Made by a program: the position numbers and the translations under genes. The notes beneath the pieces are model-generated. The model did not search any database. It was not told the origin of the DNA and saw only the letters and a list, made by a program, of their open reading frames with translations. A stretch of 64,000 nt of DNA from Thermococcus onnurineus NA1 (GTDB taxonomy: Archaea > Methanobacteriota_B > Thermococci > Thermococcales > Thermococcaceae): assembly GCF_000018365.1 (NCBI RefSeq), contig NC_011529.1:1674001-1738000 (forward strand). Direction: 5' to 3'. Position 1 is the first letter of the stretch; every line of letters starts with the position of its first letter. This document shows, piece after piece, positions 1 through 64,000 of this stretch.

Positions 1-2398
1 ATATCTCTTCAGCTATGTATGGCGTGAAGGGTGCCATAAGCCTCAGGAGGACGTTGAAGACCTTCCAGACGGTGTAGTAGGCAGCTAACTTGTCCGGGTC
101 GTCGCCTTCAACCCACATGCGCTTCCTGATCAGCCTGATGTACCACCTGCTCAGGTCCTCGACGACGAAGTTGTATATCGCCCTCGTTGCCTTGGTAAGC
201 CTGAAGGTCTCTATGCCCTCCGTGACTTCTCCTATGAGGCTGTTGACCCTGCTTAGTATCCACCTGTCCTCCTCGCGGAAAGGCAGCTCCTCGGGATTGA
301 CTCTAGTCGGGTCAAAGTTATCCAGGCTCATGTAGGTGGCGCTCAAAACGTAGACGTTCCATAGTATGTTGAGCATCCTCTTGACCTGAGCCAGGCCCTT
401 CCAGCTGAACTTGAGGTTTTCCCAGGGGTTGGTGGCCCAGAGCATGTAGAACCTGAAGGGGTCCCTTCCTTCCTTCTGGACGACCTCTTCCGGCCTTATG
501 ATGTTGCCGAGGCTCTTGCTCATCTTGTCGCCCTTTTCGTCGAGGACGTAGCCGTGCATGGCGACCTTCCTGTAGGGGACTGTGTCGAAGGCTATAACGC
601 TGGCCGCCTGCTGGGAGTAGAACCACTTGGTTACTTGGTCTTCACCCTCGACTATGAAGTCTGCCGGCCAGAGCTCCTTGAAGAGCTCCTCGTTTCTCGG
701 GTAGTCGAGGGAAGCCCAGCTGGCTATTCCGCTGTCAAACCAGACGTCAACGACGTCCTTAACGCGGCGCATCTCCTTGCCGTTGACCTTTATGATGAAT
801 GCATCCACGTAGGGCCTGTGGAGGTCCTCCGGGCCGAGCTTCTCTTCGATGACCCTGAGCTTCTCGCTGTAGTCCTCCGGGAGGTCTATCCTCTCGCCGT
901 TCACTTCTATGGCCACGGAAAGCTTGACAAGCTCCTCAAAGCTTCCAACGACGTATATTTCGCCGTCCTCACTCTGCCATATCGGCAGGGGTATTCCCCA
1001 GTAGCGCTGTCTGCTTATGACCCAATCTCCGGAGTTCATGACGCCGTTGTCGTACCTGACCTTCACCCAGTCGGGGTACCAGGTCACCTTCTCGTCGTTC
1101 TCCTTGATTATCTGGTCTTTGACCTTGCTGACCTTGAGGAACCACTGGTCGGTGGCGCGGAATATAAGCGGCGTCTTACAGCGCCAGCAGTGCGGATATT
1201 TGTGCTCTATCGTTCCGGCCTTGACGAGGTAGCCCTTCTCCTTGAGGTGTTCTATGATCTCGGGGTCGGCGTCTTTGACGTAGACTCCATTCCATCTGCC
1301 CTCCACGTATCTGCCCTGGTCATCAACTGGTGAATACGCCGGAAGGCCGTACTCCCTTCCGACTTCGAAGTCTTCCTCACCGTGGCCCGGTGCGGTGTGA
1401 ACCAGTCCGGTACCGTCCTCAAGCGTCACGTGCTCGCCGAGGATAACGCGGTGGGCCCACTCGTACCTCTCGCGGAACTCCTTCTGAGTTGGGTACTCCT
1501 CCATGAGTATGTGCATGTAGCGGAGTCCCTCGAGGTCTTCACCCTTGAACTCCTCGACTATCTCGCCCTTAACGCCGACCTCGTTGAGAACTCTCTCAGC
1601 CAAGGCCTTGGCCACTATCCAGTACTCCTCGCCGTTCTCGGTCTCGACCCTGACCTTGACGTAGTCGTATTCGGGATGAACTGCAACCGCGAGGTTGGCC
1701 GGAAGAGTCCACGGCGTGGTTGTCCAGATGAGAAGGTACTCGTTGTCTTTGCCCTCAACCGGGAACTTGACGTATATGCTCGGGTCCTTCCTTATCTTGT
1801 ACTCACCGCGAACCTCGTGTTCAGCGAGAGCCGTCTCACAGCGCGGACACCAGTGCAGAACCCTCTTGTCCTTCTCGAGGAGGCCCTTCTCCCAGGCGCG
1901 CTTGAGCGTGAACCAGCCCGATTCTATGTACTCGTTCTTTATGGTCATGTAGGGGTTGTCCCAGTCCATCCATATGCCGAGCATCTTGAACTGCTCGGTC
2001 ATCACCTTGAGGTTGTTGAGGGCGAACTCCTTACACTTCCTTATGAACTCGTCAACGCCTATCTCGGTCTCTATGTCCTTCTTGGTCTTCAGGCCGAGAG
2101 CCTGCTCGACCTTGACCTCTATCGGCAGTCCGTGCATGTCGAAGCCCGGCTGCCTGCGAACGTTGTAGCCCTGCATGGTCCTGAACCTTATCACCATGTC
2201 CTTGATTATCTTGTTCCAGGCCGTTCCGAGGTGTATGGCACCGCTGACGTAGGGCGGCCCGTCGAGGAAGTAGTACTTCGGGCCGTTTGCTCTGCTGGCC
2301 TTCACCTTCTCATAGACGTTGTTCTCCTTCCAAAAGCGCTCGACTTTCTCTTCCAGCTTCCCTGGAGAATACTCCCTAAACTCTGGCTCCCTTATCAT
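1..2398 (-). CDS. ileS: Isoleucyl-tRNA synthetase, N-terminal 799 residues (3' end beyond the window)
   Basis: Charges tRNA-Ile with isoleucine in the cytoplasm. Translation of the reverse strand starts MIREPEFREYSPGKLEEK and runs open to the window edge. The HIGH-type motif appears as PPYVSGAIHLGT, followed by PGFDMHGLPIE. A zinc-type pair WCPRCETALAEHE and a second cysteine set PHCWRCKTPL flank the editing region, which carries WTTTPWTLPANLA. The KMSKS loop is present as GDKMSKSLGN. The start is ATG at 2398, preceded by GGGAGGT at good spacing. About 270 C-terminal residues of a normal ~1065-residue archaeal IleRS lie outside. Long open frames on the opposite strand here are antisense shadows. 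The family assignment is very secure. Confidence 0.97.
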   Translation of the reverse strand, partial: MIREPEFREYSPGKLEEKVERFWKENNVYEKVKASRANGPKYYFLDGPPYVSGAIHLGTAWNKIIKDMVIRFRTMQGYNVRRQPGFDMHGLPIEVKVEQALGLKTKKDIETEIGVDEFIRKCKEFALNNLKVMTEQFKMLGIWMDWDNPYMTIKNEYIESGWFTLKRAWEKGLLEKDKRVLHWCPRCETALAEHEVRGEYKIRKDPSIYVKFPVEGKDNEYLLIWTTTPWTLPANLAVAVHPEYDYVKVRVETENGEEYWIVAKALAERVLNEVGVKGEIVEEFKGEDLEGLRYMHILMEEYPTQKEFRERYEWAHRVILGEHVTLEDGTGLVHTAPGHGEEDFEVGREYGLPAYSPVDDQGRYVEGRWNGVYVKDADPEIIEHLKEKGYLVKAGTIEHKYPHCWRCKTPLIFRATDQWFLKVSKVKDQIIKENDEKVTWYPDWVKVRYDNGVMNSGDWVISRQRYWGIPLPIWQSEDGEIYVVGSFEELVKLSVAIEVNGERIDLPEDYSEKLRVIEEKLGPEDLHRPYVDAFIIKVNGKEMRRVKDVVDVWFDSGIASWASLDYPRNEELFKELWPADFIVEGEDQVTKWFYSQQAASVIAFDTVPYRKVAMHGYVLDEKGDKMSKSLGNIIRPEEVVQKEGRDPFRFYMLWATNPWENLKFSWKGLAQVKRMLNILWNVYVLSATYMSLDNFDPTRVNPEELPFREEDRWILSRVNSLIGEVTEGIETFRLTKATRAIYNFVVEDLSRWYIRLIRKRMWVEGDDPDKLAAYYTVWKVFNVLLRLMAPFTPYIAEEI

Positions 2399-2536
2399 TT
2401 CAAAACCTCCCTGTGGTCTTTGAAAGGAAAGTTAGAACTAACTAGCTCAGAACAGTGAGGGGCCTTACTCGAAACGAGCAGAGCGAAGGATAAAACACTC
2501 CCCCCTCATTGGCATCGGGGCAAAATTGGGAACTTT

Positions 2537-2546
2537 CCTTATAAGG
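2537..2546 (-). promoter_or_regulatory. TATA box of ileS
   Basis: On the reverse strand CCTTATAAGG follows an A-rich BRE-like run (CCAAAAA). Initiation about 25 nt further on would give a leader of roughly 115-120 nt before the ileS ATG, which is long for this group. I see no attenuator in the leader. Confidence 0.6.
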
Positions 2547-2619
2547 TTTTTGGATGAGAAGCGCTACGCGTCTCTCATTTTCCAGACGTTCCCTCTTGAT
2601 TTTGGCTTGCTGGAGACTA

Positions 2620-2690
2620 GTGGAGAGAAGTGTGCCCTCCCCGACCGACCCCAGGTCACTTCTCCCAGGGGCGTGAGGGGGAGGGCGCGG
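2620..2690 (-). ncRNA. Candidate GC-rich pseudoknotted small RNA
   Basis: On the reverse strand, GCCCTCCCC (2686-2678) is perfectly complementary to GGGGAGGGC (2642-2634). GGGAGAAGTG (2666-2657) pairs with CACTTCTC (2632-2625) and beyond. The arms interleave, so both stems together would form an H-type pseudoknot; otherwise they compete. A TATA-like TTTAAATT lies on the same strand about 25 nt before the first arm, giving an initiation point near 2690. No C/D box pair and no tRNA fold is present. The strand and the 3' end are inferred, and it may belong to a family already catalogued in Pyrococcus. Confidence 0.4.
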
Positions 2691-2827
2691 TGATGATTAT
2701 CTCTCTAGAGAATTTAAACCTCACGGAGAACTGGGTGACGTGAAGAGCACGGTGAGAATTGGGGGTCCTCCCGAGGCTTGTTTACTTGGCTTGTGTCGAA
2801 AGACAGGATTAGAAAATCGAAAGGGGC

Positions 2828-3202
2828 TTACTCCGTCTTCACCTGCCTCTCTTCCTCTGGCTCGCCCTTTCTTCTGCTCTCGTTCTTGATGACCTGGATT
2901 ACGTAGTCTATGAACTTCCTGACCTCTTCGAGGTCTTCTTCGGGGATGTTCTGGATCTTCTTATTCTTCGTCTTGTACGTGAGGAGCTTGAGAAGTGCGA
3001 GCCTGCCCAGTGCAGTCTTGGTGCTTATCTCTCCCTCCTTCCAGTCGCGCCAGATGGCGTTGGCTATGCCGTAGAACTCGGGGATGCTGTCCAGTCCGGG
3101 ATCTCCGACATCGAGGACTTCCTTGCCCAGATACTTGTAGCGCTTCTCCTTCTCCTCCTTTGGGAACTCTCTGGCCTTTTCCTTAATGTATGCGTGGATC
3201 AT
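2828..3202 (-). CDS. Conserved hypothetical protein, 124 aa
   Basis: A charged, predominantly helical soluble protein with a lysine/glutamate-rich C-terminus and no recognisable catalytic motif. No signal peptide or membrane segment is seen. Translation begins MIHAYIKEKAREFPKEEK. I chose ATG at 3202 because GGAGGTGA lies 5-8 nt upstream; a TTG at 3220 and an ATG at 3208 are also in frame. An AT-rich TATA-like element (TTAATAAATTT) sits about 25 nt upstream of the RBS, giving a short leader. It stands alone between ileS and the DMT transporter, and its function is unknown. Confidence 0.8.
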   Translation of the reverse strand: MIHAYIKEKAREFPKEEKEKRYKYLGKEVLDVGDPGLDSIPEFYGIANAIWRDWKEGEISTKTALGRLALLKLLTYKTKNKKIQNIPEEDLEEVRKFIDYVIQVIKNESRRKGEPEEERQVKTE

Positions 3203-3264
3203 CTCCATCACCTCCAACAAAGAATAGCTTTGAAATTTATTAACTTTTTGTTGGTAAATACTTC

Positions 3265-4095
3265 TCAGGCCTCTTTTCTAACTTCATTCCATATGCCTGC
3301 CATAATCAGCGCCGCACCGAGGTAGCCCTTGGGGCTCAGTATCTCGCCTATCGTCAGGAAAGCCGCTATGTGGCCGAATATAGGCTCAGCGGAATATATC
3401 AATGCTGCTCTGTGGGCCTTTGTGTCCCTCTGGTACTTGACTTGGAGCGTGAAGGCCACAACCGTTGCGAATATTGCCGTGTAGAGAATGCCCATCCAAG
3501 GCATCGGGTCTCTTGGAACAACTAAGGACTCAAAGAGCAGAGCAAAAGCTAACGAGAAAACGAAGTTCCAGAGTATCTGCCAGAAAGCCAAGCTGAGATA
3601 GTCCTTCTTCTCAAAGCGCTGAACTAAGACTATCTGGAAAGCGAAGCTTATCGCGCAGAGGACGGTTAGCAGATCGCCGTAGTTGAAGTTTAGACTGGCC
3701 CCGGATATAAGGTAAAGGCCGGTCAGCGCCATGATCAGGGAAAGAACGTCCCTTCCTCCCAACCTGTCTCCGAGGATGAAGTAGGCTATAAACGGCGTGA
3801 AGACGACGTAGAGCGACGTGATGAAGGCCGAGTTCGAGGCGGTGGTGTACTTCAGCCCCACTATCTGGAAGCCGTGGCCGAAGAAGAGGGTTAGGCCTAG
3901 GACAAACCCCTCCTTCAGTGTCTCCCTTTTGAGGACGCGAGAGCGGAAGATGATGAGCATGAGGAGCGAGGCGATTCCGAAGCGATAGGCGAGGAACAGG
4001 ATTGGGGGAAGGTAATCTAGGCTCGCCTTCATAGCTGGAAACGTGAAGCCCCATATCGCCGTGATGCCTAATAGTATTAGTTCGGAGCGGTTCAT
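3265..4095 (-). CDS. EamA/DMT-family membrane transporter
   Basis: A 276-residue polytopic protein with two EamA halves, starting MNRSELILLGITAIWGFTFP; about ten hydrophobic segments are visible. The GITAIWGFTFPAMK and YRFGIASLLM stretches are typical of drug/metabolite transporters. The second half carries QVKYQRDTKAHRAALIYSAEP, a common DMT signature, and then the usual final helices. The substrate cannot be read from sequence. The ATG sits about 25 nt from a TATA box and has no SD, so the mRNA is probably leaderless. It is transcribed divergently from the ferredoxin/oxidoreductase operon. Confidence 0.88.
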   Translation of the reverse strand: MNRSELILLGITAIWGFTFPAMKASLDYLPPILFLAYRFGIASLLMLIIFRSRVLKRETLKEGFVLGLTLFFGHGFQIVGLKYTTASNSAFITSLYVVFTPFIAYFILGDRLGGRDVLSLIMALTGLYLISGASLNFNYGDLLTVLCAISFAFQIVLVQRFEKKDYLSLAFWQILWNFVFSLAFALLFESLVVPRDPMPWMGILYTAIFATVVAFTLQVKYQRDTKAHRAALIYSAEPIFGHIAAFLTIGEILSPKGYLGAALIMAGIWNEVRKEA

Positions 4096-4115
4096 CGCCG
4101 TGTGTTGTCCCCTTT

Positions 4116-4125
4116 AATTTATAAG
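4116..4125 (-). promoter_or_regulatory. TATA box of the DMT transporter (leaderless start)
   Basis: The reverse strand reads CTTATAAATT about 25 nt before the ATG at 4095, with no GGTG-type RBS between. Initiation would fall on or next to the start codon. Confidence 0.55.
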
Positions 4126-4165
4126 AACTTCCCCGCATAGACTCACGTCTGTGCGTTTTCATAAG

Positions 4166-4174
4166 GGTTATATA
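4166..4174 (+). promoter_or_regulatory. TATA box of the ferredoxin-oxidoreductase operon
   Basis: GGTTATATAG is followed about 25 nt later by a short leader holding AGGTG and the ATG at 4209. Confidence 0.5.
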
Positions 4175-4208
4175 GTCTGAATTCCAACTATGGTACTAGG
4201 TGTTCCCG

Positions 4209-4736
4209 ATGAGTGACGATGCTACCAAAGAGAGGATATGGATTCTGATAACGCCTGACAAGTGCAGCGGCTGCAGACTCTGCGAAATAGCTTGCTCACT
4301 GGAGCACGAGGGGATAATATGGCCGGAAGCTTCGCGCATAAGAATATACGAGCTTCTGCCCGGAGTTAACGTCCCGCACACCTGCGTTCAGTGTCCTGAT
4401 TATCCATGCGTTGAGGCATGCAACTTTGATGCCTTGGGCGTGAATGAGAGAACTGGAGCGGTTCTCGTGAACGAAGACAACTGCACCGAGTGCGGCGCCT
4501 GTTTCCTTGCCTGCCCCGGTAACGTCCCAAGGATTCTCCCCGGTAAGAGAAGCGTGGTCATCTGCGACCTCTGTGGCGGAAACCCGAAATGCGTCGAGGT
4601 ATGCCACGAGGCTGGTCACGACGCCCTAACCCTCGTGAAGGGTGACTACCGCTCGATCTACAGGACGTTCGCCAAAGACCCTGTGGAGAAGAGCGAGGAA
4701 CTCTCGAGAAAGATGTACGGGGAGTTGTTGGGGTGA
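4209..4736 (+). CDS. Polyferredoxin electron-transfer subunit with four [4Fe-4S] sites
   Basis: A 175-residue (about 19 kDa) protein with sixteen cysteines in four sets: CSGCRLCEIAC, CVQCPDYPCVEAC, CTECGACFLAC and CDLCGGNPKCVEVC. It resembles the small iron-sulfur subunit that accompanies tungsten oxidoreductase WOR5 of Pyrococcus furiosus (established family knowledge). It presumably takes electrons from the adjacent oxidoreductase and passes them to soluble ferredoxin. ATG at 4209 is chosen over an upstream in-frame GTG at 4200 because AGGTG lies 5-7 nt before it. It ends 4 nt before the next start, so the two genes are surely co-transcribed and probably form a complex. Confidence 0.93.
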   Translation: MSDDATKERIWILITPDKCSGCRLCEIACSLEHEGIIWPEASRIRIYELLPGVNVPHTCVQCPDYPCVEACNFDALGVNERTGAVLVNEDNCTECGACFLACPGNVPRILPGKRSVVICDLCGGNPKCVEVCHEAGHDALTLVKGDYRSIYRTFAKDPVEKSEELSRKMYGELLG

Positions 4737-4740
4737 TAAC

Positions 4741-6612
4741 ATGAAGGGATACGCTGGAAAGCTGATAGACGTTGATCTTAGCACCGAGACAGTGAAATTC
4801 GTTGAGCTCGACGAGGAGATGCTGCGGTTCTACGGTGGCAGGGGACTGGGGACTTACCTCCTCTGGAAGGAGCTGGGAGAGAGATGGGAAGATATTGATC
4901 CACTTGGTGAGGAGAACCTTCTACTCATCCTCACGGGCCCGCTGACCGGCTACTATCCGGGTATCAAAACCTCTGTCGTTGCAAAGTCCCCTGAGAGCAA
5001 CGGTATCGTTGGCAGCGTCCTGAGCAGCGAGATCGGAATCGAGCTCAAAGCCTCTGGCTATGACGGAATAATAATCCGCGGGAGGGCAAAAGAGCCGGTA
5101 TACCTATTCATAAACGATGAAACCATCGAGATACGCGACGCCTCGAAGTACTGGGGAATGGGTGGTGTTGAGCTTCACAAGACACTCCTTAAGGAAGTTC
5201 ATGACGAGCTGAGGAAAAGGGCGAAGCTCAGGGGTGTCCCCAAGGAGCCAGCCATGATGTACATCGGGAGGGGTGGGGAGAACAAAGTCCGCTTCGCTGC
5301 GATAATGGCGAAGATGATGCACGCCGCTGGCTACGGTGGCTTTGGAGCGGTGATGGGCAGCAAGAACCTTAAAGCAGTCCTCGTGAAGGGTAACGGACCT
5401 CTGCCTGAAGTTCACGATTCAACGAAGTTCAAGGCCATGCTCCGGGAGTTCCAGCGCGAACTGTTAACCCTCACGACATTCAGGCAGTGGGGAACCGGAT
5501 CTGGCGGTTACAGCGTCGGAAAGGATCGCTCGAGCCAGCCGGTGAGGAACTGGCAGGAGGAGTATCACGACGACGAGAGGATAAGTGTAGTTAACTTCGA
5601 GCTCAGGACATGGGTCAAGAAGTATTGGGCAGACTACGGCTGTCCCGTCAACTGCATGAAGATTTCCTACCTCCGCTACGGGCCGTATAAGGGAGCCATC
5701 ACAGATGCCCCTGACTACGAGCTGATGGCCTACATGGGAACCAACCTCGGCATCTTCGAGCCTGAGAAGATAGTCTACCTCTCATACCTCGTGGATGAGC
5801 TGGGTTTGGATGGCATAAACGCCGGCAACGTCCTCGGCTTTGCTGCCGAGCTCTATCAGAGGGGCATCCTCACGGAGGAGGACATCGGCTTCAGGCTTGA
5901 GTGGGGCGATGAGAAGGCCTTTGCGAGGCTCCTTGAACTGATAGTCGAGAGGGAAGGGATAGGTGAAATCCTCGCGGAAGGAACCTACAGGGCCGCGCTC
6001 AAGATTTCCGAGATGAAAGGCGTTGATGCCATGAAGTACGCCGTCCACGTCAAGGGCATAGGCATCGGAGCGCACGGGATAAGGAGCGACCTCGACTACA
6101 CCAGAGACATAAGCTACGCCGTTTCCGTTCAGGGCGGCGACCACACAGCGACGGCAGGACTTCCCGCGAGGAGCTACGAGGGCGAGCTGGTGAATGCTTT
6201 CTACGACTCGGCCGTCATCTGCATGTTCACCACCAGACCGGGCTTTGAGAGAATACTGGAGTTTGGAAACGCCATCACGGGCTTCGATCTGACACCGGAG
6301 AAGTGGTTCAACGAGACCGGTCTGAGAATAATCCATCTCCAGAGAATACTCCTTCTCCTCGGCGGACCTGACGTTTACTGGGATCCAAGGAGAGACGACG
6401 ACAATCCACAGCGCTTCTACGAACCCCTGCCGAGTGGCCCTGTTAAAGGCAAGGCCCCAAGCAGAGAGGAGATACGTGCGAAGGTGAGACAATACTACGA
6501 TGAGGTCGGCTACGACGAGCACGGCATCCCGAAGGAGGAAGTCCTTGAAGAGCTTGGCATAGGTGAAGCGAAGCGCGAGGTTAAGCGTATAAGGAAGCGC
6601 CTCGGCCTCTAA
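4741..6612 (+). CDS. Tungsten-dependent aldehyde:ferredoxin oxidoreductase family enzyme, WOR4/WOR5-like
   Basis: A 623-residue member of the AOR family, which oxidises aldehydes to acids using a tungsten bis-pterin and one iron-sulfur cluster. N-terminal features are typical: GYAGKLIDVDLS, FYGGRGLGTYLL, and the pterin-binding YIGRGGENKVRFAA and AGYGGFGAVMGSKNLKA. The cluster motif that is normally C-x2-C-x3-C reads D298-Y-G-C301-P-V-N-C305, with the distal ligand Cys494 in DSAVICMF, so one Cys is replaced by Asp. That substitution suggests a [3Fe-4S] or Asp-ligated cluster, as I recall reported for P. furiosus WOR4. The ATG at 4741 directly follows the ferredoxin gene; an open frame further upstream is an artefact. 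The aldehyde substrate is unknown. Confidence 0.93.
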   Translation: MKGYAGKLIDVDLSTETVKFVELDEEMLRFYGGRGLGTYLLWKELGERWEDIDPLGEENLLLILTGPLTGYYPGIKTSVVAKSPESNGIVGSVLSSEIGIELKASGYDGIIIRGRAKEPVYLFINDETIEIRDASKYWGMGGVELHKTLLKEVHDELRKRAKLRGVPKEPAMMYIGRGGENKVRFAAIMAKMMHAAGYGGFGAVMGSKNLKAVLVKGNGPLPEVHDSTKFKAMLREFQRELLTLTTFRQWGTGSGGYSVGKDRSSQPVRNWQEEYHDDERISVVNFELRTWVKKYWADYGCPVNCMKISYLRYGPYKGAITDAPDYELMAYMGTNLGIFEPEKIVYLSYLVDELGLDGINAGNVLGFAAELYQRGILTEEDIGFRLEWGDEKAFARLLELIVEREGIGEILAEGTYRAALKISEMKGVDAMKYAVHVKGIGIGAHGIRSDLDYTRDISYAVSVQGGDHTATAGLPARSYEGELVNAFYDSAVICMFTTRPGFERILEFGNAITGFDLTPEKWFNETGLRIIHLQRILLLLGGPDVYWDPRRDDDNPQRFYEPLPSGPVKGKAPSREEIRAKVRQYYDEVGYDEHGIPKEEVLEELGIGEAKREVKRIRKRLGL

Positions 6613-6636
6613 CCTTTATTTTTCGGAGGTGGTTCA

Positions 6637-6858
6637 ATGAAGGTCATACTGATTCTCTACGGCGAGGTGGCCCTTCGCTTCTCACCGCGGATGGAGCTTG
6701 AGCTTGAGGAAAGAACAACCGTAGGTGAGCTTCTGCGGGAACTGGGGATAAGCGCCGTTGAACACCATATACTTGTGAACGAAAGAAAGGTCGATCATAG
6801 TCGTGTCTTGAAGGATGGTGACGTTGTTAAGGTTCTTCCAGTGATTTATGGGGGTTAG
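6637..6858 (+). CDS. MoaD/ThiS-like ubiquitin-fold sulfur carrier
   Basis: A 73-residue beta-grasp protein ending in the Gly-Gly tail (LPVIYGG) that is adenylated and thiocarboxylated in this family. The fold signature is visible in LEERTTVGELLREL and VNERKVDHSRVLKDGDVV. GGAGGTG lies well placed before the ATG. It follows the oxidoreductase by 24 nt, so it is probably in the same transcript and may supply dithiolene sulfur for the tungstopterin (inference). A role in tRNA thiolation or thiamine synthesis cannot be excluded. Confidence 0.88.
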   Translation: MKVILILYGEVALRFSPRMELELEERTTVGELLRELGISAVEHHILVNERKVDHSRVLKDGDVVKVLPVIYGG

Positions 6859-6931
6859 CTCATTGTTTTAAACTTTCAGTTTGGGAGTTTCTTTTAAACT
6901 CTTGTGTATAATAAGTTTTTGGGTGATTTGA

Positions 6932-7363
6932 ATGCCTGAATACAAAGACTTGGAGATAAAGGCCGTGGGAGAAAGGCTCTCTCCAACCAAGATGAGGGTC
7001 AGGGCCGAGGGTTTTGAAATCCTCATAGACAAGCTTGGTGGGGAGTACCCATGTCCGCTAGACTACCAGCTCGCTGCCTTGGCGGGATGCCTCAACATAG
7101 TCGGAACCCTCGTTGCCAAGGACATGGGAATAAACATCGAAAGTCTAACCGTTGAGGTAAAGGGCATCTTTAATCCTGAGAAGTTCATGACTGGAAACGG
7201 TGGCAGGGCTGGCTTCAAGGAGATAAGTGTAAAGATAAAGGTCAAGGCTGATGCAGATGAGGAGAAGCTTAAAGAGTGGATTGAAAAGGTGGACGAGCGC
7301 TGTCCCATCAGCGACAATCTCCTCAACTTGACACCACTCAAGATAGAAGTCGAAAAAGCTTGA
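6932..7363 (+). CDS. OsmC/Ohr-family protein
   Basis: 143 residues. The two conserved cysteines of the OsmC fold are visible: LAALAGCLNIVGT on the central helix and DERCPISDNL near the C-terminus. Family members reduce organic hydroperoxides through this cysteine pair and act as dimers. GGTGAT lies 5 nt before the ATG, and a TATA-like TTGTGTATAATAAG lies upstream, so it probably has its own promoter rather than being part of the oxidoreductase operon. Its TGA stop abuts the stop of the converging next gene with no spacer. Confidence 0.88.
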   Translation: MPEYKDLEIKAVGERLSPTKMRVRAEGFEILIDKLGGEYPCPLDYQLAALAGCLNIVGTLVAKDMGINIESLTVEVKGIFNPEKFMTGNGGRAGFKEISVKIKVKADADEEKLKEWIEKVDERCPISDNLLNLTPLKIEVEKA

Positions 7364-7672
7364 TCACTCCCCTGGCCCATGGACGCAGGACATGTTCATT
7401 GCAAGGAGCATCTCGACGTAACCAGATTCGAGATTTTCCTTTATTTTCCCGGCCAGTCGCTCGAATTCTTCGAGAGTGAGCGGTCTCTTGGTTTTTAGCC
7501 ACTTAATCTTGCCGTCGTTCTTGTCGAGGATTACTATTTCCCCCTCGGTTATGAGCGGGACGTAGTTCATCTTAACGCCATAGAGCTCTTCGGCAAAGGC
7601 TAACTTGGCTCGAAGAAGCTCAAGGTAATTAGCCAGATCTTCGCCCAGAATCTTCCGGAACTCACGTTCCAT
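7364..7672 (-). CDS. Hypothetical protein, 102 aa
   Basis: A small, mostly charged soluble protein beginning MEREFRKILGEDLANYLELL, with a central EGEIVILDKNDGKIKWLKTK beta hairpin and a Cys near the C-terminus (MNMSCVHGPGE). I do not recognise the family. It converges on the OsmC gene; the two TGA stops form the palindrome TGATCA (7361-7366). The start lies about 115 nt from the divergent GH57-like gene. Codon use looks normal for its neighbours. Confidence 0.7.
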   Translation of the reverse strand: MEREFRKILGEDLANYLELLRAKLAFAEELYGVKMNYVPLITEGEIVILDKNDGKIKWLKTKRPLTLEEFERLAGKIKENLESGYVEMLLAMNMSCVHGPGE

Positions 7673-7788
7673 TCTCCCACCGGTCTAATTTCAATGCACA
7701 GCTTTATTAACTTATCGGCCATATATGGGTAGAAATGCACCTCCGAAAGGTCAATAAAGAGAAATGATGTATCACTCTTGGTGAGACC

Positions 7789-9525
7789 ATGTTCAAGAAG
7801 TGTTTTATGAAGTACGCACACCATTTTCACGCCTACCAGCCGGGCGACATAGTTTATGTTAAGAACGGCGATGGAAGTAAGCCGATAGAGTATGAGGAGC
7901 GAAGGAGTTCTGTTGCCATAAAAATCCGCGGGGAGGAAGTCAGGGGGGAGAACTGGACGAGGGCAATGCTCTACTCCTACGAACACATAGCCGATACACT
8001 CTCGCGAATGAAGGGAATAAGCATAGACATTGAGCCGTTCACCGTTCTAATGCTCCTCCGCTACCACAGGAAGACCTTCGAGGAGACGGTTTCCCTCTTG
8101 GAGAAGTTTGATGCTGTTCCGACCACACCCTTCCATCCAATCGTCCCGCACCTCGACGAGTTCGAGCAGCGGATTCTGGCGAGGGTTTCCTTTGACTTCT
8201 ACGCCCCACTTACAGGGAGCAAGCCCGTCGTTGGCTACTGGCTTCCCGAGGCTGTCATAACACGGGGGAGCGCCGAGATAGTCGAGTCCTCAACGGATAA
8301 AAGGCTCGTCTTCCTCCTCGACGAGAGGCAGCTCCTCTACGACTTTCCTCAGGCCAAATACTCCTGCAATCGCTATTCTAACTCCTTTGTCTTCGGTCGC
8401 GAGTGGGGACTGAGCGACGCCTTCGCTTTTAACACCCTCAACGTCTCGGAACTGATAGAGGGAACCCTCAGACGGTGGGACGACTATAAGGAGAGCCTGG
8501 GAGTTCCGTACTTAGTTTTTACTGCCAGCGACCTTGAGAGCCTCCTCGGAAATCCGGCCCAGCTCGACAGGTTTACAGCATGGATGGAGGGCCTCGAAGG
8601 GAATGGTGTCGAGAGAGTTTCTGCCATGGAGTTCGTTAAGAAAAAGCTCACTGATGAGTTCAAGCGCCTCGAGGGAGAATGCGAGTTTGAGATGGGCGTC
8701 AGGGACTACTCTGCCTGGAGCGACTACTTCGACTTAAGCCTCGACGGAAAGACGAGCGATTCGAGGTGGCTGGGCTACAGAAGGGCCGATGGAAAGGTCT
8801 TTGCCCGTGAGGTGGAGGGGAGGAGGATAAGTCAGCTCTGGAAGGTCGCTTTCACGCGCCTTTTTGAGGAGCTAAATAGGACTGTGAGATTGGGCGTGCT
8901 TGAAGGTTTGAAGGATTTCAACGCCAACGTCGAGGAGTTCCTCGTGAGATATGCGAGGATTTTCTTCAAGGATTACTATGACTACTTCGGCATTGAAACT
9001 TCAATGGACTACGTCCTCGAGCCAGCGAACGGCGAGAAGAAGGCCCTGAAGCTCGGAAGGATTTATTACCTCATGCTTCTGGCAAATCACTCCTGCCCGA
9101 GATTCTGGGAGAACCTCGACACGCGCGTGGCTTTCGGCAACGTCTCGGTAATGGCTAAGGCCCTCATTGAGCTTATGGAGTACTTCAACGACGAGGGGAG
9201 AAACATCTTCGTCGAGGCCTACCTGAAGCTCCTGAACTTCGGTAGACTCTACCACCTTTGGAACTTCGGCTCATTACCGGCTCTCGAAGGCTGGGAAACA
9301 AGCGAGAAAGCGTGGAATAGCGCGCTGAAGCCAGAGGTACCTAACAGCGGCTACAACGTGGTGACGAGGGCCGCACTCTACGTCGGAGGGAGGGACATGA
9401 AGGGCGAGCTTAAGGCCCTGATCGGATCCTACAACCTCGAGTGGGCCGTTGCCGACACCGGCCACATTCCGGGCGAGAGGCACGGCCACTGGGAGAATCA
9501 GGAGTGGTGCGAGCACAGAGACTGA
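7789..9525 (+). CDS. GH57-like glycoside hydrolase (alpha-amylase/alpha-mannosidase type)
   Basis: A 578-residue cytoplasmic-looking protein with no signal peptide. The N-terminal YAHHFHAYQPGD resembles GH57 region 1 (H-x-H-Q-P). PVVGYWLPEAVIT resembles region 2 (G-x-W-P-E). LVFLLDERQLL and YLVFTASDLESLLG occupy the places of later conserved regions, but I cannot place the catalytic Glu and Asp with confidence. The C-terminal 200 residues are mostly helical. GGTGA lies 5 nt before the ATG at 7789; a second in-frame ATG at 7810 is possible. The substrate is presumably an alpha-glucan or related oligosaccharide (inference from the family). Confidence 0.72.
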   Translation: MFKKCFMKYAHHFHAYQPGDIVYVKNGDGSKPIEYEERRSSVAIKIRGEEVRGENWTRAMLYSYEHIADTLSRMKGISIDIEPFTVLMLLRYHRKTFEETVSLLEKFDAVPTTPFHPIVPHLDEFEQRILARVSFDFYAPLTGSKPVVGYWLPEAVITRGSAEIVESSTDKRLVFLLDERQLLYDFPQAKYSCNRYSNSFVFGREWGLSDAFAFNTLNVSELIEGTLRRWDDYKESLGVPYLVFTASDLESLLGNPAQLDRFTAWMEGLEGNGVERVSAMEFVKKKLTDEFKRLEGECEFEMGVRDYSAWSDYFDLSLDGKTSDSRWLGYRRADGKVFAREVEGRRISQLWKVAFTRLFEELNRTVRLGVLEGLKDFNANVEEFLVRYARIFFKDYYDYFGIETSMDYVLEPANGEKKALKLGRIYYLMLLANHSCPRFWENLDTRVAFGNVSVMAKALIELMEYFNDEGRNIFVEAYLKLLNFGRLYHLWNFGSLPALEGWETSEKAWNSALKPEVPNSGYNVVTRAALYVGGRDMKGELKALIGSYNLEWAVADTGHIPGERHGHWENQEWCEHRD

Positions 9526-9628
9526 ATATTCTGACTTCAAATTTTCTTTATTGACGCAAGCAATCATTGCGGAGATTGGAAAGATGCTGGCAAAAGAAAA
9601 CCGCTCCCTATCACAAAGGTGGTGCTGA

Positions 9629-9772
9629 ATGAAGGAGTCCAAATCCTCTGGAGGGGACTCTTTCATACTGGAGCTGATATTTGGAACCCTGAATGGAGAG
9701 GAGTACTTGAAGTTGAAACGAATACTGGAGAAGATTGAAAAGCTGTTCGATGAACGACAACTTCCGCCTTAG
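9629..9772 (+). CDS. Small protein, 47 aa
   Basis: A short frame from ATG at 9629 with a good RBS (AAGGTGGTG) about 5 nt upstream. The product, beginning MKESKSSGGDSFILELI and ending KLFDERQLPP, is likely a single amphipathic helix with a flexible N-terminus. It overlaps the end of the converging cca gene by four bases. The same-strand stretch just before it (9552-9628) is also open in another frame and reads TQAIIAEIGKMLAKENRS up to a stop at the start of this gene, so the two may be remnants or a tiny two-gene unit. No family recognised. Confidence 0.45.
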   Translation: MKESKSSGGDSFILELIFGTLNGEEYLKLKRILEKIEKLFDERQLPP

Positions 9773-11133
9773 CCCTTCAAATTCCACTTTTTCCTGCTCA
9801 GGAAGAGGTATGCCTCTCTCTTGAGCTCCCCTGGAACGTAATCCACCAGAATATCAGCGGAGTGGATGAACTCTCTTACCTGCTTGCCCAAGGCAACTTG
9901 ATTCTTCTCCAGGAGCTCTACAATGACGTCGACGATGCTCTCCTTAACCCTCTTCTCCGCGTACAGCCTCTTTCCAATCAGCCAGACCCTCTCGTTCTTC
10001 CGGTAGAAGTCCCAGCCCCTCTCAGTGAAGAACTCCGGGCCGGGCTTTATGGTTATCTTCTCGCGCACTATTCTGTCCAGCTCCAGCATGATGAACGCTT
10101 CCTCCCCAACGTAGCCGTAGTCCCAGCCGAGAACCCTGAAGTTCTCCCTTCTCAACGCTTTCTCGAAGCCTCTGGCACTCCTCTCCAGCTGCGGGAGGAT
10201 CAGGTCATCAACAAGCTGGGGCTTTTTGAAGAGGAGCGTGACGAGGTGTGTTCTCTTTCTTCTGAGCTCTCCGAGGTAGTTCTCTCCCGTGCTCTCCGTC
10301 GGGAAGAAGAACTCTACGAGGGGCTCTTCCAGAAATTGATGGGCCTTGAAGTAGAACCTCCCGAACTTCTCCCAGCCCAGATTTGCGGCGACGTTCCTCC
10401 TCGGGTCAACGGGGTCTATGACGATGAGCGGCTTGTCCCCTTCAGCTTCCCTCTTAATGGTCTTCATGGCTATTTCTGGTTCACTCTTGAGCCAGCCGGC
10501 AGGGTCTATTATCTTCTGCCTCAGCATGAAGTCGGCCTTCTCCAGAACATCCAGGAATGAGCCGTACTTGATAATCAGGATTTCGGCAAGGTAGCCCGAA
10601 AAGCCCCTCACGTAAATCTCGCTGCCGTAGGCGTTTATTCCCTTGAGGAAGCGCTTCAAAAGCCTGACATCGTCGTTTCTGCCGTGGAGGTTTTCAAGCA
10701 CCCACTTCGTGTGGAGTATGGAGCGATCAACTGCCGTTCTGACGTCCTTCCAGCTGTCGACGTCGTAGCAGGGGACTATATCAACCTTGACCCCTTTATA
10801 GCGGGCTCTCACGTAGGGGTGCTCCGCGTAGGCAACTTCGTAGCTATCGAGCCTCTCCGCTATGGCCTTACCAAGCTCGAGGCCCTTCCCGCGGAGCTCT
10901 TCGAGGGGAGTGTCGAGGGGAAAGGCCATGAAGAGGTCAACGTCGTGGTCGCCGGCTAGGTAAGTGTCCTTGGCGAGGGAACCAACAAAATAAGGTTTAA
11001 TGTCAAGGCCAAGCTCTTCAGCCCTTCCACGGGCTATGTTCTCGATCTCTCGCATCAGGCCTTCAATAAAAGCCCTCTCCTCTTCGTTCGGCCTGATCCT
11101 GACGAGGACTTCCCCAATAACTTCTTGAACCAT
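9769..11133 (-). CDS. cca: Archaeal class I CCA-adding tRNA nucleotidyltransferase
   Basis: 454 residues. It adds or repairs the CCA 3' end of tRNA without a nucleic acid template. The nucleotidyltransferase signature GSLAKDTYLAGDHDVD, with the two carboxylates of D-H-D-V-D, is followed by the third at KVDIVPCYDVD. Then come LHTKWVLENLHGRNDDVRLLKRFLK and FSGYLAEILIIKYGSF, typical of archaeal CCA enzymes. Length matches the family. ATG at 11133 is preferred because GGAGTG lies 6-7 nt upstream; in-frame GTG 11142 and ATG 11139 are alternatives. It follows thpR with almost no gap, making an RNA-processing operon. Confidence 0.95.
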   Translation of the reverse strand: MVQEVIGEVLVRIRPNEEERAFIEGLMREIENIARGRAEELGLDIKPYFVGSLAKDTYLAGDHDVDLFMAFPLDTPLEELRGKGLELGKAIAERLDSYEVAYAEHPYVRARYKGVKVDIVPCYDVDSWKDVRTAVDRSILHTKWVLENLHGRNDDVRLLKRFLKGINAYGSEIYVRGFSGYLAEILIIKYGSFLDVLEKADFMLRQKIIDPAGWLKSEPEIAMKTIKREAEGDKPLIVIDPVDPRRNVAANLGWEKFGRFYFKAHQFLEEPLVEFFFPTESTGENYLGELRRKRTHLVTLLFKKPQLVDDLILPQLERSARGFEKALRRENFRVLGWDYGYVGEEAFIMLELDRIVREKITIKPGPEFFTERGWDFYRKNERVWLIGKRLYAEKRVKESIVDVIVELLEKNQVALGKQVREFIHSADILVDYVPGELKREAYLFLSRKKWNLKG

Positions 11134-11138
11134 TACCA

Positions 11139-11693
11139 TCACTCCGCCAGTTCAAACCTCGCCACGGTCTCGTAAATCGGGCCCTTGGGGGTGAGCGTGC
11201 TTTTCTTCAGTTCTATAGCGTCGACCTCAAACTCTCCGAAGTCCTCGTTTGCCAGATCCTTCAGCGCCATCGCCAGTTCCAGCTTGTCCCTCACGAACTT
11301 GACGCGACCGATTGTGATGTGGGCGACGAAGTCTTTGTCCTTCTTGAAGCCCAGCCTCCTCATCTCGCGTTCAACGTCGTTTGCTATGGCCTTAATGCCC
11401 TCGTCGTTCTCTATTCCAGCCCAGATGACGCGGACGTAGTTCGGGTTTGGGAAGAGGCCGATTCCCTTGACCCTGACCCTGTGCTTTTTGTGCTTCTTCG
11501 CTATTTCTGCCAAAGCCCTCTTCACTTCTTCGGCGGTTGCCTCGTCGATCTCGCCGAGGAACTTGAGCGTGACGTGGAAGTTCTCCCTCTCAACGAACTT
11601 TATCTTCGCCGCTTTATTTCCAATCCTTTCCTGAGCTTTCAGGAGGTTGTCCCTCACCTTGTCACCAACTTCAATGGCTATGAACGCCCTCAT
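11139..11693 (-). CDS. thpR: RNA 2',3'-cyclic phosphodiesterase (2H family, LigT/ThpR)
   Basis: 184 residues, starting [18 protein letters not shown]. The two H-x-T/S-x catalytic tetrapeptides of the 2H phosphoesterase family are present as HVTLKFLG and HITIGRVK. The enzyme opens 2',3'-cyclic phosphates on RNA, and some members ligate 2'-5' ends of tRNA halves. The ATG follows CAGGTGGTGTT; a longer frame upstream lacks an RBS and homology. Its coupling to cca fits a tRNA-processing role. Confidence 0.95.
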
Positions 11694-11833
11694 AACACCA
11701 CCTGATACCAGAAAGAATTGGGAAGTTAAATCAGTTTTCCTGAGTGATTGGAACAATAGGTAGACCTTGGGAGAATTTCATAAGCTTAAGATGACGTGTT
11801 GGTACCTCAAAACAAAAGAAAGAAAAATGTTGA

Positions 11834-14800
11834 TCATCCCATAAATACTATTGTTATACTGTCGCCCGCACTAAAGCCGCTGGTGTCTCCCTGATCCGCT
11901 CCGGGCAGTGGAATATCTGCCCCCGGCTCGGTGTCCTGCCAGAGGCCGACGATGTACTGGACGTTCCTGTAACTCTCTATGTTCGGGTAAATCTTTGTCA
12001 GGAAGTAGTACGTTCCGGCCGCGGTGCTGTCAGCGTCGGTACCGTAGATCGTGAACACCGTTGCGTTTAAGCTCCTATCCGCGAAGCTCTGGATGACGAA
12101 GTATCCCTGCGTGACGTTCCACCACGGTTTCGGAGCGGTCCATGTGACGTTGCCCTGGGGCGTTACTATCGTTATGGTTCCCCCGAAGATTTCCATGTGA
12201 ACCATTGAAACGTTATCGTATCTTGCGGTTATTGGATTGACGAGGGGTCCACCGACGGAGACCACGGTGTCCCCCGGGGAAACCTCCCCGAGGTCAAACG
12301 TGCTGGCCAGTCTGGCCGTCCTTCTGACGTTGGCTCCGGAAGACACGGTCGGTGAGACGTAAAGGGCCGTCGAGAAAGCGTCGGGGGTGCCGAGGTTGTT
12401 GAACACGAAGAACAACCTGCTCGCGTTCCCCACCGAGCTGGGGTAGTCCCCGATGGGGAAGAGGGCGTAGTCACCTGATGGGGTTAGCACCACGTCGATC
12501 ACCCTGCTCTCCTGGAATCCAAGCGTTACTGTTGTGGTGTAAGTTTCGTATCCCGTTCTCGCGAGTGCAATGGTGTGGTTCCCCGCCGGAATTTCCAGGG
12601 TTAACGGGGTCATTCCCCTGTAGTTCCCGTCGATGTAGACGCTGGCGTTCGAGGGCCTGGAGAGGATCTTGAGGGTTGCTACGGGTTCTCCCAGGAGGGT
12701 TACCCTCCTCTCGGGCAGCTTTATTTCGTTCCCATTGGTCAGGTTCAGGAGAACCTGGTAGGTGTAGTTGCCTGGTTCGAGTCCTGTGGCGTTAACCTTG
12801 AAATCGTTCTGCCCTCCCCACATCCAGTACGTCTCGGTCTCTCTGTCCGTCACGGCCTGTATCGTCGCGTAGGGATTGTTGTTGATGCCTATGAACGTGT
12901 CCACCAGGGTCAGCACGAGGTCAGCCCGACCGGGATAGGTGGTTCCGTACTGGAGTGAGCCGTTGACCTGGTACAGATAGACGGGCACGCTCTTTTCAAG
13001 TACTATTGGGTCGCTTTCAACCCCAGTGGCGGCGTTTTTAACTGTGATAATGGCCCTCTGGTCGATGATGCTTATGTCGAGGACGGTGACGATCCAGTCG
13101 GTGCCCTCGATGGCCTGCGGCTGGCCGACCTGGTACCACTCGATGCCCCTGTCCTTGCCGAGGTTGGTCAGCACGAGCTTGGCGTAGTTCACATCGACGA
13201 GGCTCTTTGTCCTGACGTAAAGCCATGACTGGGCAAGGGTGTCCATGTCCGATGGGGTCGGGGAGATGTAGTCCGCTAGGGGAATGTCGAGTGAGACCAC
13301 GAGGTCGCTCCCCTCGGGAATCTGTGAGTTGACGCCTGTCCATATGGTCCGGTTGAGCACTGGAATCCTAACCTCGAAGTACTCCAGGTTTCCGGTGACT
13401 CCGTCCTGGTACTTGTCCCTAACCTTGATGTATACGGGCACCACAGAGGAGTCGGCAATCGCCGACGCGGCCTCGATCGCGTCCGTGACGTCCAGGAAGA
13501 TGGTGCTGTTCGGGAAGGGGTGGGCCTGGTAATTGGCGAGATCCTGGGGAGTGGCACGGTAGCCCATGTAGAAGTTGAGGTACCGTCTGCTCCACGTGGG
13601 AGAGTCGGGGTTTCCAATTCCTATCTCTATTCCACTGGACTCTTGGTTCCACACCCCGCCGATTATCTCTCCCCTGAGCGGGTGATTGATTTTGAAGCCC
13701 GCGAGAACCTTGGGCTGGTACGGTTGGGGATATTTCGGTACCATCACGAAGGCATAGCCCTGACTTATCTCGTGGTTGGGGTCCTGGGCGGCCTGGTAGG
13801 TGAGCCAGAAATAGCCCTTGTCGCCCCAGTCTTCCCCCCAGGAGTTCAGGAGCAGAAAGGCTCCCTGGCCGTCGGGAGTTTGCTTTGTGTCATCGTATCC
13901 GACTATTGTCACGGCGTGGCCGCCCTCGTAGTTCCCGCGGTTCTGGTTGAGGGCGTATATGTTGTTGGTGGAGTTAAATCCGTAGAACTCGCCGTATACG
14001 TTGATCCCGGTGTACGCGATGTAGCCGTAGGCGAGCAGTCCCTTCAGGTAATTGAACTGGGTGCTGTTCGTAAGATCGAGCATGTATATGTCCCAGGGGT
14101 AGCCTATGGGGGAGGCCATTCCATCGACCCCGCGGTTGTAGGGGGCACTGAGCCATTGGGTGTCGTTAGGCCATAGCCAGGCGTAGTTGTCGGGGTCTCC
14201 ATAGGGCCCGTAGACGAACAGGGGGAACATGTTCAGGGGAACGGCTCCGATCGTCGAGATTAGATTCATCGCGTCCAGCATGTAGCTGCCGCTGTCGGTT
14301 CCATCGTTTATCAGGTTGTAGGTGAAGATGGGGTTCATTATCTCCCCGTCCGTGGACGGCGTGGGATTGCCTCGGAACCAGTTAATCATGTATGTCCAGG
14401 TATAGTACGTGGACGCCCATCCAACACACGAACCCACAGCACCCTGGCTCCCTACCGGCGGTAGGTAAAGGCCGTTTACGACCTTCGCAGGCAGGCTGTC
14501 CAGTGAAAATGCATTTGGGTAGGCCAGGTTCTTCAGGGCTTTCCTAAGTGAGTTCGTCCTTCCAGGATATCCTGGAGCGTTCTTAATGAGCTCTAGGTAC
14601 TTCTGCGGCGTTAGCTGCTTGGGCTCGAATCCCGTAACTCTTGCGTATTCCTCCGGAGAGACGTACAGGGCTCCCAGGGAGTATTTCTGTGCTGGAGTAG
14701 AACCGTTCCCTGTGGTCTCTGGGGTTCCTGGCGCCGCGTTGACGAAAAACAACGAAAAAGTAAGCACGGCCAGAATTAGGATTGCGTGTAGTTTTTTCAC
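11834..14800 (-). CDS. Secreted papain-like (C1A) protease with PEGA and S-layer-type C-terminal domains
   Basis: 988 residues. A signal peptide is clear: KK followed by a hydrophobic run LHAILILAVLTFSLFF and an Ala site. The protease domain carries the triad region: Cys125 in SQGAVGSCVGWA, His295 in GGHAVTIVGYDD and Asn319 in LLLNSWGEDWG. After it come beta-rich regions, then a PEGA module (about 700-765) with VYIDGNYRGMTPLTLEIPAG. The last ~170 residues (FNNLGTPDAFSTALY to DTSGFSAGDSITIV) match the C-termini of the giant protein at 29315 and, more distantly, the polytopic protein at 35932. It probably processes or degrades proteins at the cell surface while held in the envelope (inference). 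GTG at 14800 is preferred because GGGTGG lies 5 nt upstream; GTG 14809 is possible. Confidence 0.92.
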   Translation of the reverse strand: MKKLHAILILAVLTFSLFFVNAAPGTPETTGNGSTPAQKYSLGALYVSPEEYARVTGFEPKQLTPQKYLELIKNAPGYPGRTNSLRKALKNLAYPNAFSLDSLPAKVVNGLYLPPVGSQGAVGSCVGWASTYYTWTYMINWFRGNPTPSTDGEIMNPIFTYNLINDGTDSGSYMLDAMNLISTIGAVPLNMFPLFVYGPYGDPDNYAWLWPNDTQWLSAPYNRGVDGMASPIGYPWDIYMLDLTNSTQFNYLKGLLAYGYIAYTGINVYGEFYGFNSTNNIYALNQNRGNYEGGHAVTIVGYDDTKQTPDGQGAFLLLNSWGEDWGDKGYFWLTYQAAQDPNHEISQGYAFVMVPKYPQPYQPKVLAGFKINHPLRGEIIGGVWNQESSGIEIGIGNPDSPTWSRRYLNFYMGYRATPQDLANYQAHPFPNSTIFLDVTDAIEAASAIADSSVVPVYIKVRDKYQDGVTGNLEYFEVRIPVLNRTIWTGVNSQIPEGSDLVVSLDIPLADYISPTPSDMDTLAQSWLYVRTKSLVDVNYAKLVLTNLGKDRGIEWYQVGQPQAIEGTDWIVTVLDISIIDQRAIITVKNAATGVESDPIVLEKSVPVYLYQVNGSLQYGTTYPGRADLVLTLVDTFIGINNNPYATIQAVTDRETETYWMWGGQNDFKVNATGLEPGNYTYQVLLNLTNGNEIKLPERRVTLLGEPVATLKILSRPSNASVYIDGNYRGMTPLTLEIPAGNHTIALARTGYETYTTTVTLGFQESRVIDVVLTPSGDYALFPIGDYPSSVGNASRLFFVFNNLGTPDAFSTALYVSPTVSSGANVRRTARLASTFDLGEVSPGDTVVSVGGPLVNPITARYDNVSMVHMEIFGGTITIVTPQGNVTWTAPKPWWNVTQGYFVIQSFADRSLNATVFTIYGTDADSTAAGTYYFLTKIYPNIESYRNVQYIVGLWQDTEPGADIPLPGADQGDTSGFSAGDSITIVFMG

Positions 14801-14891
14801 TAAAACCACCCGTTGAAGTTCTTGGAAGTGAAAGCTTAAAACTCTTTGGCTATGGAATCTGACTTTTTATCTGGAAGTAAAAAAAGAAACC

Positions 14892-15356
14892 TCACTCCCT
14901 CACAACAACAGGGAACTCTTCCCAAGGGAAGACTATCCACTGGTCGGTCCTGAAGACATAGAAGTCAGGAACGACCTTAGTCCAGGGCTTCATGCTGAGG
15001 CAGGCGACCTTTACCTCCCTAGCGCCAGCCTTCTTGACTTCCTCTATGACTACCTCAAGAGTCTTACCTGTGTCGCTGACGTCGTCGACGATGACGACCC
15101 TCTTTCCATTCAGCGAACCATGCAGCGGTATTGTCACTACTGGTTTCTCCATGTGCTCCTCTATATCCTTGTAGAACTTGACGGCTATGATCTCGACGTC
15201 AACGTCGCCAAGGATGTGGCTGAGCATTACAGCGGGAATGAGGCCGCCCCTAGCGACGCCGACTATGACGTCGGGCATGAACTTCTTCCTCAGCTCTTCG
15301 GCGAGCGCGAAGACCGCCCTGTCAATCTGCCACCAGGTAAGGTAAATCTTGTCCAT
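14892..15356 (-). CDS. Phosphoribosyltransferase (xanthine/guanine type)
   Basis: 154 residues. It transfers the ribose phosphate of PRPP to a purine base in salvage. The PRPP loop VVIVDDVSDTGKTLE is intact, preceded by the hydrophobic VIVGVARGGLIPAVMLS. The C-terminal KVVPDFYVFRTDQWIVFPWE is characteristic of archaeal Gpt-like enzymes annotated as xanthine-guanine or hypoxanthine transferases. CGGAGGTG precedes the ATG. A TATA-like CTATATATTT (about 15430-15441) lies some 75 nt upstream. Confidence 0.92.
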   Translation of the reverse strand: MDKIYLTWWQIDRAVFALAEELRKKFMPDVIVGVARGGLIPAVMLSHILGDVDVEIIAVKFYKDIEEHMEKPVVTIPLHGSLNGKRVVIVDDVSDTGKTLEVVIEEVKKAGAREVKVACLSMKPWTKVVPDFYVFRTDQWIVFPWEEFPVVVRE

Positions 15357-15493
15357 GTTAACACCTCCGAATAGCGCAGGTTGGAAAGGCCTTCAATTTA
15401 AGGCTTTCGTCTGATGGCAAGAAGTTAAATATATAGACTTAAAAAGCCTCCGTTAACAGAGAGATGTCAAAGCATAAGAAAAAAGGGGAGAAT

Positions 15494-18363
<2,870 letters not shown>

Positions 18364-18415
18364 CCTGCAGGGTAAGAAGGTAGAAAAGGTAAATGTCGGA
18401 CAAATTATCCAAACG

Positions 18416-18850
18416 TCAAAGCCCTTCGTAGACCAGCCTGAGCCTGTAGGCGTGTTTGAGCTCCTCACTTGCCATCATCCTAAAAATCTGGCTGAGAGAG
18501 TCCTTTAGGATTTCAGATAGCTTCGTATAGAGCTCGTAGGCGTGTTTCTCCCTTATCAACGCCTCAAGTATCAACTCCTCGAGGCTCTCGGGCTCAACCC
18601 TTTCGTCGCTCAGCATGGGCTCCAGCGAAAGTGAGTCTAGGTAGTCTATAACGGCCGTGCCTTTCAGAGTCCCCCCGGAGAGCATCCCTTCGAGGGTCTT
18701 CCTGTGCCTGAGCTCCTCCTCCGCTATGATGCGGAAGGTCTCAACGAACTCGGGCCTTTCGTAGGTGGCGAACGTTTCGCCGAGCTTGTACAGGTTGTAG
18801 AGCTCGTTCTCCTGCCAGATGAGTCTTTCGAGCAGCTCACGAAGGTTCAT
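18416..18850 (-). CDS. Ferritin-like / rubrerythrin-type diiron protein
   Basis: 144 residues, all-helical, with paired carboxylate/histidine motifs: EEELRHRKTLEG in the first half and REKHAYELY with ASEELKHAYRL in the second, as in the ferritin-like four-helix bundle. No rubredoxin-type CxxC domain is present, so it is not a full rubrerythrin. The role is probably peroxide handling or iron binding (inference). It overlaps the upstream HAD gene by ATGA, so the two are translationally coupled. Confidence 0.82.
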   Translation of the reverse strand: MNLRELLERLIWQENELYNLYKLGETFATYERPEFVETFRIIAEEELRHRKTLEGMLSGGTLKGTAVIDYLDSLSLEPMLSDERVEPESLEELILEALIREKHAYELYTKLSEILKDSLSQIFRMMASEELKHAYRLRLVYEGL

Positions 18851-19653
18851 TCTGAAGCCTCCAGCTTAACCTTCAGGTATTCGAGCAGCTCCTTAATGCT
18901 CGGGAGGATTAGGTCGGGTTTTACCTCGCTCTTCTCAACGTCTTTCAGCGTGCTGACGCCTGTCAGGACCATTATTGCCTTCATGCCAAATCTCCTGGCG
19001 AAGGCTATGTCCGTGTCGAGCCTGTCGCCCACCATCCATATCTCGTCGACGTCACCGAGCTTCTCCCTGACGACCTCGTAAGCGGGTTCGTTGGGCTTGC
19101 CTATTATGAGGGGATCAGCATCTGTCGATGCCTTCAGCGCCGCTATAATCGACCCCGCTCCTGGATAAAGACCTTCCTCGGAGGGATACGTTGTGTCCGG
19201 ATTGGTTCCTATGAACTTCGCTCCGTTCCTTATTGCCAGCGTTCCGTACTTCAGCTTCTCGTAGGTTAACTCAGGGTCGAGGCCGACCACGACGTATTTG
19301 ATATCCCTCCACCTTTCCCTTGCTTCCTCGAGGCCCATCACGGGCCAGCCCATCCTCACTACTTCCTCTTGGAGTCCTTTCCCGCCAATGACAAAGATGG
19401 GGCCTTCCTTAAAGTGGGTCTGGAGGTACCTGGCGGTGGCGTAGCCGGAGGTGATGATACGCTCTTCTTCAACGTCTATTCCCATCCTGAGGAGCTTCTC
19501 GCGGTACATCTGGGCATTCCTGGTGGAGTTGTTGGTGAGGAAGGCGAAGGGGATGTCCCTTTCTTTCAGGAAGTTTACTACCTCTCGCGTGCCATCTATG
19601 GGCTTATTGCCCCGGTATATCACGCCGTCCATGTCGAAGATGAGTCCGATCAT
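18847..19653 (-). CDS. HAD-IIA family (NagD-like) sugar or nucleotide phosphatase
   Basis: 268 residues. HAD motif 1 is FDMDGVIYRG with nucleophile and acid Asp, motif 2 is FLTNNSTRN, motif 3 includes IGKPNEPAYE, and motif 4 is MVGDRLDTDIAFA. The C2a cap between motifs 2 and 3 marks the NagD/4-nitrophenylphosphatase class. The substrate is a small phosphorylated compound that cannot be named. ATG 19653 is preferred: AGGTGT lies 5-6 nt before it; an in-frame GTG at 19662 overlaps the RBS. Confidence 0.92.
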   Translation of the reverse strand: MIGLIFDMDGVIYRGNKPIDGTREVVNFLKERDIPFAFLTNNSTRNAQMYREKLLRMGIDVEEERIITSGYATARYLQTHFKEGPIFVIGGKGLQEEVVRMGWPVMGLEEARERWRDIKYVVVGLDPELTYEKLKYGTLAIRNGAKFIGTNPDTTYPSEEGLYPGAGSIIAALKASTDADPLIIGKPNEPAYEVVREKLGDVDEIWMVGDRLDTDIAFARRFGMKAIMVLTGVSTLKDVEKSEVKPDLILPSIKELLEYLKVKLEASE

Positions 19654-19754
19654 TATGGACACCTACACTTGAGATAGTGAAGACCTAAAAAGTATTTTGG
19701 CCTTCAAAAAATTTATATATTCTCATTTCTTTTACGTTGGGGAGTGTGAATCTG

Positions 19755-22085
19755 ATGGGGAAGGATACTGGGGTTCATTTAGGAGGCCTCGCTCATAAGG
19801 TCTCTACAAATACGTTGATATTCCCTTCGATCTTCATCTTGGCACTTTTGGTTAGGATTAGAGATCTCAATAGGCCGTTTACTGAGTATTTCCGATACAT
19901 TAACTGTCAGTATGCGGTTTATGCTAAAAATTATGTCTGGTATGGTTACTTAAATACCAAGCTGGGTTTAATATCGACACCGTATTATGTTTATAACGGT
20001 GGGTATGAGTACTATTTTCACCATCCTCCTCTCATCAGTATATGGGTATCTCTGTTTTTCCGGCTCTTTGGGATAACCGAAGCCAGCGTTAGATTGGCTG
20101 AGATAGTATTATCCCTGGTTACCCTTGTTATGGTTTATAAGATTTCAAAGCGCCTTTGGGGAGACACAGTTGCCTATGTTTCATCTCTAATCTTCGCGTT
20201 ACTGCCCATGACCGCGTATTATGATAGAATCGTGGCTCCCGATTATTCGGCGATCCCTTTTGTTCTCCTCACACTGTATTTCTATATCCTGTGGTCTGAA
20301 CACCCCAAATCTAGGTATCTAGTATACATGGGACTCTCCCTTTTCGTGGGTACTTGGTTCGACTGGCAGGCATATATCATCGTGTTGGGAATTGGAATTC
20401 ATGCTGTTCTCTCAGATCGGCCAGACAAACACAGGGTGTTGGTAGTACTGTTTGGAACTGCGCTATTAGCTTTCGCGTCTTACCTCCTCTTTGTGTTTAT
20501 GGTGGGAGGTCGTGAACAGATCGTGGAGTTATACCATGGCTTTCTCACCAGGACAGGGATTAAAGTTTACCACGGATTTGATCGTCCAGGAGCTCGCTAT
20601 ACATTCACCATTTTACAATTTTTGGTCCTTGAGCTTAAGAGGGCACTTAACCTGTTTACCTCTATAATCCTGCTGTTCACGGTTTTCTGGGCAGGATACT
20701 ATGTTATCCGGAGGCCCGTTAGGGATGGATATATACTACCTCTTTTTTTCCATGGGCTTGTGAGCATCTTTGTGTTTAAACAAGGGGCGTGGATACATGA
20801 TTTCTGGCTCTACCAGCTCGTTCCTGCAATGGTGCTTTCCTCTGGAAGGGGCATTGTTCTTTTTGCAGAACTGCCCAACAGGTGGGTGTCTGTCTCTAAA
20901 GGGATTCATCTCTCTCTGGTATCTTTGGGCCTTTTGTTCGTGACTCTTATTGAGTCTGTGTTTACTCTTGAGATTTTAGCTGTGGTCTACAAGGTACGCA
21001 TTGATTATGTTGTCGAGTTTGTAGTTGTTCTTGTGTGGTTTGTCTTAACTTTTGTTACGTGGATTGCCTTGTCTCTTCCTGACAAAGAGAGGTTGCTTGA
21101 TACGGAATCACTTAAGGTATCGTTTGCTATTTTTGTCCCTATATACCTGTTATTTGGATATTCAAAGAACTTGATATATCCTTATGTTCCCAAATACGGG
21201 ATTCTGCTCGTAATTGGCGTGCTTTTGATGATGGGACTATTTTGGCTGGGAATCCGAAAAAAATCTTCTGAAAGGGTATTAAAGGGAATTGTGATATTCC
21301 TAATTCTCGTGCTTTTTGCAGCTCAGGCTACCTATGTGGTTTCCATCCGGGACAGATGGGATTATCCCGTAGAATACAAATGGGGGAAAAGAATAAAGTC
21401 CATGACGTCTCCTGATGAGGGCGTTCTGGTGATTCCCGGTACGGGAATTCATAGTTACTCTTCAACGTTCTATTCCGAACGGCGTGTTGAACTTGTGTGG
21501 AATCTTGATGACCTAATTACTAAGCTTCAATCTCCCAATAGATACAGATACTTCATTGCAAACGATGCCCTTTTCAAAAACCCGAAATACTCTGAGCTAG
21601 CCTGCTATCTGTTTTCACATTATAATTCTACCTTTGTAGATGGCATGTACGTGTTTGACCTTCATTCTACGAGCGATATTGTGTTCTCATTAAATAGAAC
21701 GGTCGATTTTGACCGGAAAATAAGGCTTATCAACATGTCAATGGTCAGGATAGGGGGATTAAATAACTCTATGGTTGTGTGCTATATCTGGCTACCTCTT
21801 GCCCCCATTAAACAGGACTATACTGTTTTCGTTCATTTTGTCAAAAATAACAGCATTGAATTTCAGCAGGATCATCCCCCATGTGCTGGGAAGTGCCCCA
21901 CGAGTACTTGGCAGATGGGCACTCCTGTAATGGAAGTGTACTTATTGAAAGTCCCCTCAAATGGATGCTATGAATTGTATCTCGGGGTATGGAGTCCTGA
22001 TACTGGTAAACGATTACCAGTCAACTGTGTATGCAATGATGGTAATACCAGGGCATTTCTTGGTGATGTCTGTTTCACTGGCTAG
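19755..22085 (+). CDS. PMT/ArnT-like GT-C membrane glycosyltransferase
   Basis: 776 residues with about twelve membrane segments. The first extracellular loop ends in EYYFHHPPLISIW, the HPP signature of the GT39/ArnT class, which moves sugars from polyprenyl-phosphate donors. A C-terminal beta domain (last ~130 residues) contains YTVFVHFVKNN, FQQDHPPCAGKCPTSTW and YELYLGVWSPDTGKRLPV, a domain that often follows bacterial and archaeal PMT-type helices. ATG 19755 is chosen (GGGGAGTG 8 nt upstream); TTG 19737 and GTG 19746 are in frame. TATA-like ATTTATATAT (19711-19720) lies upstream. It converges with aglB, the stops overlapping by 3-4 bases. Confidence 0.85.
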   Translation: MGKDTGVHLGGLAHKVSTNTLIFPSIFILALLVRIRDLNRPFTEYFRYINCQYAVYAKNYVWYGYLNTKLGLISTPYYVYNGGYEYYFHHPPLISIWVSLFFRLFGITEASVRLAEIVLSLVTLVMVYKISKRLWGDTVAYVSSLIFALLPMTAYYDRIVAPDYSAIPFVLLTLYFYILWSEHPKSRYLVYMGLSLFVGTWFDWQAYIIVLGIGIHAVLSDRPDKHRVLVVLFGTALLAFASYLLFVFMVGGREQIVELYHGFLTRTGIKVYHGFDRPGARYTFTILQFLVLELKRALNLFTSIILLFTVFWAGYYVIRRPVRDGYILPLFFHGLVSIFVFKQGAWIHDFWLYQLVPAMVLSSGRGIVLFAELPNRWVSVSKGIHLSLVSLGLLFVTLIESVFTLEILAVVYKVRIDYVVEFVVVLVWFVLTFVTWIALSLPDKERLLDTESLKVSFAIFVPIYLLFGYSKNLIYPYVPKYGILLVIGVLLMMGLFWLGIRKKSSERVLKGIVIFLILVLFAAQATYVVSIRDRWDYPVEYKWGKRIKSMTSPDEGVLVIPGTGIHSYSSTFYSERRVELVWNLDDLITKLQSPNRYRYFIANDALFKNPKYSELACYLFSHYNSTFVDGMYVFDLHSTSDIVFSLNRTVDFDRKIRLINMSMVRIGGLNNSMVVCYIWLPLAPIKQDYTVFVHFVKNNSIEFQQDHPPCAGKCPTSTWQMGTPVMEVYLLKVPSNGCYELYLGVWSPDTGKRLPVNCVCNDGNTRAFLGDVCFTG

Positions 22086-24436
22086 TGGCTGGGGGTATTA
22101 ACCCTAAAAACTCCCCTATCAAGGACTCTCCCTTTAATCTCGTGTGAATACCTCACAACAACGCTTCCGTTCAGCTGCTCAGGAAGCGTGAACTCACTCA
22201 TCCCACTGACATCGTAGCATCTCCTGAACACTCTCGTCCCGTTGTCTAAAAATCCTTCGATTACCAGATCTGTCCCCGTGGCATTGGTAAACCTCAGCAC
22301 GATTTTGTCCCCATCCCTGAGGACCGCCACGTTGGGGTGTTCGAATCTGAAAATCTTTATGTATCCTCTGTCCGAGTAAACCAGGCGGTAGTTTGGTGCC
22401 CTCTCCGTGAACATCAGCCTGGCGAGGGTCGTGTTGAATGCCCTGCCGTTCATCAGCACCGCGTAGCCGTAGTTCAGGTTGAGGTACACGTAGGCATCTG
22501 CCTTCTGGATCCCTGTGACGTTCACCTCCCTGACCCCTGCAGTGTCTTCAACGAAGGCTTTCCTGGGGGAGAACCTGCTCCCCCCTACCGTTACCACTAC
22601 CTCCCAGCTGCTGCTCCTGGTTCTGGCCGATATGGAGTACCCCTCTCTTTCGAAGAGGAACGCTCCTCCAACCTGCTCCACGAGTGGAATGGGCACCATC
22701 GGGTAGTCCTTGGGAGGAACTCCAGCCGTCTCCAGCACTGCCGGGAACTTTAAAACGGTGTCGTATGATACTATGATGTAATCCACGCCCAGATTCATAA
22801 GCTCCTCTTCGCTGGCCAGACCCATGTAATACCTAGCTACGAACTCGTTTGGAACCCCTTGAGTAACTGGGGCTCTCCAGGAGTAGTAGGTAACCCAATA
22901 TCCTTGATCCCACCAGGTGAGAACAATATCGTTTCCGTTGGAATGCTCGCTGAGATAGATTAGGGCTTTCTCCCATTCAGCATTCATAAATGGTTTTACG
23001 TTGAGTGTGTTCTGTACGCCTACCCATGCGGTGGGAACAGTGACAAGGACTATGAGAATACCAGCTATAACTGGATGACTGCGGATGTTCAACTTATGGA
23101 TCTCCCTTACAAGGTTCCATAACCCAACTCCGCCGAGTATGGCGACCGCAGGGGAACCTATAAAGAGGAATCTAGTCCAAGTGTATATCATAGGTATACT
23201 TGGCAACACAAATCCGAGCACAACGAAGTCTTCAATGGCAATCTTTGAGGGTCTGAGTCGTAAAAGAAAGAACAAAGCTGCAATGATTACTGAACCGTAG
23301 GAGATCCACACATCCCGGAGGGACGGTTGCCGCGTTTCTGTGATGGATTCCCCGCTGAAGTGCTTTATAAAACTTAAAAAAGTGCCTTCTATGAATCCGT
23401 AGTACTTCACCATCAAAACTAACGCCAATATGAGGAGTACAACTATAATCCCGACACGATGCGTCCTACTTCGTATGACTTTAGATATTATGAACAAAAG
23501 CACGATAAATGCAAGGGCTAGTGGAACTGCATATCTTATGTAAGCCAGTAAGAAAGCATCCTTAATGGTCTCAAGGTGAAATCCGAGCTTCTGTGCAGTT
23601 TCGATACCTAGAGGACGATTCCATCCAAACATTCCATAGTAAAAGTACTCCCCAAGAAAATTCGCCAATAGGGCTCCGAAGAGAGTAGATACAACGATGG
23701 CTACTGAGTCAACTAACATACGAGACTTCTGGAGTAACAGTGCACCTATGGATAGAAATATAGCGTTTCCAAGGAGGAACACGAATATTAGGTAATATGC
23801 ACTCCAAAATATACTTGCCAGGCCTGATGCTAATGCTGGTACTAGATAGAGTAGCAGTCTCCTCTTTTTCCAGCTTTCTCCTTCATTCCGGCGTGAGAGA
23901 GCAAGGCTAATTCCCAAGAGAGCGAGACTGTACCAGAAAAGCAGATAGTTGTCCCCCCGATAATATCCAGCTATTGAACGGAAGACGTGTCCAAAGGAGA
24001 TGGATAAAAACAACGCGCTTAAAAATGCTTCTTCTCTGCCATACAGCTTCCAGACAGACAGATACACGAATATAATGGTTAAAACGCCAAAAATGACAGG
24101 TGTTATCCTGAATGAATCGTAGAGTGAGATTCCAAAAATCGATAAGATCCTGTATACATAAGCCGGGGTCATCCAGAGGCCAAGTGGATGAAAGTTATTT
24201 ACAAGCATGCCCCAAGGAGCTTTGGCGTACGGGAAAAAGTTCACCCACTCCCCAAGTTTAAGGGAATACTTAACGTATGCCATATGAAAATATGTGTCAT
24301 AGCCAAGAAGATAGCTTAATCTAAAGGGTATTAAGCGAATAGCGATGGCGATGCTAGTTAAAATAGGGAGGGCATACTTTGGTTTAAGCAGGTTTTTGAT
24401 AACGCTCAGAATGAATTCTAGTGTAACTGTTCTCAC
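22082..24436 (-). CDS. aglB: STT3/AglB oligosaccharyltransferase
   Basis: 784 residues from the chosen start. It transfers the lipid-linked glycan to Asn of N-x-S/T sequons on the outer membrane face. The first loop has GYDTYFHMAYVK (the D-x-Y-F-H metal motif), another loop has YYRGDNYLLFW, and the globular domain opens with WWDQGYWVTYYSW, the STT3 signature. About 12 membrane segments precede it. Start: GTG 24436 is preferred because GGGGG lies 6 nt before it, the same GGGGGATT-x-GTG arrangement as at 35207; an in-frame GTG at 24502 and ATG at 24481 would add up to 22 residues. Neighbouring glycosyltransferases and sequon-rich secreted proteins fit its role. Confidence 0.93.
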   Translation of the reverse strand: MRTVTLEFILSVIKNLLKPKYALPILTSIAIAIRLIPFRLSYLLGYDTYFHMAYVKYSLKLGEWVNFFPYAKAPWGMLVNNFHPLGLWMTPAYVYRILSIFGISLYDSFRITPVIFGVLTIIFVYLSVWKLYGREEAFLSALFLSISFGHVFRSIAGYYRGDNYLLFWYSLALLGISLALSRRNEGESWKKRRLLLYLVPALASGLASIFWSAYYLIFVFLLGNAIFLSIGALLLQKSRMLVDSVAIVVSTLFGALLANFLGEYFYYGMFGWNRPLGIETAQKLGFHLETIKDAFLLAYIRYAVPLALAFIVLLFIISKVIRSRTHRVGIIVVLLILALVLMVKYYGFIEGTFLSFIKHFSGESITETRQPSLRDVWISYGSVIIAALFFLLRLRPSKIAIEDFVVLGFVLPSIPMIYTWTRFLFIGSPAVAILGGVGLWNLVREIHKLNIRSHPVIAGILIVLVTVPTAWVGVQNTLNVKPFMNAEWEKALIYLSEHSNGNDIVLTWWDQGYWVTYYSWRAPVTQGVPNEFVARYYMGLASEEELMNLGVDYIIVSYDTVLKFPAVLETAGVPPKDYPMVPIPLVEQVGGAFLFEREGYSISARTRSSSWEVVVTVGGSRFSPRKAFVEDTAGVREVNVTGIQKADAYVYLNLNYGYAVLMNGRAFNTTLARLMFTERAPNYRLVYSDRGYIKIFRFEHPNVAVLRDGDKIVLRFTNATGTDLVIEGFLDNGTRVFRRCYDVSGMSEFTLPEQLNGSVVVRYSHEIKGRVLDRGVFRVNTPSH

Positions 24437-24599
24437 TTGAATCCCCCATAGCAGTACCTTTTCTGAGAATATTAAAAGCATTGTGTTATTCTCTATCTTC
24501 ACAAAGTTTAATGTTAAAAAATAGGGGCATCATAAAACGTTCAGGGGTAGATAATTTTAAAGCCATAACCCAAAAGCAAAGGGAGGGGAGAGCAGGATT

Positions 24600-25724
24600 A
24601 TGAAGATTGCATTTGTTTATGATGCGTTATATCCAGAAATCAAAGGGGGCGTGGAACGTAGGCTGTATGAAATTGGAAAGAGACTTGCAAAAAGGCATGA
24701 GGTGCACTGGTACTCCTTCAATTGGTGGGGTTCTAATAAGCAACTAGAACGTGAAGGTATAATTATCCATGGCGTTGGAAGGCCCGTTCACTTCTACAAA
24801 GGTAACAAGCGGGATCCCAAGGAGGCAATAATGTTTTCTTGGAGACTATTGATGAAAAAAGTAAACTCTTACGACATTGTGGACTGCCAGGAGTTCCCTT
24901 ACTTGCCCAGTTATTCGGCAAAATTCAAATTTGCCGATTCAGGTAATTTTGTAATAACGTGGCATGAGTATTGGGGAGAATATTGGGGAGAATACCTTCC
25001 TGCTGGGTCAAGAATTGGGAGATTAGTAGAAGATAACATGCTAAAACTGACAGAGAATCATGTCGTGGTTTCAAAACACACTTTGCAGAGGTTGTGTAAA
25101 GTACGAGCGGGGAGATTTGAGTTAATACCTAATGGTATTGACTTCAAAGCCATAAAAAAGGTACCTCCTCATCGGGAGAAGAGATATGATGCAGTATTCG
25201 TTGGCAGGCTCGTAGAACATAAAAATGTGATGTTGCTACTAAGAGCGATAAAGCCGATACGGACTGAGTATCCCACATTCAGAGTTGGAATAATTGGGGA
25301 TGGGCCCCAGAAAAAAGAATTAGAAACTTTCACAAGAAGGCAAGGGCTACAGAAAAATGTAGAATTTCTGGGGTTCTTGGAGGATTTTGAGGAAGTTATA
25401 GCGATACTTAAATCTTCTAGGCTCTTAGCTTTCCCTTCTATGAGAGAAGGATTCGGCATGGTCGTTCTTGAAGCAAATGCCTCTGGAATTCCAGTAGTTA
25501 CCGTGGATGCTCCCTTAAATGCATCAAAAGAACTGATATTGCCTGGAAAGAATGGTTATGTAAGCACTCCTACGCCGGAAGATTTTGCACAGAAAATCTT
25601 ATTAGCGTGGGAAAATTCTTACAAGATGAGACGACAGTCTATCTCACTTGCAAGGAAATACGACTGGGATAATATCTCTAAGAAGTTGGAAAGATACTAC
25701 AAGGGTGTGCTGCATGAAACCTGA
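24600..25724 (+). CDS. GT4-family glycosyltransferase
   Basis: 374 residues with GT-B fold. The N-terminal half shows KGGVERRLYEIGKRLAKRHEV, and the C-terminal half shows FVGRLVEHKNVMLLLRAI and the retaining E-x7-E motif in SMREGFGMVVLEANASG. It is a soluble enzyme acting at the cytoplasmic membrane face. The ATG follows GGGAGGGGAG. An exact 12-bp tandem duplication (24969-24992) gives the repeated YWGEYWGEY. Its end overlaps the next start by 11 bases, so it heads a three-gene operon. Confidence 0.93.
   Translation: MKIAFVYDALYPEIKGGVERRLYEIGKRLAKRHEVHWYSFNWWGSNKQLEREGIIIHGVGRPVHFYKGNKRDPKEAIMFSWRLLMKKVNSYDIVDCQEFPYLPSYSAKFKFADSGNFVITWHEYWGEYWGEYLPAGSRIGRLVEDNMLKLTENHVVVSKHTLQRLCKVRAGRFELIPNGIDFKAIKKVPPHREKRYDAVFVGRLVEHKNVMLLLRAIKPIRTEYPTFRVGIIGDGPQKKELETFTRRQGLQKNVEFLGFLEDFEEVIAILKSSRLLAFPSMREGFGMVVLEANASGIPVVTVDAPLNASKELILPGKNGYVSTPTPEDFAQKILLAWENSYKMRRQSISLARKYDWDNISKKLERYYKGVLHET
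24969..24992 (+). repeat. Two perfect tandem copies of a 12-bp unit inside a glycosyltransferase gene
   Basis: TATTGGGGAGAA occurs twice head-to-tail, in frame, adding four residues (YWGE). This looks like recent slippage. Confidence 0.9.
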
Positions 25725-26832
25725 GGTGACGGTTGTTTTACCTACAAGAAATGAGGAAAGGGCTATATCGATAATGCTGCCCCGTATCAGGGGTGTGCTG
25801 GAGAGGCTGGAGGTACCATACGAGATTATTGTTGTGGATAAGAGTGTCGATAAAACCCCTGAAATAGCCGAACAGCTCGGTGCGAAGGTTATTAAGCAGG
25901 AAGGTATTGGCTATGGCGATGCATACCTAACTGGGTTCAAACATGCAGATGGAAAGTTCATTATAATGATGGATCCCGATGGTAGCTATGACCCAGAGGA
26001 TATTCCAAATATCTTGAAGCCCCTCCTAGAGGGGGAGGCAGACTTTGTAATAGGTACCCGGCTGAGGGGGAAGATGGATAAGGGCGCCATGCCCTGGCTT
26101 CACAAATATATTGGGAATCCCCTTCTAACCAAAATTCTCAACATCCTCTTCAAAGCTGGAATATCTGACGCTCACTGTGGTATGAGAGCCATAAGAAAGG
26201 ATGTACTTGATCAACTGCCCCTGAAATGTAGGGGGATGGAGTTTGCGAGTGAAATGGTCATAGAGGCTGCAAAGAAGAATCTGAGGATAGTTGAGGTTCC
26301 CATCAGGTACCATCAGAGGATTGGTGAATCAAAGCTCAGCTCCTTTAAAGATGGGTGGAGACACCTGAGACTTATGTTGCTGTATTCCCCATCGCATCTG
26401 TTCCTCTTCCCTGGAATACTGCTCCTGGGTATGGGACTTCTGCTTATGGGGTACACTTACTTCATTAACCCAGAGAGACTGCATACAATGATACTCGGCA
26501 GTGCACTTACCCTACTCAGTGTTCAGATCCTGAGCTTTGGGATCTCTGCCAAGGTCTATGCGGCTAAGGAGGGGCTGGATGAACCCACAAGACTCACGAA
26601 CTTCTTTATGAGGTATTCAATCCTCGAGGAGGGCTTGTTGGTCGGGGGGATTATGTTCATTATAGGAATTATGTTAGGTGTCCATATCTTCCTCCAGTGG
26701 CAAAACGCGGGATACGGTGCTTTGTTCAAGCTGAAGGAGGCCATTCTTGTACTGACGTTCACGACGATTGGAATCCAGGTAATGTTTTTTGCGTTCTTCG
26801 TTAGCATATATCTCCTCAAGGGGGACGATTAA
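25714..26832 (+). CDS. GT2 polyprenyl-phosphate sugar transferase (DPM/AglD-like) with membrane tail
   Basis: 372 residues. The N-terminal GT-A domain opens EVTVVLPTRNEERAIS and carries the metal motif MMDPDGSYDPED. Further on come FVIGTRLRG and HCGMRAIRKDVLDQL, all typical of dolichol/polyprenol-phosphate mannose or glucose synthases. About four hydrophobic helices follow residue 230. It charges the lipid carrier used by GT-C enzymes such as the two upstream. ATG 25714 overlaps the previous gene's end and is preceded by GGGTGTG; a longer in-frame extension would lie inside that gene. Confidence 0.92.
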   Translation: MKPEVTVVLPTRNEERAISIMLPRIRGVLERLEVPYEIIVVDKSVDKTPEIAEQLGAKVIKQEGIGYGDAYLTGFKHADGKFIIMMDPDGSYDPEDIPNILKPLLEGEADFVIGTRLRGKMDKGAMPWLHKYIGNPLLTKILNILFKAGISDAHCGMRAIRKDVLDQLPLKCRGMEFASEMVIEAAKKNLRIVEVPIRYHQRIGESKLSSFKDGWRHLRLMLLYSPSHLFLFPGILLLGMGLLLMGYTYFINPERLHTMILGSALTLLSVQILSFGISAKVYAAKEGLDEPTRLTNFFMRYSILEEGLLVGGIMFIIGIMLGVHIFLQWQNAGYGALFKLKEAILVLTFTTIGIQVMFFAFFVSIYLLKGDD

Positions 26833-27923
26833 TGGAAAAAGACAGAAAGTCTATTCTGATTGTCTCTCCATATTTTTATCCTGAAGGTGGGGGCTTGGAA
26901 AGGTATGCATTTCACATGGCCAAACGGCTTGCAAAAGAACATGATGTTGAAGTACTCTGCATGACTAAAGGCTCAGAAAGCAGCGAGGATATGAACGGAT
27001 TTAGGGTATGCAGGATAAAACCGGAACTTATAGTCTCTAACACACCCATCGGGTTGAAGTTTGTTGTTGCCTTAGCCAAGAGGATGAAACATAAAGATCT
27101 AATAATTGCACATACTCCCGTGCCGTTCGCTGCTGATGTGGCTGCAATTCTCTCGGGGATATACGACATTCCGATCAGGATAGTCTACCATACTGTCGGC
27201 CTCAAAAAGGGAGCGAGGCTCTTGGATTTCATTGCTGTCATCTACATGGCCACGCTTGAGAGGTTAACGCTTCGGAGGGCGATGATAACTTCAGTATCCC
27301 GTTCTGTGTGGGAATATCTGAAAAGGAAGGGGTACAACTCGGAAATCTCATATCCTCCTATGGCTCATAGTCTAATGGAGCACTGTCTCCTAAATCTTCC
27401 CGTAAAGAGGAAAAACGTAATCCTTTTCGTAGGCCAGCTTGGGAGGTATCACAGATTCAAGAACCTTGATCTTCTTCTTGGGGCGTTTTCTGAGGTCTCA
27501 TCACGATATCCAGGATGGGAGTTGTGGATAGTTGGGGACGGTGATATGAAACCCGAATACGTTTCCCTTGTGTCTAAACTTGGAATATCCCAGAGAGTAC
27601 GGTTTCTGGGGCGGATAAACGACCCTGATGATCTAGCCCGGGTGTACTCTACAGCCAAGATGCTTGTCCTGCCCTCCTCTTTCGAGTCCTTTGGGATGGT
27701 GGTTGTGGAGGCTCAAGCATTTGGCGTTCCTGTTGTTATTTCTCCGAATGTGGGTTCGAAGGTGTTTGTTCTGGATGGCAAAACTGGAACTATTATGAAA
27801 ACTATTAAGATTGAGTCATTGGAGGAGGCCCTTGAGACCCTGATGAGCAATCCCAAACGGCTTAGGAAAATGGCCATTCTCTCACGGAAGTTTACACAAC
27901 ACAGGATCAGATCTTCCCCTTGA
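26832..27923 (+). CDS. GT4-family glycosyltransferase with a short C-terminus
   Basis: 363 residues, GT-B fold: PEGGGLERYAFHMAKRLA near the N-terminus, FVGQLGRYHRFKNLDLLLGA in the middle, and SSFESFGMVVVEAQAFGVPVV with E-x7-E. It starts at TAATG shared with the previous stop, so it is translationally coupled. The C-terminus ends SRKFTQHRIRSSP, where relatives usually continue with a helix packing back on the N-domain. The last 17 bases overlap the converging phosphatase-like gene. Truncation by rearrangement is possible. Confidence 0.88.
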   Translation: MEKDRKSILIVSPYFYPEGGGLERYAFHMAKRLAKEHDVEVLCMTKGSESSEDMNGFRVCRIKPELIVSNTPIGLKFVVALAKRMKHKDLIIAHTPVPFAADVAAILSGIYDIPIRIVYHTVGLKKGARLLDFIAVIYMATLERLTLRRAMITSVSRSVWEYLKRKGYNSEISYPPMAHSLMEHCLLNLPVKRKNVILFVGQLGRYHRFKNLDLLLGAFSEVSSRYPGWELWIVGDGDMKPEYVSLVSKLGISQRVRFLGRINDPDDLARVYSTAKMLVLPSSFESFGMVVVEAQAFGVPVVISPNVGSKVFVLDGKTGTIMKTIKIESLEEALETLMSNPKRLRKMAILSRKFTQHRIRSSP

Positions 27924-28889
27924 GCTTTAGAGTTGAGATCACCCGCTTCAGTCTGATGGTCTCTTTGGTAAAAGATCTGAAGCCAAAACGACGTTCTATT
28001 TTGGTTATATCCTTTTTGATATCTCTAATGGGACGCAGTTTTGATTTGTCTCCTTCATCAACCACCCACCACGGCACTAAAGTCAGGCTGGGAATCCTGC
28101 CTATACCGTGGCCGTAGACCCTTATCGGGAGAAGTGGAGTAACGATCTCGCCGAAGAGCTCTCCGTGGTCTGCCGTGACAACCGTTCTACCACGGAGTTT
28201 GTGGAGTAGTAGCTCCACATAGGGGATGACTATGCGGAGGTTTTCCACGTATGCCTTGATAAGACGATGAAGACTGAAGTAGGCATATATCTCCGAGAGG
28301 TATATCTTGTGAGGGGGTTCCCTTGGGAATCCCCGCAGAGAAAAGTCACCCTCTTCAACGGAGTTCTTGATGAGGGTCATTGCATCGTCCTTAAAGTTCC
28401 TAAGGGTGAAATATGGGTGATGGGGCTGGAGGAAGTGAATTATTAAGCGTTTGTCTGGGTATTTCTCCATTGCTTTTATCGTCTCGAGGTATACAGCGCT
28501 GGGCGGCACCGTGCTGTACTTTTCATCCCAGTGCTTTTTCCATACCGATACAATTCTATGGAACTTCCCGCGAAGGTATCTGTCTACGAAGGGGTTTGCA
28601 GTTATGTAAACTATATCATCGTATTGTTCATCATAAAAGTTCTTTACCAGGAACTCGCCAGTCCATGAACCGAGCGAGAATTTTGATTTGAGCTCGCCAG
28701 GCAGGTTTCTCTCTAGGAACTCTTGCTTGAATACGTCGAACCTGCAATCATCAAGTATTATGAGGTGATCCCATGGCTCGTTGAATATGGGTTCTCCGGG
28801 ATTTCTGCGGGTAATCTCGACGATACCTTTCAGGAGGTATTCCTTTGTCTTATGGACAAAGAGGTGGTTTTTGTCTTTTTGGGATTCAT
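27907..28889 (-). pseudogene. Alkaline-phosphatase/sulfatase-superfamily protein, split by a -1 frameshift near its start
   Basis: The main frame is open from about 28902 to 27907 but has no ATG, GTG or TTG until 28509, well inside the domain. If one base is added to the A5 run (T5 at 28876-28880 on the + strand), translation from ATG 28889 gives an unbroken 327-residue protein. It starts MNPKKDKNHLFVHKTKEY and runs through WDHLIILDDCRFDVFK, the metal/nucleophile strand of the superfamily, to VVTADHGELFGE, the C-terminal metal motif. Such enzymes hydrolyse or transfer phosphate or sulfate esters; here a glycan substituent is plausible (inference). A sequencing slip at the homopolymer is as likely as a real mutation. 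It converges with the GT4 gene. Confidence 0.75.
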
Positions 28890-29314
28890 AATTCCAGTAT
28901 TTCTATATCATCTAAAAATTTTGTTGTGTGGACTTTTTGACTGTCAAGTCTCAAAGTTTGCTATATCCATAAATCGTGATGAACATTTGAAATCATTTTA
29001 TAAATTGTTTAACTATCAATAGTATGAATTTGTTCAATATGTGTGCCCTTGTACACTCTAACGTTGTTTATGTTACATTTTGCATTACTATCTCTTGTTA
29101 TATTTTAAAACTAATGCTTGCTACTGGTATATACAGTTGTTTTTGTCATTTTTTATAGTTTATTTTATGTCCATATATACACAAGTGCACAGTAATACAA
29201 CTATATCAAGTTGATACTTTACTAACGAAAAATTTATATCATGTATTTGCTTAATACTTCAGTGGCCTACGAGGCCGTCTCTCTATTGACAGAACCAAAG
29301 GTGGGTGAAGTGGT
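28890..29314. other. AT-rich gene-free stretch
   Basis: About 425 bases, strikingly AT-rich, with no credible gene. It separates the reverse-strand phosphatase-like gene from the giant surface protein, and holds the promoter and 5' leader of the latter. The leader contains a small hairpin GGCCT-ACG-AGGCC (29263-29275). Confidence 0.6.
29226..29239 (+). promoter_or_regulatory. BRE/TATA promoter of the giant surface protein
   Basis: CGAAA directly followed by AATTTATAT is a near-ideal archaeal BRE/TATA pair. Initiation near 29262 would give a ~53-nt leader with the RBS GGTGGGTG before the ATG at 29315. Confidence 0.7.
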
Positions 29315-32300
29315 ATGAATAAATGCAAGAAAGCCCAAATTTTTGGCCTGGTGTTGGCATTTTTGATTCTGGCATCAGTAGTGCCAAGCTTTGCACCAGG
29401 CTTTATGACCCCCGTTAAGGCAGCGGGCTACATTACAGGAATTAGTGCGGATACGAACTATGGAGGCTGGGTATTATTCGCAGGTTTTGAATACTTTGTC
29501 AACATAACCATTAACGCAACCCAGCAGACATTTGCAAATGTGACATTGTATTACATATACCAGGATGGTCATAATGAAAGCGTTTACAGCAGAGTTAAGC
29601 CCATTTCAACAGGCTCCAACACGGTTCTCATAAACTCAACTGATCCCGGGGACATTGATCCATCTTACTCAAAAGTACCTCAGGATGTTGAAAGGGTCAC
29701 CCTTGTTGTTTATGAGTACGATATTGCCAACGGCAACATTCCTTATACTGGCACCATTTTTGAATTCAACGTTAGGTATCCATTTACAGTAGTCCTTCAG
29801 GACATACAGAGCAGTGTTCCGTACTACAATGGAACAGACTGGCTCAATGACAAGGCTCTTGAGTACATACCTTTCAATATGACAGTCAATGTTACCTACG
29901 ACCCACAGCTCGTTAATAGCTCTTTGATAACGGTTCCATCCAGCCAGATTGTCAACATAACTCTTCCGGACGATAGTGGTCCAAAGGTTCTGCAGATTAT
30001 CGTAAACATTACTGATAAGACTGATCCCACACTTATCCAGAATAACCATGGTAGTGCATTCGTTGAGCTTAGTGGTGGTGTGAACGCGTCTGATGTGGTG
30101 AAAGTAGCATCCACTGCAGGAGGATACACTTACGTTAACAACAGTGCTCTCACTATATATGACTGGGGTCTTGATTACACATACAAAGTCGTACCCTCTG
30201 CTACTGACGACCATACTCCGTACAAGTATGTGCCATTTGATCTGTATATGAATCTCACTGCTGTCTTTGCTTTTGGCATAGTGGGGGTTAACGACACTGC
30301 AAGTGTAGTAGTTACTAGTGACGTGGTAGGTGGTTCAAACACTACTACCATGATAAACGGTACTGCTGAGATTGTCATTAAAAACCTCATCGTAGATCCG
30401 GCCGATGTTACAATTACATTTGCCACACATTGGGAAGAACTCTATGGTGACTTCACAATAACTGGAGCTCCGTGGAACATTTATGTAAGTGACTATACCG
30501 TATATTATACCGGTGGGAGCCAGAATGACGATGTGTTCTATGTAAATGTGCCGGCTACTCTCAATGTTGAAGTCCAATACAATCTTACGGCTGTTATTAA
30601 CTCGACACCGGACTACAAGATACTTCTCAACGGTAATGAGATCGCTAATGGAACATTCGATGTCGTCAATAATTTTGGCTCATTTGAAGTTAACATAACC
30701 CCAAATGAGGTCGGTACGATTACGGTTGTCATAAATGACACTACATATCATGTTAGCACGACCATGGACATCCCTGTCAAAGCTTGGAACGTTACTAGCA
30801 ACTACACAGTTTTCAACTATGGCATCTACCCAGATAATGTCTTCTACGTCAGTATTCCAGCGGATCTTGACATCAGTGCCCAGTTTACTCCTCTGGGAAT
30901 TTTCCTGAACTCCAGCGTCGTTGTTGAGGTCTATGACATGAACAATAACCTTCTGAACACCACGGTACTACCAATAACTGACAACTTTGGAAGTGGAACT
31001 GTTCTTACCAATGTGGAATTCAATGAACCTGGCTATGTGCTCGTAAAGGTTTATAACGACACTTACATGGTCTGGACTAGCTATACTATCCCGATAAAGG
31101 ACTGGGGCATTTACGTTAGCACAACACCTGCGAATCTTACTGTTGGCCAGACCACAGATATCACCGTCGAGGTGGGAGAGAGTCTCCAGTTCCCAGGAAG
31201 CAGAAACGTTAATGTTACCCTTGAACTTCCTGATGGTTACACCGAGACTAAGACCCTCACGCTTGAAGGGCCCATTGCTGCCGGACAGGGCGGTTATTAT
31301 GGATTTGTGACCTTCGCAAACATAACCGCCAACAGTGTTGGCCTCGCCAAGATCATTGTCACCGACGTTCTTACTGGGAAGACCGTTACCCACTACATGC
31401 TCATCGAGCCCAGTTTTACCATAACCAACCGGTACATCGAGGTCACCGCCATGCCGGTCAGCAGTCCAGTTTACGCGTATTTACCGAATACCCTTAACAT
31501 CGAGCTCCAGTACAAGTCTAAAAGTGGGGACTACATATTCAATGAAGACATTAATACCGAGGCTAATGTCACCATAATTGACGCTGATGGAAATGTCTAC
31601 ACTATCAATTACGTGCCTGTTAAGAATGGATACGTTAAATTTAACTACAATATCCCAGTTAACGGCACTAATCCGATTTACATTGAGGCTGTTGACGCAT
31701 ACAATGCTAGTGTAGTTGGCGTTGCGATGGTTTCAGTGGAGACATGGAATGCTACCTTCGACTTCACTACCGACGGCGACGTCTACCAGTACGTTGACAA
31801 CACCCTTTACGTGACCGTTTACGTCAACGGCCCGAGCGTCCCGGTCGACGTTACCATTAACGGAGCTTCTGTTGGTTCCTACAGCAATGGTGATGTCATA
31901 ACTGTCGCCATAGTTGACCCGCAGGGAACCCTCACCTACAATGTCGAGGCTACCTATAATGGCCACGTCGTTGGTACAGGTAGCTACGTCATCGAGCCTA
32001 TCATCTGGAATGCCACCATAATCGTCGAGCCGGACATGCTCTACTGGGGAATCAGCGACGAGCTTCACGTCAGTGCTGAGCCCACTGGCAATGTCCCACT
32101 CATCGCGGACGATCTAAACGTTGACGTCAGCACTAACTACGGAAACGCCAGCGGTGCTGGTGCGATTACAATACTGCTGACCAACCCAACTGACAACGTC
32201 ACCGGAACCGTCTATGTCTACTACAATGGCCATCTAATAAACTCCACCGCAGTTAGCATACCTGTCGAGAGCTGGGACATCATTGTCCAATACACACCAA

Positions 32301-35128
32301 CAGAGTTCTACTATCTGCCACATGGGTATGCCAACCCGCCGCTCATGGGCAACGTGACCCTTAGCCTGCCATGGGATGTGGCCAGTGCTGCGAACGTGGG
32401 ATTTGAGGTTTCACTTCCGACGCTTGGAATTGGAGGGGGCTCTCAGGGATCCAACTACTTTGACATAGACTTCAGTTGGGCACCTGAGAAGTTCGTCTTC
32501 AACCAGAGCGGCGTCGTCCAGATGATCATGATGGTCTTCGACCCGGCCACCAACTTCACGTACTTCGCCCAGACGTACGACATCCCAATAGAGCTTGCTC
32601 TTGACGCCACTGTGTCCCCGCAGATAGCCTACGTTAACGTGCCATTTGACCTTATGGTGAACGTCACCTCCATCGCGGCTAGTCCGAACATCACAGTCAC
32701 CATTGACGGGACCAATTACACCGCAACTGCCTACCAGAATGGAGTCATTGTTATATCAGACGTTGTTCTTGAGCAGAACGGAATCTATACAGTCGTCATC
32801 CATGATAATGCCCTAAACGCCACAATAACTAGGGCACTTGAGGTTCGTGACTGGCATATTGAGGTAACCGCTACTCCGTCCAACATAACTGCCGGTAGTA
32901 TGTACAACGTGAACTTTACAATAGCATTTGTTGACGAGATGGGTGATATGGTCAACATCACCAGTATGGCCTGTCTTATGCTTGAGTTCAGCAATAACAG
33001 CATTATACCAAGTGGTTTCTACACTTGGATGATACCCATCACAGAGGGTCATGGAGCAATAGTTAATGCACCTATCTTTGCTCCAGTTGCTGGAACCTTC
33101 CAGATTATGGTGGCTAGTAAGTACGGAATGAAGAACGACACAGAGACTATAATGGTCAACGCGCCCAACCCCGCTGACTTGACCTACGTCTATGTTAACA
33201 TCAGAAAAGAAGGTTCCCTTGAGCCGCCCGGAGAGCCAGTTAGACTATACTGGGGAATCGAGATTGGCGGAGTCAAGAAGTACTTCCCGGTCTACAACCC
33301 GGTCTACAACGCCGACTACTCTGAAGGAATGTTCGAGCTGTATCCACAGCAGCCCTTCAACCTGTACGTCATAGCGGTTCCGTCCACCATTAACTATCCA
33401 ATCGTAGAGGAAGGGCAGAACTATACCTGGGAGAATGTCCTCCAGTACGTCAACGAAACTTGGTACGAGCTTAACAAGACCGTTACAGCCACTTCGATCG
33501 ACAATGGCTGGTCTATAATGGTCAACGTCTCCAAGTACAAGGTTAACCTCGTTAATATCACAAAAGACATTTACAACCTTCAGGTTACCAACGTTCCGGG
33601 ACTCATCCAGATAGTTCCAGGGTCTGCTTCGGTCCAAGGTAATGCTATATTTAGTGGAGTCACTATGGAAACATATCACTACGAGGACTTTATGAGAGAC
33701 CTCATGGCCGAGCCCGCTGAAGGCGCAACCATTATAACCATTGAACCCAATGAACTGGCCCTAGAGCTTCTTGACGATACTATGTTCAAACCAACTCAGG
33801 CCGGTGAGTACTTCACCTTTAAAGCGATGTTGAGCATTACCAACGCTGAGGAGCAGTTCGATGCTCAGTGGATGCCATTCGAGGACTGGATCAACAATAT
33901 AACTTTCCTCAATGACACTGAAAAGCAAGAGATAATTGCCGAAATATTGGCCAGTGTTGGCAACGTCTCAGAACTCAACGGTCCTGTCGCCAATGAGACA
34001 TTGGACTTCCACATAGACAATATGGCCATAGCTTACCTCGAGCCAACCAACGCTACCACTGACGAGACTGGAAGCGCCATCTTTAAGGTCTGTACGCAGG
34101 CCACTCCAGATATGACTCCGGAGGAGCTTATTACCCTCATGGGAGCAGTTGACGTCTGGGCTGCTTACGATGGGCTAGCCAGCAACGACATCGTTGTCGA
34201 GTTCGGTGGTACCAGTTCAATTTCAGGTGACATAACCGATGACAGTGGAAACCAGGTGCCAGGAGCCACCGTTATCTTGAAGATATGGAACGGCACTACT
34301 TGGGTCAACGCCACCGACTTCGAGGGCAACGTCCTCACCGCTGTCTCCGCCGAGGACGGACACTACGCCATAAGCAACGTCCCGGCCTCCGTTGACGGCA
34401 GCAAGTACATGATCGTCGCCACCAAGGGCAACCTCACCGGCTACGCTTACGTGACCGTCTACCCGTTCGCCACCTCAACCGCCGACGTCAAGCTCCGCGG
34501 AACCATCGAGACCAGCGGATTCGCGATGTATTCGGAGAGGATCGCCAACGCCGACACGGTCTACTTTATCTTCAACAACCTCGGAACGCCAGATGCATTC
34601 TCGACTTCCCAGTACATAGCCCGCACCGTCCCGATTGACGTCAGAACCAAGTCAGTGCTCGCTGACCAGTTCGACTTCGCCCAACTGACCGCCAACGACG
34701 TCCTCATCTCTGTTGGTGGACCTCTCGTCAACCCGGTCACCGCGGCCTACGAGGACATAGCCCCGGTCCACATGGTGGTGGACGGCATGATAACCATCGT
34801 CACCCCGCAGGGCAACTTCACTTGGCAGCCGCCTACTCCGTGGTGGAACGCCACCAAGGGCTACTTCATCATACAGCTCTTCGAGGACAACAGTGGAGCA
34901 CTTGTAGTCACCATCTACGGTACTGATGCCGACAGCACCGCGGCCGGAGCCTACTACTTCATAACCCAGGTCTCCCCGAACATCGACAGCTACAACGGCA
35001 TTCGTTACATCGTTGGACTGTGGGAGGACACCGAGCCCGGAGCTGACGTGCCGTTGCCGGGTGCTGACCTCGGAGACACTAGTGGATTCAGTGCCGGCGA
35101 CAGCATAACCATTGTGGCCGAGGGTTGA
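29315..35128 (+). CDS. Giant secreted multi-module surface protein (S-layer/adhesin type)
   Basis: 1937 residues. Signal peptide: MNKCKKAQ then a hydrophobic run to PVKAAG. The body is a string of about ten beta modules of ~90-130 residues whose junctions repeat a pattern ending in Trp, e.g. IPVKAWNV, IPIKDWGI, VSVETWNA, IPVESWDI, VRDWHIEV. N-x-S/T sequons are very dense, so it is a probable AglB substrate. Near residue 1640 comes a carboxypeptidase-regulatory-like module (SGDITDDSGNQVPGATVIL). The last ~170 residues (FNNLGTPDAFSTSQY to DTSGFSAGDSITIV) are shared with the protease at 11834 and the protein at 35932. No transmembrane helix ends the protein, so that C-terminal domain is the likely cell attachment or assembly part (inference). 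Confidence 0.9.
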   Translation: MNKCKKAQIFGLVLAFLILASVVPSFAPGFMTPVKAAGYITGISADTNYGGWVLFAGFEYFVNITINATQQTFANVTLYYIYQDGHNESVYSRVKPISTGSNTVLINSTDPGDIDPSYSKVPQDVERVTLVVYEYDIANGNIPYTGTIFEFNVRYPFTVVLQDIQSSVPYYNGTDWLNDKALEYIPFNMTVNVTYDPQLVNSSLITVPSSQIVNITLPDDSGPKVLQIIVNITDKTDPTLIQNNHGSAFVELSGGVNASDVVKVASTAGGYTYVNNSALTIYDWGLDYTYKVVPSATDDHTPYKYVPFDLYMNLTAVFAFGIVGVNDTASVVVTSDVVGGSNTTTMINGTAEIVIKNLIVDPADVTITFATHWEELYGDFTITGAPWNIYVSDYTVYYTGGSQNDDVFYVNVPATLNVEVQYNLTAVINSTPDYKILLNGNEIANGTFDVVNNFGSFEVNITPNEVGTITVVINDTTYHVSTTMDIPVKAWNVTSNYTVFNYGIYPDNVFYVSIPADLDISAQFTPLGIFLNSSVVVEVYDMNNNLLNTTVLPITDNFGSGTVLTNVEFNEPGYVLVKVYNDTYMVWTSYTIPIKDWGIYVSTTPANLTVGQTTDITVEVGESLQFPGSRNVNVTLELPDGYTETKTLTLEGPIAAGQGGYYGFVTFANITANSVGLAKIIVTDVLTGKTVTHYMLIEPSFTITNRYIEVTAMPVSSPVYAYLPNTLNIELQYKSKSGDYIFNEDINTEANVTIIDADGNVYTINYVPVKNGYVKFNYNIPVNGTNPIYIEAVDAYNASVVGVAMVSVETWNATFDFTTDGDVYQYVDNTLYVTVYVNGPSVPVDVTINGASVGSYSNGDVITVAIVDPQGTLTYNVEATYNGHVVGTGSYVIEPIIWNATIIVEPDMLYWGISDELHVSAEPTGNVPLIADDLNVDVSTNYGNASGAGAITILLTNPTDNVTGTVYVYYNGHLINSTAVSIPVESWDIIVQYTPTEFYYLPHGYANPPLMGNVTLSLPWDVASAANVGFEVSLPTLGIGGGSQGSNYFDIDFSWAPEKFVFNQSGVVQMIMMVFDPATNFTYFAQTYDIPIELALDATVSPQIAYVNVPFDLMVNVTSIAASPNITVTIDGTNYTATAYQNGVIVISDVVLEQNGIYTVVIHDNALNATITRALEVRDWHIEVTATPSNITAGSMYNVNFTIAFVDEMGDMVNITSMACLMLEFSNNSIIPSGFYTWMIPITEGHGAIVNAPIFAPVAGTFQIMVASKYGMKNDTETIMVNAPNPADLTYVYVNIRKEGSLEPPGEPVRLYWGIEIGGVKKYFPVYNPVYNADYSEGMFELYPQQPFNLYVIAVPSTINYPIVEEGQNYTWENVLQYVNETWYELNKTVTATSIDNGWSIMVNVSKYKVNLVNITKDIYNLQVTNVPGLIQIVPGSASVQGNAIFSGVTMETYHYEDFMRDLMAEPAEGATIITIEPNELALELLDDTMFKPTQAGEYFTFKAMLSITNAEEQFDAQWMPFEDWINNITFLNDTEKQEIIAEILASVGNVSELNGPVANETLDFHIDNMAIAYLEPTNATTDETGSAIFKVCTQATPDMTPEELITLMGAVDVWAAYDGLASNDIVVEFGGTSSISGDITDDSGNQVPGATVILKIWNGTTWVNATDFEGNVLTAVSAEDGHYAISNVPASVDGSKYMIVATKGNLTGYAYVTVYPFATSTADVKLRGTIETSGFAMYSERIANADTVYFIFNNLGTPDAFSTSQYIARTVPIDVRTKSVLADQFDFAQLTANDVLISVGGPLVNPVTAAYEDIAPVHMVVDGMITIVTPQGNFTWQPPTPWWNATKGYFIIQLFEDNSGALVVTIYGTDADSTAAGAYYFITQVSPNIDSYNGIRYIVGLWEDTEPGADVPLPGADLGDTSGFSAGDSITIVAEG

Positions 35129-35138
35129 TTTTCCAAGC

Positions 35139-35150
35139 TTTTTTTCTCTT
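35139..35150 (+). terminator. Oligo-T terminator after the giant surface protein gene
   Basis: A T7 run within CTTTTTTTCTCTT starts about 10 bases after the TGA stop, the usual form of archaeal intrinsic terminator. A new TATA-like AACTTTTTAATTC follows (35160-35172). Confidence 0.5.
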
Positions 35151-35206
35151 CATTTACCGAAACTTTTTAATTCTGCCATTTTCAAAAGAGTTGTCGGGGG
35201 ATTAGT

Positions 35207-35929
35207 GTGAAATGGGAGCATTATCTGCTAGCTATAATGGTAATTCTTGTCATTGGTAGCATTGTATTAATAAACTCCCAAAGGGCTCCTGGGTTCTCAA
35301 AAGTTTATTTTGATAGCACTACTGTACCGGCATATTTGACTCCTAATACCACATATAGCATAGTTTTCATTATCGAATCTCATGAGAAGGGCCCCGAGGA
35401 ATATTCCTTCAAGGTTTACCTAAATGATATGGTGATTAAGGACGGTAATATTTCACTCAACCCCGGTAGCATGGCTCAGGTATCCTTCGAATTCTTTATC
35501 GAGAATGTAACTTACCGAAGGGTTGTGTTGTGGGAACAAACTACGACTTACAATCTAAGTGGAATATATGATATCACAGGTAATTATATGAGATGGGGAG
35601 GTATCCTGATTGTTAATGATTCATATGGATCGCGGCTGCTTGAGCACTTACCCCCCTCGTACGCTGGGCCGAGCAATTTGAGCTTTCTCATGAATACCTC
35701 TAAAAATGTCACTGTCACTAAGATAGTTGAGAACAGGAGTAACACCAGCACGGTTGTGAAGGAATACCGGCTGATGTTGCTTAAACTGGGAGAGGACAGG
35801 TACAGAGTCATCGTCAAGGAATCCAAAATAATGTACCTGCCCGAATCGCTCACGATAAGAGTGGTAGTTGAAACAAGTAATGGGAAAGTGTATCAGATAT
35901 TCAAACGTCTTCCCCTCGCGGAGGGTTAG
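35207..35929 (+). CDS. Membrane-anchored extracytoplasmic protein, 240 aa
   Basis: One N-terminal membrane anchor (YLLAIMVILVIGSIVLI) and a beta-rich outer domain with many sequons. The segment NTTYSIVFIIESHEKGPEEY then SFKVYLND recalls the outer domain of DUF1616 proteins (one lies at 38968), but I cannot assign a family. GTG start at 35207 after GGGGGATTAGT. It ends 2 nt before the next gene, so the pair is co-transcribed; it may be an accessory of the polytopic protein. Confidence 0.8.
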   Translation: MKWEHYLLAIMVILVIGSIVLINSQRAPGFSKVYFDSTTVPAYLTPNTTYSIVFIIESHEKGPEEYSFKVYLNDMVIKDGNISLNPGSMAQVSFEFFIENVTYRRVVLWEQTTTYNLSGIYDITGNYMRWGGILIVNDSYGSRLLEHLPPSYAGPSNLSFLMNTSKNVTVTKIVENRSNTSTVVKEYRLMLLKLGEDRYRVIVKESKIMYLPESLTIRVVVETSNGKVYQIFKRLPLAEG

Positions 35930-35931
35930 AG

Positions 35932-38184
35932 GTGCAGACGCAGGTGGCGGTTTTAACTCTTTTGCTGGTTATCTCCACAATAAGCGCATACTTAATCATG
36001 GATGGGAAAGCTAATTTCCGGCTCAAACTTCTGGCGATAATCTTGTTCTCTGGTGTAGTTATTTTCTACATAAGAATCGGCTTTGGGAGGTATTTCACGA
36101 CCATAGATGAATCCTACTATGTGTCCCTCCTAGGAGATTCTCTATGGTATAAGACCTCGATAGTTTCTGGCTATATAACCCCATTTTCCCTTCATCTTGT
36201 TTATTCTTTTTCTTCTGACGTGATTGGTATAGTAGTGAGATACTCCATTGTAGTAGCTGTTCTGTATATACTTATCCTGTTTTTTGCTTACCAAAGGAAT
36301 GGTGTGTCCAAAAACCATGCCCTGTTGGCGATTCTACTGCTCTTCATAACTCCATTATATTGGTGGTCGGTCATTCAAATAAGGCCCCAGCAGATTGGAG
36401 TGCTGGTTGGACTTATCCTTGCAGTTCTTATCGTGACAGGACGCCCCACGTTTAGGTTTTTCGTTGGGGTTTTGATACTGTACGTAGCGCTTATTTTTGC
36501 TCACGTTCTGTCTTTTATTCTGTATTCTGCTGTTTTTGTTATGTACCTTGCCTTGTTAATACTATGGGAGAATAAACCCCGGGAAAACGCGAAAAAGTAC
36601 CTTACTGTTGCAGTTTCAATAATTGTTTCGTGGATTGTGTTTGTGACGTTTCCATACTCTTCAAATCTCTTTAAGAACATGACATGGATTGCAAATAATG
36701 TATTAAATCTTCAAATGTCGGTACAGACATTCTATGTTGCCTCGACTTTTGTTATGGGGATGTTTCTTGCCATTGTGTATCTCATGGCGAAATATTTTAG
36801 CAGTCATAATCCGATTAACTTGGATTCCCTTAAGGTGCCCCTACTCAAACTTGTTGATGCAGAGGTGAATGTTTTTCGGAGATATCTGCTCTGGATAGTG
36901 GTTGGGGTGGCGGTTCTTGTTGTCTTTTACGTTCAGTTTGAACTAGGTGCTCAGATATACACTCGGGTTTACAATAATTCAACCGCAGCCGTAGTGTTCT
37001 TCCAGATGGGGAACCTGTTTTTTGCACTGTTCTTTTTGAGAGGATTCTTCATGAAGATAAGAGAAAACACAATGACGGACTTTGACATCCTGTCCGTGCT
37101 GTGGATCCCAATAGGAGTAGCTCTCCTCATTATTTCGTTTTTCATGCCAAAAGGAAGCAGCATATGGGGGTTTCATAATTGGCTGGTACGAACACTCCAG
37201 TATTTTGTTGTATTTGCGTCTCCAATTGTGGCATATTCGATTATGGGGGATATAACTCCCAAAAATTCTGTCAGAATGAGATCTGTGCTGTCTCTCCTCC
37301 TTGGAATCCTGATCATAATTAGTGTGTTGAACACCATTAGGATCCCGGGCATATACAATTATGATACCATCTGGACTCCGGAACTGGTTAACGTCTGCCA
37401 AGAATCTCCGGTATCTGCTATTTACACGCCCCGGGTGGAGAGGTCGGTATACTACACGTTTGCCATGAACAACTTGCTCAAGGTTTGTGGAGGATATCTA
37501 AAAGACCCGAACATTAAATCACCAACGTACCTTATACTTTCTTCGGATCAGCTCTACGTATACATTCCGGATTACCGGCCCATTGGGTTAGGAGCCTTTG
37601 AGAACAGTCTACAGGATGTCGGGGGGATTGCTTGGATAATCGCAGGAGGAAACAGAGATGAGGTAGGGGAATACGCCCTATCATTACTCGGAAATGCTGT
37701 ACCGGTACCGGTTGAAAAGGACGGTGATTCATGCCCTCTGAGCCCAGACCGGATAGGATATCCCACTGTACTCGTTGGAGGAAAAGCCGTTAACCCCTGC
37801 ACGTTGCGCTTGGTGGAGGAGCACGTTGTCCCTGTGTATTTGGATTCTTATTCCGTGAGAACACCCACTGGAATGTACTCAGTCTCACATGCTGATGCTT
37901 GGTGGAATGTGGAAGATGGGCTGTTCGTCATACAAGCTGTCGAATATTACAACACTCCGGTTTTAATAATCGAAGGTACGAATGTCGATGCCACCCTTGC
38001 TGCTGTGTACTACTTCGTTGAAGAGGTGTATCCGAATCTGTTTCTCAAATACCAGAACACCAAATACATTGTGGGGAAATGGGAAGAGGATGACGACACT
38101 GTAATTGACGTTGCGAAATTGACTTCACAGGATACCAACGGATTTAGCCCTGGGGATAAAATCACGATTCTCGAAACGGGATAG
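35932..38184 (+). CDS. Polytopic GT-C-like membrane protein fused to an S-layer-type C-terminal domain
   Basis: 750 residues; about 12 hydrophobic helices fill the first ~480. The first outer loop contains FTTIDESYYVSLLG, an acidic motif like the D-E-x-Y-Y of GT39-class enzymes, and a later loop has WWSVIQIRPQQIG. After the helices comes an extracytoplasmic region. The final ~110 residues (from DAWWNVEDGLFVIQA through IEGTNVDATLAAVYYF to DTNGFSPGDKITILETG) align with the last part of the proteins at 11834 and 29315. GTG start at 35932 with GGAGGG upstream. It may be a glycosyltransferase or an export/assembly factor for proteins with the same domain (inference). Confidence 0.8.
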   Translation: MQTQVAVLTLLLVISTISAYLIMDGKANFRLKLLAIILFSGVVIFYIRIGFGRYFTTIDESYYVSLLGDSLWYKTSIVSGYITPFSLHLVYSFSSDVIGIVVRYSIVVAVLYILILFFAYQRNGVSKNHALLAILLLFITPLYWWSVIQIRPQQIGVLVGLILAVLIVTGRPTFRFFVGVLILYVALIFAHVLSFILYSAVFVMYLALLILWENKPRENAKKYLTVAVSIIVSWIVFVTFPYSSNLFKNMTWIANNVLNLQMSVQTFYVASTFVMGMFLAIVYLMAKYFSSHNPINLDSLKVPLLKLVDAEVNVFRRYLLWIVVGVAVLVVFYVQFELGAQIYTRVYNNSTAAVVFFQMGNLFFALFFLRGFFMKIRENTMTDFDILSVLWIPIGVALLIISFFMPKGSSIWGFHNWLVRTLQYFVVFASPIVAYSIMGDITPKNSVRMRSVLSLLLGILIIISVLNTIRIPGIYNYDTIWTPELVNVCQESPVSAIYTPRVERSVYYTFAMNNLLKVCGGYLKDPNIKSPTYLILSSDQLYVYIPDYRPIGLGAFENSLQDVGGIAWIIAGGNRDEVGEYALSLLGNAVPVPVEKDGDSCPLSPDRIGYPTVLVGGKAVNPCTLRLVEEHVVPVYLDSYSVRTPTGMYSVSHADAWWNVEDGLFVIQAVEYYNTPVLIIEGTNVDATLAAVYYFVEEVYPNLFLKYQNTKYIVGKWEEDDDTVIDVAKLTSQDTNGFSPGDKITILETG

Positions 38185-38286
38185 CCTTAACGGAGTGATT
38201 TAGATTTTAGCAGTTCTCTATTCCATATTTCTGGTTTGATTTTTGTTATACGGATAAATGTTGAAGGATGAGGAGAGTTTAAAAGC

Positions 38287-38883
38287 TCACTGCTCTGCGT
38301 TTATCTTCATGTCCACCTCCACCCTGTCGGTCTGGCACTCGTTGCCCGCTTCTGGTGAGAACCTTATCCTCATGACGATCTTTAGCACCTCACCCTCTCC
38401 CAGGGAGCCTTTGAAGAGCTCTATCTCCTTCCCGTCAAGTTCCCTCAGTGTTCTGCCCGCCACCTCCGTCAGGTCGGTGGTTGTGCCTCCGTGCTGTACC
38501 GAGAGGCCCGTTATCACGAGGTAGCCGCTCAGTTCGCCTCTCTCTGTGGTGTTGTCGACTTCCTTCTCGGCGGGGGAGAGGGCACCGTCCTCCAGGTCGT
38601 TAACGTAAATGGTCATAGTAATCCTCGAAACCTCGAGGTCCCCGCGGTTTTTCACGTAAAAGGTTACGGTTTTCTCGTCGCCAGGCATTAAATCCGAGAA
38701 GTCGAAGAGCTTGAGGCCGTTGTAGAACCTCTCTCCGTCTTTGCTTATTCCTATATCGAACTTTCCGGAGGAGATCTCGTTGTTCTCAGAGAGGGCTATG
38801 TCCGTGAATAGGGAGCTGGAGAGCCCCGCGAGCGCAACCAGCAGCAGAAGGGCCGCACTCAGCACAACTTCTCTACGTCTCAT
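38287..38883 (-). CDS. TasA/camelysin-like secreted protein
   Basis: 198 residues. N-terminal MRRREVVLSAALLLLVALAGLSSSLFTD is a signal peptide. The mature start SENNEISSGKFDIGISKDG, the FDFSDLMPGDEKTVTFYVKN motif and the later sequon-bearing beta strands are typical of the TasA/CalY (SipW-dependent, former peptidase M73) family, which form extracellular fibres in Bacilli and occur widely in archaea. ATG 38883 follows GGTGGTGG. It leads into a reverse-strand group with DUF1616 and MoxR/DUF58 genes. It may form surface fibres or pair with the membrane proteins next to it (inference). Confidence 0.82.
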   Translation of the reverse strand: MRRREVVLSAALLLLVALAGLSSSLFTDIALSENNEISSGKFDIGISKDGERFYNGLKLFDFSDLMPGDEKTVTFYVKNRGDLEVSRITMTIYVNDLEDGALSPAEKEVDNTTERGELSGYLVITGLSVQHGGTTTDLTEVAGRTLRELDGKEIELFKGSLGEGEVLKIVMRIRFSPEAGNECQTDRVEVDMKINAEQ

Positions 38884-38967
38884 TTCCACCACCAGCGATA
38901 GTATTCAACTAGTGATTACGTGGGATGGACTTATAAAATTTTCTCTCAAAATAGTAAGAAATAGGGC

Positions 38968-39957
38968 TCAGGAGGTCACCTTCACGTTGAGCTTGAGGCT
39001 CTGCACCGTGCCGTTTATCGCCTCAAGGATGAGGTTCTTGGCATCGGTTTCAGCGTAGTTCCCGTCCAACGGTGCCGGCGGGAGCTCTGGCGGTTCATCC
39101 TTGAAGAGGAGGAACCAGACCTGCCACTGGCCGGGTTTATCGATGCTGAGGGTGTAGTTGGTCTCGAACTGGGGCGTCCAGTTGCCCTCGATGTTGACGG
39201 GAACGTCGGGTAAGGTGACGTTGAACCAGCCCGGCATGGGGTACATCTCGTATATTATCGTCGTGTTGGTCGTGCTGTCCCACGTCAGGTTGACGAGCCA
39301 TATCTGGACATAGTAGGTTACGTTCCTGTGCTCGTGGTTCACTATGCCTATTATAACCCTACCTTCCTGGCCTACCCTCAGTTCGGTTGGGTAATCGGCG
39401 GCCTTGCCCTCCGGCCCGAGAATGTAGAACTCCGTGAAGGCCTCGCCGGGCTTCGGGTGGGTTATGACGTAGCCCAGCGTTCCAATGGATGTTATGATGG
39501 CGATTATCAGGATCACCGTGAGGGCCTTGTCGAGCTTGCTCGACTCCTCCCATTCAAGTTCTTTCTTCACGTCCTCGAGCGTTATCCATGGAATCCACGG
39601 CTCGAAGGCCTTTGCTCTGCCGTAGATAGCGATGATTGAAAAAGCAATGTTGAAAATCGTCAGGCTGACGAGTATTGGGATGAGCCTTATACCCCAGGGG
39701 GTGTAGTTGAGGCCGAGGCCTATGAGTGGAACAATGGCTATGCTGAGGCCGAAGCTGAGGGCGAGCCTTTCGAGGTTGTCGAGCTCCTTCCTGTTGGGAA
39801 AGAGGGCAGTTATGAAGACGTAGCCCGGGAAGAAGAGTACAAAGGCTAATCCAAGGGCTTTTCTGAGAAGGCTGTCCGGTGCGTAGAAAATCAGAAGGTC
39901 GAGCAGAATTGAGAGAGTGATGATTGTGAGCAGGTCCCAGTAGTCCTTGAGCTTCAT
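38968..39957 (-). CDS. DUF1616 membrane protein
   Basis: 329 residues: four helices (about 8-27, 32-52, 65-84, 90-112), a cytoplasmic loop, a fifth helix (about 145-165), then an outer beta domain starting FTEFYILGPEGKAADYPTEL and continuing VGQEGRVIIGIVNHEHRN. This arrangement is the standard DUF1616 architecture, a euryarchaeal family of unknown function often found near surface-glycan genes. Several sequons lie in the outer domain. Confidence 0.88.
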   Translation of the reverse strand: MKLKDYWDLLTIITLSILLDLLIFYAPDSLLRKALGLAFVLFFPGYVFITALFPNRKELDNLERLALSFGLSIAIVPLIGLGLNYTPWGIRLIPILVSLTIFNIAFSIIAIYGRAKAFEPWIPWITLEDVKKELEWEESSKLDKALTVILIIAIITSIGTLGYVITHPKPGEAFTEFYILGPEGKAADYPTELRVGQEGRVIIGIVNHEHRNVTYYVQIWLVNLTWDSTTNTTIIYEMYPMPGWFNVTLPDVPVNIEGNWTPQFETNYTLSIDKPGQWQVWFLLFKDEPPELPPAPLDGNYAETDAKNLILEAINGTVQSLKLNVKVTS

Positions 39958-40068
39958 TCACTTCCCCCCTTTGGGCGTCTTCGCCCGGTTTAAAACCCTT
40001 TTCCTCCGGAACCTAGAATAGATTGGGAGTACCTGTGCAGCCATCCTTGAGCACGTCGGGCTGGACAT

Positions 40069-40623
40069 TCACTCCCCCTCAAACAGCTTCACCTCGAGGA
40101 ACTCAACATCCTTCCGCTCGGCGAAGAGGATGAAGAGCAGTCCCAGGCCGATGATGACGAAGGCCTGAGCCACGGGGTCGGTGAGGCTGTCCCTTGTCAG
40201 GTACATCACCGCCGCTGAAAGTCCCAGCCAGCCGGCGAGGTATGCAGTCGCTTTCCCGAAGTGCCTGTAGGATGAGTAGAGAACTACTGCTATGAGGACT
40301 ATCAGGAATGTGTAGTCCGTCACGGCCGAGACTATTAGAACCGCTGAGAGGATGAGCTCTTCCCTTTCGACCCTGATTCCTCTGAGAACGTCGTCGAGCG
40401 CGAGGATCGTGGAGAGGGCCACAAACACGGCAAGCTTGAGTCCTTCCCATGTGTAGATGGAAGTACTGGGAAGCGATACTGCTATGGAGAGGACATAGAG
40501 GTAGAAAGCGGCCAGTGAGGCATTCCTGCTCCTTAACCTCAGCAGATAAGCCAGCATGATCAGGAGGAAGACGTAGTTTTTGAGCACTATTCCAGTTAGG
40601 ATGGTCGCTATCAGCCCTATCAC
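40069..40623 (-). CDS. Integral membrane protein, 184 aa
   Basis: About six hydrophobic helices with short loops; family not recognised. Its ATGA start overlaps the stop of the DUF58 gene, so it is the last member of the MoxR-type operon and likely works with it. A short acidic tail (DVEFLEVKLFEGE) is cytoplasmic or external. Confidence 0.78.
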   Translation of the reverse strand: MIGLIATILTGIVLKNYVFLLIMLAYLLRLRSRNASLAAFYLYVLSIAVSLPSTSIYTWEGLKLAVFVALSTILALDDVLRGIRVEREELILSAVLIVSAVTDYTFLIVLIAVVLYSSYRHFGKATAYLAGWLGLSAAVMYLTRDSLTDPVAQAFVIIGLGLLFILFAERKDVEFLEVKLFEGE

Positions 40624-41903
40624 AGCCTACCCACCACCCTTGGAAGCACGTCTCGGGGGCCGACTTCAATGACCTTTATCCAGCCCCTGACTTTCCTCAT
40701 GACCTCCTTCCTCTCGCGGTAGCCGCGGTAGAGGGTCTCCAGCTCTCTCTCGGTCAGCCCCTCTTTGCTGACGAAGAATACCGGGTTTGGATACAGGAGG
40801 ACGGCCTTTGAGCCTTTTCTCTCGAGCACCCTCGCTGCTTTGATTATCTCCCTCGGGTGGAGGCCGAGGTCATCGACCATTATCACGTACGCCCCGCTCT
40901 TGACTTCCATTGCCGCTTTGAGGGGACCCGAGGCGCTGGAGCCGCGCTTCATCTTCAGTACCAGTCTCCCTATCGTCGATGGGGACGACAGGCCGGATGG
41001 CTTCAGCGGGGGCAAACCTTTCTCGCCCCTGAGTCCGAGCTCGGAGACGAGTGTCAGCGGGTCACTTGCGTGCTCTATTACCCTGACGATGCCCGCCTCG
41101 TCATAGGCTACAACCTTCACGCTGTGGCCGAACCTCCTGAAGTAGGCGGAAAGCTGTGCTATGATGAGGACGAGGTAGTCTATCTTGCCCGCCTTTAGCT
41201 CCCTGCGGAACTTGCGGTCGACGTTGACGAGCAGGTAAACATCAGCGAGGCTTTCCCTCCTGAAGACTCTGACTATAAGCGTGTTGAGCCTTGAGGTGGC
41301 CTTCCAGTCGATTTTGGTTATATCATCCCCTGGAAGGAACTCCCTGAGCTCCTCGAAGTCAAGGGTCTCTGCCCCGATTCCAAGGGCCCTCTCGACCTCG
41401 GCCAGGGCCTCGACCTGGCGCCTCTCCCTCATGGCCTCTTTTATGCTTCTGGGTGATGGGAAGATAGTCATCTTTCCGTGTTCTATCACAGGGAAGTCCT
41501 TCTTAAAGAGCCCGCGCTCATCCTCGAAAGTCGCCTCTGCTTTGATCGCTATCCTGCCCTTAGCCTGGGGAACTATCGTCTGCTCGAGATATTTCTTATC
41601 GCCGGGATTCAGGAAGGTCCTGAGCTCCCTAGCGAAGACGCTCTTCGATGTTTCCCTTATCCTCAGTACGCCCGTAACCCCGGAGAGATTCTCGACTTTG
41701 ATCCTGGCCTTTACAGGCTCCCTCTCGGTTCCTCTCTCCGGAACGGTTCTCTCGACCCTTACACTGGGCTCAAAGCTTAACCTTGCCAGGGCGTAGTGGG
41801 CCATTATCCCGACCGCCATCAGCGCCGCCGCTGGGCTGCCCATCAGGTAGGCGGCGGCCGAAAGGACTGCCGCGAGGGAGAGCAAGACTCCTGCCCTTTT
41901 CAT
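40620..41903 (-). CDS. DUF58 protein (MoxR partner, vWA-like)
   Basis: 427 residues. Two N-terminal helices precede a beta-sandwich region, and the DUF58 core is seen as GIGAETLDFEELREFLPGDD followed by ITKIDWKATSRLNTLIVRVF. A vWA-like segment follows (DVYLLVNVDRKFRRE, VIMVDDLGLHPREI). DUF58 proteins pair with MoxR ATPases in membrane-linked chaperone or assembly systems. Its start overlaps the moxR stop (ATGA). Confidence 0.92.
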   Translation of the reverse strand: MKRAGVLLSLAAVLSAAAYLMGSPAAALMAVGIMAHYALARLSFEPSVRVERTVPERGTEREPVKARIKVENLSGVTGVLRIRETSKSVFARELRTFLNPGDKKYLEQTIVPQAKGRIAIKAEATFEDERGLFKKDFPVIEHGKMTIFPSPRSIKEAMRERRQVEALAEVERALGIGAETLDFEELREFLPGDDITKIDWKATSRLNTLIVRVFRRESLADVYLLVNVDRKFRRELKAGKIDYLVLIIAQLSAYFRRFGHSVKVVAYDEAGIVRVIEHASDPLTLVSELGLRGEKGLPPLKPSGLSSPSTIGRLVLKMKRGSSASGPLKAAMEVKSGAYVIMVDDLGLHPREIIKAARVLERKGSKAVLLYPNPVFFVSKEGLTERELETLYRGYRERKEVMRKVRGWIKVIEVGPRDVLPRVVGRL

Positions 41904-42820
41904 TCCGTTGGCACCTCTACCCTTTCGAGGACTTCCCTTACAATGGTCTTCCCGTCGATGCCGTCCACCTCGTACTCAGGCTTGACGACGATCCTGTGGG
42001 AGATGACTGGAATAGCCAGCCATTTAACGTCATCCGGGATGACGTAGCTCCTCCCTTCTAGGTAGGCCTTAACCTTGGCGGTGTAGAGGAGATGCTCGCC
42101 AGCCCTCGGCGAGGCTCCAAGGATCACCCTCTCGTCGAGCCTCGTCTCCTTGACGATGGCGTATATATAGTCGATTGCTGCCTCACTCACGTGGACTCTC
42201 ATGGCCTCTCTTCTGGCCCTGGCCAGCTCGCTCCCGAGGACGACCTGGTTTGCTTCCGAGAACTGCCCCAGGCTCTTCATCCTGAGCATTGCCTTCTCGC
42301 TCTCCTCGGGGAGGTAAGTGAGGTCTATCTTCATCATAAACCTGTCAATCTGCGCGGTAGGGAGCTCGTAGACGCCCTCCATTTCCACAGGGTTCATCGT
42401 CGCGAGGACTATGAACGGCTCCGGGAGCTTGAGGGGGAGGCCCTCTATGGTGACCTGTCGCTCCTCCATCGCCTCGAGGAGAGCTGACTGTGTCTTTGGA
42501 GAGGCACGGTTTATCTCATCGACGAGAACGACGTTGGCAAAGATGGGGCCCTTTCTTATCTTGAACTCCCCGGTTCGCATGTCGTAAAAGGTGTGGCCGA
42601 TTATGTCTGCCGGCAGTATGTCTGGCGTCATCTGTATCCTCGAGAACTTCAGTCCAAGGGTCTGTGCGAAGTTCTTGCTCAGGGTCGTTTTCGCTATTCC
42701 CGGGACTCCTTCCAGGAGCACGTGCCCGTTGGCTATAATGGCTATCGTCATCAGCTCGATCACATCGTCCATTCCGACTATTGCCTTTCCAACCTCGGCC
42801 TTAATCTTCTCGAGTATCAT
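41900..42820 (-). CDS. MoxR-family AAA+ ATPase
   Basis: 306 residues. Walker A is EGVPGIAKTTLSK and Walker B is VVLVDEINRASPKTQSALLEAMEE, with sensor 1 in VLATMNPVEMEG and the arginine region PTAQIDRFMMKI. A lid domain follows. MoxR proteins use ATP to activate or mature partner complexes; here the partners are the DUF58 and DUF4129 proteins. ATG 42820 follows GGGTGGT; GTG 42829 is in frame. Confidence 0.95.
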   Translation of the reverse strand: MILEKIKAEVGKAIVGMDDVIELMTIAIIANGHVLLEGVPGIAKTTLSKNFAQTLGLKFSRIQMTPDILPADIIGHTFYDMRTGEFKIRKGPIFANVVLVDEINRASPKTQSALLEAMEERQVTIEGLPLKLPEPFIVLATMNPVEMEGVYELPTAQIDRFMMKIDLTYLPEESEKAMLRMKSLGQFSEANQVVLGSELARARREAMRVHVSEAAIDYIYAIVKETRLDERVILGASPRAGEHLLYTAKVKAYLEGRSYVIPDDVKWLAIPVISHRIVVKPEYEVDGIDGKTIVREVLERVEVPTE

Positions 42821-42821
42821 A

Positions 42822-43829
42822 TCAACCACCCATCCTTTCGAGCATCTCGATTATCTCCTTTTCATCCCAGCCCCGCTCCCTCGCCAGAGCCAGGGCGAGC
42901 TCTTCGGGGCTTTCCTTCCTTCTGAAGAAGCGCGAGACAGGCTTCCAGAGCAGCCTTCCCACCGCTCTGAAGATGCCCAGCTCCCTGAGGAGTATTAGAA
43001 TACCGATGACGAGTATCAGCCTGATGACCATGTCTTTGGGCAGTAGCCTCGTTATCGTGACTGTTCCAGCGGTGTACAGGTTGAAGTCCGGGTGATGGGC
43101 CTCGTCTATGTAGAAGGTATCGCCTCCGAGGTACTCGATGAGGTTCCTTAGGAAAGGCTCGTTCTCGCCGTAGAGCTGGTTTATCAGTATATCCGGATCT
43201 GCCAGGATTACGACCCTTCCATTCCCGTATTCGACTTCAGTCATGAGCGGGTACTGCTTCCTCTGGGAGTTTATCATAGCCACCTTGCTCGCGTAGGCCT
43301 CACCGCCCCTCGTCACGAGAATTGCAGAGGGCTCATTTGTGACTATTCTCGTGACGTTTCTTGCCAGAAGGGGGTTCTCTATCCTAACGGAGACTATGAT
43401 CCTATCATCCTTCTCGTAGAAGAAGTCGCGGAGGGGATAGTTGGATATGCTCACTGACAAGTTGAGGGCCCTCAGTATCTCGTTGCCCGTGCCGAAGTCG
43501 TCGGCTATGAAGAGGGTATTTCCACGCTCCAGGAAGGTCTTAATCTGCTCTATCTCGGCATCAGTGAAGGTCATGTTGGGGCCGACTATGACGAGAACAC
43601 CGTTATTCTCGCTGATGCTGGCCATGTCGAAGGATTCGAAGATGGGAGCGACCCGCTTCCCCTCTCCGTGGGCAAGCTTGACGAAGTTTGAAATCCCGTC
43701 CCAGTTTGTGTTGAACATACTGTACTGGGTGGAGCTCTTGAACAGGGGTACCGTCAGCGGCATGGTGATGAGGGTGAAGATGAGTAGGATAAGAACGAGG
43801 TACTTTATGGTTTTATTCACCTCTCTCAC
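42822..43829 (-). CDS. DUF4350 membrane protein
   Basis: 335 residues: one N-terminal helix (about 9-30), a large outer domain with VLVIVGPNMTFTDAEIEQI, the loop TLFIADDFGTGN, and VVILADPDILINQLYG, then a second helix (about 267-287) and a cytoplasmic charged tail. DUF4350 proteins accompany MoxR/DUF58/DUF4129 operons. It overlaps the end of the previous gene by 17 bases. Confidence 0.85.
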   Translation of the reverse strand: MREVNKTIKYLVLILLIFTLITMPLTVPLFKSSTQYSMFNTNWDGISNFVKLAHGEGKRVAPIFESFDMASISENNGVLVIVGPNMTFTDAEIEQIKTFLERGNTLFIADDFGTGNEILRALNLSVSISNYPLRDFFYEKDDRIIVSVRIENPLLARNVTRIVTNEPSAILVTRGGEAYASKVAMINSQRKQYPLMTEVEYGNGRVVILADPDILINQLYGENEPFLRNLIEYLGGDTFYIDEAHHPDFNLYTAGTVTITRLLPKDMVIRLILVIGILILLRELGIFRAVGRLLWKPVSRFFRRKESPEELALALARERGWDEKEIIEMLERMGG

Positions 43830-45555
43830 CCCGAAGCAGCCTCTCGATGCTCGCCCTGAACTCGGTTAGCTCCTCCCCACTCAGGGGGATTTCCCCGTAA
43901 ACGGCTTTCTCGTGGAGCTTTGTTACGGCCTCAAGGTCTGGATACAGCTCCCAGTCGCGGAGAATCCTCAGGACTTCCCTCGGAGTCAGGCTCTCGCTTA
44001 TTCCGAACATCTCCCTCAGCCTTTCTCTGAGGAGCTTATAAGCCTCACCGATGTCTTCGGGGATTTCAAGGAACTCTCCGGACGTTTCATTCCCCCCTGC
44101 CGCGTACTTGAAGACCGTCTTCTGGGATGCTTGAGGCGTTGTTTGGTCTTTCTTTCTCCTAGTTAGGATGCCAGCCGCGAGGAGCATCGCCAGGACAACG
44201 ATTGCGATGTACCTCGGCAGCATGTTCTCCGGCGGGACGACGGTGAGGAGGACCACATTGGAGGTGGCTCCCTCGTACACCTCGCTGCCGGCGAAGGCCA
44301 CGTAGACCTTCAGCCGACCGGGACTCTGCGGCTCCAGGGCGAAGGAGAAGGTTCCGTTCTCGGCCGTGATGTTGAACTGAGGGGTGTCGTTGACATAAAC
44401 GATGAGGGGGAAGGTCATGTTCGGCTTCACCCTTCCTGTGAACGCGGCTTTTTCCCCGAGGGTTATTCTCTCTGGCCCGTTGAGGGTTATCGCAACCGGG
44501 AAGCGCCTGAACTCAACCGTGACTATCTCTGAGGTTCCGGTGTGGGTTCCGTCGCCGGCGAATTCCAGCGGCACCTGGAACGTTACGGCCTCGGAGGAGT
44601 GGTAGCTCTTTGCGAAGCCTCCATCGGGCCCGGTGACGAGCGTTTCGTCTCCAACCGTTATCTCCCTCTCCCCCAGGGGGTTGCCGTAGTAGTCAATGAG
44701 CTTTCCGGAGACGGTGAGGCTCTGGTTCAGAAAGGCGCTGTAGACGTTTTCGACCAGAAAGACGGAGGGTATCTTCCTCACCGTCACGTTGATGGTGTTC
44801 GACCTGAGCCCTCCCTGGGTGGCGTACACCGTGTAAGTCCCGAGCTCCCTGAACCGGTACATGGTGGCAAAGAGCCCGTTCTGGGGGGTGACTATGAGGA
44901 AGGACGTGAAGTTCCCTTTTGTGATGACCACTGTGACAGTCTCGTTGCCCGGACAGGAGCCGAAGATTGTGACTGACTGGTAGAGCATCGGCTCTGAATC
45001 CGAGATCCCTATCTCGAACTTCCCGCTGGGGGGAGTCCTGGAGACGAGTTTATCTATCTCGCCGAGGTACTTTCTGACCTTCTCCGTATTGAACTTCAGG
45101 ATTTCGGTCCCGTTCATCAGTTCCAGAGAGTCTATCTCATCCAGGAGGGACTCCATGTTGAGGACTGTGCCCCGGATTCCGGCTGTAACCGCGGGTGTTG
45201 GATTTTTGCGGAACTCAAGTATGAGCTCGTTCAGAATCATCAGCTCTCTGGAGAATTCGTAGAACGGCTGGATAACTTTCATCACCGTGGGGTTAACTCC
45301 TTTCTCCTGGTAGTACAGCGCCTCCAGGTGGATGAGCTCCAGCTCGTTTAGGGTGGTGTTGGCGAGAGTTAGGCCGTAGCTCTCGTTAACCAGGACGTAC
45401 TTCAGGGAGTCCTCAAAGCGGAGGATAATCTTGGAGAAGTACTCATAGAGAAAAACATCCCTCTGGGTCGGCTCCTCAACGGCCTTCCCGGAGGCGAGTG
45501 GAACGGAGCCGACGATTAGAATTAGGGTTATTATTAAAAGCAACGCTCTCCTCAT
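43813..45555 (-). CDS. Surface protein with Ig-like modules and C-terminal DUF4129 domain
   Basis: 580 residues from MRRALLLIITLILIVGSVPLASG, a signal peptide. A helical outer region is followed by three beta modules (near FEIGISDSEPMLYQSVTIFG, FLNQSLTVSGKLIDYYGNPLG and RITLGEKAAFTGRVKPN), one membrane helix (YIAIVVLAMLLAAGIL) and a cytoplasmic DUF4129-like tail (EAYKLLRERLREMFGISESLTPREVL). ATG 45555 is chosen; 45561 and 45570 are also in frame. A TATA-like stretch about 25 nt upstream suggests a leaderless mRNA for this first gene of the operon. Longer translation would run into the divergent gene. Confidence 0.83.
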   Translation of the reverse strand: MRRALLLIITLILIVGSVPLASGKAVEEPTQRDVFLYEYFSKIILRFEDSLKYVLVNESYGLTLANTTLNELELIHLEALYYQEKGVNPTVMKVIQPFYEFSRELMILNELILEFRKNPTPAVTAGIRGTVLNMESLLDEIDSLELMNGTEILKFNTEKVRKYLGEIDKLVSRTPPSGKFEIGISDSEPMLYQSVTIFGSCPGNETVTVVITKGNFTSFLIVTPQNGLFATMYRFRELGTYTVYATQGGLRSNTINVTVRKIPSVFLVENVYSAFLNQSLTVSGKLIDYYGNPLGEREITVGDETLVTGPDGGFAKSYHSSEAVTFQVPLEFAGDGTHTGTSEIVTVEFRRFPVAITLNGPERITLGEKAAFTGRVKPNMTFPLIVYVNDTPQFNITAENGTFSFALEPQSPGRLKVYVAFAGSEVYEGATSNVVLLTVVPPENMLPRYIAIVVLAMLLAAGILTRRKKDQTTPQASQKTVFKYAAGGNETSGEFLEIPEDIGEAYKLLRERLREMFGISESLTPREVLRILRDWELYPDLEAVTKLHEKAVYGEIPLSGEELTEFRASIERLLRGERGE

Positions 45556-45613
45556 CGCCATCGCATCCATAAGGCATAAAAACCTTATTAAGTTTATTCG
45601 TTCCGGTGTTAGA

Positions 45614-46333
45614 ATGGGGAGGATTTTGGGAAGTATCCTTTTAGCGGCTGGAATCGTCCTGTGGTACCACGGGGGCGTATCTGGAATAACATCTCTGGTC
45701 AACCTGGGAATCGGGGCGATAATTCTTGGTCTGGTAATGGCTGCTATGCCTTCCAGGAACCACGTTGACAGGGAGGCCCTTTTCCTAGCGTGCGAACCTT
45801 CATGTGAGTTCGTTGAAAAGCTAAGGAATGACCTCGAGCTCAGGGGGAAGCCGGTGATCATACCGCCCTACGAAAACCTCCCTAAAGGTGGCATCTTCCT
45901 CCCCAAGTCCGAAGCTGTCTCCTTTAGCCTTGGAAAGCTCGACGAGGGAACCGTATTTGTTACGGGCACCGAGGAGGAGAGCGGCGTTCTGATAAGTCCT
46001 CCTGCTGGATGGGCGCTTGTGAGCTACATTGAGGAGAACGTCGGTGGGCTCTCCGGGACGGGCCTCGGATACGCTTCCTCGGCCGTTTCCTCCGGCTTAA
46101 GCGCCCTGGGCCTCGGTTCGGCGGAGGCCTTTGAGAGGGAAGACGGGACGATAGAGATCTTCGTAAAGCCCCTCTGCGACGGCCCTGTCTACGCTGACCC
46201 CGTTGCCTCGGCCGTTCTCCTCGGAATCGCCGCCGGAATGGAAGAACTCCTGAGGATAGAATCCGTTGAGAGCGTAAAGGACTACGTCAAGGTGATCCTT
46301 GAGCGGCTCGGTGGGATCGAGAGATGGCTATGA
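45614..46333 (+). CDS. Conserved membrane protein, 239 aa
   Basis: Two N-terminal helices (ILGSILLAAGIVLW and LVNLGIGAIILGLVMAAM), then a soluble domain with paired Cys (FLACEPSCEFVEKL), a Gly/Ser-rich loop and a closing helical part. I know of similar archaeal membrane proteins next to MoxR clusters but cannot name a family. Transcribed divergently from the DUF4129 operon and overlapping the next gene. Confidence 0.78.
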   Translation: MGRILGSILLAAGIVLWYHGGVSGITSLVNLGIGAIILGLVMAAMPSRNHVDREALFLACEPSCEFVEKLRNDLELRGKPVIIPPYENLPKGGIFLPKSEAVSFSLGKLDEGTVFVTGTEEESGVLISPPAGWALVSYIEENVGGLSGTGLGYASSAVSSGLSALGLGSAEAFEREDGTIEIFVKPLCDGPVYADPVASAVLLGIAAGMEELLRIESVESVKDYVKVILERLGGIERWL

Positions 46334-46563
46334 GGGAGAACGTCGTCCTGTTCCTTGCGTTGTGGATAATCACGGCCGCACTCGTGAGTCCGTCAGTGGA
46401 GATATTCCTGACCATAGCCCTTATTGGGATATTGATAACCCTTGAGATAGGTGAGTTTTATCTGCCGAGGGACGTCAAAAGCTCTCTGAAACTCTCCGCC
46501 TATCTGCTCCTTCTCGCCTTCGCCTTCATAGTGGCAAGAAAAGTGTATGAAGTGATAAAATAA
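46324..46563 (+). CDS. Small membrane protein, 79 aa
   Basis: Three hydrophobic segments (FLALWIITAALV, IFLTIALIGILITL, SAYLLLLAFAFIVA). Its start lies inside the end of the upstream gene; ATG 46324 has GGTGGGAT 7 nt upstream, and ATG 46330 overlaps the stop as ATGA. Probably a partner of the upstream protein. Confidence 0.75.
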   Translation: MAMRENVVLFLALWIITAALVSPSVEIFLTIALIGILITLEIGEFYLPRDVKSSLKLSAYLLLLAFAFIVARKVYEVIK

Positions 46564-46564
46564 G

Positions 46565-47518
46565 TCAGATGGTTGAGAGAAGCTCCCTAACCGTCCTCCT
46601 TACGGCTTCGTAGCTGTTGAGCTTCGGCTCCCAGCCGGTTTTCTTCGCTTTCTCTATGCTCAGGCGCATGAACTTGACGTCGCCCTTCCAGCCGCGGCCA
46701 CCGTCGACTCCACCTGTGAACCTGAAGGCTGGATTCAGCCCCATCTCCTCGCTGACTATCTCGGCGATTTCCCTGACGGTTATCCAGTCGTCGTTTCCGA
46801 GGTTGTAAGCGTCGTAGGTTTTGCCTTCCTTCCTGAAGTGCTCGAAGATGTGGAGCATCCCATCAACGGTGTCGCTCACGTGGAGGTAGCTCTTCCTCTG
46901 GGTTCCGTCGCCCAGAATTTCCAGTTCATTGGGGTTCTTCCTGAGCTTGTTGATGAAGTCGTAGATGACGCCGTGGTTGGAGCGCTCGCCTATTATGTTG
47001 GCCAGCCTGAAGACGAGAGCTTTGAAGTCGAAGGTGTGGGCGTAGCCGCTTATCAGGGCTTCAGCCGCGAGCTTCGCCCCGCCGTAGACGCTTATCGGCT
47101 CGAGCGGGGCGTAGTCCTCTGGAGTGGGGATGACCTCGGCGTCGCCGTAGACCGTCGATGACGAGGTGAAAACGAGGTATTTGACCCCGGATTTCCTCAT
47201 TGCTTCAAGGAGGTTGTAGGTTATAACGACGTTGGTCTCGTAGAGCAGCTCCGGGCTCTGAGAGCCGATCCTAACCTCCGGATTGGCGGCGAGATGGAAG
47301 ACCACCTCTACGTCTTCAACGGCCTTCTCCACGATTTCCCGATTTCTCATGTCTCCCTCTATGAACTCGAACCTCTCATGCTTGAGCCAGCGTTTAAGGT
47401 TGTCCAGACTGCCGGCGCTTAAATCGTCCAGAACCCTGACCTCGTATCCGAGCTCCATGAGCCTGTCCACAAGATGGGAGCCTATGAAGCCTGCACCGCC
47501 CGTGACCAGAACCTTCAT
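46565..47518 (-). CDS. NAD-dependent nucleotide-sugar epimerase/dehydratase (GalE-like)
   Basis: 317 residues, extended SDR. The Rossmann motif is VTGGAGFIGSHLVDRL; catalytic residues are in FTSSSTVYGDAEVIPTPEDY and SVYGGAKLAAEALI (Y-x3-K). LANIIGERSNHGVIYDFI, GDGTQRKSYLHVSDTVDGML and a binding loop follow. Most similar to archaeal UDP-glucose/galactose 4-epimerases, though the exact sugar cannot be read. GGGTGGT lies before the ATG. Divergent from the next nucleotidyltransferase. Confidence 0.92.
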   Translation of the reverse strand: MKVLVTGGAGFIGSHLVDRLMELGYEVRVLDDLSAGSLDNLKRWLKHERFEFIEGDMRNREIVEKAVEDVEVVFHLAANPEVRIGSQSPELLYETNVVITYNLLEAMRKSGVKYLVFTSSSTVYGDAEVIPTPEDYAPLEPISVYGGAKLAAEALISGYAHTFDFKALVFRLANIIGERSNHGVIYDFINKLRKNPNELEILGDGTQRKSYLHVSDTVDGMLHIFEHFRKEGKTYDAYNLGNDDWITVREIAEIVSEEMGLNPAFRFTGGVDGGRGWKGDVKFMRLSIEKAKKTGWEPKLNSYEAVRRTVRELLSTI

Positions 47519-47544
47519 TCATACCACCACCCATGATGAAGCGA

Positions 47545-47556
47545 AATTATTTAAAT
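47545..47556 (+). promoter_or_regulatory. BRE/TATA promoter of the sugar nucleotidyltransferase
   Basis: GCGAAA followed by TTATTTAAATA in the 87-bp divergent gap; initiation near 47580 gives a leader with GGTGAGC before ATG 47606. The AT core is nearly palindromic and may serve both directions. Confidence 0.5.
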
Positions 47557-47605
47557 ATGTTAGGGGTAAACCCTGTGGTTGAAGTACGTTGGAACGGTGA
47601 GCGCC

Positions 47606-48601
47606 ATGAAGGTTCTGATAATGGCCGGCGGCTACGCGACGAGGCTCTGGCCCATAACCAAAGATAATCCTAAAGCTTTACTCCCTGTCGGGAACAAGGT
47701 GATACTGGACTACATTCTGGAAAAGGTCGACGAGCTTGGTCTCGAAGCCTACATATCGACCAACAGGTTCTTTGAGATGCACTTCCGTCCCTACGCTGAG
47801 AGGAATGGCATAAACCTCATCGTGGAAGACACCCTCCACGAGGAGGAGAAGCTCGGAACGATAGGGGCTATGAAAAAGGCCGTGGAGGAGCTCGGTTCAG
47901 ATGACTACCTCATCATAGCCGGCGACAACCTGTTCTCCTTCAGCCTGGTGGACTTCCTGAAGGCCTACGACGGGAGGACCCTCATAGCGGTCTACGACGT
48001 CGGCGACCTAGAGCTGGCCAAGCGCTACGGTGTGGTCGTTCTTGAAGGCGACAGGGTCATCTCCTTCCAGGAGAAGCCGGCCGAGCCGAAGTCGACTCTC
48101 GTCAGCACGGGCGTTTACATCTTCCCGAGAAGGGTAATGGAGAAAATCGATGAGTACCTCTCCGACGGAAACAAGGATTCACCGGGCTACTTCATCCAGT
48201 GGCTCTTGGAGAAGGGTGAGGACATCAGGGCCTACCGCTTCTCCGAGTACTGGTACGACATAGGAAGTGCGGACAGCTACCTGGAGGCCCTCAAGACTCT
48301 CCTCAGAGAGAGCCACGTCGAGGAGATTCAAATAAGCCCCTACGCCAAGATAATCCCGCCGGTGGTCATAAAGAAGGGCGCCAAAATACTCGGCAGGTCG
48401 ATAATAGGGCCGTACGCCTACATAGGCGAGGAGTGCGTCATAGAGAACTCCGACATCAGCGACTCGATAGTATTCAGAAAGACCATAATCAGGAACTCGA
48501 CGATATGGCGCTCCATCATCGATGAGAAGTGCGAGATAAGGAACCTTGAACTGAGAAAGAGCCTCGTCGGGGGTCACGCAAAGATACAGAGGGGCGAGTG
48601 A
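47606..48601 (+). CDS. Sugar-1-phosphate nucleotidyltransferase with left-handed beta-helix tail
   Basis: 331 residues. It makes an NDP-sugar from NTP and sugar-1-phosphate. The N-terminus MKVLIMAGGYATRLWPITKD has the G-G-x-x-T-R-L-x-P loop, and LIIAGDNLFSF and GVYIFPRRVM follow. The last ~90 residues form hexapeptide repeats (IIPPVVIKKGAKILG, IIGPYAYIGEECVI). ATG 47606 has GGTGAG upstream; a 9-residue in-frame extension has none. Confidence 0.93.
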   Translation: MKVLIMAGGYATRLWPITKDNPKALLPVGNKVILDYILEKVDELGLEAYISTNRFFEMHFRPYAERNGINLIVEDTLHEEEKLGTIGAMKKAVEELGSDDYLIIAGDNLFSFSLVDFLKAYDGRTLIAVYDVGDLELAKRYGVVVLEGDRVISFQEKPAEPKSTLVSTGVYIFPRRVMEKIDEYLSDGNKDSPGYFIQWLLEKGEDIRAYRFSEYWYDIGSADSYLEALKTLLRESHVEEIQISPYAKIIPPVVIKKGAKILGRSIIGPYAYIGEECVIENSDISDSIVFRKTIIRNSTIWRSIIDEKCEIRNLELRKSLVGGHAKIQRGE

Positions 48602-48821
48602 GGCTTGCGTGGACATGAATTTCCCTGCTTATTATTATTGCCAAAGATTTCGGGGAGGTTCAATATGGAGCCCCGCGTTCATTCCACTTTGTGAGAGCTG
48701 GGATAGTGGACTATTTTTCTTTTTCCTATTGAACTATCATTTCCCTGTCTTGGAAGGGACTTCCTGCCCATGCGGTTAAACTTAGAGAATTCACACCCTG
48801 CCTGAAACAGGTGGGGTCTCA
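48602..48821. other. Gene-free stretch between the nucleotidyltransferase and the decayed ATPase
   Basis: About 220 bases. It includes a 9-codon frame with a strong RBS (GGGGAGGTTCAAT then ATG at 48665) ending in TGA, possibly a gene remnant; nothing else recognised. Confidence 0.4.
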
Positions 48822-49873
48822 ATGCTTTTTGACACCAGAATACTGGGAGCTAGTTGAGAAAATCGAAAACGGAAGGAACTTCTTTGTCATAACTGGTCCA
48901 AGGAGGATTGGAAAAACTACCTTCCTCACAGCTGCACTGAATGACCTCTATGAGAAATACGAAATACCACACATAATCATCGACGCAAGGACCATCTCAA
49001 CCGTTAACTCGAAGAACCCTCAAGGGCAAATTGTGAGAGAAATCCTTTAGCATTAAAAAGCATTCCAAAAAAAGGCCGCTCTCAAAAATAACAGACTCCA
49101 TTGACAGCATCACTATCAAAGGAGTTAAACTAAAGCTCAAGAAGGACACCGAGTATACCTTGCCAGACATTCTACGGGAGCTCAACAACTCCAACGACGT
49201 GCTCATCATAGCGTACGACGAAGCGCAGTACTTCAGGTATGCAAACGAAGACTTTACAAAAATCCTTGCCTGGGTTTACGACAAGCTCCCCAATATAATC
49301 ACGATTGTGACGGGCTCACAGGTGGGGGTTCTTGAAAACTTCCTGCGCTTTGACGACTACAAAGCCCCCCTTTACGGCAGATACCACGTGAAAATACCGC
49401 TAACGAGGTTCACTCCCTCCTAGAGTTTCGAGTTCCTTGAGAGAGGTTTTGAAGAGTATGGATTGCCTGTGAATCCAAAAGATATACTCTCGGCCATCAA
49501 GGCTCTTGATGGGGTACCTGGCTGGCTGACGCACTACGGGGCAAGCAGAATTGATGGAAAGACCCACTGGGACGCTATTCATGACGTTCTCACTGAGGCT
49601 GAAGGGTACATTCGTTCGGAGTTCGAAGAACTTGACAGGGCTTCTCCGAGGTACAGGCGGATTATGGAGATTGTAGCAAGTATCACTTCCCGGAAAGACT
49701 CTGCCTCTTGGACTGAGATAAAGAACGCCCTTGAGCTCAGGGAAGGTAAGGAGATTGATGACAAAAATATTAACCTACTCCTTAAAAAGCTCGTTAACTA
49801 CGGTTTCCTTGAACATGTGGGAAGGGAATACAGTATTCCAGACCCAGTAATCAAGAGAATCTTCCAAACCTGA
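48822..49873 (+). pseudogene. Decayed archaeal P-loop ATPase (PF01637 type)
   Basis: Recognisable parts are the N-terminus MLFDTR after GGTGGGG, the P-loop FFVITGPRRIGKTTF, the Walker B region DVLIIAYDEAQYFRY, IVTGSQVGVLENFL, YHVKIPLTRF and the C-terminal winged-helix part ASITSRKDSASWTEIKNALE to RIFQT. The reading frame is broken at least three times: just after MLFDTR (about 48840), near 49040-49050 where REIL meets a stop while EKSFSIKK continues in the next frame, and by an in-frame TAG at 49421-49423 inside TPS-stop-SFEFLERGF. Intact relatives are ~350-450 residues, often linked to mobile or toxin-like loci. Clearly inactive as a full protein. Confidence 0.9.
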
Positions 49874-49922
49874 CTTTTTCCTTAGCCCTACTAAGTTTTG
49901 AATCAGTGATATGAGAAGAAGT

Positions 49923-50085
49923 GAGGAGCGCCATACAGACGAGTCTGGAGTGAAGTTTCACTCTTGACAGACCTCTCCCTGCTTAATAGTGGCCCATGAC
50001 CCTCTCGGATCATGGAATCACTGTTCGGGTTAGGTCTGCCTGGGGTGAAGCTTTCGCTTCAGTCTCCCCTGCAGGCACTCCTCAT
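49923..50085 (-). ncRNA. Structured RNA, copy 1 of a tandem pair
   Basis: On the reverse strand the RNA begins near ATGAGGAGTGCC, about 25 nt after a strong TATA box (50107-50117). Its ends pair: GAGGAGTGCC (50083-50074) with GGCGCTCCTC (49932-49923), 10 bp with one G-U. Inside are a hairpin TGAAGC-GAAA-GCTTCA (50061-50046), a 9-bp hairpin closed by GAGA (50015-49994), a long-range pairing of GCAGACCT with AGGTCTGT, and a small 3' hairpin of GAGTGA and TCACTC. Two GNRA tetraloops suggest a folded RNA rather than an mRNA. No continuous reading frame is shared with copy 2. The 3' end is taken at the closing stem; a pyrimidine-rich tail may follow. Confidence 0.7.
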
Positions 50086-50167
50086 ATAGTATTGGGTGTT
50101 TTAACTATATAAATCTTTGCTTTTATTTAAAGCAAAATTTTTTGACAACTCCTTGAAATAATTTCAA
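50074..50167. repeat. Direct repeat A: promoter and 5' end of RNA copy 1
   Basis: 94 bases that recur at 50387-50480 with about ten differences and no indels. It includes the RNA 5' arm, the TATA box, the inverted repeat TTTGCTTT-5-AAAGCAAA (50116-50136) and the palindrome TTGAAAT-A-ATTTCAA (50153-50167). Both inverted repeats are perfect here and imperfect in the second copy. Confidence 0.9.
50107..50117 (-). promoter_or_regulatory. Promoter of structured RNA copy 1
   Basis: The reverse strand reads GCAAAGATTTATATAG: a BRE-like GCAAAGA and TATA TTTATATAG. It sits about 25 nt before the proposed 5' end and is repeated almost exactly ahead of copy 2. Confidence 0.7.
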
Positions 50168-50242
50168 CCATGCTGGGATCTGAGTTGGAAGCGGAGGGTA
50201 TTCATGTAAGAATAGAAATTGAATCAGGCGCGAGAAGATAGT

Positions 50243-50398
50243 GAGGAGCACCTTGAAATCGGGACCTCGGCGAAAATCCCATCCTCAAGGAACGCCAGGC
50301 TTGTGACTCCAGCCCTCCGGACTTGTGGAACACGTTAGGCTTAGCATCCATCAAGGGTGAAACTTTCGCTTCGGTCTCACCAACAGGGCACTCCTCAT
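50243..50398 (-). ncRNA. Structured RNA, copy 2 of a tandem pair
   Basis: Same design as copy 1. The 5' arm GAGGAGTGCC (50396-50387) is identical; the 3' arm is GGTGCTCCTC (50252-50243), which differs from copy 1 but still pairs (two G-U). The hairpin becomes GAAGC-GAAA-GTTTC (50372-50359), keeping the stem through a G-U. A second hairpin AGTCC-GGA-GGGCT occupies the place of the GAGA hairpin. Most other sequence has diverged. Conserved pairing with diverged sequence is what a functional RNA shows. Its own TATA box is at 50419-50429. Confidence 0.7.
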
Positions 50399-50480
50399 AT
50401 AGTATTGGGTGTTTTAACTATATAAACCTTTGCTTTTATTTAAATCAAAATTTTTTGGCAACTTTCCGAGATAATTTCAA
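50387..50480. repeat. Direct repeat B: promoter and 5' end of RNA copy 2
   Basis: Partner of the repeat at 50074-50167, 313 bases away, same length. The TATA box and 5' arm are kept while the two upstream palindromes are each damaged (AAATCAAA; GAGATAATTTCAA). Confidence 0.9.
50419..50429 (-). promoter_or_regulatory. Promoter of structured RNA copy 2
   Basis: The reverse strand reads GCAAAGGTTTATATAG, one base different from the copy 1 promoter, at the same distance from the 5' arm. Confidence 0.7.
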
Positions 50481-50637
50481 TCAGGTTGGGAATTCGGTTT
50501 GAGATGGAGTGTTTAGTAGTTAGCTAAAATGGAAATCGAATCGTACATTGAAAAGACGGAGAAATAGAATTTCCTGCTTTTTCAAACCCAACCCTTAAAT
50601 TCTTCGAGAACCAAAAGTTAATGATGGGGTGTGGGTA

Positions 50638-51282
50638 ATGGGTGAGAAATTAATTAAGGTGCTGACGGTTCTCGTGGTTGTTCTGCTTGTCTTCAACATC
50701 GGCATGGTCTACGGTGCACTCAAAGCCAGGAGCATAGCGCTGGAGGAGATAGAGGGCGTCATAACCCTTGTGGATGGCATGAAGAGCGAGAGGATAACAA
50801 TCCAGTATCCGTTCGACCAGGAGATACAGGTCCCTCTCCGGATGAACCTCAGTGTTCCTGTTTCCATGGTGACGAGGGTTCCGGTAAATGAGGAGATTGC
50901 CGTGAAGGTTCCTCTCGATACCTACGTTGACGTTCCCGTAAACAAGACTGTGAAAGTGCACATCGCCCAGAACATAACCACCACCGTCGAAGTGAACGGC
51001 AAGCAGGAGACGGTGATAATTCCGCTTGATACCTACGTCGATGTCCCGATAGTCACGACGGTTAGGGTTAGGGTCAGGGACGTTGTAGACACCACAGTGC
51101 CGCTCAACATGACCCTTGAGGTGCCGATAAACCAGACGGTTGTTGTGCCGATAGACGAGACGCTGACCGTTCCGATTAAGATGAACCTCACCATCAAGAC
51201 GACGCCGGAGGAGATGGGCCTCGGAGATCTGATTGATAGGGTTGTTAAGATGCTCGAGGGGATGAAGGCGGCGATTGGGTGA
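50638..51282 (+). CDS. Membrane-anchored protein of VP-rich beta repeats
   Basis: 214 residues: an N-terminal helix (LIKVLTVLVVVLLVFNIGMVYGAL), a short linker, then about 130 residues in which short strands repeat with V-P-x turns: QVPLRMNLSVPVSMVTRVPV, VPLDTYVDVPVNKTVKV, IPLDTYVDVPIVTTVRV, VPLNMTLEVPINQTVVVPI. A helical tail (LGDLIDRVVKMLEGMKAAIG) ends it. No family recognised; it looks like a fibrous or beta-solenoid surface stalk, or a membrane-tethered spacer. ATG 50638 follows GGGGTGTG. A TATA-like CCTTAAATTC (about 50593-50602) lies upstream. It precedes the rhamnose operon. Confidence 0.8.
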   Translation: MGEKLIKVLTVLVVVLLVFNIGMVYGALKARSIALEEIEGVITLVDGMKSERITIQYPFDQEIQVPLRMNLSVPVSMVTRVPVNEEIAVKVPLDTYVDVPVNKTVKVHIAQNITTTVEVNGKQETVIIPLDTYVDVPIVTTVRVRVRDVVDTTVPLNMTLEVPINQTVVVPIDETLTVPIKMNLTIKTTPEEMGLGDLIDRVVKMLEGMKAAIG

Positions 51283-51339
51283 ACCGGCCTGAGCATAACG
51301 TTACATTTGGAATCCTATTCATCCACCCTCTGAGGATGT

Positions 51340-51357
51340 TGGCCGTTACGACGGCCA
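51340..51357. promoter_or_regulatory. Perfect hairpin/palindrome just upstream of the rmlA TATA box
   Basis: TGGCCGT-TACG-ACGGCCA: 7-bp arms, 4-base loop, ending about 6 bases before the AT-rich TAAGTTTTTATTTT that serves as TATA for rmlA. It could be an operator or the end of the upstream transcript. Confidence 0.4.
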
Positions 51358-51404
51358 CGATAAGTTTTTATTTTCTGGGATAGTATTGACGGCGGTGGAT
51401 GATC

Positions 51405-52463
51405 ATGAAGGCCCTTATTCTCTCCGGAGGTCACGGAACCAGGCTGAGGCCCCTCACCTATTCCCAGCAGAAGCAGCTCATCCCAGTCGCGAACAAGCCC
51501 GTCCTGTTCTACGCCATTGAGGACGTCATCGAGGCCGGCATTCACGAGATTGGGATTATCATCGGCCCAAACAAGGAGCAGGTGATGGAGACCGTTAGGA
51601 GCGTTGATTGGGACGCTGACATAGAGTTCATCTACCAGGGCGAGCCGAAAGGTTTAGCACACGCGATAAAGGTCGCGAGGGATTATCTCGGTGACGATGA
51701 TTTTGTGATGTACCTCGGTGACAACATCCTCAGGGAAGGCATAGTGGAGCACCTGAACCACTTCAAAGAGGGAAACTTCGACGCCAGCATTTTGCTCTGT
51801 GAGGTTTCCAATCCCCAGCGGTTCGGTGTGGCCGAGCTGAGTGAGGACGGAAAGACCATCAAACGGCTGGTTGAGAAACCCAAGGTGCCGCCAAGCAACC
51901 TGGCGCTTGTGGGAATCTACTTCTTCAAGCCCGTCATCCACGAGGCAGTCGAGAACATAAGGCCCTCCTGGAGGAACGAGCTTGAGATAACCGACGCGAT
52001 CCAGTGGTTAATCGACCACGGCTACCGCGTTGGGTGGACGAAGGTCCAGAACTGGTGGAAGGACACCGGAAAGCCCGAGGACATACTCGACGCCAACAGG
52101 CTCATCCTGGACGACATCCAGACGGATATACGGGTCGAGACGAAGGCCAGAATCCATGGAAGGGTGGTCATCGGGGAAGGAACCCGGATCGACGGGAACA
52201 CCGTCATAAAGGGCCCCGCGATAATCGGCAGGAACTGCATTATCAGGAACGCCTACATCGGCCCCTACACGAGCATCGGCGACAACTGCATCATCGAGAA
52301 CACGGAGATTGAGGACTCCGTTATTCTTGAGGGAAGCGAGATTAGATGCGGCGGCAGGATTGTGGAGAGCCTCATAGGGAAGAACGTGAAGATTTTAGAG
52401 GGGAACAACCATCCCATTGGGAGGAAGCTGGTCGTCGGTGACAATTCCCAGTTAATGCTGTGA
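51405..52463 (+). CDS. rmlA: Glucose-1-phosphate thymidylyltransferase (long archaeal form)
   Basis: 352 residues. Makes dTDP-glucose, first step to dTDP-L-rhamnose. The motif ALILSGGHGTRLRPLTYSQQ is typical, followed by QKQLIPVANKPVLFY, GEPKGLAHAIKVA, MYLGDNILREG and VGIYFFKPVI. A C-terminal left-handed beta helix of hexapeptides (RVVIGEGTRIDGNTVIKGPA) marks the long form. GGTGG lies before ATG 51405; ATG 51399 is two codons upstream. First gene of the rhamnose operon. Confidence 0.95.
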   Translation: MKALILSGGHGTRLRPLTYSQQKQLIPVANKPVLFYAIEDVIEAGIHEIGIIIGPNKEQVMETVRSVDWDADIEFIYQGEPKGLAHAIKVARDYLGDDDFVMYLGDNILREGIVEHLNHFKEGNFDASILLCEVSNPQRFGVAELSEDGKTIKRLVEKPKVPPSNLALVGIYFFKPVIHEAVENIRPSWRNELEITDAIQWLIDHGYRVGWTKVQNWWKDTGKPEDILDANRLILDDIQTDIRVETKARIHGRVVIGEGTRIDGNTVIKGPAIIGRNCIIRNAYIGPYTSIGDNCIIENTEIEDSVILEGSEIRCGGRIVESLIGKNVKILEGNNHPIGRKLVVGDNSQLML

Positions 52464-52472
52464 GGTGGAATG

Positions 52473-53474
52473 ATGAGACTCTTAGTGACCGGTGGAATGG
52501 GCTTCATAGGGAGCAACTTCATCCGCTATATCCTGGAAAAGCACCCTGACTGGGAAGTGATAAATCTCGACAAGCTCGGCTACGGGTCGAATCCGGCAAA
52601 TTTGAAAGACATCGAGGACAATCCGCGCTACACCTTCGTCAAGGGAGACATAGCGGACTTTGAGCTCGTTAAGGAGCTAATCAAGAAAGTTGATGCGGTA
52701 GTTAACTTCGCTGCTGAGAGCCACGTGGACAGGAGCATCTCAAGCCCTGAGCACTTTCTAAAGAGCAACGTCATCGGTGTTTACACGATTCTTGAAGCAA
52801 TCAGGAAAGAGAACCCCGAAGTTAGACTAGTTCACGTGAGCACCGATGAAGTCTACGGCGATATCCTGGAAGGCTCGTTCACCGAAAAAGACGCGCTTAT
52901 GCCCTCATCCCCATACTCCGCTACTAAAGCTGCCAGTGATGTTCTCGTGCTTGGCTGGACGCGGACTTACAGTCTGAACGCTTCCATAACGAGGTGCACC
53001 AACAACTACGGCCCCTACCAGTTCCCGGAAAAGCTCATCCCCAAGACGATAATCAGGGCCAGCATGGGGCTTAAGATTCCGATATACGGAACCGGCCAGA
53101 ACGTGAGGGACTGGCTCTACGTCGAAGACCACGTCAGGGCAATTGAGGCCGTTCTGCTCAAAGGGGAGCCCAGGGAAATCTACAACATCTCCGCCGGCGA
53201 GGAAAAGACTAACCTGGAGGTCGTTAAGACAATCCTTGAGCTCATGGGCAGGGACGAGTCGCTTATAGAGTTCGTCGAGGACAGGCCCGGCCACGATTTG
53301 AGGTACTCCCTCGACTCGTGGAAGATAACGCGTGACCTCAAGTGGAGGTCAAAGCACAGCTTTGAGGAGGGTATTAGAAAGACTGTCAAATGGTACCTCG
53401 AAAACGAGGCCTGGTGGAGGCCGCTGGTCAACGAGAAGGTCCTTCATCCAACGCCCTGGAAGCTGGGGTGGTGA
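52473..53474 (+). CDS. rmlB: dTDP-glucose 4,6-dehydratase
   Basis: 333 residues, extended SDR. Motifs: LLVTGGMGFIGSNFIRYIL, NFAAESHVDRSISSPEHFL, HVSTDEVYGDILEGSF, SPYSATKAASDVLVLGWTRTY (Y-x3-K) and NNYGPYQFPEKLIPKTI, all diagnostic for RmlB. It dehydrates dTDP-glucose to the 4-keto-6-deoxy sugar. It begins 9 bases after rmlA; ATG 52473 has GAGGTGG at 4-5 nt, ATG 52470 is adjacent. Confidence 0.96.
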   Translation: MRLLVTGGMGFIGSNFIRYILEKHPDWEVINLDKLGYGSNPANLKDIEDNPRYTFVKGDIADFELVKELIKKVDAVVNFAAESHVDRSISSPEHFLKSNVIGVYTILEAIRKENPEVRLVHVSTDEVYGDILEGSFTEKDALMPSSPYSATKAASDVLVLGWTRTYSLNASITRCTNNYGPYQFPEKLIPKTIIRASMGLKIPIYGTGQNVRDWLYVEDHVRAIEAVLLKGEPREIYNISAGEEKTNLEVVKTILELMGRDESLIEFVEDRPGHDLRYSLDSWKITRDLKWRSKHSFEEGIRKTVKWYLENEAWWRPLVNEKVLHPTPWKLGW

Positions 53475-53480
53475 GAACAT

Positions 53481-53508
53481 TTAAATATGTGCATACACAT
53501 AATTATGT
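53481..53508 (+). promoter_or_regulatory. Promoter and operator of toxin-antitoxin module 1
   Basis: TATA-like TTAAATATG (53481-53489) is followed by the perfect 12-bp palindrome ACATAATTATGT (53497-53508), which sits between TATA and the expected start point. That is the expected place for autorepression by the ribbon-helix-helix antitoxin. Confidence 0.5.
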
Positions 53509-53519
53509 ATGGTGATGAT

Positions 53520-53807
53520 ATGCCAACTATGACCCTTTCAATACCTCCGGAGCTCTACCGCAAGATGAAGAAGCACCCAGAAATCAAATGGAGCGAAGTG
53601 GCGAGAAAAGCCATAGCCGAGTACCTCAGTGAGCTTGAGAACTCCCGAACCGAGATGTCCATGTTGGAGTTCAGAGAACTTCTGGGGGATGAGACCCTCA
53701 GGGAGATGGAGTCCATTCCGGACGAGGCTTACGAGGAATACTACAGGAAAATGAGGGATCTGGAATGGGAGAGGACAAAAAGAAACTCTACGACACGAAC
53801 GTCCTGA
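53520..53807 (+). CDS. Ribbon-helix-helix antitoxin (VapB-like), module 1
   Basis: 95 residues. The N-terminal strand-helix-helix PTMTLSIPPELYRKMKKHPEIK then WSEVARKAIAEYLSEL is a MetJ/Arc-type DNA-binding domain, and the acidic C-terminal half would wrap the toxin. ATG 53520 follows TGGTGATGAT; earlier in-frame ATGs would lie in the operator. It overlaps the next gene by 43 bases in another frame, an unusually long overlap. Confidence 0.88.
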   Translation: MPTMTLSIPPELYRKMKKHPEIKWSEVARKAIAEYLSELENSRTEMSMLEFRELLGDETLREMESIPDEAYEEYYRKMRDLEWERTKRNSTTRTS

Positions 53808-54106
53808 TCGACCTAGTTAAAAGCGGCGAGAACCCCGGGGACGGCTATACAACGGCGCTGAATCTTGTGGAATACCCAAAGGGAGTCTCTCTGGATCTGG
53901 GAGTCCTCATACCATCGCCCAAAGAATACGCTCTGGCTGTTAAGCTCTCAGAGAAACTTGTAAAGGCAGGCACCCCTGTTCCCGCCGTGGACGTGATAAT
54001 CGCCGCCGTTGCAATATCCAGGGGGATGACCCTCGTGACAAAGGACAGACATTTCTCGCGGATAAAGAAGGTTGCCCCCGAGCTCAGACTCGAACTGGTT
54101 GAATAA
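53765..54106 (+). CDS. PIN-domain ribonuclease toxin (VapC-like), module 1
   Basis: 113 residues. LYDTNVLIDLVKSGEN provides the first PIN acidic motif (D-T-N), AVDVIIAAVAISRGMTLVT the central one, and KDRHFSRIKK the last. VapC enzymes cut tRNA or rRNA. Shorter than most VapC. Translated out of frame from within the antitoxin gene, so likely coupled. Confidence 0.9.
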   Translation: MGEDKKKLYDTNVLIDLVKSGENPGDGYTTALNLVEYPKGVSLDLGVLIPSPKEYALAVKLSEKLVKAGTPVPAVDVIIAAVAISRGMTLVTKDRHFSRIKKVAPELRLELVE

Positions 54107-54180
54107 GATGGGTTATTAATCACTTGGCAGTAAGCAAAAGGTAATTAAGTTCCGCGAGAATGTTTAGGATGGTGAACGTG

Positions 54181-54384
54181 ATGGAGGACGCTTACAAGCT
54201 CTTTCAGCAGCTCCCAGATGACCTCAAGGAGGAGGTGCTGGACTACATCGAGTTTCTCCTGGAGAGGAACGCGCGCAGGAGACGCTCCCCCATGAAGTTT
54301 GGATGGCGCGGGGGGCTGAAGGAGCTCAGGAAGAAGTACACTTCCGTGGAGCTTCAGCACAAGACCCTTGAATGGTGGGGCTGA
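54181..54384 (+). CDS. DUF2281-type antitoxin, module 2
   Basis: 67 residues: YKLFQQLPDDLKEEVLDYIEFLLER, then a basic linker and FGWRGGLKELRKKYTSVELQ before HKTLEWWG. This is the classic DUF2281 pattern whose C-terminus fills the PIN active site. ATG 54181 with GGTG upstream. Its last base overlaps the next ATG. Confidence 0.9.
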   Translation: MEDAYKLFQQLPDDLKEEVLDYIEFLLERNARRRRSPMKFGWRGGLKELRKKYTSVELQHKTLEWWG

Positions 54385-54782
54385 TGTATCTAGTTGATAC
54401 CAACGTGTTCCTTGAAATCCTTCTTGATCAGGAAAACGCTGATAACGCGGAGAGGTTCCTTAGAGAAACTCCACCCAGCGAGCTTGCCGTCTCGGATTTC
54501 TCGGTTTACTCAATAGGGATAATACTCTTCAAGCAGAAGAAACACGGGGTCTTCCGGGAGTTCGTTGAGGACGTTCTCCTGCGCGGTGGGCTCTCCCTGC
54601 TGAGACTCACTCCCTTTGATTTTGAATCCCTGGTTGAAGCCTCCCGTAAATTCCACCTCGATTTTGACGATGCGTACCAGTACACCTTGGCCCGTAAATA
54701 CGGCCTCCGCATAGTCAGCTACGATTCAGATTTTGATGCAACCGATATCGGTAGGGTTACGCCACTTCAGGCGATGAGGTGA
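54384..54782 (+). CDS. PIN-domain ribonuclease toxin, module 2
   Basis: 132 residues: MYLVDTNVFLEILLDQENAD, then SVYSIGIILFKQKKH, FHLDFDDAYQYTLARKYGL and VSYDSDFDATDIGRVTP, the four acidic PIN positions. Start codon shares a base with the antitoxin stop; GGTGGGG upstream. Ends 4 bases before rmlC. Confidence 0.92.
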   Translation: MYLVDTNVFLEILLDQENADNAERFLRETPPSELAVSDFSVYSIGIILFKQKKHGVFREFVEDVLLRGGLSLLRLTPFDFESLVEASRKFHLDFDDAYQYTLARKYGLRIVSYDSDFDATDIGRVTPLQAMR

Positions 54783-54786
54783 TGTT

Positions 54787-55344
54787 ATGCCGTTCGAATT
54801 TAAAAGGCTGGAAATCCCTGATGTTATCCTGATCAAGCCCAAAGTCTTCGAGGACGAGAGGGGCTTTTTCATGGAAACTTACAAGAAATCAGATTTTGAA
54901 AAGGCCGGAATCAAAGGGGAGTTCGTCCAGGACAACCACTCAAAATCGAGATATGGAGTGCTCAGAGGCCTGCACTTCCAGCGCCAGCCCTACGCCCAGG
55001 CCAAGATCGTGAGGGCCGTTAGGGGAGTTATTTACGATGTGGCAGTTGATTTAAGGAAAAACTCGCCGACCTTCGGCAGATGGGTCGGTGTCATACTCTC
55101 GGAGCACAACAAATATCAGCTCTACATCCCGAGGGGCTTTGCCCACGGATTCCTAGTGCTGAGCGACGTTGCCGAGGTCGTATATAAGGTGGATAACGTC
55201 TATGCACCGGATTATGAGGGCGGAATCATCTGGAACGACCCGGATATAGGCATAGACTGGCCGATTGATGGCCCCATAGTATCAGAGAAGGACAGAAAGT
55301 GGCCAACGCTGAAGGAAGCCATCGAAAAGGGATGGGTGTTCTGA
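54787..55344 (+). CDS. rmlC: dTDP-4-dehydrorhamnose 3,5-epimerase
   Basis: 185 residues, cupin fold. Third rhamnose step. VFEDERGFFMETYKKSDFEK and FVQDNHSKSRYGVLRGLHFQ contain the catalytic His region, RAVRGVIYDVAVDLRKNSPTFG and IPRGFAHGFLVLSDVAEVVYK follow. GGTGATG before the ATG. Only 4 bases separate it from the PIN toxin upstream. Confidence 0.96.
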   Translation: MPFEFKRLEIPDVILIKPKVFEDERGFFMETYKKSDFEKAGIKGEFVQDNHSKSRYGVLRGLHFQRQPYAQAKIVRAVRGVIYDVAVDLRKNSPTFGRWVGVILSEHNKYQLYIPRGFAHGFLVLSDVAEVVYKVDNVYAPDYEGGIIWNDPDIGIDWPIDGPIVSEKDRKWPTLKEAIEKGWVF

Positions 55345-55361
55345 GACACTACTATCGCAAA

Positions 55362-55373
55362 ACATTTTATAAC
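55362..55373 (+). promoter_or_regulatory. Promoter of toxin-antitoxin module 3
   Basis: ACATTTTATAAC about 25-30 nt before a leader with GGTGGTTGG and ATG 55408. It suggests the module carries its own promoter inside the rhamnose operon. Confidence 0.5.
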
Positions 55374-55407
55374 GCTATGATAAAAAATACACCGACGGTG
55401 GTTGGAT

Positions 55408-55596
55408 ATGGGAAAAATCGCCATTGAGCTTAACATCCCTGACGAGATACTGAAGACGATTGACCTCAAGCGGCTGAAACGAATCGTTGAGAGGGAGGTT
55501 ATTATAGAGTACAGTGTCCAGAAACTTCACGGAAAGTTCAAGGACATGGATCTTAAAAAACTCCTCAGAGAGGTCGAAGAGGAATGGGCCATCTGA
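55408..55596 (+). CDS. Small antitoxin, module 3
   Basis: 62 residues: IAIELNIPDEILKTIDLKRL then a helix IVEREVIIEYSVQKLHGK and an acidic tail DLKKLLREVEEEWAI. Looks like a VapB-type antitoxin with a degenerate DNA-binding half; the position ahead of a PIN gene supports this. RBS GGTGG before ATG 55408. Overlaps the toxin start by 13 bases. Confidence 0.8.
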   Translation: MGKIAIELNIPDEILKTIDLKRLKRIVEREVIIEYSVQKLHGKFKDMDLKKLLREVEEEWAI

Positions 55597-56054
55597 CGGC
55601 CTTCGTGGACACCAACGTAATAATTGAGCACCTGGGAGGCAATATTGACCTCCTCGACTTAAGGGAGAGGTTTGACGTCCTGTATTCTAACAGCATAGTG
55701 TTCAGTGAGGCGCTTATGGTGTACCTAAGGGCATTAACTGGCGAACGCCCGTATACACTCAAACACAACCCCGATATTATCAGGAACCTGAGGGAGGAGC
55801 TCCTGGACTTCTCAAGGCTTTTTGAACTTTTCCTTGATCTGGAAATAAACAGGACTGTTGAAACCCTTGCCGTTGAGTACATGATAAAATACGGCCTGCT
55901 GCCGAATGATGCACTCATTCTCGCAACCTGTAAGTTTTACGACGTCAAATATCTAATTTCGTTTGACAGCGATTTTGCCAATGCCTGTGAGAATGAAGGG
56001 ATATCTCTTCTCAGTGATCCAGAGGAGATAACTAGGCTTGGTGATGTCCCGTGA
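55584..56054 (+). CDS. PIN-domain ribonuclease toxin, module 3
   Basis: 156 residues: LTAFVDTNVIIEHLGGNIDL, SNSIVFSEALMVYLRAL, KYGLLPNDALILATCKFYDVK and ISFDSDFANACENEGI supply the PIN acidic quartet. Its TGA overlaps the GTG start of rmlD (GTGA), so toxin and rhamnose enzyme are translationally coupled. Confidence 0.92.
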   Translation: MGHLTAFVDTNVIIEHLGGNIDLLDLRERFDVLYSNSIVFSEALMVYLRALTGERPYTLKHNPDIIRNLREELLDFSRLFELFLDLEINRTVETLAVEYMIKYGLLPNDALILATCKFYDVKYLISFDSDFANACENEGISLLSDPEEITRLGDVP

Positions 56055-56917
56055 GGGTAGCAATAATCGGGGCCAGCGGCCAGCTCGGAACCGACCTGGT
56101 GAAGGTCTTTGGGGAAGACCCGTCTTTTGAGGTCATCCCACTGACCCACAGAGACCTTGACGTTACCGTTCCCGAGACCCTGAGGGTGCTGAAAGAGCTG
56201 AAGCCTGACGTCATCATCAACACAGCTGCATATGTGAGGGTTGATGACGCCGAGATTTATCCGGAGAAGGCTTTTGCGGTGAATACCATCGGCGCGCTGA
56301 ACGTTGCCAGGGTTGCCAGCGAGATTGATGCCATCAACGTCTACATCAGCACGGACTACGTCTTTGACGGCGAGAAGGGAGAACCATACACTGAGGACGA
56401 CGTTCCGAACCCGATAAACGTCTACGGGGCGAGCAAGTACGCCGGCGAGATTTTCACGAGGAATTATTCTAGGAAGTACTACATCATCAGGGTTGCAAGC
56501 CTTTATGGGAAGGCGGGGGCGAGCGGAAAGGGCGGAAATTTCGTCAACTGGGTCATTGAGAAGGCAAAGCGCGGGGAGGAGCTGAGGATAGTTGACGACC
56601 AGTTCATGAGTCCGACATACACGATGGACGTCGCTAGGACTCTGAGGGAGTTTCTGGAGATTGGGCCCGAGTGGGGCGTTTATCACATGGTCAACGAGGG
56701 ATACTGCTCGTGGTATGAGTTCACCAGAGCGATATTTGAGATCCTGGGCTGGGACGTTGAAGTGAAGCCTATAAAATCGAGCGAGCTCAACAGGCTGGCG
56801 AGGAGGCCGAGGTTCTCAGCATTGAGGAATGAGAAGCTGGAAAGAATTGGGTTGAGGATGATGGATTGGGAAGAGGCGTTGAGGGAGTATTTGTGGGAGA
56901 AGGGATATATTCAGTAG
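56051..56917 (+). CDS. rmlD: dTDP-4-dehydrorhamnose reductase
   Basis: 288 residues. Last step to dTDP-L-rhamnose. GTG start, then RVAIIGASGQLGTDLVKVFG (NADPH loop), NTAAYVRVDDAE, ISTDYVFDGEKGEPYTEDD, NVYGASKYAGE (Y-x3-K) and RVASLYGKAGASGKGGNFVNW. Overlaps the upstream PIN gene by four bases and precedes the flippase by 30. Confidence 0.96.
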   Translation: MRVAIIGASGQLGTDLVKVFGEDPSFEVIPLTHRDLDVTVPETLRVLKELKPDVIINTAAYVRVDDAEIYPEKAFAVNTIGALNVARVASEIDAINVYISTDYVFDGEKGEPYTEDDVPNPINVYGASKYAGEIFTRNYSRKYYIIRVASLYGKAGASGKGGNFVNWVIEKAKRGEELRIVDDQFMSPTYTMDVARTLREFLEIGPEWGVYHMVNEGYCSWYEFTRAIFEILGWDVEVKPIKSSELNRLARRPRFSALRNEKLERIGLRMMDWEEALREYLWEKGYIQ

Positions 56918-56947
56918 TCCACCTAAAGAGATATTGGAGGAACTCAA

Positions 56948-58372
56948 ATGAACACCGTCCAAAGAATAGCAAAGAACATGGCTGTGCTATTTCTTGCCAG
57001 AATCGTTAGTATGCTATTTGGATTTTTCTATGTGGTGTATACTGCGAGATACTTGGGACCCGCAAACTACGGTATTTTGTCTTTTGCCTTAGCCTTGAAT
57101 GGTATATTTGGAGTTATCACTAATTTTGGCCTTGATCCTTTGACCGTTAGGGAGGTTGCAAGGGATAAAAGCTTAGCTGGGAAGTATTTAGCTAATGGGA
57201 TTGTTTTAAAACTGCTTTTTGGAACTCTGACCTTTTTGATTGTCTTTGTAGTGGTGAATCTCCTAGGCTATCCAGAAATCACGAGAAAGGTTGTATACAT
57301 AATAACCCTGTCTACTATCATTGCAGGACTAAATAATCTGTTCAATGACATCTATCAAGCGTTTGAGAGAATGGAGTTTATGTCCATCGGGCAGATTCTG
57401 CAGAGTGTGCTTTCTTTGGTTTTTGCAATAACTGCGATAAAGCTCGGCTTGAATGTGGTATATTTTGCAATGATTTATTTAAGTGTGAACTTGATTATTC
57501 TGGGATATCACGTTGTTGTAACAACATGGAAGTTTTTGAAGCCAAAAATTGAGGTTGATTTCAGCTTTTGGAAAAGCGTTGTAAGAGAGGCGTGGCCATT
57601 TGCACTTACTGCTATCTCAATATCACTTTATTTATGGATTGATTCTGTTATGCTTTCCTATATGGAGGGGGACAGAGCGGTGGGTCTGTATAATGCTGCA
57701 TATAGATTAGCGTTAATTTTTTTATTTGTTCCCACCATATTCAATACAGCCATTTTTCCACTAATGTCTAGGTTATATATTGGCTCTAAAGAGAATTTAA
57801 CGAAAATTCTTGAAAAGCATTTTAAATATATGGTGATCGTTGGTATTCTTATTGGAACATGGATAATATGTTTACCTGGAGAATTTATTGTGATAGTTTT
57901 TGGTAAGGACTACCTTGGTGCGACTAATGTTTTGCGAATATTTGGGTTAACCCTGATATTCATCTTTTTTAGAACTGCTTTTGAGAGAGTGCTAGAAGCG
58001 TCAAATAGACAGGCAATTGTAACTAGGACATTTGTAGAAGGCGCCGTTTTAAATATTTTTCTTAATTTAATTTTGATACCAATATACAGTCTAAACGGGG
58101 CTGCAATAGCTACTCTCATTACTGACATTTTTGTTTTCGTAGTTCTCTATTTGAGGGGTATGAAACTTGGATATAGACTTCGGAGAAGCTCTTTTATTAA
58201 TGTAATAAAAATAGTAGTGTCCGGGATAATCTTATCAGGATTTCTAACTGTATTTGCTCATATAAACTTAGCTATATTGCTTAGTATGTCAAGTTTACTG
58301 TACATTGGATTATTAAGATTGTTAAAAGTTATTGATACAGAGGATTTGATGATAGCCAAAGGGGGATTGTGA
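56948..58372 (+). CDS. Polysaccharide flippase (MATE/Wzx type)
   Basis: 474 residues with about 14 helices. The N-terminus IAKNMAVLFLARIVSMLFGFFY and YTARYLGPANYGILSFALAL are the Wzx/RfbX signature. Would move lipid-linked glycan across the membrane so GT-C enzymes and AglB can use it. GGAGG before the ATG. From here rightwards base composition becomes clearly more AT-rich. Confidence 0.92.
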   Translation: MNTVQRIAKNMAVLFLARIVSMLFGFFYVVYTARYLGPANYGILSFALALNGIFGVITNFGLDPLTVREVARDKSLAGKYLANGIVLKLLFGTLTFLIVFVVVNLLGYPEITRKVVYIITLSTIIAGLNNLFNDIYQAFERMEFMSIGQILQSVLSLVFAITAIKLGLNVVYFAMIYLSVNLIILGYHVVVTTWKFLKPKIEVDFSFWKSVVREAWPFALTAISISLYLWIDSVMLSYMEGDRAVGLYNAAYRLALIFLFVPTIFNTAIFPLMSRLYIGSKENLTKILEKHFKYMVIVGILIGTWIICLPGEFIVIVFGKDYLGATNVLRIFGLTLIFIFFRTAFERVLEASNRQAIVTRTFVEGAVLNIFLNLILIPIYSLNGAAIATLITDIFVFVVLYLRGMKLGYRLRRSSFINVIKIVVSGIILSGFLTVFAHINLAILLSMSSLLYIGLLRLLKVIDTEDLMIAKGGL

Positions 58373-58374
58373 AA

Positions 58375-59333
58375 ATGTTGGAGGATCAGTATGTTTGTAG
58401 AATCTGTGGCAACTCTCAAAACAATAAAGTATACAAGGTTAAAGAAATGATGTTTGGTTTTGGTGACGAGTTTATATATTTTGAATGTTCTAAGTGTGGA
58501 GCATTGCAAATAGCAGAAATCCCAAAAGATCTTGGAAAATACTATCCCAAGAATTATTATTCTTTTAACCAAGGACATAATGTTAATCCTCTAAAGCAAT
58601 TTTTAAGAAATAGACTTGCTAATTATCTGATATGGAAAAAGGATATGATTGGAAGGTTTCTTTCTTTGTTTTTTATAGTAGTAGATTAGCTAGTATTGGG
58701 ATGGTCGAGGGAATAAGTAAAACATCAAAAATTCTAGATGTTGGATGCGGAAATGGAGATTTATTGTTTATTTTACGGGATATTGGGTTCAGGAATCTTT
58801 TGGGTGTTGATCCATTTATAGAACGTGATATAGTTGATAATGGTGTTACTATACTAAAAAGGACAATTCATGAACTCCCAGGAACCCAAAAATTTAATTT
58901 AATAATGTTTCATCATTCTTTTGAGCATCTTCCTGATCAGTTGGAGACTCTAAAAAAAGCTAAACAATTATTGGCAGATAATGGCACAATATTAATACGA
59001 ATGCCAGTCAAATCTGATGAGATATGGAAAAAATATGGAGTAAACTGGGTACAAATTGATGCTCCAAGACATGTTATTGTCCATACTGTAAGAAGTTTCG
59101 AGATTTTGTCTGAAAAAGCAGGATTAAAAATCAATAAAATCATCTTTGATTCTACTGCATTTCAATTCTGGGGGAGCGAATTATATAAACGTGGCATTCC
59201 TTTAGAGATTGGAAGAAGGAATCTAAAAAAGTACTTCAGCTACAAACAAATCAAAAAATGGGAGAAAGTAGCAAAAGAGTTAAATAAAGCCCAAAGTGGC
59301 GATCAGGCTATATTTTACCTAAAAAAACGGTGA
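58375..59333 (+). pseudogene. Zinc-motif SAM methyltransferase, split by a frameshift
   Basis: First frame: YVCRICGNSQNNKVYKVKE and CSKCGALQIAEIPKDL, a Zn-binding head, then RNRLANYLIWKK and a stop at 58689. Next frame from about 58680: RLASIGMVEG, KILDVGCGNGDLLFIL (SAM motif I), MFHHSFEHLPDQ and FEILSEKAGLKI to the end. One missing base near the repeats TTTTTATAGTAGTAGA (58670-58686) restores a 319-residue protein like those in surface-sugar clusters. Start ATG 58375 (GGGGG 8 nt upstream) or GTG 58369 overlapping the flippase stop. May be a sequencing slip. Confidence 0.85.
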
Positions 59334-59338
59334 GGGAT

Positions 59339-60364
59339 ATGAGATCTCCAAGGATTTCAATAATCATTTTAAATTGGAACGGCTGGAGAGATACGATTGA
59401 GTGCTTGGAGTCACTTTATAGGATAACGTACCCGAATTATGATGTTATTGTCGTGGATAACGCTTCTCAAGATGATTCAATAGAGAAAATTAAAGAATAT
59501 GCAGAAGGAAAGATTGAAGTAAATTTAAAATTCTTTAAGTATAATCCAAATAATAAACCGATTAAGGTTTTTGAGGTTAGTGAGGATGAAGCTAGGCAAG
59601 GAAAGTTTAATAGGCCGCTTTACGAGAAGTTTGATGTTGATAGAAGAATGATTTTAATCAAAAAACAAGGACAACTATGGATTTGCTGGTGGGAACAATG
59701 TTGGAATAAAGTTTGCTTTAAGTGTTTTGGATCCAGAATACGTGTTACTTTTAAACAATGATACTGTAGTTGATAAGAGATTTTTAGATGAACTTGTTAA
59801 GGTCGCAGAAAGTTATGAGAACGTTGGAATAGTTTGCCCTATGATTTACTATTATGACAAGCCTAAAAATATTCAAGTGGGAGGAGCTAAGATATTTTGG
59901 CAATTAGGAACTCCAATAGCGTTAAATCCAGATAAAATACACATTCAGATATATGATAGTGAATTTGCTTCGGGTGCAGCTATGTTTATAAGAACAAGTA
60001 TTTTTAGAGAAGTGGGGCTACTTTCTTCGATATATGGCATTGGGGGGTGGGAGGATTATGATATCTCTATAAGAACCCTAAATAAAGGGTATAAAATTAA
60101 GTACATCAAATTATCCAAAATTTGGCATAAACATTTTAGATCAAGAAAAAAAAGTATATCATACTACAATATGGTACTCTACTAAAAAATAAAATAATGT
60201 TCTGGAAAAAATATGCCCCAAGGTCATTTAAGATAATTGGTCTTCTATTTGTAATACTTTTCGAAATTATTGCCATGATCAGAGTGTTTAAGCGTTTGAA
60301 AAAAGGGAAAATAATCCAAGAATATGTATCTGCTATACTGGCTGGATTGTTTGATAGTTGTTAA
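59339..60364 (+). pseudogene. GT2 glycosyltransferase split by two frameshifts
   Basis: Frame 1 has ISIIILNWNGWRDTIECLESL and VIVVDNASQDDSIEKI, the GT2 opening. After the A6 run at 59660-59665 the correct sequence continues in another frame as NKDNYGFAGGNNVGIKFALS and DPEYVLLLNNDTVVDKRF (the metal motif) up to YYNMVLY. From about 60183 it returns to the first frame as LLKNKIMFWKKYAPRSFKII to a TAA at 60364. One extra base at the first site and one missing at the second restore ~341 residues of a rhamnosyl-type GT2. The upstream stop overlaps; GGTGAG precedes ATG 59339. Confidence 0.85.
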
Positions 60365-60418
60365 AAAATTTTAAATTTGTTGCGACGTTAAATAGTAATT
60401 ATAACTACTACTGACTAC

Positions 60419-61939
60419 TTACACTTCTATTATGATTATATTCCTTGAGTCATATATTCTATTTAGTCTAAAATCGCTGTCAATAACTTCTAAGTAATAC
60501 TGCCAAGATTTAGTAGTTACCCATGCATCAAATTCGAGAGTATTTAAACGTATGTTTAGTATATAGTACGCGCTTTTCAATGAATCGTTTTTACCTTTTT
60601 TAACCACAGATAATACATATGCGGGATCAGACCAAAAATAGGAATATATAGACGGCAGTTTTTCTCCTTTCTTAATGATATTATGGCAAATATGTTCCCA
60701 GAAAAAGCTTTTGGTAAGTACATCTGTTAAACCAATTTTACTGTCATCTTTGTATTCCGAATACCATCCAGCACTTATTTCAACATATTTATAATATCCC
60801 AAATCTCTGTTTATTAAGTCCTCACTACTTAATACTAAATAATTTACTGAATTGGCACACACTATAATAACTCCTATGAGTAGTAAACTAACTCGTCTTT
60901 TATAATCTTTAAAATGTCTATAGATAAAACAAAGACCAACTATCCCTGGAAGAAATAGTGAGCCAATGGAAAGATATCCAAATGGAAGACGAGCTATAAG
61001 ATACCCAATATTGGCTATTAGTATCGCCAGGAAAACCATGGTATATGAGTTTAAGTTTCGCGAAATTTTAAGCTGTTTAACCATATATACTATTCCGAGA
61101 AAAATAAATGTTAATAGAATTCCATATTTTATAAGCCCCAATATGCTAATAATTTTCGGATAAGCAATAAGCATATCTTTCCATGGAAACCCAGACTTCT
61201 CCTGTGATATATAACTTGCAATAAACTTTTCAAAACCAGTAATACCAACCCTATAATAGACCGTTTGCTTTACAAATATATCATAAACATACCCATGCAT
61301 ACCCAACAAGACTGTAAGCATGTAAATAAGCACAATAAAAAATCCTTTGGATAATACTATATTTTTGTTAATAAATAATATGAAGAATATGATGCTAATA
61401 AGGAACAGTAGCATACCAAATGTCACATCGTAAGAGGTGTATATTAGAGATGTTGCTACTATTAGTATAATGATAGTTATTTTAGAGTCTTTTGTAGTGC
61501 CTCTTAGCATTTTAATTATGAAGTATGTTATAATAAAGAAAAATATACTTCCAATACCATGCATCCAGAAAAAGAAATATTCTACATTTGCAGTAGTAGC
61601 ATAGATAAGAGATACTAAATTAGCAATAGCCCTACTACCAGAAATCTTCCAAAATAAGAGGTAGATAGTTAGGATAAATGGGAGAAGTTGTAAAGGTAAA
61701 AACATAAGAGTTCTGGCAGAAATTCCCGCGATTAAGGATATTATGGATCCTAAAGAATAAAACCCAGGTGTCCTAGTATTAAATGATTCTCCCCCGTGCC
61801 CGTAATAAATCGCCTCATATATAGGTACAACGTGCAAAGGTGCAAACGGATTAACTAATCCACTATATAAGAGAATTGGTAACAGCAAACTAAAGATCAA
61901 TAGTAAATACGATAGCAATTGTTTTTTATGCCTCCCCAT
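60419..61939 (-). CDS. GT-C-like polytopic membrane protein
   Basis: 506 residues, 11-12 helices, AT-rich coding. The first outer loop FAPLHVVPIYEAIYYGHGGE then SFNTRTPGFYSLGS resembles the acidic loop of GT39-class sugar transferases; polymerase or transferase activity is likely but unproven. GGTGAGC before ATG. Lies 6 bases downstream of the GT4 gene, so co-transcribed. Confidence 0.75.
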   Translation of the reverse strand: MGRHKKQLLSYLLLIFSLLLPILLYSGLVNPFAPLHVVPIYEAIYYGHGGESFNTRTPGFYSLGSIISLIAGISARTLMFLPLQLLPFILTIYLLFWKISGSRAIANLVSLIYATTANVEYFFFWMHGIGSIFFFIITYFIIKMLRGTTKDSKITIIILIVATSLIYTSYDVTFGMLLFLISIIFFILFINKNIVLSKGFFIVLIYMLTVLLGMHGYVYDIFVKQTVYYRVGITGFEKFIASYISQEKSGFPWKDMLIAYPKIISILGLIKYGILLTFIFLGIVYMVKQLKISRNLNSYTMVFLAILIANIGYLIARLPFGYLSIGSLFLPGIVGLCFIYRHFKDYKRRVSLLLIGVIIVCANSVNYLVLSSEDLINRDLGYYKYVEISAGWYSEYKDDSKIGLTDVLTKSFFWEHICHNIIKKGEKLPSIYSYFWSDPAYVLSVVKKGKNDSLKSAYYILNIRLNTLEFDAWVTTKSWQYYLEVIDSDFRLNRIYDSRNIIIIEV

Positions 61940-61945
61940 TCTTGC

Positions 61946-63121
61946 TCACCTTTGCTCTCCACTTCTAAGTTTGTGGTAAATTTCAACATATTTTTCAACA
62001 ACATTTTCAAAACTATACTTTCTTGCTATATCTCGGCATCTCTTCTTTATTTCTTCGTTATTTTTGTCAATGTTTTCAATAGTCTCTATTAATGCTTCTG
62101 CAAAAACTCTTTCGTCAGTATATGTGTTAACGACTGTGCCTAGGAGAGGGTCCGTAATTATTTCCTTAACATCCCCTACATCAGTAGAAACTACTGGAAT
62201 ACCACACGCTAGTGCTTCTCTTACTACAGTAGGACTTCCCTCAGATAAAGATGGGAGAGCGAATACGTCCGCAAGATTATAACTCTCTGGTAACTGCTCG
62301 CGGGAAACTTCACCTAAAAACCACACTTTCGACTTAATTTTTAACTCTTCAACTAACTTTTCTAAGGAGGACCTCAATGGGCCGTCTCCCACGATAAGTA
62401 ATATAGAGTCTGGATATCTCTCTTGGACGTATCTAAATGCTCTTATTAACAAGCCAATGTTTTTCCTTTCTTCTAGCACTCCCGCAAAAAGTAGAACTTT
62501 GGTTTCCTCGCCTATGTCGTATTTTTGTCTTAGGTAATCCTTATCTAGTGGTTTGAATTCATCCATATCCACTCCTACTGGGAGTACAATGATTTTATCC
62601 GATATGTTTTTATGAACATTTTCAAAGGACTCTTTCACTTTGTTAGATACTGCTACAATGACATTGGCTCTTTTGAAAATGAAATATTCTAGTATTCTAT
62701 AAATTGCTTCAATTAAAGGGAATGCTTTTTGATATTTCACTTTTGCTGTTGCTAATCTCTCTCCGTGTAGTGTGAGTACCACAGGATTCTTTCGTTTTGA
62801 GATTATAAATGGTAAAACATATTCTATGCGATGCACATGGATTACGCTTTCTTTTGGTATTCTCATGAAAGGCAATCTAAAAGTTAATTTGATCAAATAC
62901 CTCCACCATGTGGCGGACGATTTAATTATCGGCACAAATGATATCTTTAGAGTATCTAATTCATTTTCTTGGCATTTACCGGTATCAACTCCGAATAATG
63001 TCACTTTAATGCCTTTCCTTGGCATATACTTTAAAATATTATTAATATATCTAACAACACCACCCTTTCCTTTATCACATGGGTCATGATGGTATACTTG
63101 TACCACTTGTATAGTATCCAT
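61946..63121 (-). CDS. GT4-family glycosyltransferase
   Basis: 391 residues, GT-B: GKGGVVRYINNILKYMPRKG, ESVIHVHRIEYVLPFIISKR, LFAGVLEERKNIGLLIRAFR and PSLSEGSPTVVREALACGIPVV with E-x7-E. GGGGGA before the ATG. Belongs to the reverse-strand group with the NTase and kinase-like genes. Confidence 0.93.
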   Translation of the reverse strand: MDTIQVVQVYHHDPCDKGKGGVVRYINNILKYMPRKGIKVTLFGVDTGKCQENELDTLKISFVPIIKSSATWWRYLIKLTFRLPFMRIPKESVIHVHRIEYVLPFIISKRKNPVVLTLHGERLATAKVKYQKAFPLIEAIYRILEYFIFKRANVIVAVSNKVKESFENVHKNISDKIIVLPVGVDMDEFKPLDKDYLRQKYDIGEETKVLLFAGVLEERKNIGLLIRAFRYVQERYPDSILLIVGDGPLRSSLEKLVEELKIKSKVWFLGEVSREQLPESYNLADVFALPSLSEGSPTVVREALACGIPVVSTDVGDVKEIITDPLLGTVVNTYTDERVFAEALIETIENIDKNNEEIKKRCRDIARKYSFENVVEKYVEIYHKLRSGEQR

Positions 63122-63133
63122 ATGTTTATCCCC

Positions 63134-63742
63134 CTAAGCTCCTTTGAAATCACGTAATATAATAGGCTCTTCTTTTAATTTGAACAAGCTCTTGAAGTTA
63201 TCAAACACATAAATATCTAGTGGAAATCTATTAAACGTTGCCCAAGTCCTTTCTTTCATCACGAATATACAAGCTCTCACGCCATTAATAAATCCGGGCT
63301 TTCTTATAAGCCTAACGTCTAAATCAGATGTCTCTTTGAATTCTCCTCTTACGAGGCTACCATAAACTCCAGCCCACACAATGCTTGGTTCGTTCTCAAG
63401 CTTTTGTTGAAGCTTCTTTATGTATTCTTCAAACTTTTCCTTTGGTGTGCGAATATTCCCAAAGGTCTTAAAAAGCCCAAATAAATTGCTATTGAATAGC
63501 CAGTTAAAGGTATGTGCTAATATAAAAGCAAAAACCAAGGAAATAGCCGGATAAAATTTTATCGAGATTATTGGCCAGAATACTGCCATGAGGATAAGAT
63601 CAAATAGAATTTTGAACATTTTCTCAGTTTTGTCCATATATAAGATTCCCTGAAAGGTCCAGTTTATCCCTATTATTATTAGTTTTTTGATAAGCACAGG
63701 TATGTAGGGAAAGTCTAAGATTCTTTTATAAAGCGGATTCAT
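63134..63742 (-). CDS. Membrane-anchored nucleotidyltransferase (pol-beta/MNT fold)
   Basis: 202 residues. The N-terminal ~90 residues hold two or three hydrophobic segments (VLIKKLIIIGINWTF, FDLILMAVFWPIISI, AISLVFAFILAHTFNW). The C-terminal half has WAGVYGSLVRGEFKETSDLD, the G-S-x10-D-x-D nucleotidyltransferase motif, with a third strand RFPLDIYVFDN. Free MNT proteins are usually soluble, so the anchor is notable. Overlaps the kinase-like gene by 17 bases, indicating a functional pair. Confidence 0.85.
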   Translation of the reverse strand: MNPLYKRILDFPYIPVLIKKLIIIGINWTFQGILYMDKTEKMFKILFDLILMAVFWPIISIKFYPAISLVFAFILAHTFNWLFNSNLFGLFKTFGNIRTPKEKFEEYIKKLQQKLENEPSIVWAGVYGSLVRGEFKETSDLDVRLIRKPGFINGVRACIFVMKERTWATFNRFPLDIYVFDNFKSLFKLKEEPIILRDFKGA

Positions 63743-64000
63743 TTTCTCCCACCACTATCTCCACTATTTGGTTATGAACCTTCTCGACTTCCGAAGATGC
63801 ATCTATAGTTACCAGTTGTGGAAACCTTTTTTTAAGCTCCATATATGTCTCAATTCTCTTTCTTAGGTATTTATCAAATTTTAGGTCTTCCCTCCGTTCT
63901 TTAATTTTTTCGTATGGTGCTATTAGCAGTATTGTTAAACAGTCTCTTGGAATCAGCTTCAAAAATTTCTTAGCTGTTTTGGAGTTATCAAACTCTATGT
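63726..64000 (-). CDS. Thymidylate-kinase-like protein, C-terminal part (5' end beyond the window)
   Basis: The frame is open to the window edge and has at least 90 residues. DCLTILLIAPYEKIKERRED and KFDKYLRKRIETYMELKKRF then VTIDASSEVEKVHNQIVEIV match the lid and final helix of dTMP kinase-like P-loop proteins; the P-loop lies outside. Together with the membrane nucleotidyltransferase it resembles kinase/NTase pairs in archaeal glycan loci, with unknown substrate. Confidence 0.75.
   Translation of the reverse strand, partial: IEFDNSKTAKKFLKLIPRDCLTILLIAPYEKIKERREDLKFDKYLRKRIETYMELKKRFPQLVTIDASSEVEKVHNQIVEIVVGENESAL

Follow-up and report, generated by a model that had tools for sequence, protein, structure and literature searches.

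The 750-residue product of a gene in the 64,000-nucleotide stretch of Thermococcus onnurineus NA1 DNA analyzed here (hereafter, the window) is predicted to combine a membrane bundle of the GT-C glycosyltransferase fold with a C-terminal S-layer anchor-type domain. The novelty of this protein lies in the presence of such a domain on a transferase, matching that of a secreted protein encoded at the same locus. Our search of the literature found no paper describing a fusion of a GT-C protein to an S-layer domain, although such a paper may still exist. We interpret the protein as a transferase that uses a dolichol-phosphate sugar and whose anchor-type domain docks it on the giant secreted protein encoded upstream or on the S-layer. 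Taken as a whole, we assign this reading a probability of roughly one half, since activity, sugar, acceptor and docking are each what we infer. The features on which the analysis rests are listed in Table 1.

Table 1. Features of the window considered in this analysis (positions are those of the window).
Feature	Position	Strand	Evidence
Papain-like secreted protein with the same C-terminal domain, 991 aa	11834..14809	-	genome match, Peptidase_C1 E 4e-9, PEGA E 1e-17
Second GT-C gene in the cluster (PMT_2)	19737..22085	+	PMT_2 E 1.6e-18
AglB-type oligosaccharyltransferase (WWDQG)	22082..24502	-	family match, motif
GT4 glycosyltransferase	24600..25724	+	family match
GT2, dolichol-phosphate-mannose-synthase-like	25648..26832	+	Glycos_transf_2 E 7.7e-28; 5mlz E 8.7e-20
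GT4 glycosyltransferase	26832..27923	+	family match
Giant secreted protein, 1937 aa; C-terminal shared domain at about 34706-35122	29315..35128	+	ORF, genome match
Promoter-like BRE/TATA box CCGAAACTTTTTAATT, giant-partner gap	35157..35172	+	sequence; similar box in 7/7 partner loci inspected
Single-pass partner, CARDB-like outer domain (predicted), 240 aa	35207..35929	+	ORF, model
GT-C-like membrane protein (putative transferase) with S-layer anchor-type domain at C-terminus, 750 aa	35932..38184	+	ORF, model, fold, 20-sequence conservation
Membrane (GT-C) part, residues 1-478	35932..37365	+	fold match starts at residue 24; boundary by alignment
D59-E60 codons, invariant acidic pair of outer loop	36106..36111	+	20/20 sequences; pairs with PMT_2 Asp-Glu
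S-layer anchor-type domain (predicted), residues 549-750	37576..38181	+	9FSA Z 11.2; profile match to secreted-protein domains 99.9

Predicted fold of the membrane protein

The initial annotation of this region had described two open reading frames separated by 2 bp, the second of them encoding a polytopic protein of about 12 helices with the acidic sequence IDESYYVSLL in an outer loop. Both frames (35207-35929 and 35932-38184), their spacing and the location of the acidic sequence were confirmed, and the GTG start of the longer frame is found just 3' of a Shine-Dalgarno-like GGAGGG run. The polytopic bundle was likewise recovered, with 13-14 membrane helices instead of 12, in a three-dimensional model calculated with AlphaFold2 on a 12-row alignment (pLDDT 81.9).

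We compared this model to known structures by running VIA-align on the best 1000 Foldseek matches, a set in which the absence of a family does not amount to its exclusion. Among these matches, oligosaccharyltransferases rank first, with AglB (3waj; Z 22.8, 380 residues, rmsd 4.7) and yeast STT3 (Z 22.3) followed by ArnT (5f15; Z 17.7), AftA (17.5), the C-mannosyltransferase DPY19 (17.4), Pmt4 (16.3), AftD (15.2), ALG9 (13.9) and EmbB. The AglB, STT3 and ArnT scores are well above the Z of 13 quoted for chance helical bundles. A lack of the GT-C fold in a comparison with GT39 and STT3 structures, named earlier as an outcome that would speak against the annotation, was not what we observed, and the membrane part of the protein is predicted to be a GT-C bundle. 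Foldseek by itself gave a weaker result, with three matches below 1e-3 (OST, PglB) and many transporter rows beneath them.

Family models did not identify the protein. None of the Pfam and NCBIfam glycosyltransferase models recognizes the transferase, the PMT_2 model yields no match at E <=1 in 12 members and the STT3 model no match to the transferases. Searches of solved structures with the transferase profile returned only chance matches (E 0.9), and hhalign comparisons with PMT_2 and STT3 subfamilies taken singly produced no signal. When the profile of the membrane part was compared with that of 20 PMT_2 proteins, the resulting probability was 61.7 with 12 rows and 76.8 (score 51.0) with 20 rows, against at most 2.5 (score <=28.0) for reversed and 40 block-shuffled controls, and the alignment pairs the Asp-Glu of the transferase with that of PMT_2. 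Since the known relatives STT3 and PMT_2 reach 99.6 in an equal test, the link between the transferase and PMT_2 is a remote one.

The ranking of AglB and STT3 as the closest folds, among the best 1000 Foldseek matches, would agree with an oligosaccharyltransferase-like variant of AglB transferring a whole lipid-linked glycan. Such a variant is nonetheless very improbable, given that profile comparison with 16 STT3 proteins yielded 1.1 and, at most, 8.7, and that a neighbouring gene encodes a true AglB. Moreover, the WWDYG-type catalytic motif that defines the oligosaccharyltransferases AglB and STT3 is absent from all 20 transferase sequences, in which WW[DN].G occurs a single time, within the S-layer-type domain. 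Membership in the oligosaccharyltransferases was therefore rejected.

Conservation of a putative outer active site

An acidic motif in the first outer loop is a defining feature of GT-C enzymes, and the corresponding D59-E60 pair is kept in every transferase sequence. Across the membrane part of 20 sequences with a lowest pairwise identity of 24%, we identified 43 invariant positions, of which 40 are outer, three mid-membrane and none inner, with 226 positions available for the count on the outer side and 156 on the inner side. Sides were assigned from the helices of the model and loop charge, and the G104 row was included without 60 N-terminal residues of uncertain start. A 16-sequence version of the analysis presented 46 invariant positions, distributed as 43 outer, three mid-membrane and none inner. 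The invariant residues include R48, R53, R151, H191, R420 and R470 in addition to the acidic pair. Conservation restricted to the outward face is expected for a working extracellular active site, and the model and the alignment together make it very probable that this protein is a working GT-C enzyme.

The shared S-layer anchor-type domain

The proposal that the protein ends in a surface domain shared with the giant protein was borne out, as its last ~140 residues match the giant with 39% identity (E 6e-21). The same residues match the C-terminus of the 991-residue protein at 11834-14809 with 40% identity (E 4e-23), and these three proteins are the only places in the 1.85-Mb single-contig genome where the domain is found. 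In profile comparison, transferase domains align to secreted-protein domains with a probability of 99.9 (E 2e-34; 0.3 for the reversed control). In the predicted structure, residues 550-701 superpose on the S-layer anchor of Methanococcus voltae (9FSA; Z 11.2, rmsd 2.7, 120 residues), and by its predicted fold we assign the shared domain to the S-layer anchor type. BcsB and a GH115 domain score almost as high as 9FSA (Z 11.0 and 9.9, respectively), indicating that the anchor fold alone is not specific. The alignment with BcsB, the crown protein of cellulose secretion, spans the full length of the domain (37576-38181; 149 residues). According to the source, the 9FSA domain is responsible for anchor dimerization, and a dimeric anchor also appears in S-layer models of Thermococcus and Pyrococcus (PMC11410804).

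Only one of 12 transferases matches PF05124 (S_layer_C), with an E of 0.0029 that does not pass the cut-off, and the giant scores 19.4 bits against this model, below the cut-off of 23.9. Profiles of the shared domain matched the C-termini of canonical Thermococcus S-layer proteins with probabilities of 43 (transferases) and 91 (secreted proteins), compared to 2.2 or less for reversed profiles. The combined alignment of the domain omits two secreted-protein rows, L033 and L039. In the domain tree, a branch (100/99) sets all transferase rows apart, as would be expected if the transferase domain originated by one fusion, with long branches leaving the finer order of the tree unsure. Two genomes of the genus (G014 and G019) contain the shared domain without the transferase.

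Distribution of the fusion

Searches using only the membrane part identified matches in 15 of 101 relatives, comprising 14 of the same genus and the distant archaeon G100. At a broader scale, matches were obtained in 20 of the 115 phylum genomes searched and in one of 87 from the phylum of G100. The domain is carried by 20 of the 21 complete homologues (19 in the phylum and one on the metagenome-assembled contig L044), a count from which two contig-end fragments (G125 and a second copy in G084) were excluded. Homologues lacking the domain, which the initial annotation had considered damaging if they proved to be the rule, are thus represented by a single exception, the 559-residue protein of G100. 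The presence of the domain in all 20 remaining complete homologues led us to reject an artefactual fusion. As a separate observation, L044 is a 5-kb contig labelled as Thermotogaceae bacterium on which a TasA-like gene of the Thermococcales type accompanies those of the partner and the transferase; it is probably misbinned, or else represents a transfer.

The G100 homologue also bears on the nature of the acceptor. It lies in what appears by eye to be a cluster of GT4 genes, with no giant and no domain, as might be expected if a GT-C enzyme of this same kind acted on a lipid-linked glycan, a glycolipid or a surface polysaccharide, and if the domain only kept the enzyme in the S-layer zone. Enzymes acting on lipid-linked glycans or polysaccharides are also present among the fold matches (ALG9, Z 13.9; AftD, Z 15.2; EmbB). 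An acceptor of this type is nevertheless unlikely, because a domain-bearing secreted protein is encoded upstream of the transferase in 19 of 19 genomes, a neighbour for which an enzyme acting on glycolipids in general would have no use.

Linkage to glycosylation genes

The solved structure nearest to the GT2 protein is the Pyrococcus dolichol monophosphate mannose synthase, and its next solved relatives handle 4-formamido-arabinose. The gene encoding this protein is present at the fusion locus in 19 of 19 genomes, although in one of them (G030) contigs break inside the giant and the GT2 gene lies on the far side. The genomic co-occurrence that had been put forward as a check was examined, and GT2 was found to track the fusion. 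Within the genus, GT2 occurs in 14 of 37 genomes, corresponding to 12 of 12 with the fusion and two of 25 without it (Fisher p 5e-8, for genomes that share ancestry and whose neighbourhood counts are therefore not independent trials). GT2 and the fusion may simply have been inherited together as a single gene block and need not be a functional pair. GT2 is also found at the locus in seven further fusion genomes (G066, G084, G104, G108, G113, G123 and G126). The distance between GT2 and fusion ranges from 4.8 to 10.2 kb in the 11 genomes having both on one contig, and AglB is encoded ~1 kb from GT2 in 11 of 11 genomes. A second close AglB is encoded elsewhere in six genomes (G001, G009, G010, G013, G018 and G032), and in the two inspected genomes without the fusion (G007 and G004) AglB has other neighbours and no giant.

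In the two exceptions harboring GT2 without the fusion (G011 and G020), a GT2-GT4 pair lies beside another GT-C gene, which in G020 encodes 455 residues with a profile probability of 89.9 to PMT_2 and in G011 is split over two frames. The shared domain was absent in all seven proteins tested from the neighbourhoods of G011, G020 and G100. For GT2 relatives outside the family (G040, G044 and G048), a recognizable GT-C gene was located near by only in G040. Neither the fusion nor GT2 is present in 23 genomes of the same genus, most of which, among those examined, have an S-layer gene.

The giant protein and a proposed function

The giant contains 65 sequons, compared to 24.0 (sd 4.4) expected from shuffled sequences; the corresponding values are 10 against 2.3 for the partner and 0 against 1.5 for the outer part of the transferase. 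The domain-bearing secreted protein found upstream in 19 of 19 genomes is encoded on the same strand, and is either adjacent to the transferase or separated from it by the partner in 17 of them, lying a few genes off in G113 and G123. A canonical S-layer gene (618 residues; L060:4183-6039, minus strand) is located elsewhere in the genome. The giant is thus a further coat protein and may have to do with the double S-layer that PMC5744192 reports in Thermococcales. By eye, neither the giant nor the canonical S-layer protein has a C-terminal hydrophobic segment.

This last observation, together with the dimeric S-layer anchor fold of the domain (PMC11410804), would also suit a catalytically dead GT-C bundle acting as a membrane anchor, with its outer domain pairing with the giant or the S-layer protein and thereby holding the coat. 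Such an anchor, however, would not retain 40 outward invariant residues, including Asp-Glu, at 24% identity, nor would it track a donor-sugar synthase, and the 23 same-genus genomes devoid of fusion and GT2, most of those examined having an S-layer gene, also argue against it. We hence consider a dead anchor improbable. The transferase might instead be enzyme and anchor at once, with its domain and the one at the C-terminus of the giant or the S-layer protein joined in a mixed dimer. As neither protein shows a C-terminal membrane helix, a mixed dimer would allow the membrane-embedded transferase to hold the coat while glycosylating it, a doubtful arrangement in our estimation.

In the docked-transferase reading that we favor, GT2 would charge dolichol phosphate with a sugar at the inner face of the membrane, and the transferase would take a single sugar from the dolichol-phosphate carrier at the outer face. 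This sugar would be passed to a surface glycoprotein of the same locus, most likely the sequon-rich giant, either as an extension of a glycan that the AglB encoded near by had already put in place or by direct attachment to the protein, with the anchor-type domain docking the transferase on the giant or under the S-layer. The transferase may glycosylate or tether the giant, as suggested by the gene neighbourhood, the density of sequons and the type of domain. A dolichol-phosphate sugar is the probable donor, and the giant or the S-layer is slightly favored as acceptor. Docking of the enzyme on its substrate would be the simplest role for the anchor-type domain, and the suggestion that it proceeds through like-with-like domain pairing is a tentative one, to which we give a little less than an even chance.

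Relation to known systems

In Haloferax, AglD, AglR and AglS add mannose to the AglB-attached S-layer glycan by way of a dolichol-phosphate-mannose branch (PMC3871713). The Haloferax volcanii system divides the work between a synthase, which loads dolichol phosphate on the inside, and a transferase acting on the outside, and the locus described here would operate alike. In contrast with that system, the transferase here bears a domain of the S-layer anchor type, and the genes for GT2, AglB and the surface protein are linked in one block. Pyrococcus furiosus is described as building its N-glycan on dolichol monophosphate (PMC4476749). The PMT_2/ArnT/PMT monosaccharide transferases share with the protein the predicted GT-C fold and an outer-loop Asp-Glu that aligns with its own, but the transferase lacks a Pfam match and has an S-layer-type domain in place of the usual outer domain. 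AglB/STT3 (GT66) provide the best fold matches (Z 22.8), yet the protein has neither WWDYG nor a match to STT3. Finally, the C-terminal domain resembles the archaeal S-layer anchor of PF05124/9FSA in its predicted fold. That anchor is split by lattice domains, whereas the domain here is contiguous, falls below the PF05124 cut-off, sits on a polytopic protein and adds a conserved C-terminal tail (NGFSxGDxI).

If the favored reading is true, a sugar transferase reaches its substrate by wearing the assembly domain of that very substrate. Furthermore, the donor synthase, the oligosaccharyltransferase, the GT4 enzymes, the transferase and the giant glycoprotein would travel as a coat module in the Thermococcaceae, and S-layer anchoring would be linked with glycosylation in a group for which a double S-layer has been reported (PMC5744192).

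Small partner, promoter-like box and other surface proteins

The initial annotation had also assigned a small membrane partner to the transferase. Its position 2 bp upstream holds in the window, but not its standing as an obligate part of the system, since it is present in only 11 of 20 complete loci. In eight loci of a second clade there is no room for it (gaps <=63 bp) and the transferase lies directly 3' of the giant, and it was not detected at the G104 locus; it was consequently rejected as an obligate subunit. The predicted structure of the partner is a CARDB-like sandwich behind one helix, with the PF1109 CARDB domain (3idu; Z 12.3) among many Ig-like matches, and its match to DUF1616 (E 0.052) is under the cut-off. 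Where present, the partner may play a role in the system.

The sequence CCGAAACTTTTTAATT, a putative promoter by the archaeal consensus, comes after an oligo-T run. The location of this promoter-like box in the gap between giant and partner, with a similar box at all seven partner loci inspected, suggests that partner and transferase probably form an operon of their own, not read with the giant.

Several other surface proteins were noted. The papain-like protein at 11834-14809 includes a stretch (WYQVGQPQAIEGTDWIVTVLDISIIDQRA) nearly identical to one inside the canonical S-layer protein and, judging from its sequence, appears to be a surface protease assembled from S-layer modules. The 646-residue protein encoded at L061:2510-4450 (plus strand) matches S_layer_C (E 3e-8) and contains a HELGH motif identified by eye; it may be a surface metalloprotease bearing a domain of the S-layer type. 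In G126, a second shared-domain protein of 1616 residues (L154:9613-14463, plus strand) is encoded between the giant and the partner. Downstream of the transferase, the gene at 38287-39957 (minus strand) encodes a TasA/camelysin-like protein (Peptidase_M73 E 2.9e-6) and adjoins that of a DUF1616 protein; in G001, G013, G018 and G032, too, the transferase has the DUF1616 gene beside it.

Follow-up and report, generated by a model that had tools for sequence, protein, structure and literature searches.

Two tandem structured RNA genes of Thermococcus onnurineus NA1 and their family in the Thermococcaceae, with a possible role in surface-glycan synthesis

Comparative analysis of two tandem reverse-strand units in the genome of Thermococcus onnurineus NA1 indicated that they almost certainly represent an RNA gene family. 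Covariance model matches were obtained in six genera and the helices of the RNA covary, which agrees with the original prediction of a folded RNA family of about 160 nt. The best overall explanation, to which a probability of about 0.6 was given, is that these are structured noncoding RNA genes of the Thermococcaceae acting in trans on surface-glycan synthesis. Few structured RNAs of hyperthermophilic archaea beyond the guide RNAs have a known role, and the function of this RNA is directly testable, given a clean covariance model, a defined promoter and a natural contrast of presence and absence between close relatives. Members of the family presumably include both T. onnurineus and T. barophilus, and genetic tools exist for these two species. 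If the glycan link is true, the family would be an uncommon example of an RNA gene linked to N-glycosylation and sulfate activation in archaea.

Structure of the RNA units

The T. onnurineus NA1 genome consists of a single contig of 1,847,607 bp, from which the window (the whole stretch of DNA that was analysed, 64,000 nucleotides) was taken. As predicted, the two units are spaced by 313 bp, with 5' ends (TGAGGAG) at 50084 for unit A and 50397 for unit B, while their 3' ends (CTCCTCA) are situated at 49922 and 50242, respectively (Table 1). Good agreement between the two RNA bodies is limited to approximately the first 43 nt. The folding energy was -87.3 kcal/mol for unit A (z = -8.6) and -71.9 kcal/mol for unit B (z = -5.3), and for neither unit was any of 200 dinucleotide shuffles as stable. 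With the R1 covariance model the sense strand of unit A scored about twice as high as the antisense strand (159.6 vs 71.1 bits), concordant with the orientation of the TATA box. No conserved protein frame could be found in units A and B, which had been described as sharing none. A cluster of antisense open reading frames (c11), overlapping the units at 12 of the 41 loci and having no Pfam match, was rejected as a by-product of RNA conservation.

Table 1. Coordinates (positions in the window) and properties of the RNA units, their parts, their promoter elements and neighbouring genes
Feature	Position	Strand	Remarks
RNA unit A	49922..50084	(-)	~163 nt; R1 covariance model 159.6 bits, E 1.3e-38; A in seed
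RNA unit B, diverged paralogue	50242..50397	(-)	~156 nt; R1 82.3 bits, E 2.1e-18; B in seed
Unit A closing stem P1, 5' arm TGAGGAGTGCC	50074..50084	(-)	two-sided change in 7 pairs of P1
Unit A closing stem P1, 3' arm GGCGCTCCTCA	49922..49932	(-)	from covariation analysis
Unit A GAAA-capped hairpin H1	50046..50061	(-)	best-conserved element of the family
Unit A long variable arm P3	49966..50040	(-)	of the 34 pairs showing two-sided change in the whole fold, 22 lie in the P3 helices
Unit A second hairpin H4 GAGTGAAACTTCACTC	49948..49963	(-)	two-sided changes in 3 pairs; outcovaries the rod pairing
TATA box TTTATATA of unit A	50106..50113	(-)	position common to nearly all homologues
TATA box TTTATATA of unit B	50419..50426	(-)	position common to nearly all homologues
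Operator-like inverted repeat TTTGCTTTAAATAAAAGCAAA of A	50116..50136	(-)	immediately 5' of TATA box
Operator-like element of B	50429..50449	(-)	1 mismatch to TTTGCTTTAAATAAAAGCAAA
Conserved promoter block of A	50085..50178	(-)	from promoter comparison among homologues
Promoter block of B	50398..50491	(-)	closer to the A-type promoter of G038 than to B-type promoters
Nucleotidyltransferase (c0)	47579..48601	(+)	often adjacent to the RNA in convergent orientation; carried by nearly all Thermococcaceae
NAD-dependent epimerase (c2)	46565..47518	(-)	next neighbour

For the covariation analysis a model-guided alignment of 35 units, 34 of them distinct, was used. The consensus fold comprises a closing stem of 17 pairs, a short extension, H1, the arm P3 in three helices and H4. 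Two-sided changes were present in 34 of the 58 pairs, and none of 500 shuffles reached any of five measures. Overall 87.3% of the cells were paired, compared with 38-46% in controls with slid partners; the alignment was fitted to the structure and thus favours it, which is of small concern given the effect size and the slid controls. The 10-bp end-to-end stem claimed for both units, with differing 3' arms, was recovered: the same 5' arm GAGGAGTGCC pairs with GGCGCTCCTC in unit A and with GGTGCTCCTC in unit B, with a G-C to G-U change. A change of the same kind separates the H1 hairpins of the two units (GAAGC-GAAA-GCTTC in A, GAAGC-GAAA-GTTTC in B), likewise as claimed. Both structures are maintained among the homologues, with 94.8% of the cells paired in the closing stem and 92.2% in the stem of H1. 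Because H1 varies little, its support consists mainly of conservation and one-sided G-U changes. Neither a GNRA tetraloop receptor nor a k-turn was found when the RNA was searched by eye.

Distribution, promoters and paralogues

With the R1 covariance model, built from 24 units, 40 of the 94 Thermococcaceae genomes proved to carry the RNA (E down to 1e-38), among them members of all six genera and 36 of the 74 near-complete genomes, whereas none of 21 Thermococci genomes outside this family did. A second covariance model, R2, recovered the same 40 genomes. By blastn with unit A, strong homologues were obtained in about two dozen Thermococcaceae genomes, and hits below that level were mostly chance matches. 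No match was found on plasmids or phages; one viral contig and one Clostridiales contig carrying the exact H1 hairpin string were judged to be chance occurrences. On present evidence, the family is restricted to the Thermococcaceae.

Hidden copies in RNA-negative genomes were sought beside the nucleotidyltransferase gene (40 genomes), at the sulfate-activation block (18 genomes) and genome-wide with R2 (30 genomes), and the only credible results were vestiges in G022 and G060. Both are found at the syntenic place and retain the 3' hairpin and the 3' closing arm. In G022 the remains of the promoter are fused to the 3' end of the RNA (L112 5249-5394), and in G060 a decayed 3' half is located beside the same nucleotidyltransferase gene (L120 ~4687-4789). 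Since these permissive searches returned vestiges only, the patchy distribution is at least partly due to loss and not to missed detection. The RNA is dispensable, as it is absent from half of the genomes including close relatives, and decayed in these two.

A TATA box about 25 nt before the RNA start had been claimed, and TTTATATA was indeed located at -29 to -22 in both units. Conservation in Thermococcus-type genomes extends over about 75 nt upstream, a segment that contains GAAATTATTTC and the inverted repeat TTTGCTTTAAATAAAAGCAAA, the latter being kept in most homologues of the same genus. When the whole T. onnurineus genome was searched with up to 3 mismatches, this repeat occurred only at units A and B, and no operator common to other genes was found. 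The inverted repeat suggests that the RNA genes may have a dedicated regulator. At the opposite end, the closing arm is followed in nearly all loci by a tract rich in pyrimidines or T, which reads TTTTTATT in some genera and CTATTCT in others and would fit an archaeal terminator.

The 94-nt segment described as near-identical between the units covers 82 nt of promoter plus the 12 nt with which the RNA begins, and 85 of its 94 positions match in T. onnurineus. This near-identity turned out to be a local feature, since in G038 and G040, two relatives retaining both units, only 63 and 65 of the 94 positions are shared by the two promoters, with the similarity confined to the TATA-proximal ~45 bp. 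The B units of T. onnurineus (G000), G038 and G040 form a clade of their own (support 0.998); the A/B duplication therefore predates these species. The promoter of unit B in T. onnurineus is of the A type and resembles the A-type promoter of G038. The close relative G028 has a single unit, in which a B-position promoter is joined to an A-type body (L066 7828-8086; 50355-51600 of the window), as would be expected after a deletion between tandem promoters. Because the A and B promoters differ in G038 and G040 and are reshuffled in T. onnurineus and G028, the 94-bp identity is probably the result of exchange at repeats rather than of constraint alone. G042 has two copies, separated by 28 kb, in which the RNA bodies are identical and the promoters diverged (L071 7928-8086; L072 8025-8183); either a recent exchange or gene conversion confined to the transcribed portion could account for this.

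Genomic context and proposed role

Genes surrounding 41 loci were clustered by BLAST. The RNA lies beside the nucleotidyltransferase cluster c0 in 27 of the 41 loci and beside the epimerase cluster c2 in 22, counts that are generous because the clusters include paralogues. A gene of the sulfate-activation block (TauE/SafE, APS kinase, phosphodiesterase, DHH phosphoesterase, ATP sulfurylase and a 78-residue protein) is present within 7.5 kb of the RNA in 26 of the 41 loci and an AglB/STT3 oligosaccharyltransferase is nearby in 17; all these neighbour counts are raw numbers, uncorrected for background. Where the RNA is absent, the nucleotidyltransferase gene is often immediately adjoined by AglB or a flippase-like gene.

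Of the 40 RNA-positive genomes, 38 encode ATP sulfurylase, as against 22 of the 54 RNA-negative ones (Fisher p 2e-8); with near-complete genomes only, the corresponding numbers were 33/35 and 18/37 (p 2e-5). At least 17 changes in RNA presence are needed on a nucleotidyltransferase tree (83 genomes, one protein). Among the 25 closest discordant genome pairs, which are not strictly independent, 14 differed in ATP sulfurylase in the expected direction (four of these involving negative genomes less than 80% complete), one differed against it and 10 were neutral. In T. onnurineus the ATP sulfurylase gene is located 150 kb from the RNA, and the link, if real, therefore acts in trans. In two genomes, G036 and G078, the RNA is present although ATP sulfurylase is missing, which rules out sulfate activation as its sole context; the reverse was seen in 22 genomes.

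The 78-residue protein of the sulfate-activation block looks like a ribbon-helix-helix protein and has no Pfam match. In Thermococcaceae genomes it occurs in two types, with at least 91% and 76-81% identity to the query, and RNA-positive genomes nearly always carry the first type.

A trans role in surface-glycan synthesis is considered most likely because the RNA adjoins genes of this process and tracks the ATP-sulfurylase gene even when it is distant. Each unit would be transcribed from its own BRE/TATA promoter, and the predicted transcript would run from the 5' end of the closing stem to just past its 3' end, giving a compact RNA of 155-175 nt. The H1 hairpin together with the closing stem is the likely recognition core, and the long arm is variable. 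The RNA may then work in trans on N-glycosylation, and probably on sulfate activation, either regulating these processes or forming the RNA component of a small ribonucleoprotein. Its mode of action could be base pairing, protein capture or scaffolding of a ribonucleoprotein. With trans-acting regulatory sRNAs the RNA shares a single gene with its own promoter, a conserved core with a variable arm, and dispensability, but it is far more structured than typical base-pairing sRNAs. The functional tie to the glycan and sulfation module is itself tentative, resting as it does on gene context and co-occurrence. The fullest version, namely an unnamed archaeal RNA family that controls surface glycan sulfation in trans, with a dedicated operator, A/B promoter exchange by recombination and possibly a hairpin-to-rod switch, is rather unlikely to be correct as a whole.

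Relation to known RNA classes and alternative explanations

At the gathering thresholds of Rfam 15, neither the units nor their homologues in other genera were matched, and below threshold nothing consistent appeared in seven homologues. No paper describing this RNA family was found in a literature search (supplements being outside its scope). Since Rfam leaves it unmatched, its homologues are widespread and its fold covaries, the family was assigned as a new structured noncoding RNA family and not as a known Pyrococcus GC-rich family. Of the two possibilities offered originally, a catalogued family of that kind or an unnamed one, the latter thus holds as far as Rfam 15 extends. HgcC (RF00062) is likewise a small noncoding RNA of AT-rich hyperthermophiles and multi-copy in Thermococcus, five HgcC transcripts of T. 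kodakarensis having been confirmed by dRNA-seq (PMC4247193). However, it has no sequence or structure match at 49922-50397, either at the gathering threshold or at E<=10, and the HgcC matches of this genome are located elsewhere and reach at most 40 bits against a criterion of 50 bits; moreover, several HgcC RNAs lie inside transposase genes, unlike units A and B. The sRk48 and sRk52 RNAs of Pyrococcus abyssi, which are 3' ends of OrfB/IS607-like genes (PMC3124441), also represent a repeated structured RNA of about 130 nt in Thermococcales, while units A and B have their own promoter and no OrfB/IS607-like gene was recognised nearby. HgcF, HgcG and SscA, other GC-rich noncoding RNAs of hyperthermophiles, were identified as separate noncoding RNAs in a T. 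onnurineus dRNA-seq study (PMC5316973); they too are structured hyperthermophile RNAs of unknown function, but units A and B lack an Rfam match. That study reports 57 intergenic noncoding RNAs, 22 of them matching Rfam, and the two units may be among the 35 unnamed ones.

Divergence beyond matching from a known archaeal class (H/ACA or C/D guide RNA, a remnant of a TnpB omega RNA, HgcC, or a derivative of SRP RNA or RNase P) is conceivable insofar as archaeal noncoding RNAs of similar size exist in these genomes and the transposase-linked sRk48 and sRk52 are known in Pyrococcus (PMC3124441). It is very improbable, given the absent Rfam match and the location of both ends of the RNA in the closing stem. 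For an H/ACA guide RNA the ACA tail is missing, the 3' end being formed by the closing-stem arm and then the pyrimidine-rich tract, and no H/ACA family of Rfam scored above threshold; for a C/D guide RNA the box pair is missing, with no RUGAUGA in either unit, and the CUGA with which H1 begins is replaced by CCGA or UUGA elsewhere in the family. For an omega RNA of the sRk48/52 type, no tnpB/orfB gene was present among the annotated neighbour clusters, some singleton ORFs being unannotated. A stable structure adjoining metabolic genes would also be explained by a cis-acting leader, riboswitch or attenuator, of the downstream gene. In most loci the next downstream gene is convergent and lies outside the transcript, so that the RNA is not its leader, and the T-rich tract after the 3' arm further argues against this explanation, which is extremely improbable. 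As to the fold itself, H1 and H4 are alike in sequence and could give way to a continuous rod through pairing of the H1 strands with those of H4, as in a two-state switch. The rod pairs 88% of the cells, equal to the hairpins, and is preferred by RNAfold in several homologues and in unit B, yet its covariation did not exceed that of shuffles (117/500, vs 3/500 for the hairpins), and in one clade a change in the H4 loop weakens the rod pairing while the hairpin is kept. Such a switch is decidedly unlikely, though the rod may occur as a minor conformer.

According to the main rival, the units serve chiefly as DNA elements, either as repeats that border exchangeable glycan cassettes and provide homology for recombination, or as a hitchhiking element transported with the cassettes, and the RNA as such would be of little importance. 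Copies in the same orientation flank stretches of glycan genes in G042 (28 kb), G039 (22 kb) and G087 (15 kb), and the identical RNA bodies with different promoters in G042, the reshuffling of promoters and bodies (the B-position promoter on an A body in G028, the A-type promoter of unit B in T. onnurineus) and the patchy presence would all be in accordance with this. What makes it unlikely is that covariation on one strand, the kept TATA spacing and operator, and a fold retained in the diverged B copies need selection on a transcript; in addition, none of the annotated neighbour clusters was recognised as an integrase or a transposase.

Several further features of the region were observed. 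Between the RNA pair and the nucleotidyltransferase gene, a broken ATPase gene of the ATPase_2/DUF234-type cluster is present in three fragments (48811-49873, forward strand); G028 carries an intact 424-aa copy at this position (L066), and ATPases of this type are found near many RNA loci. Divergent from unit B, a 217-aa protein with many short V/P-rich repeats and no Pfam match is encoded at 50629-51282, and three related genomes also have it on the upstream side of the unit. The sole gathering-level Rfam match in the window is the H/ACA RNA Pab91 (RF02795) on the reverse strand at 2631-2686, with 71.1 bits against a threshold of 71. Finally, two small two-gene sets at 53487-54782, within a cluster of sugar-nucleotide genes, resemble toxin-antitoxin pairs of the VapBC type.
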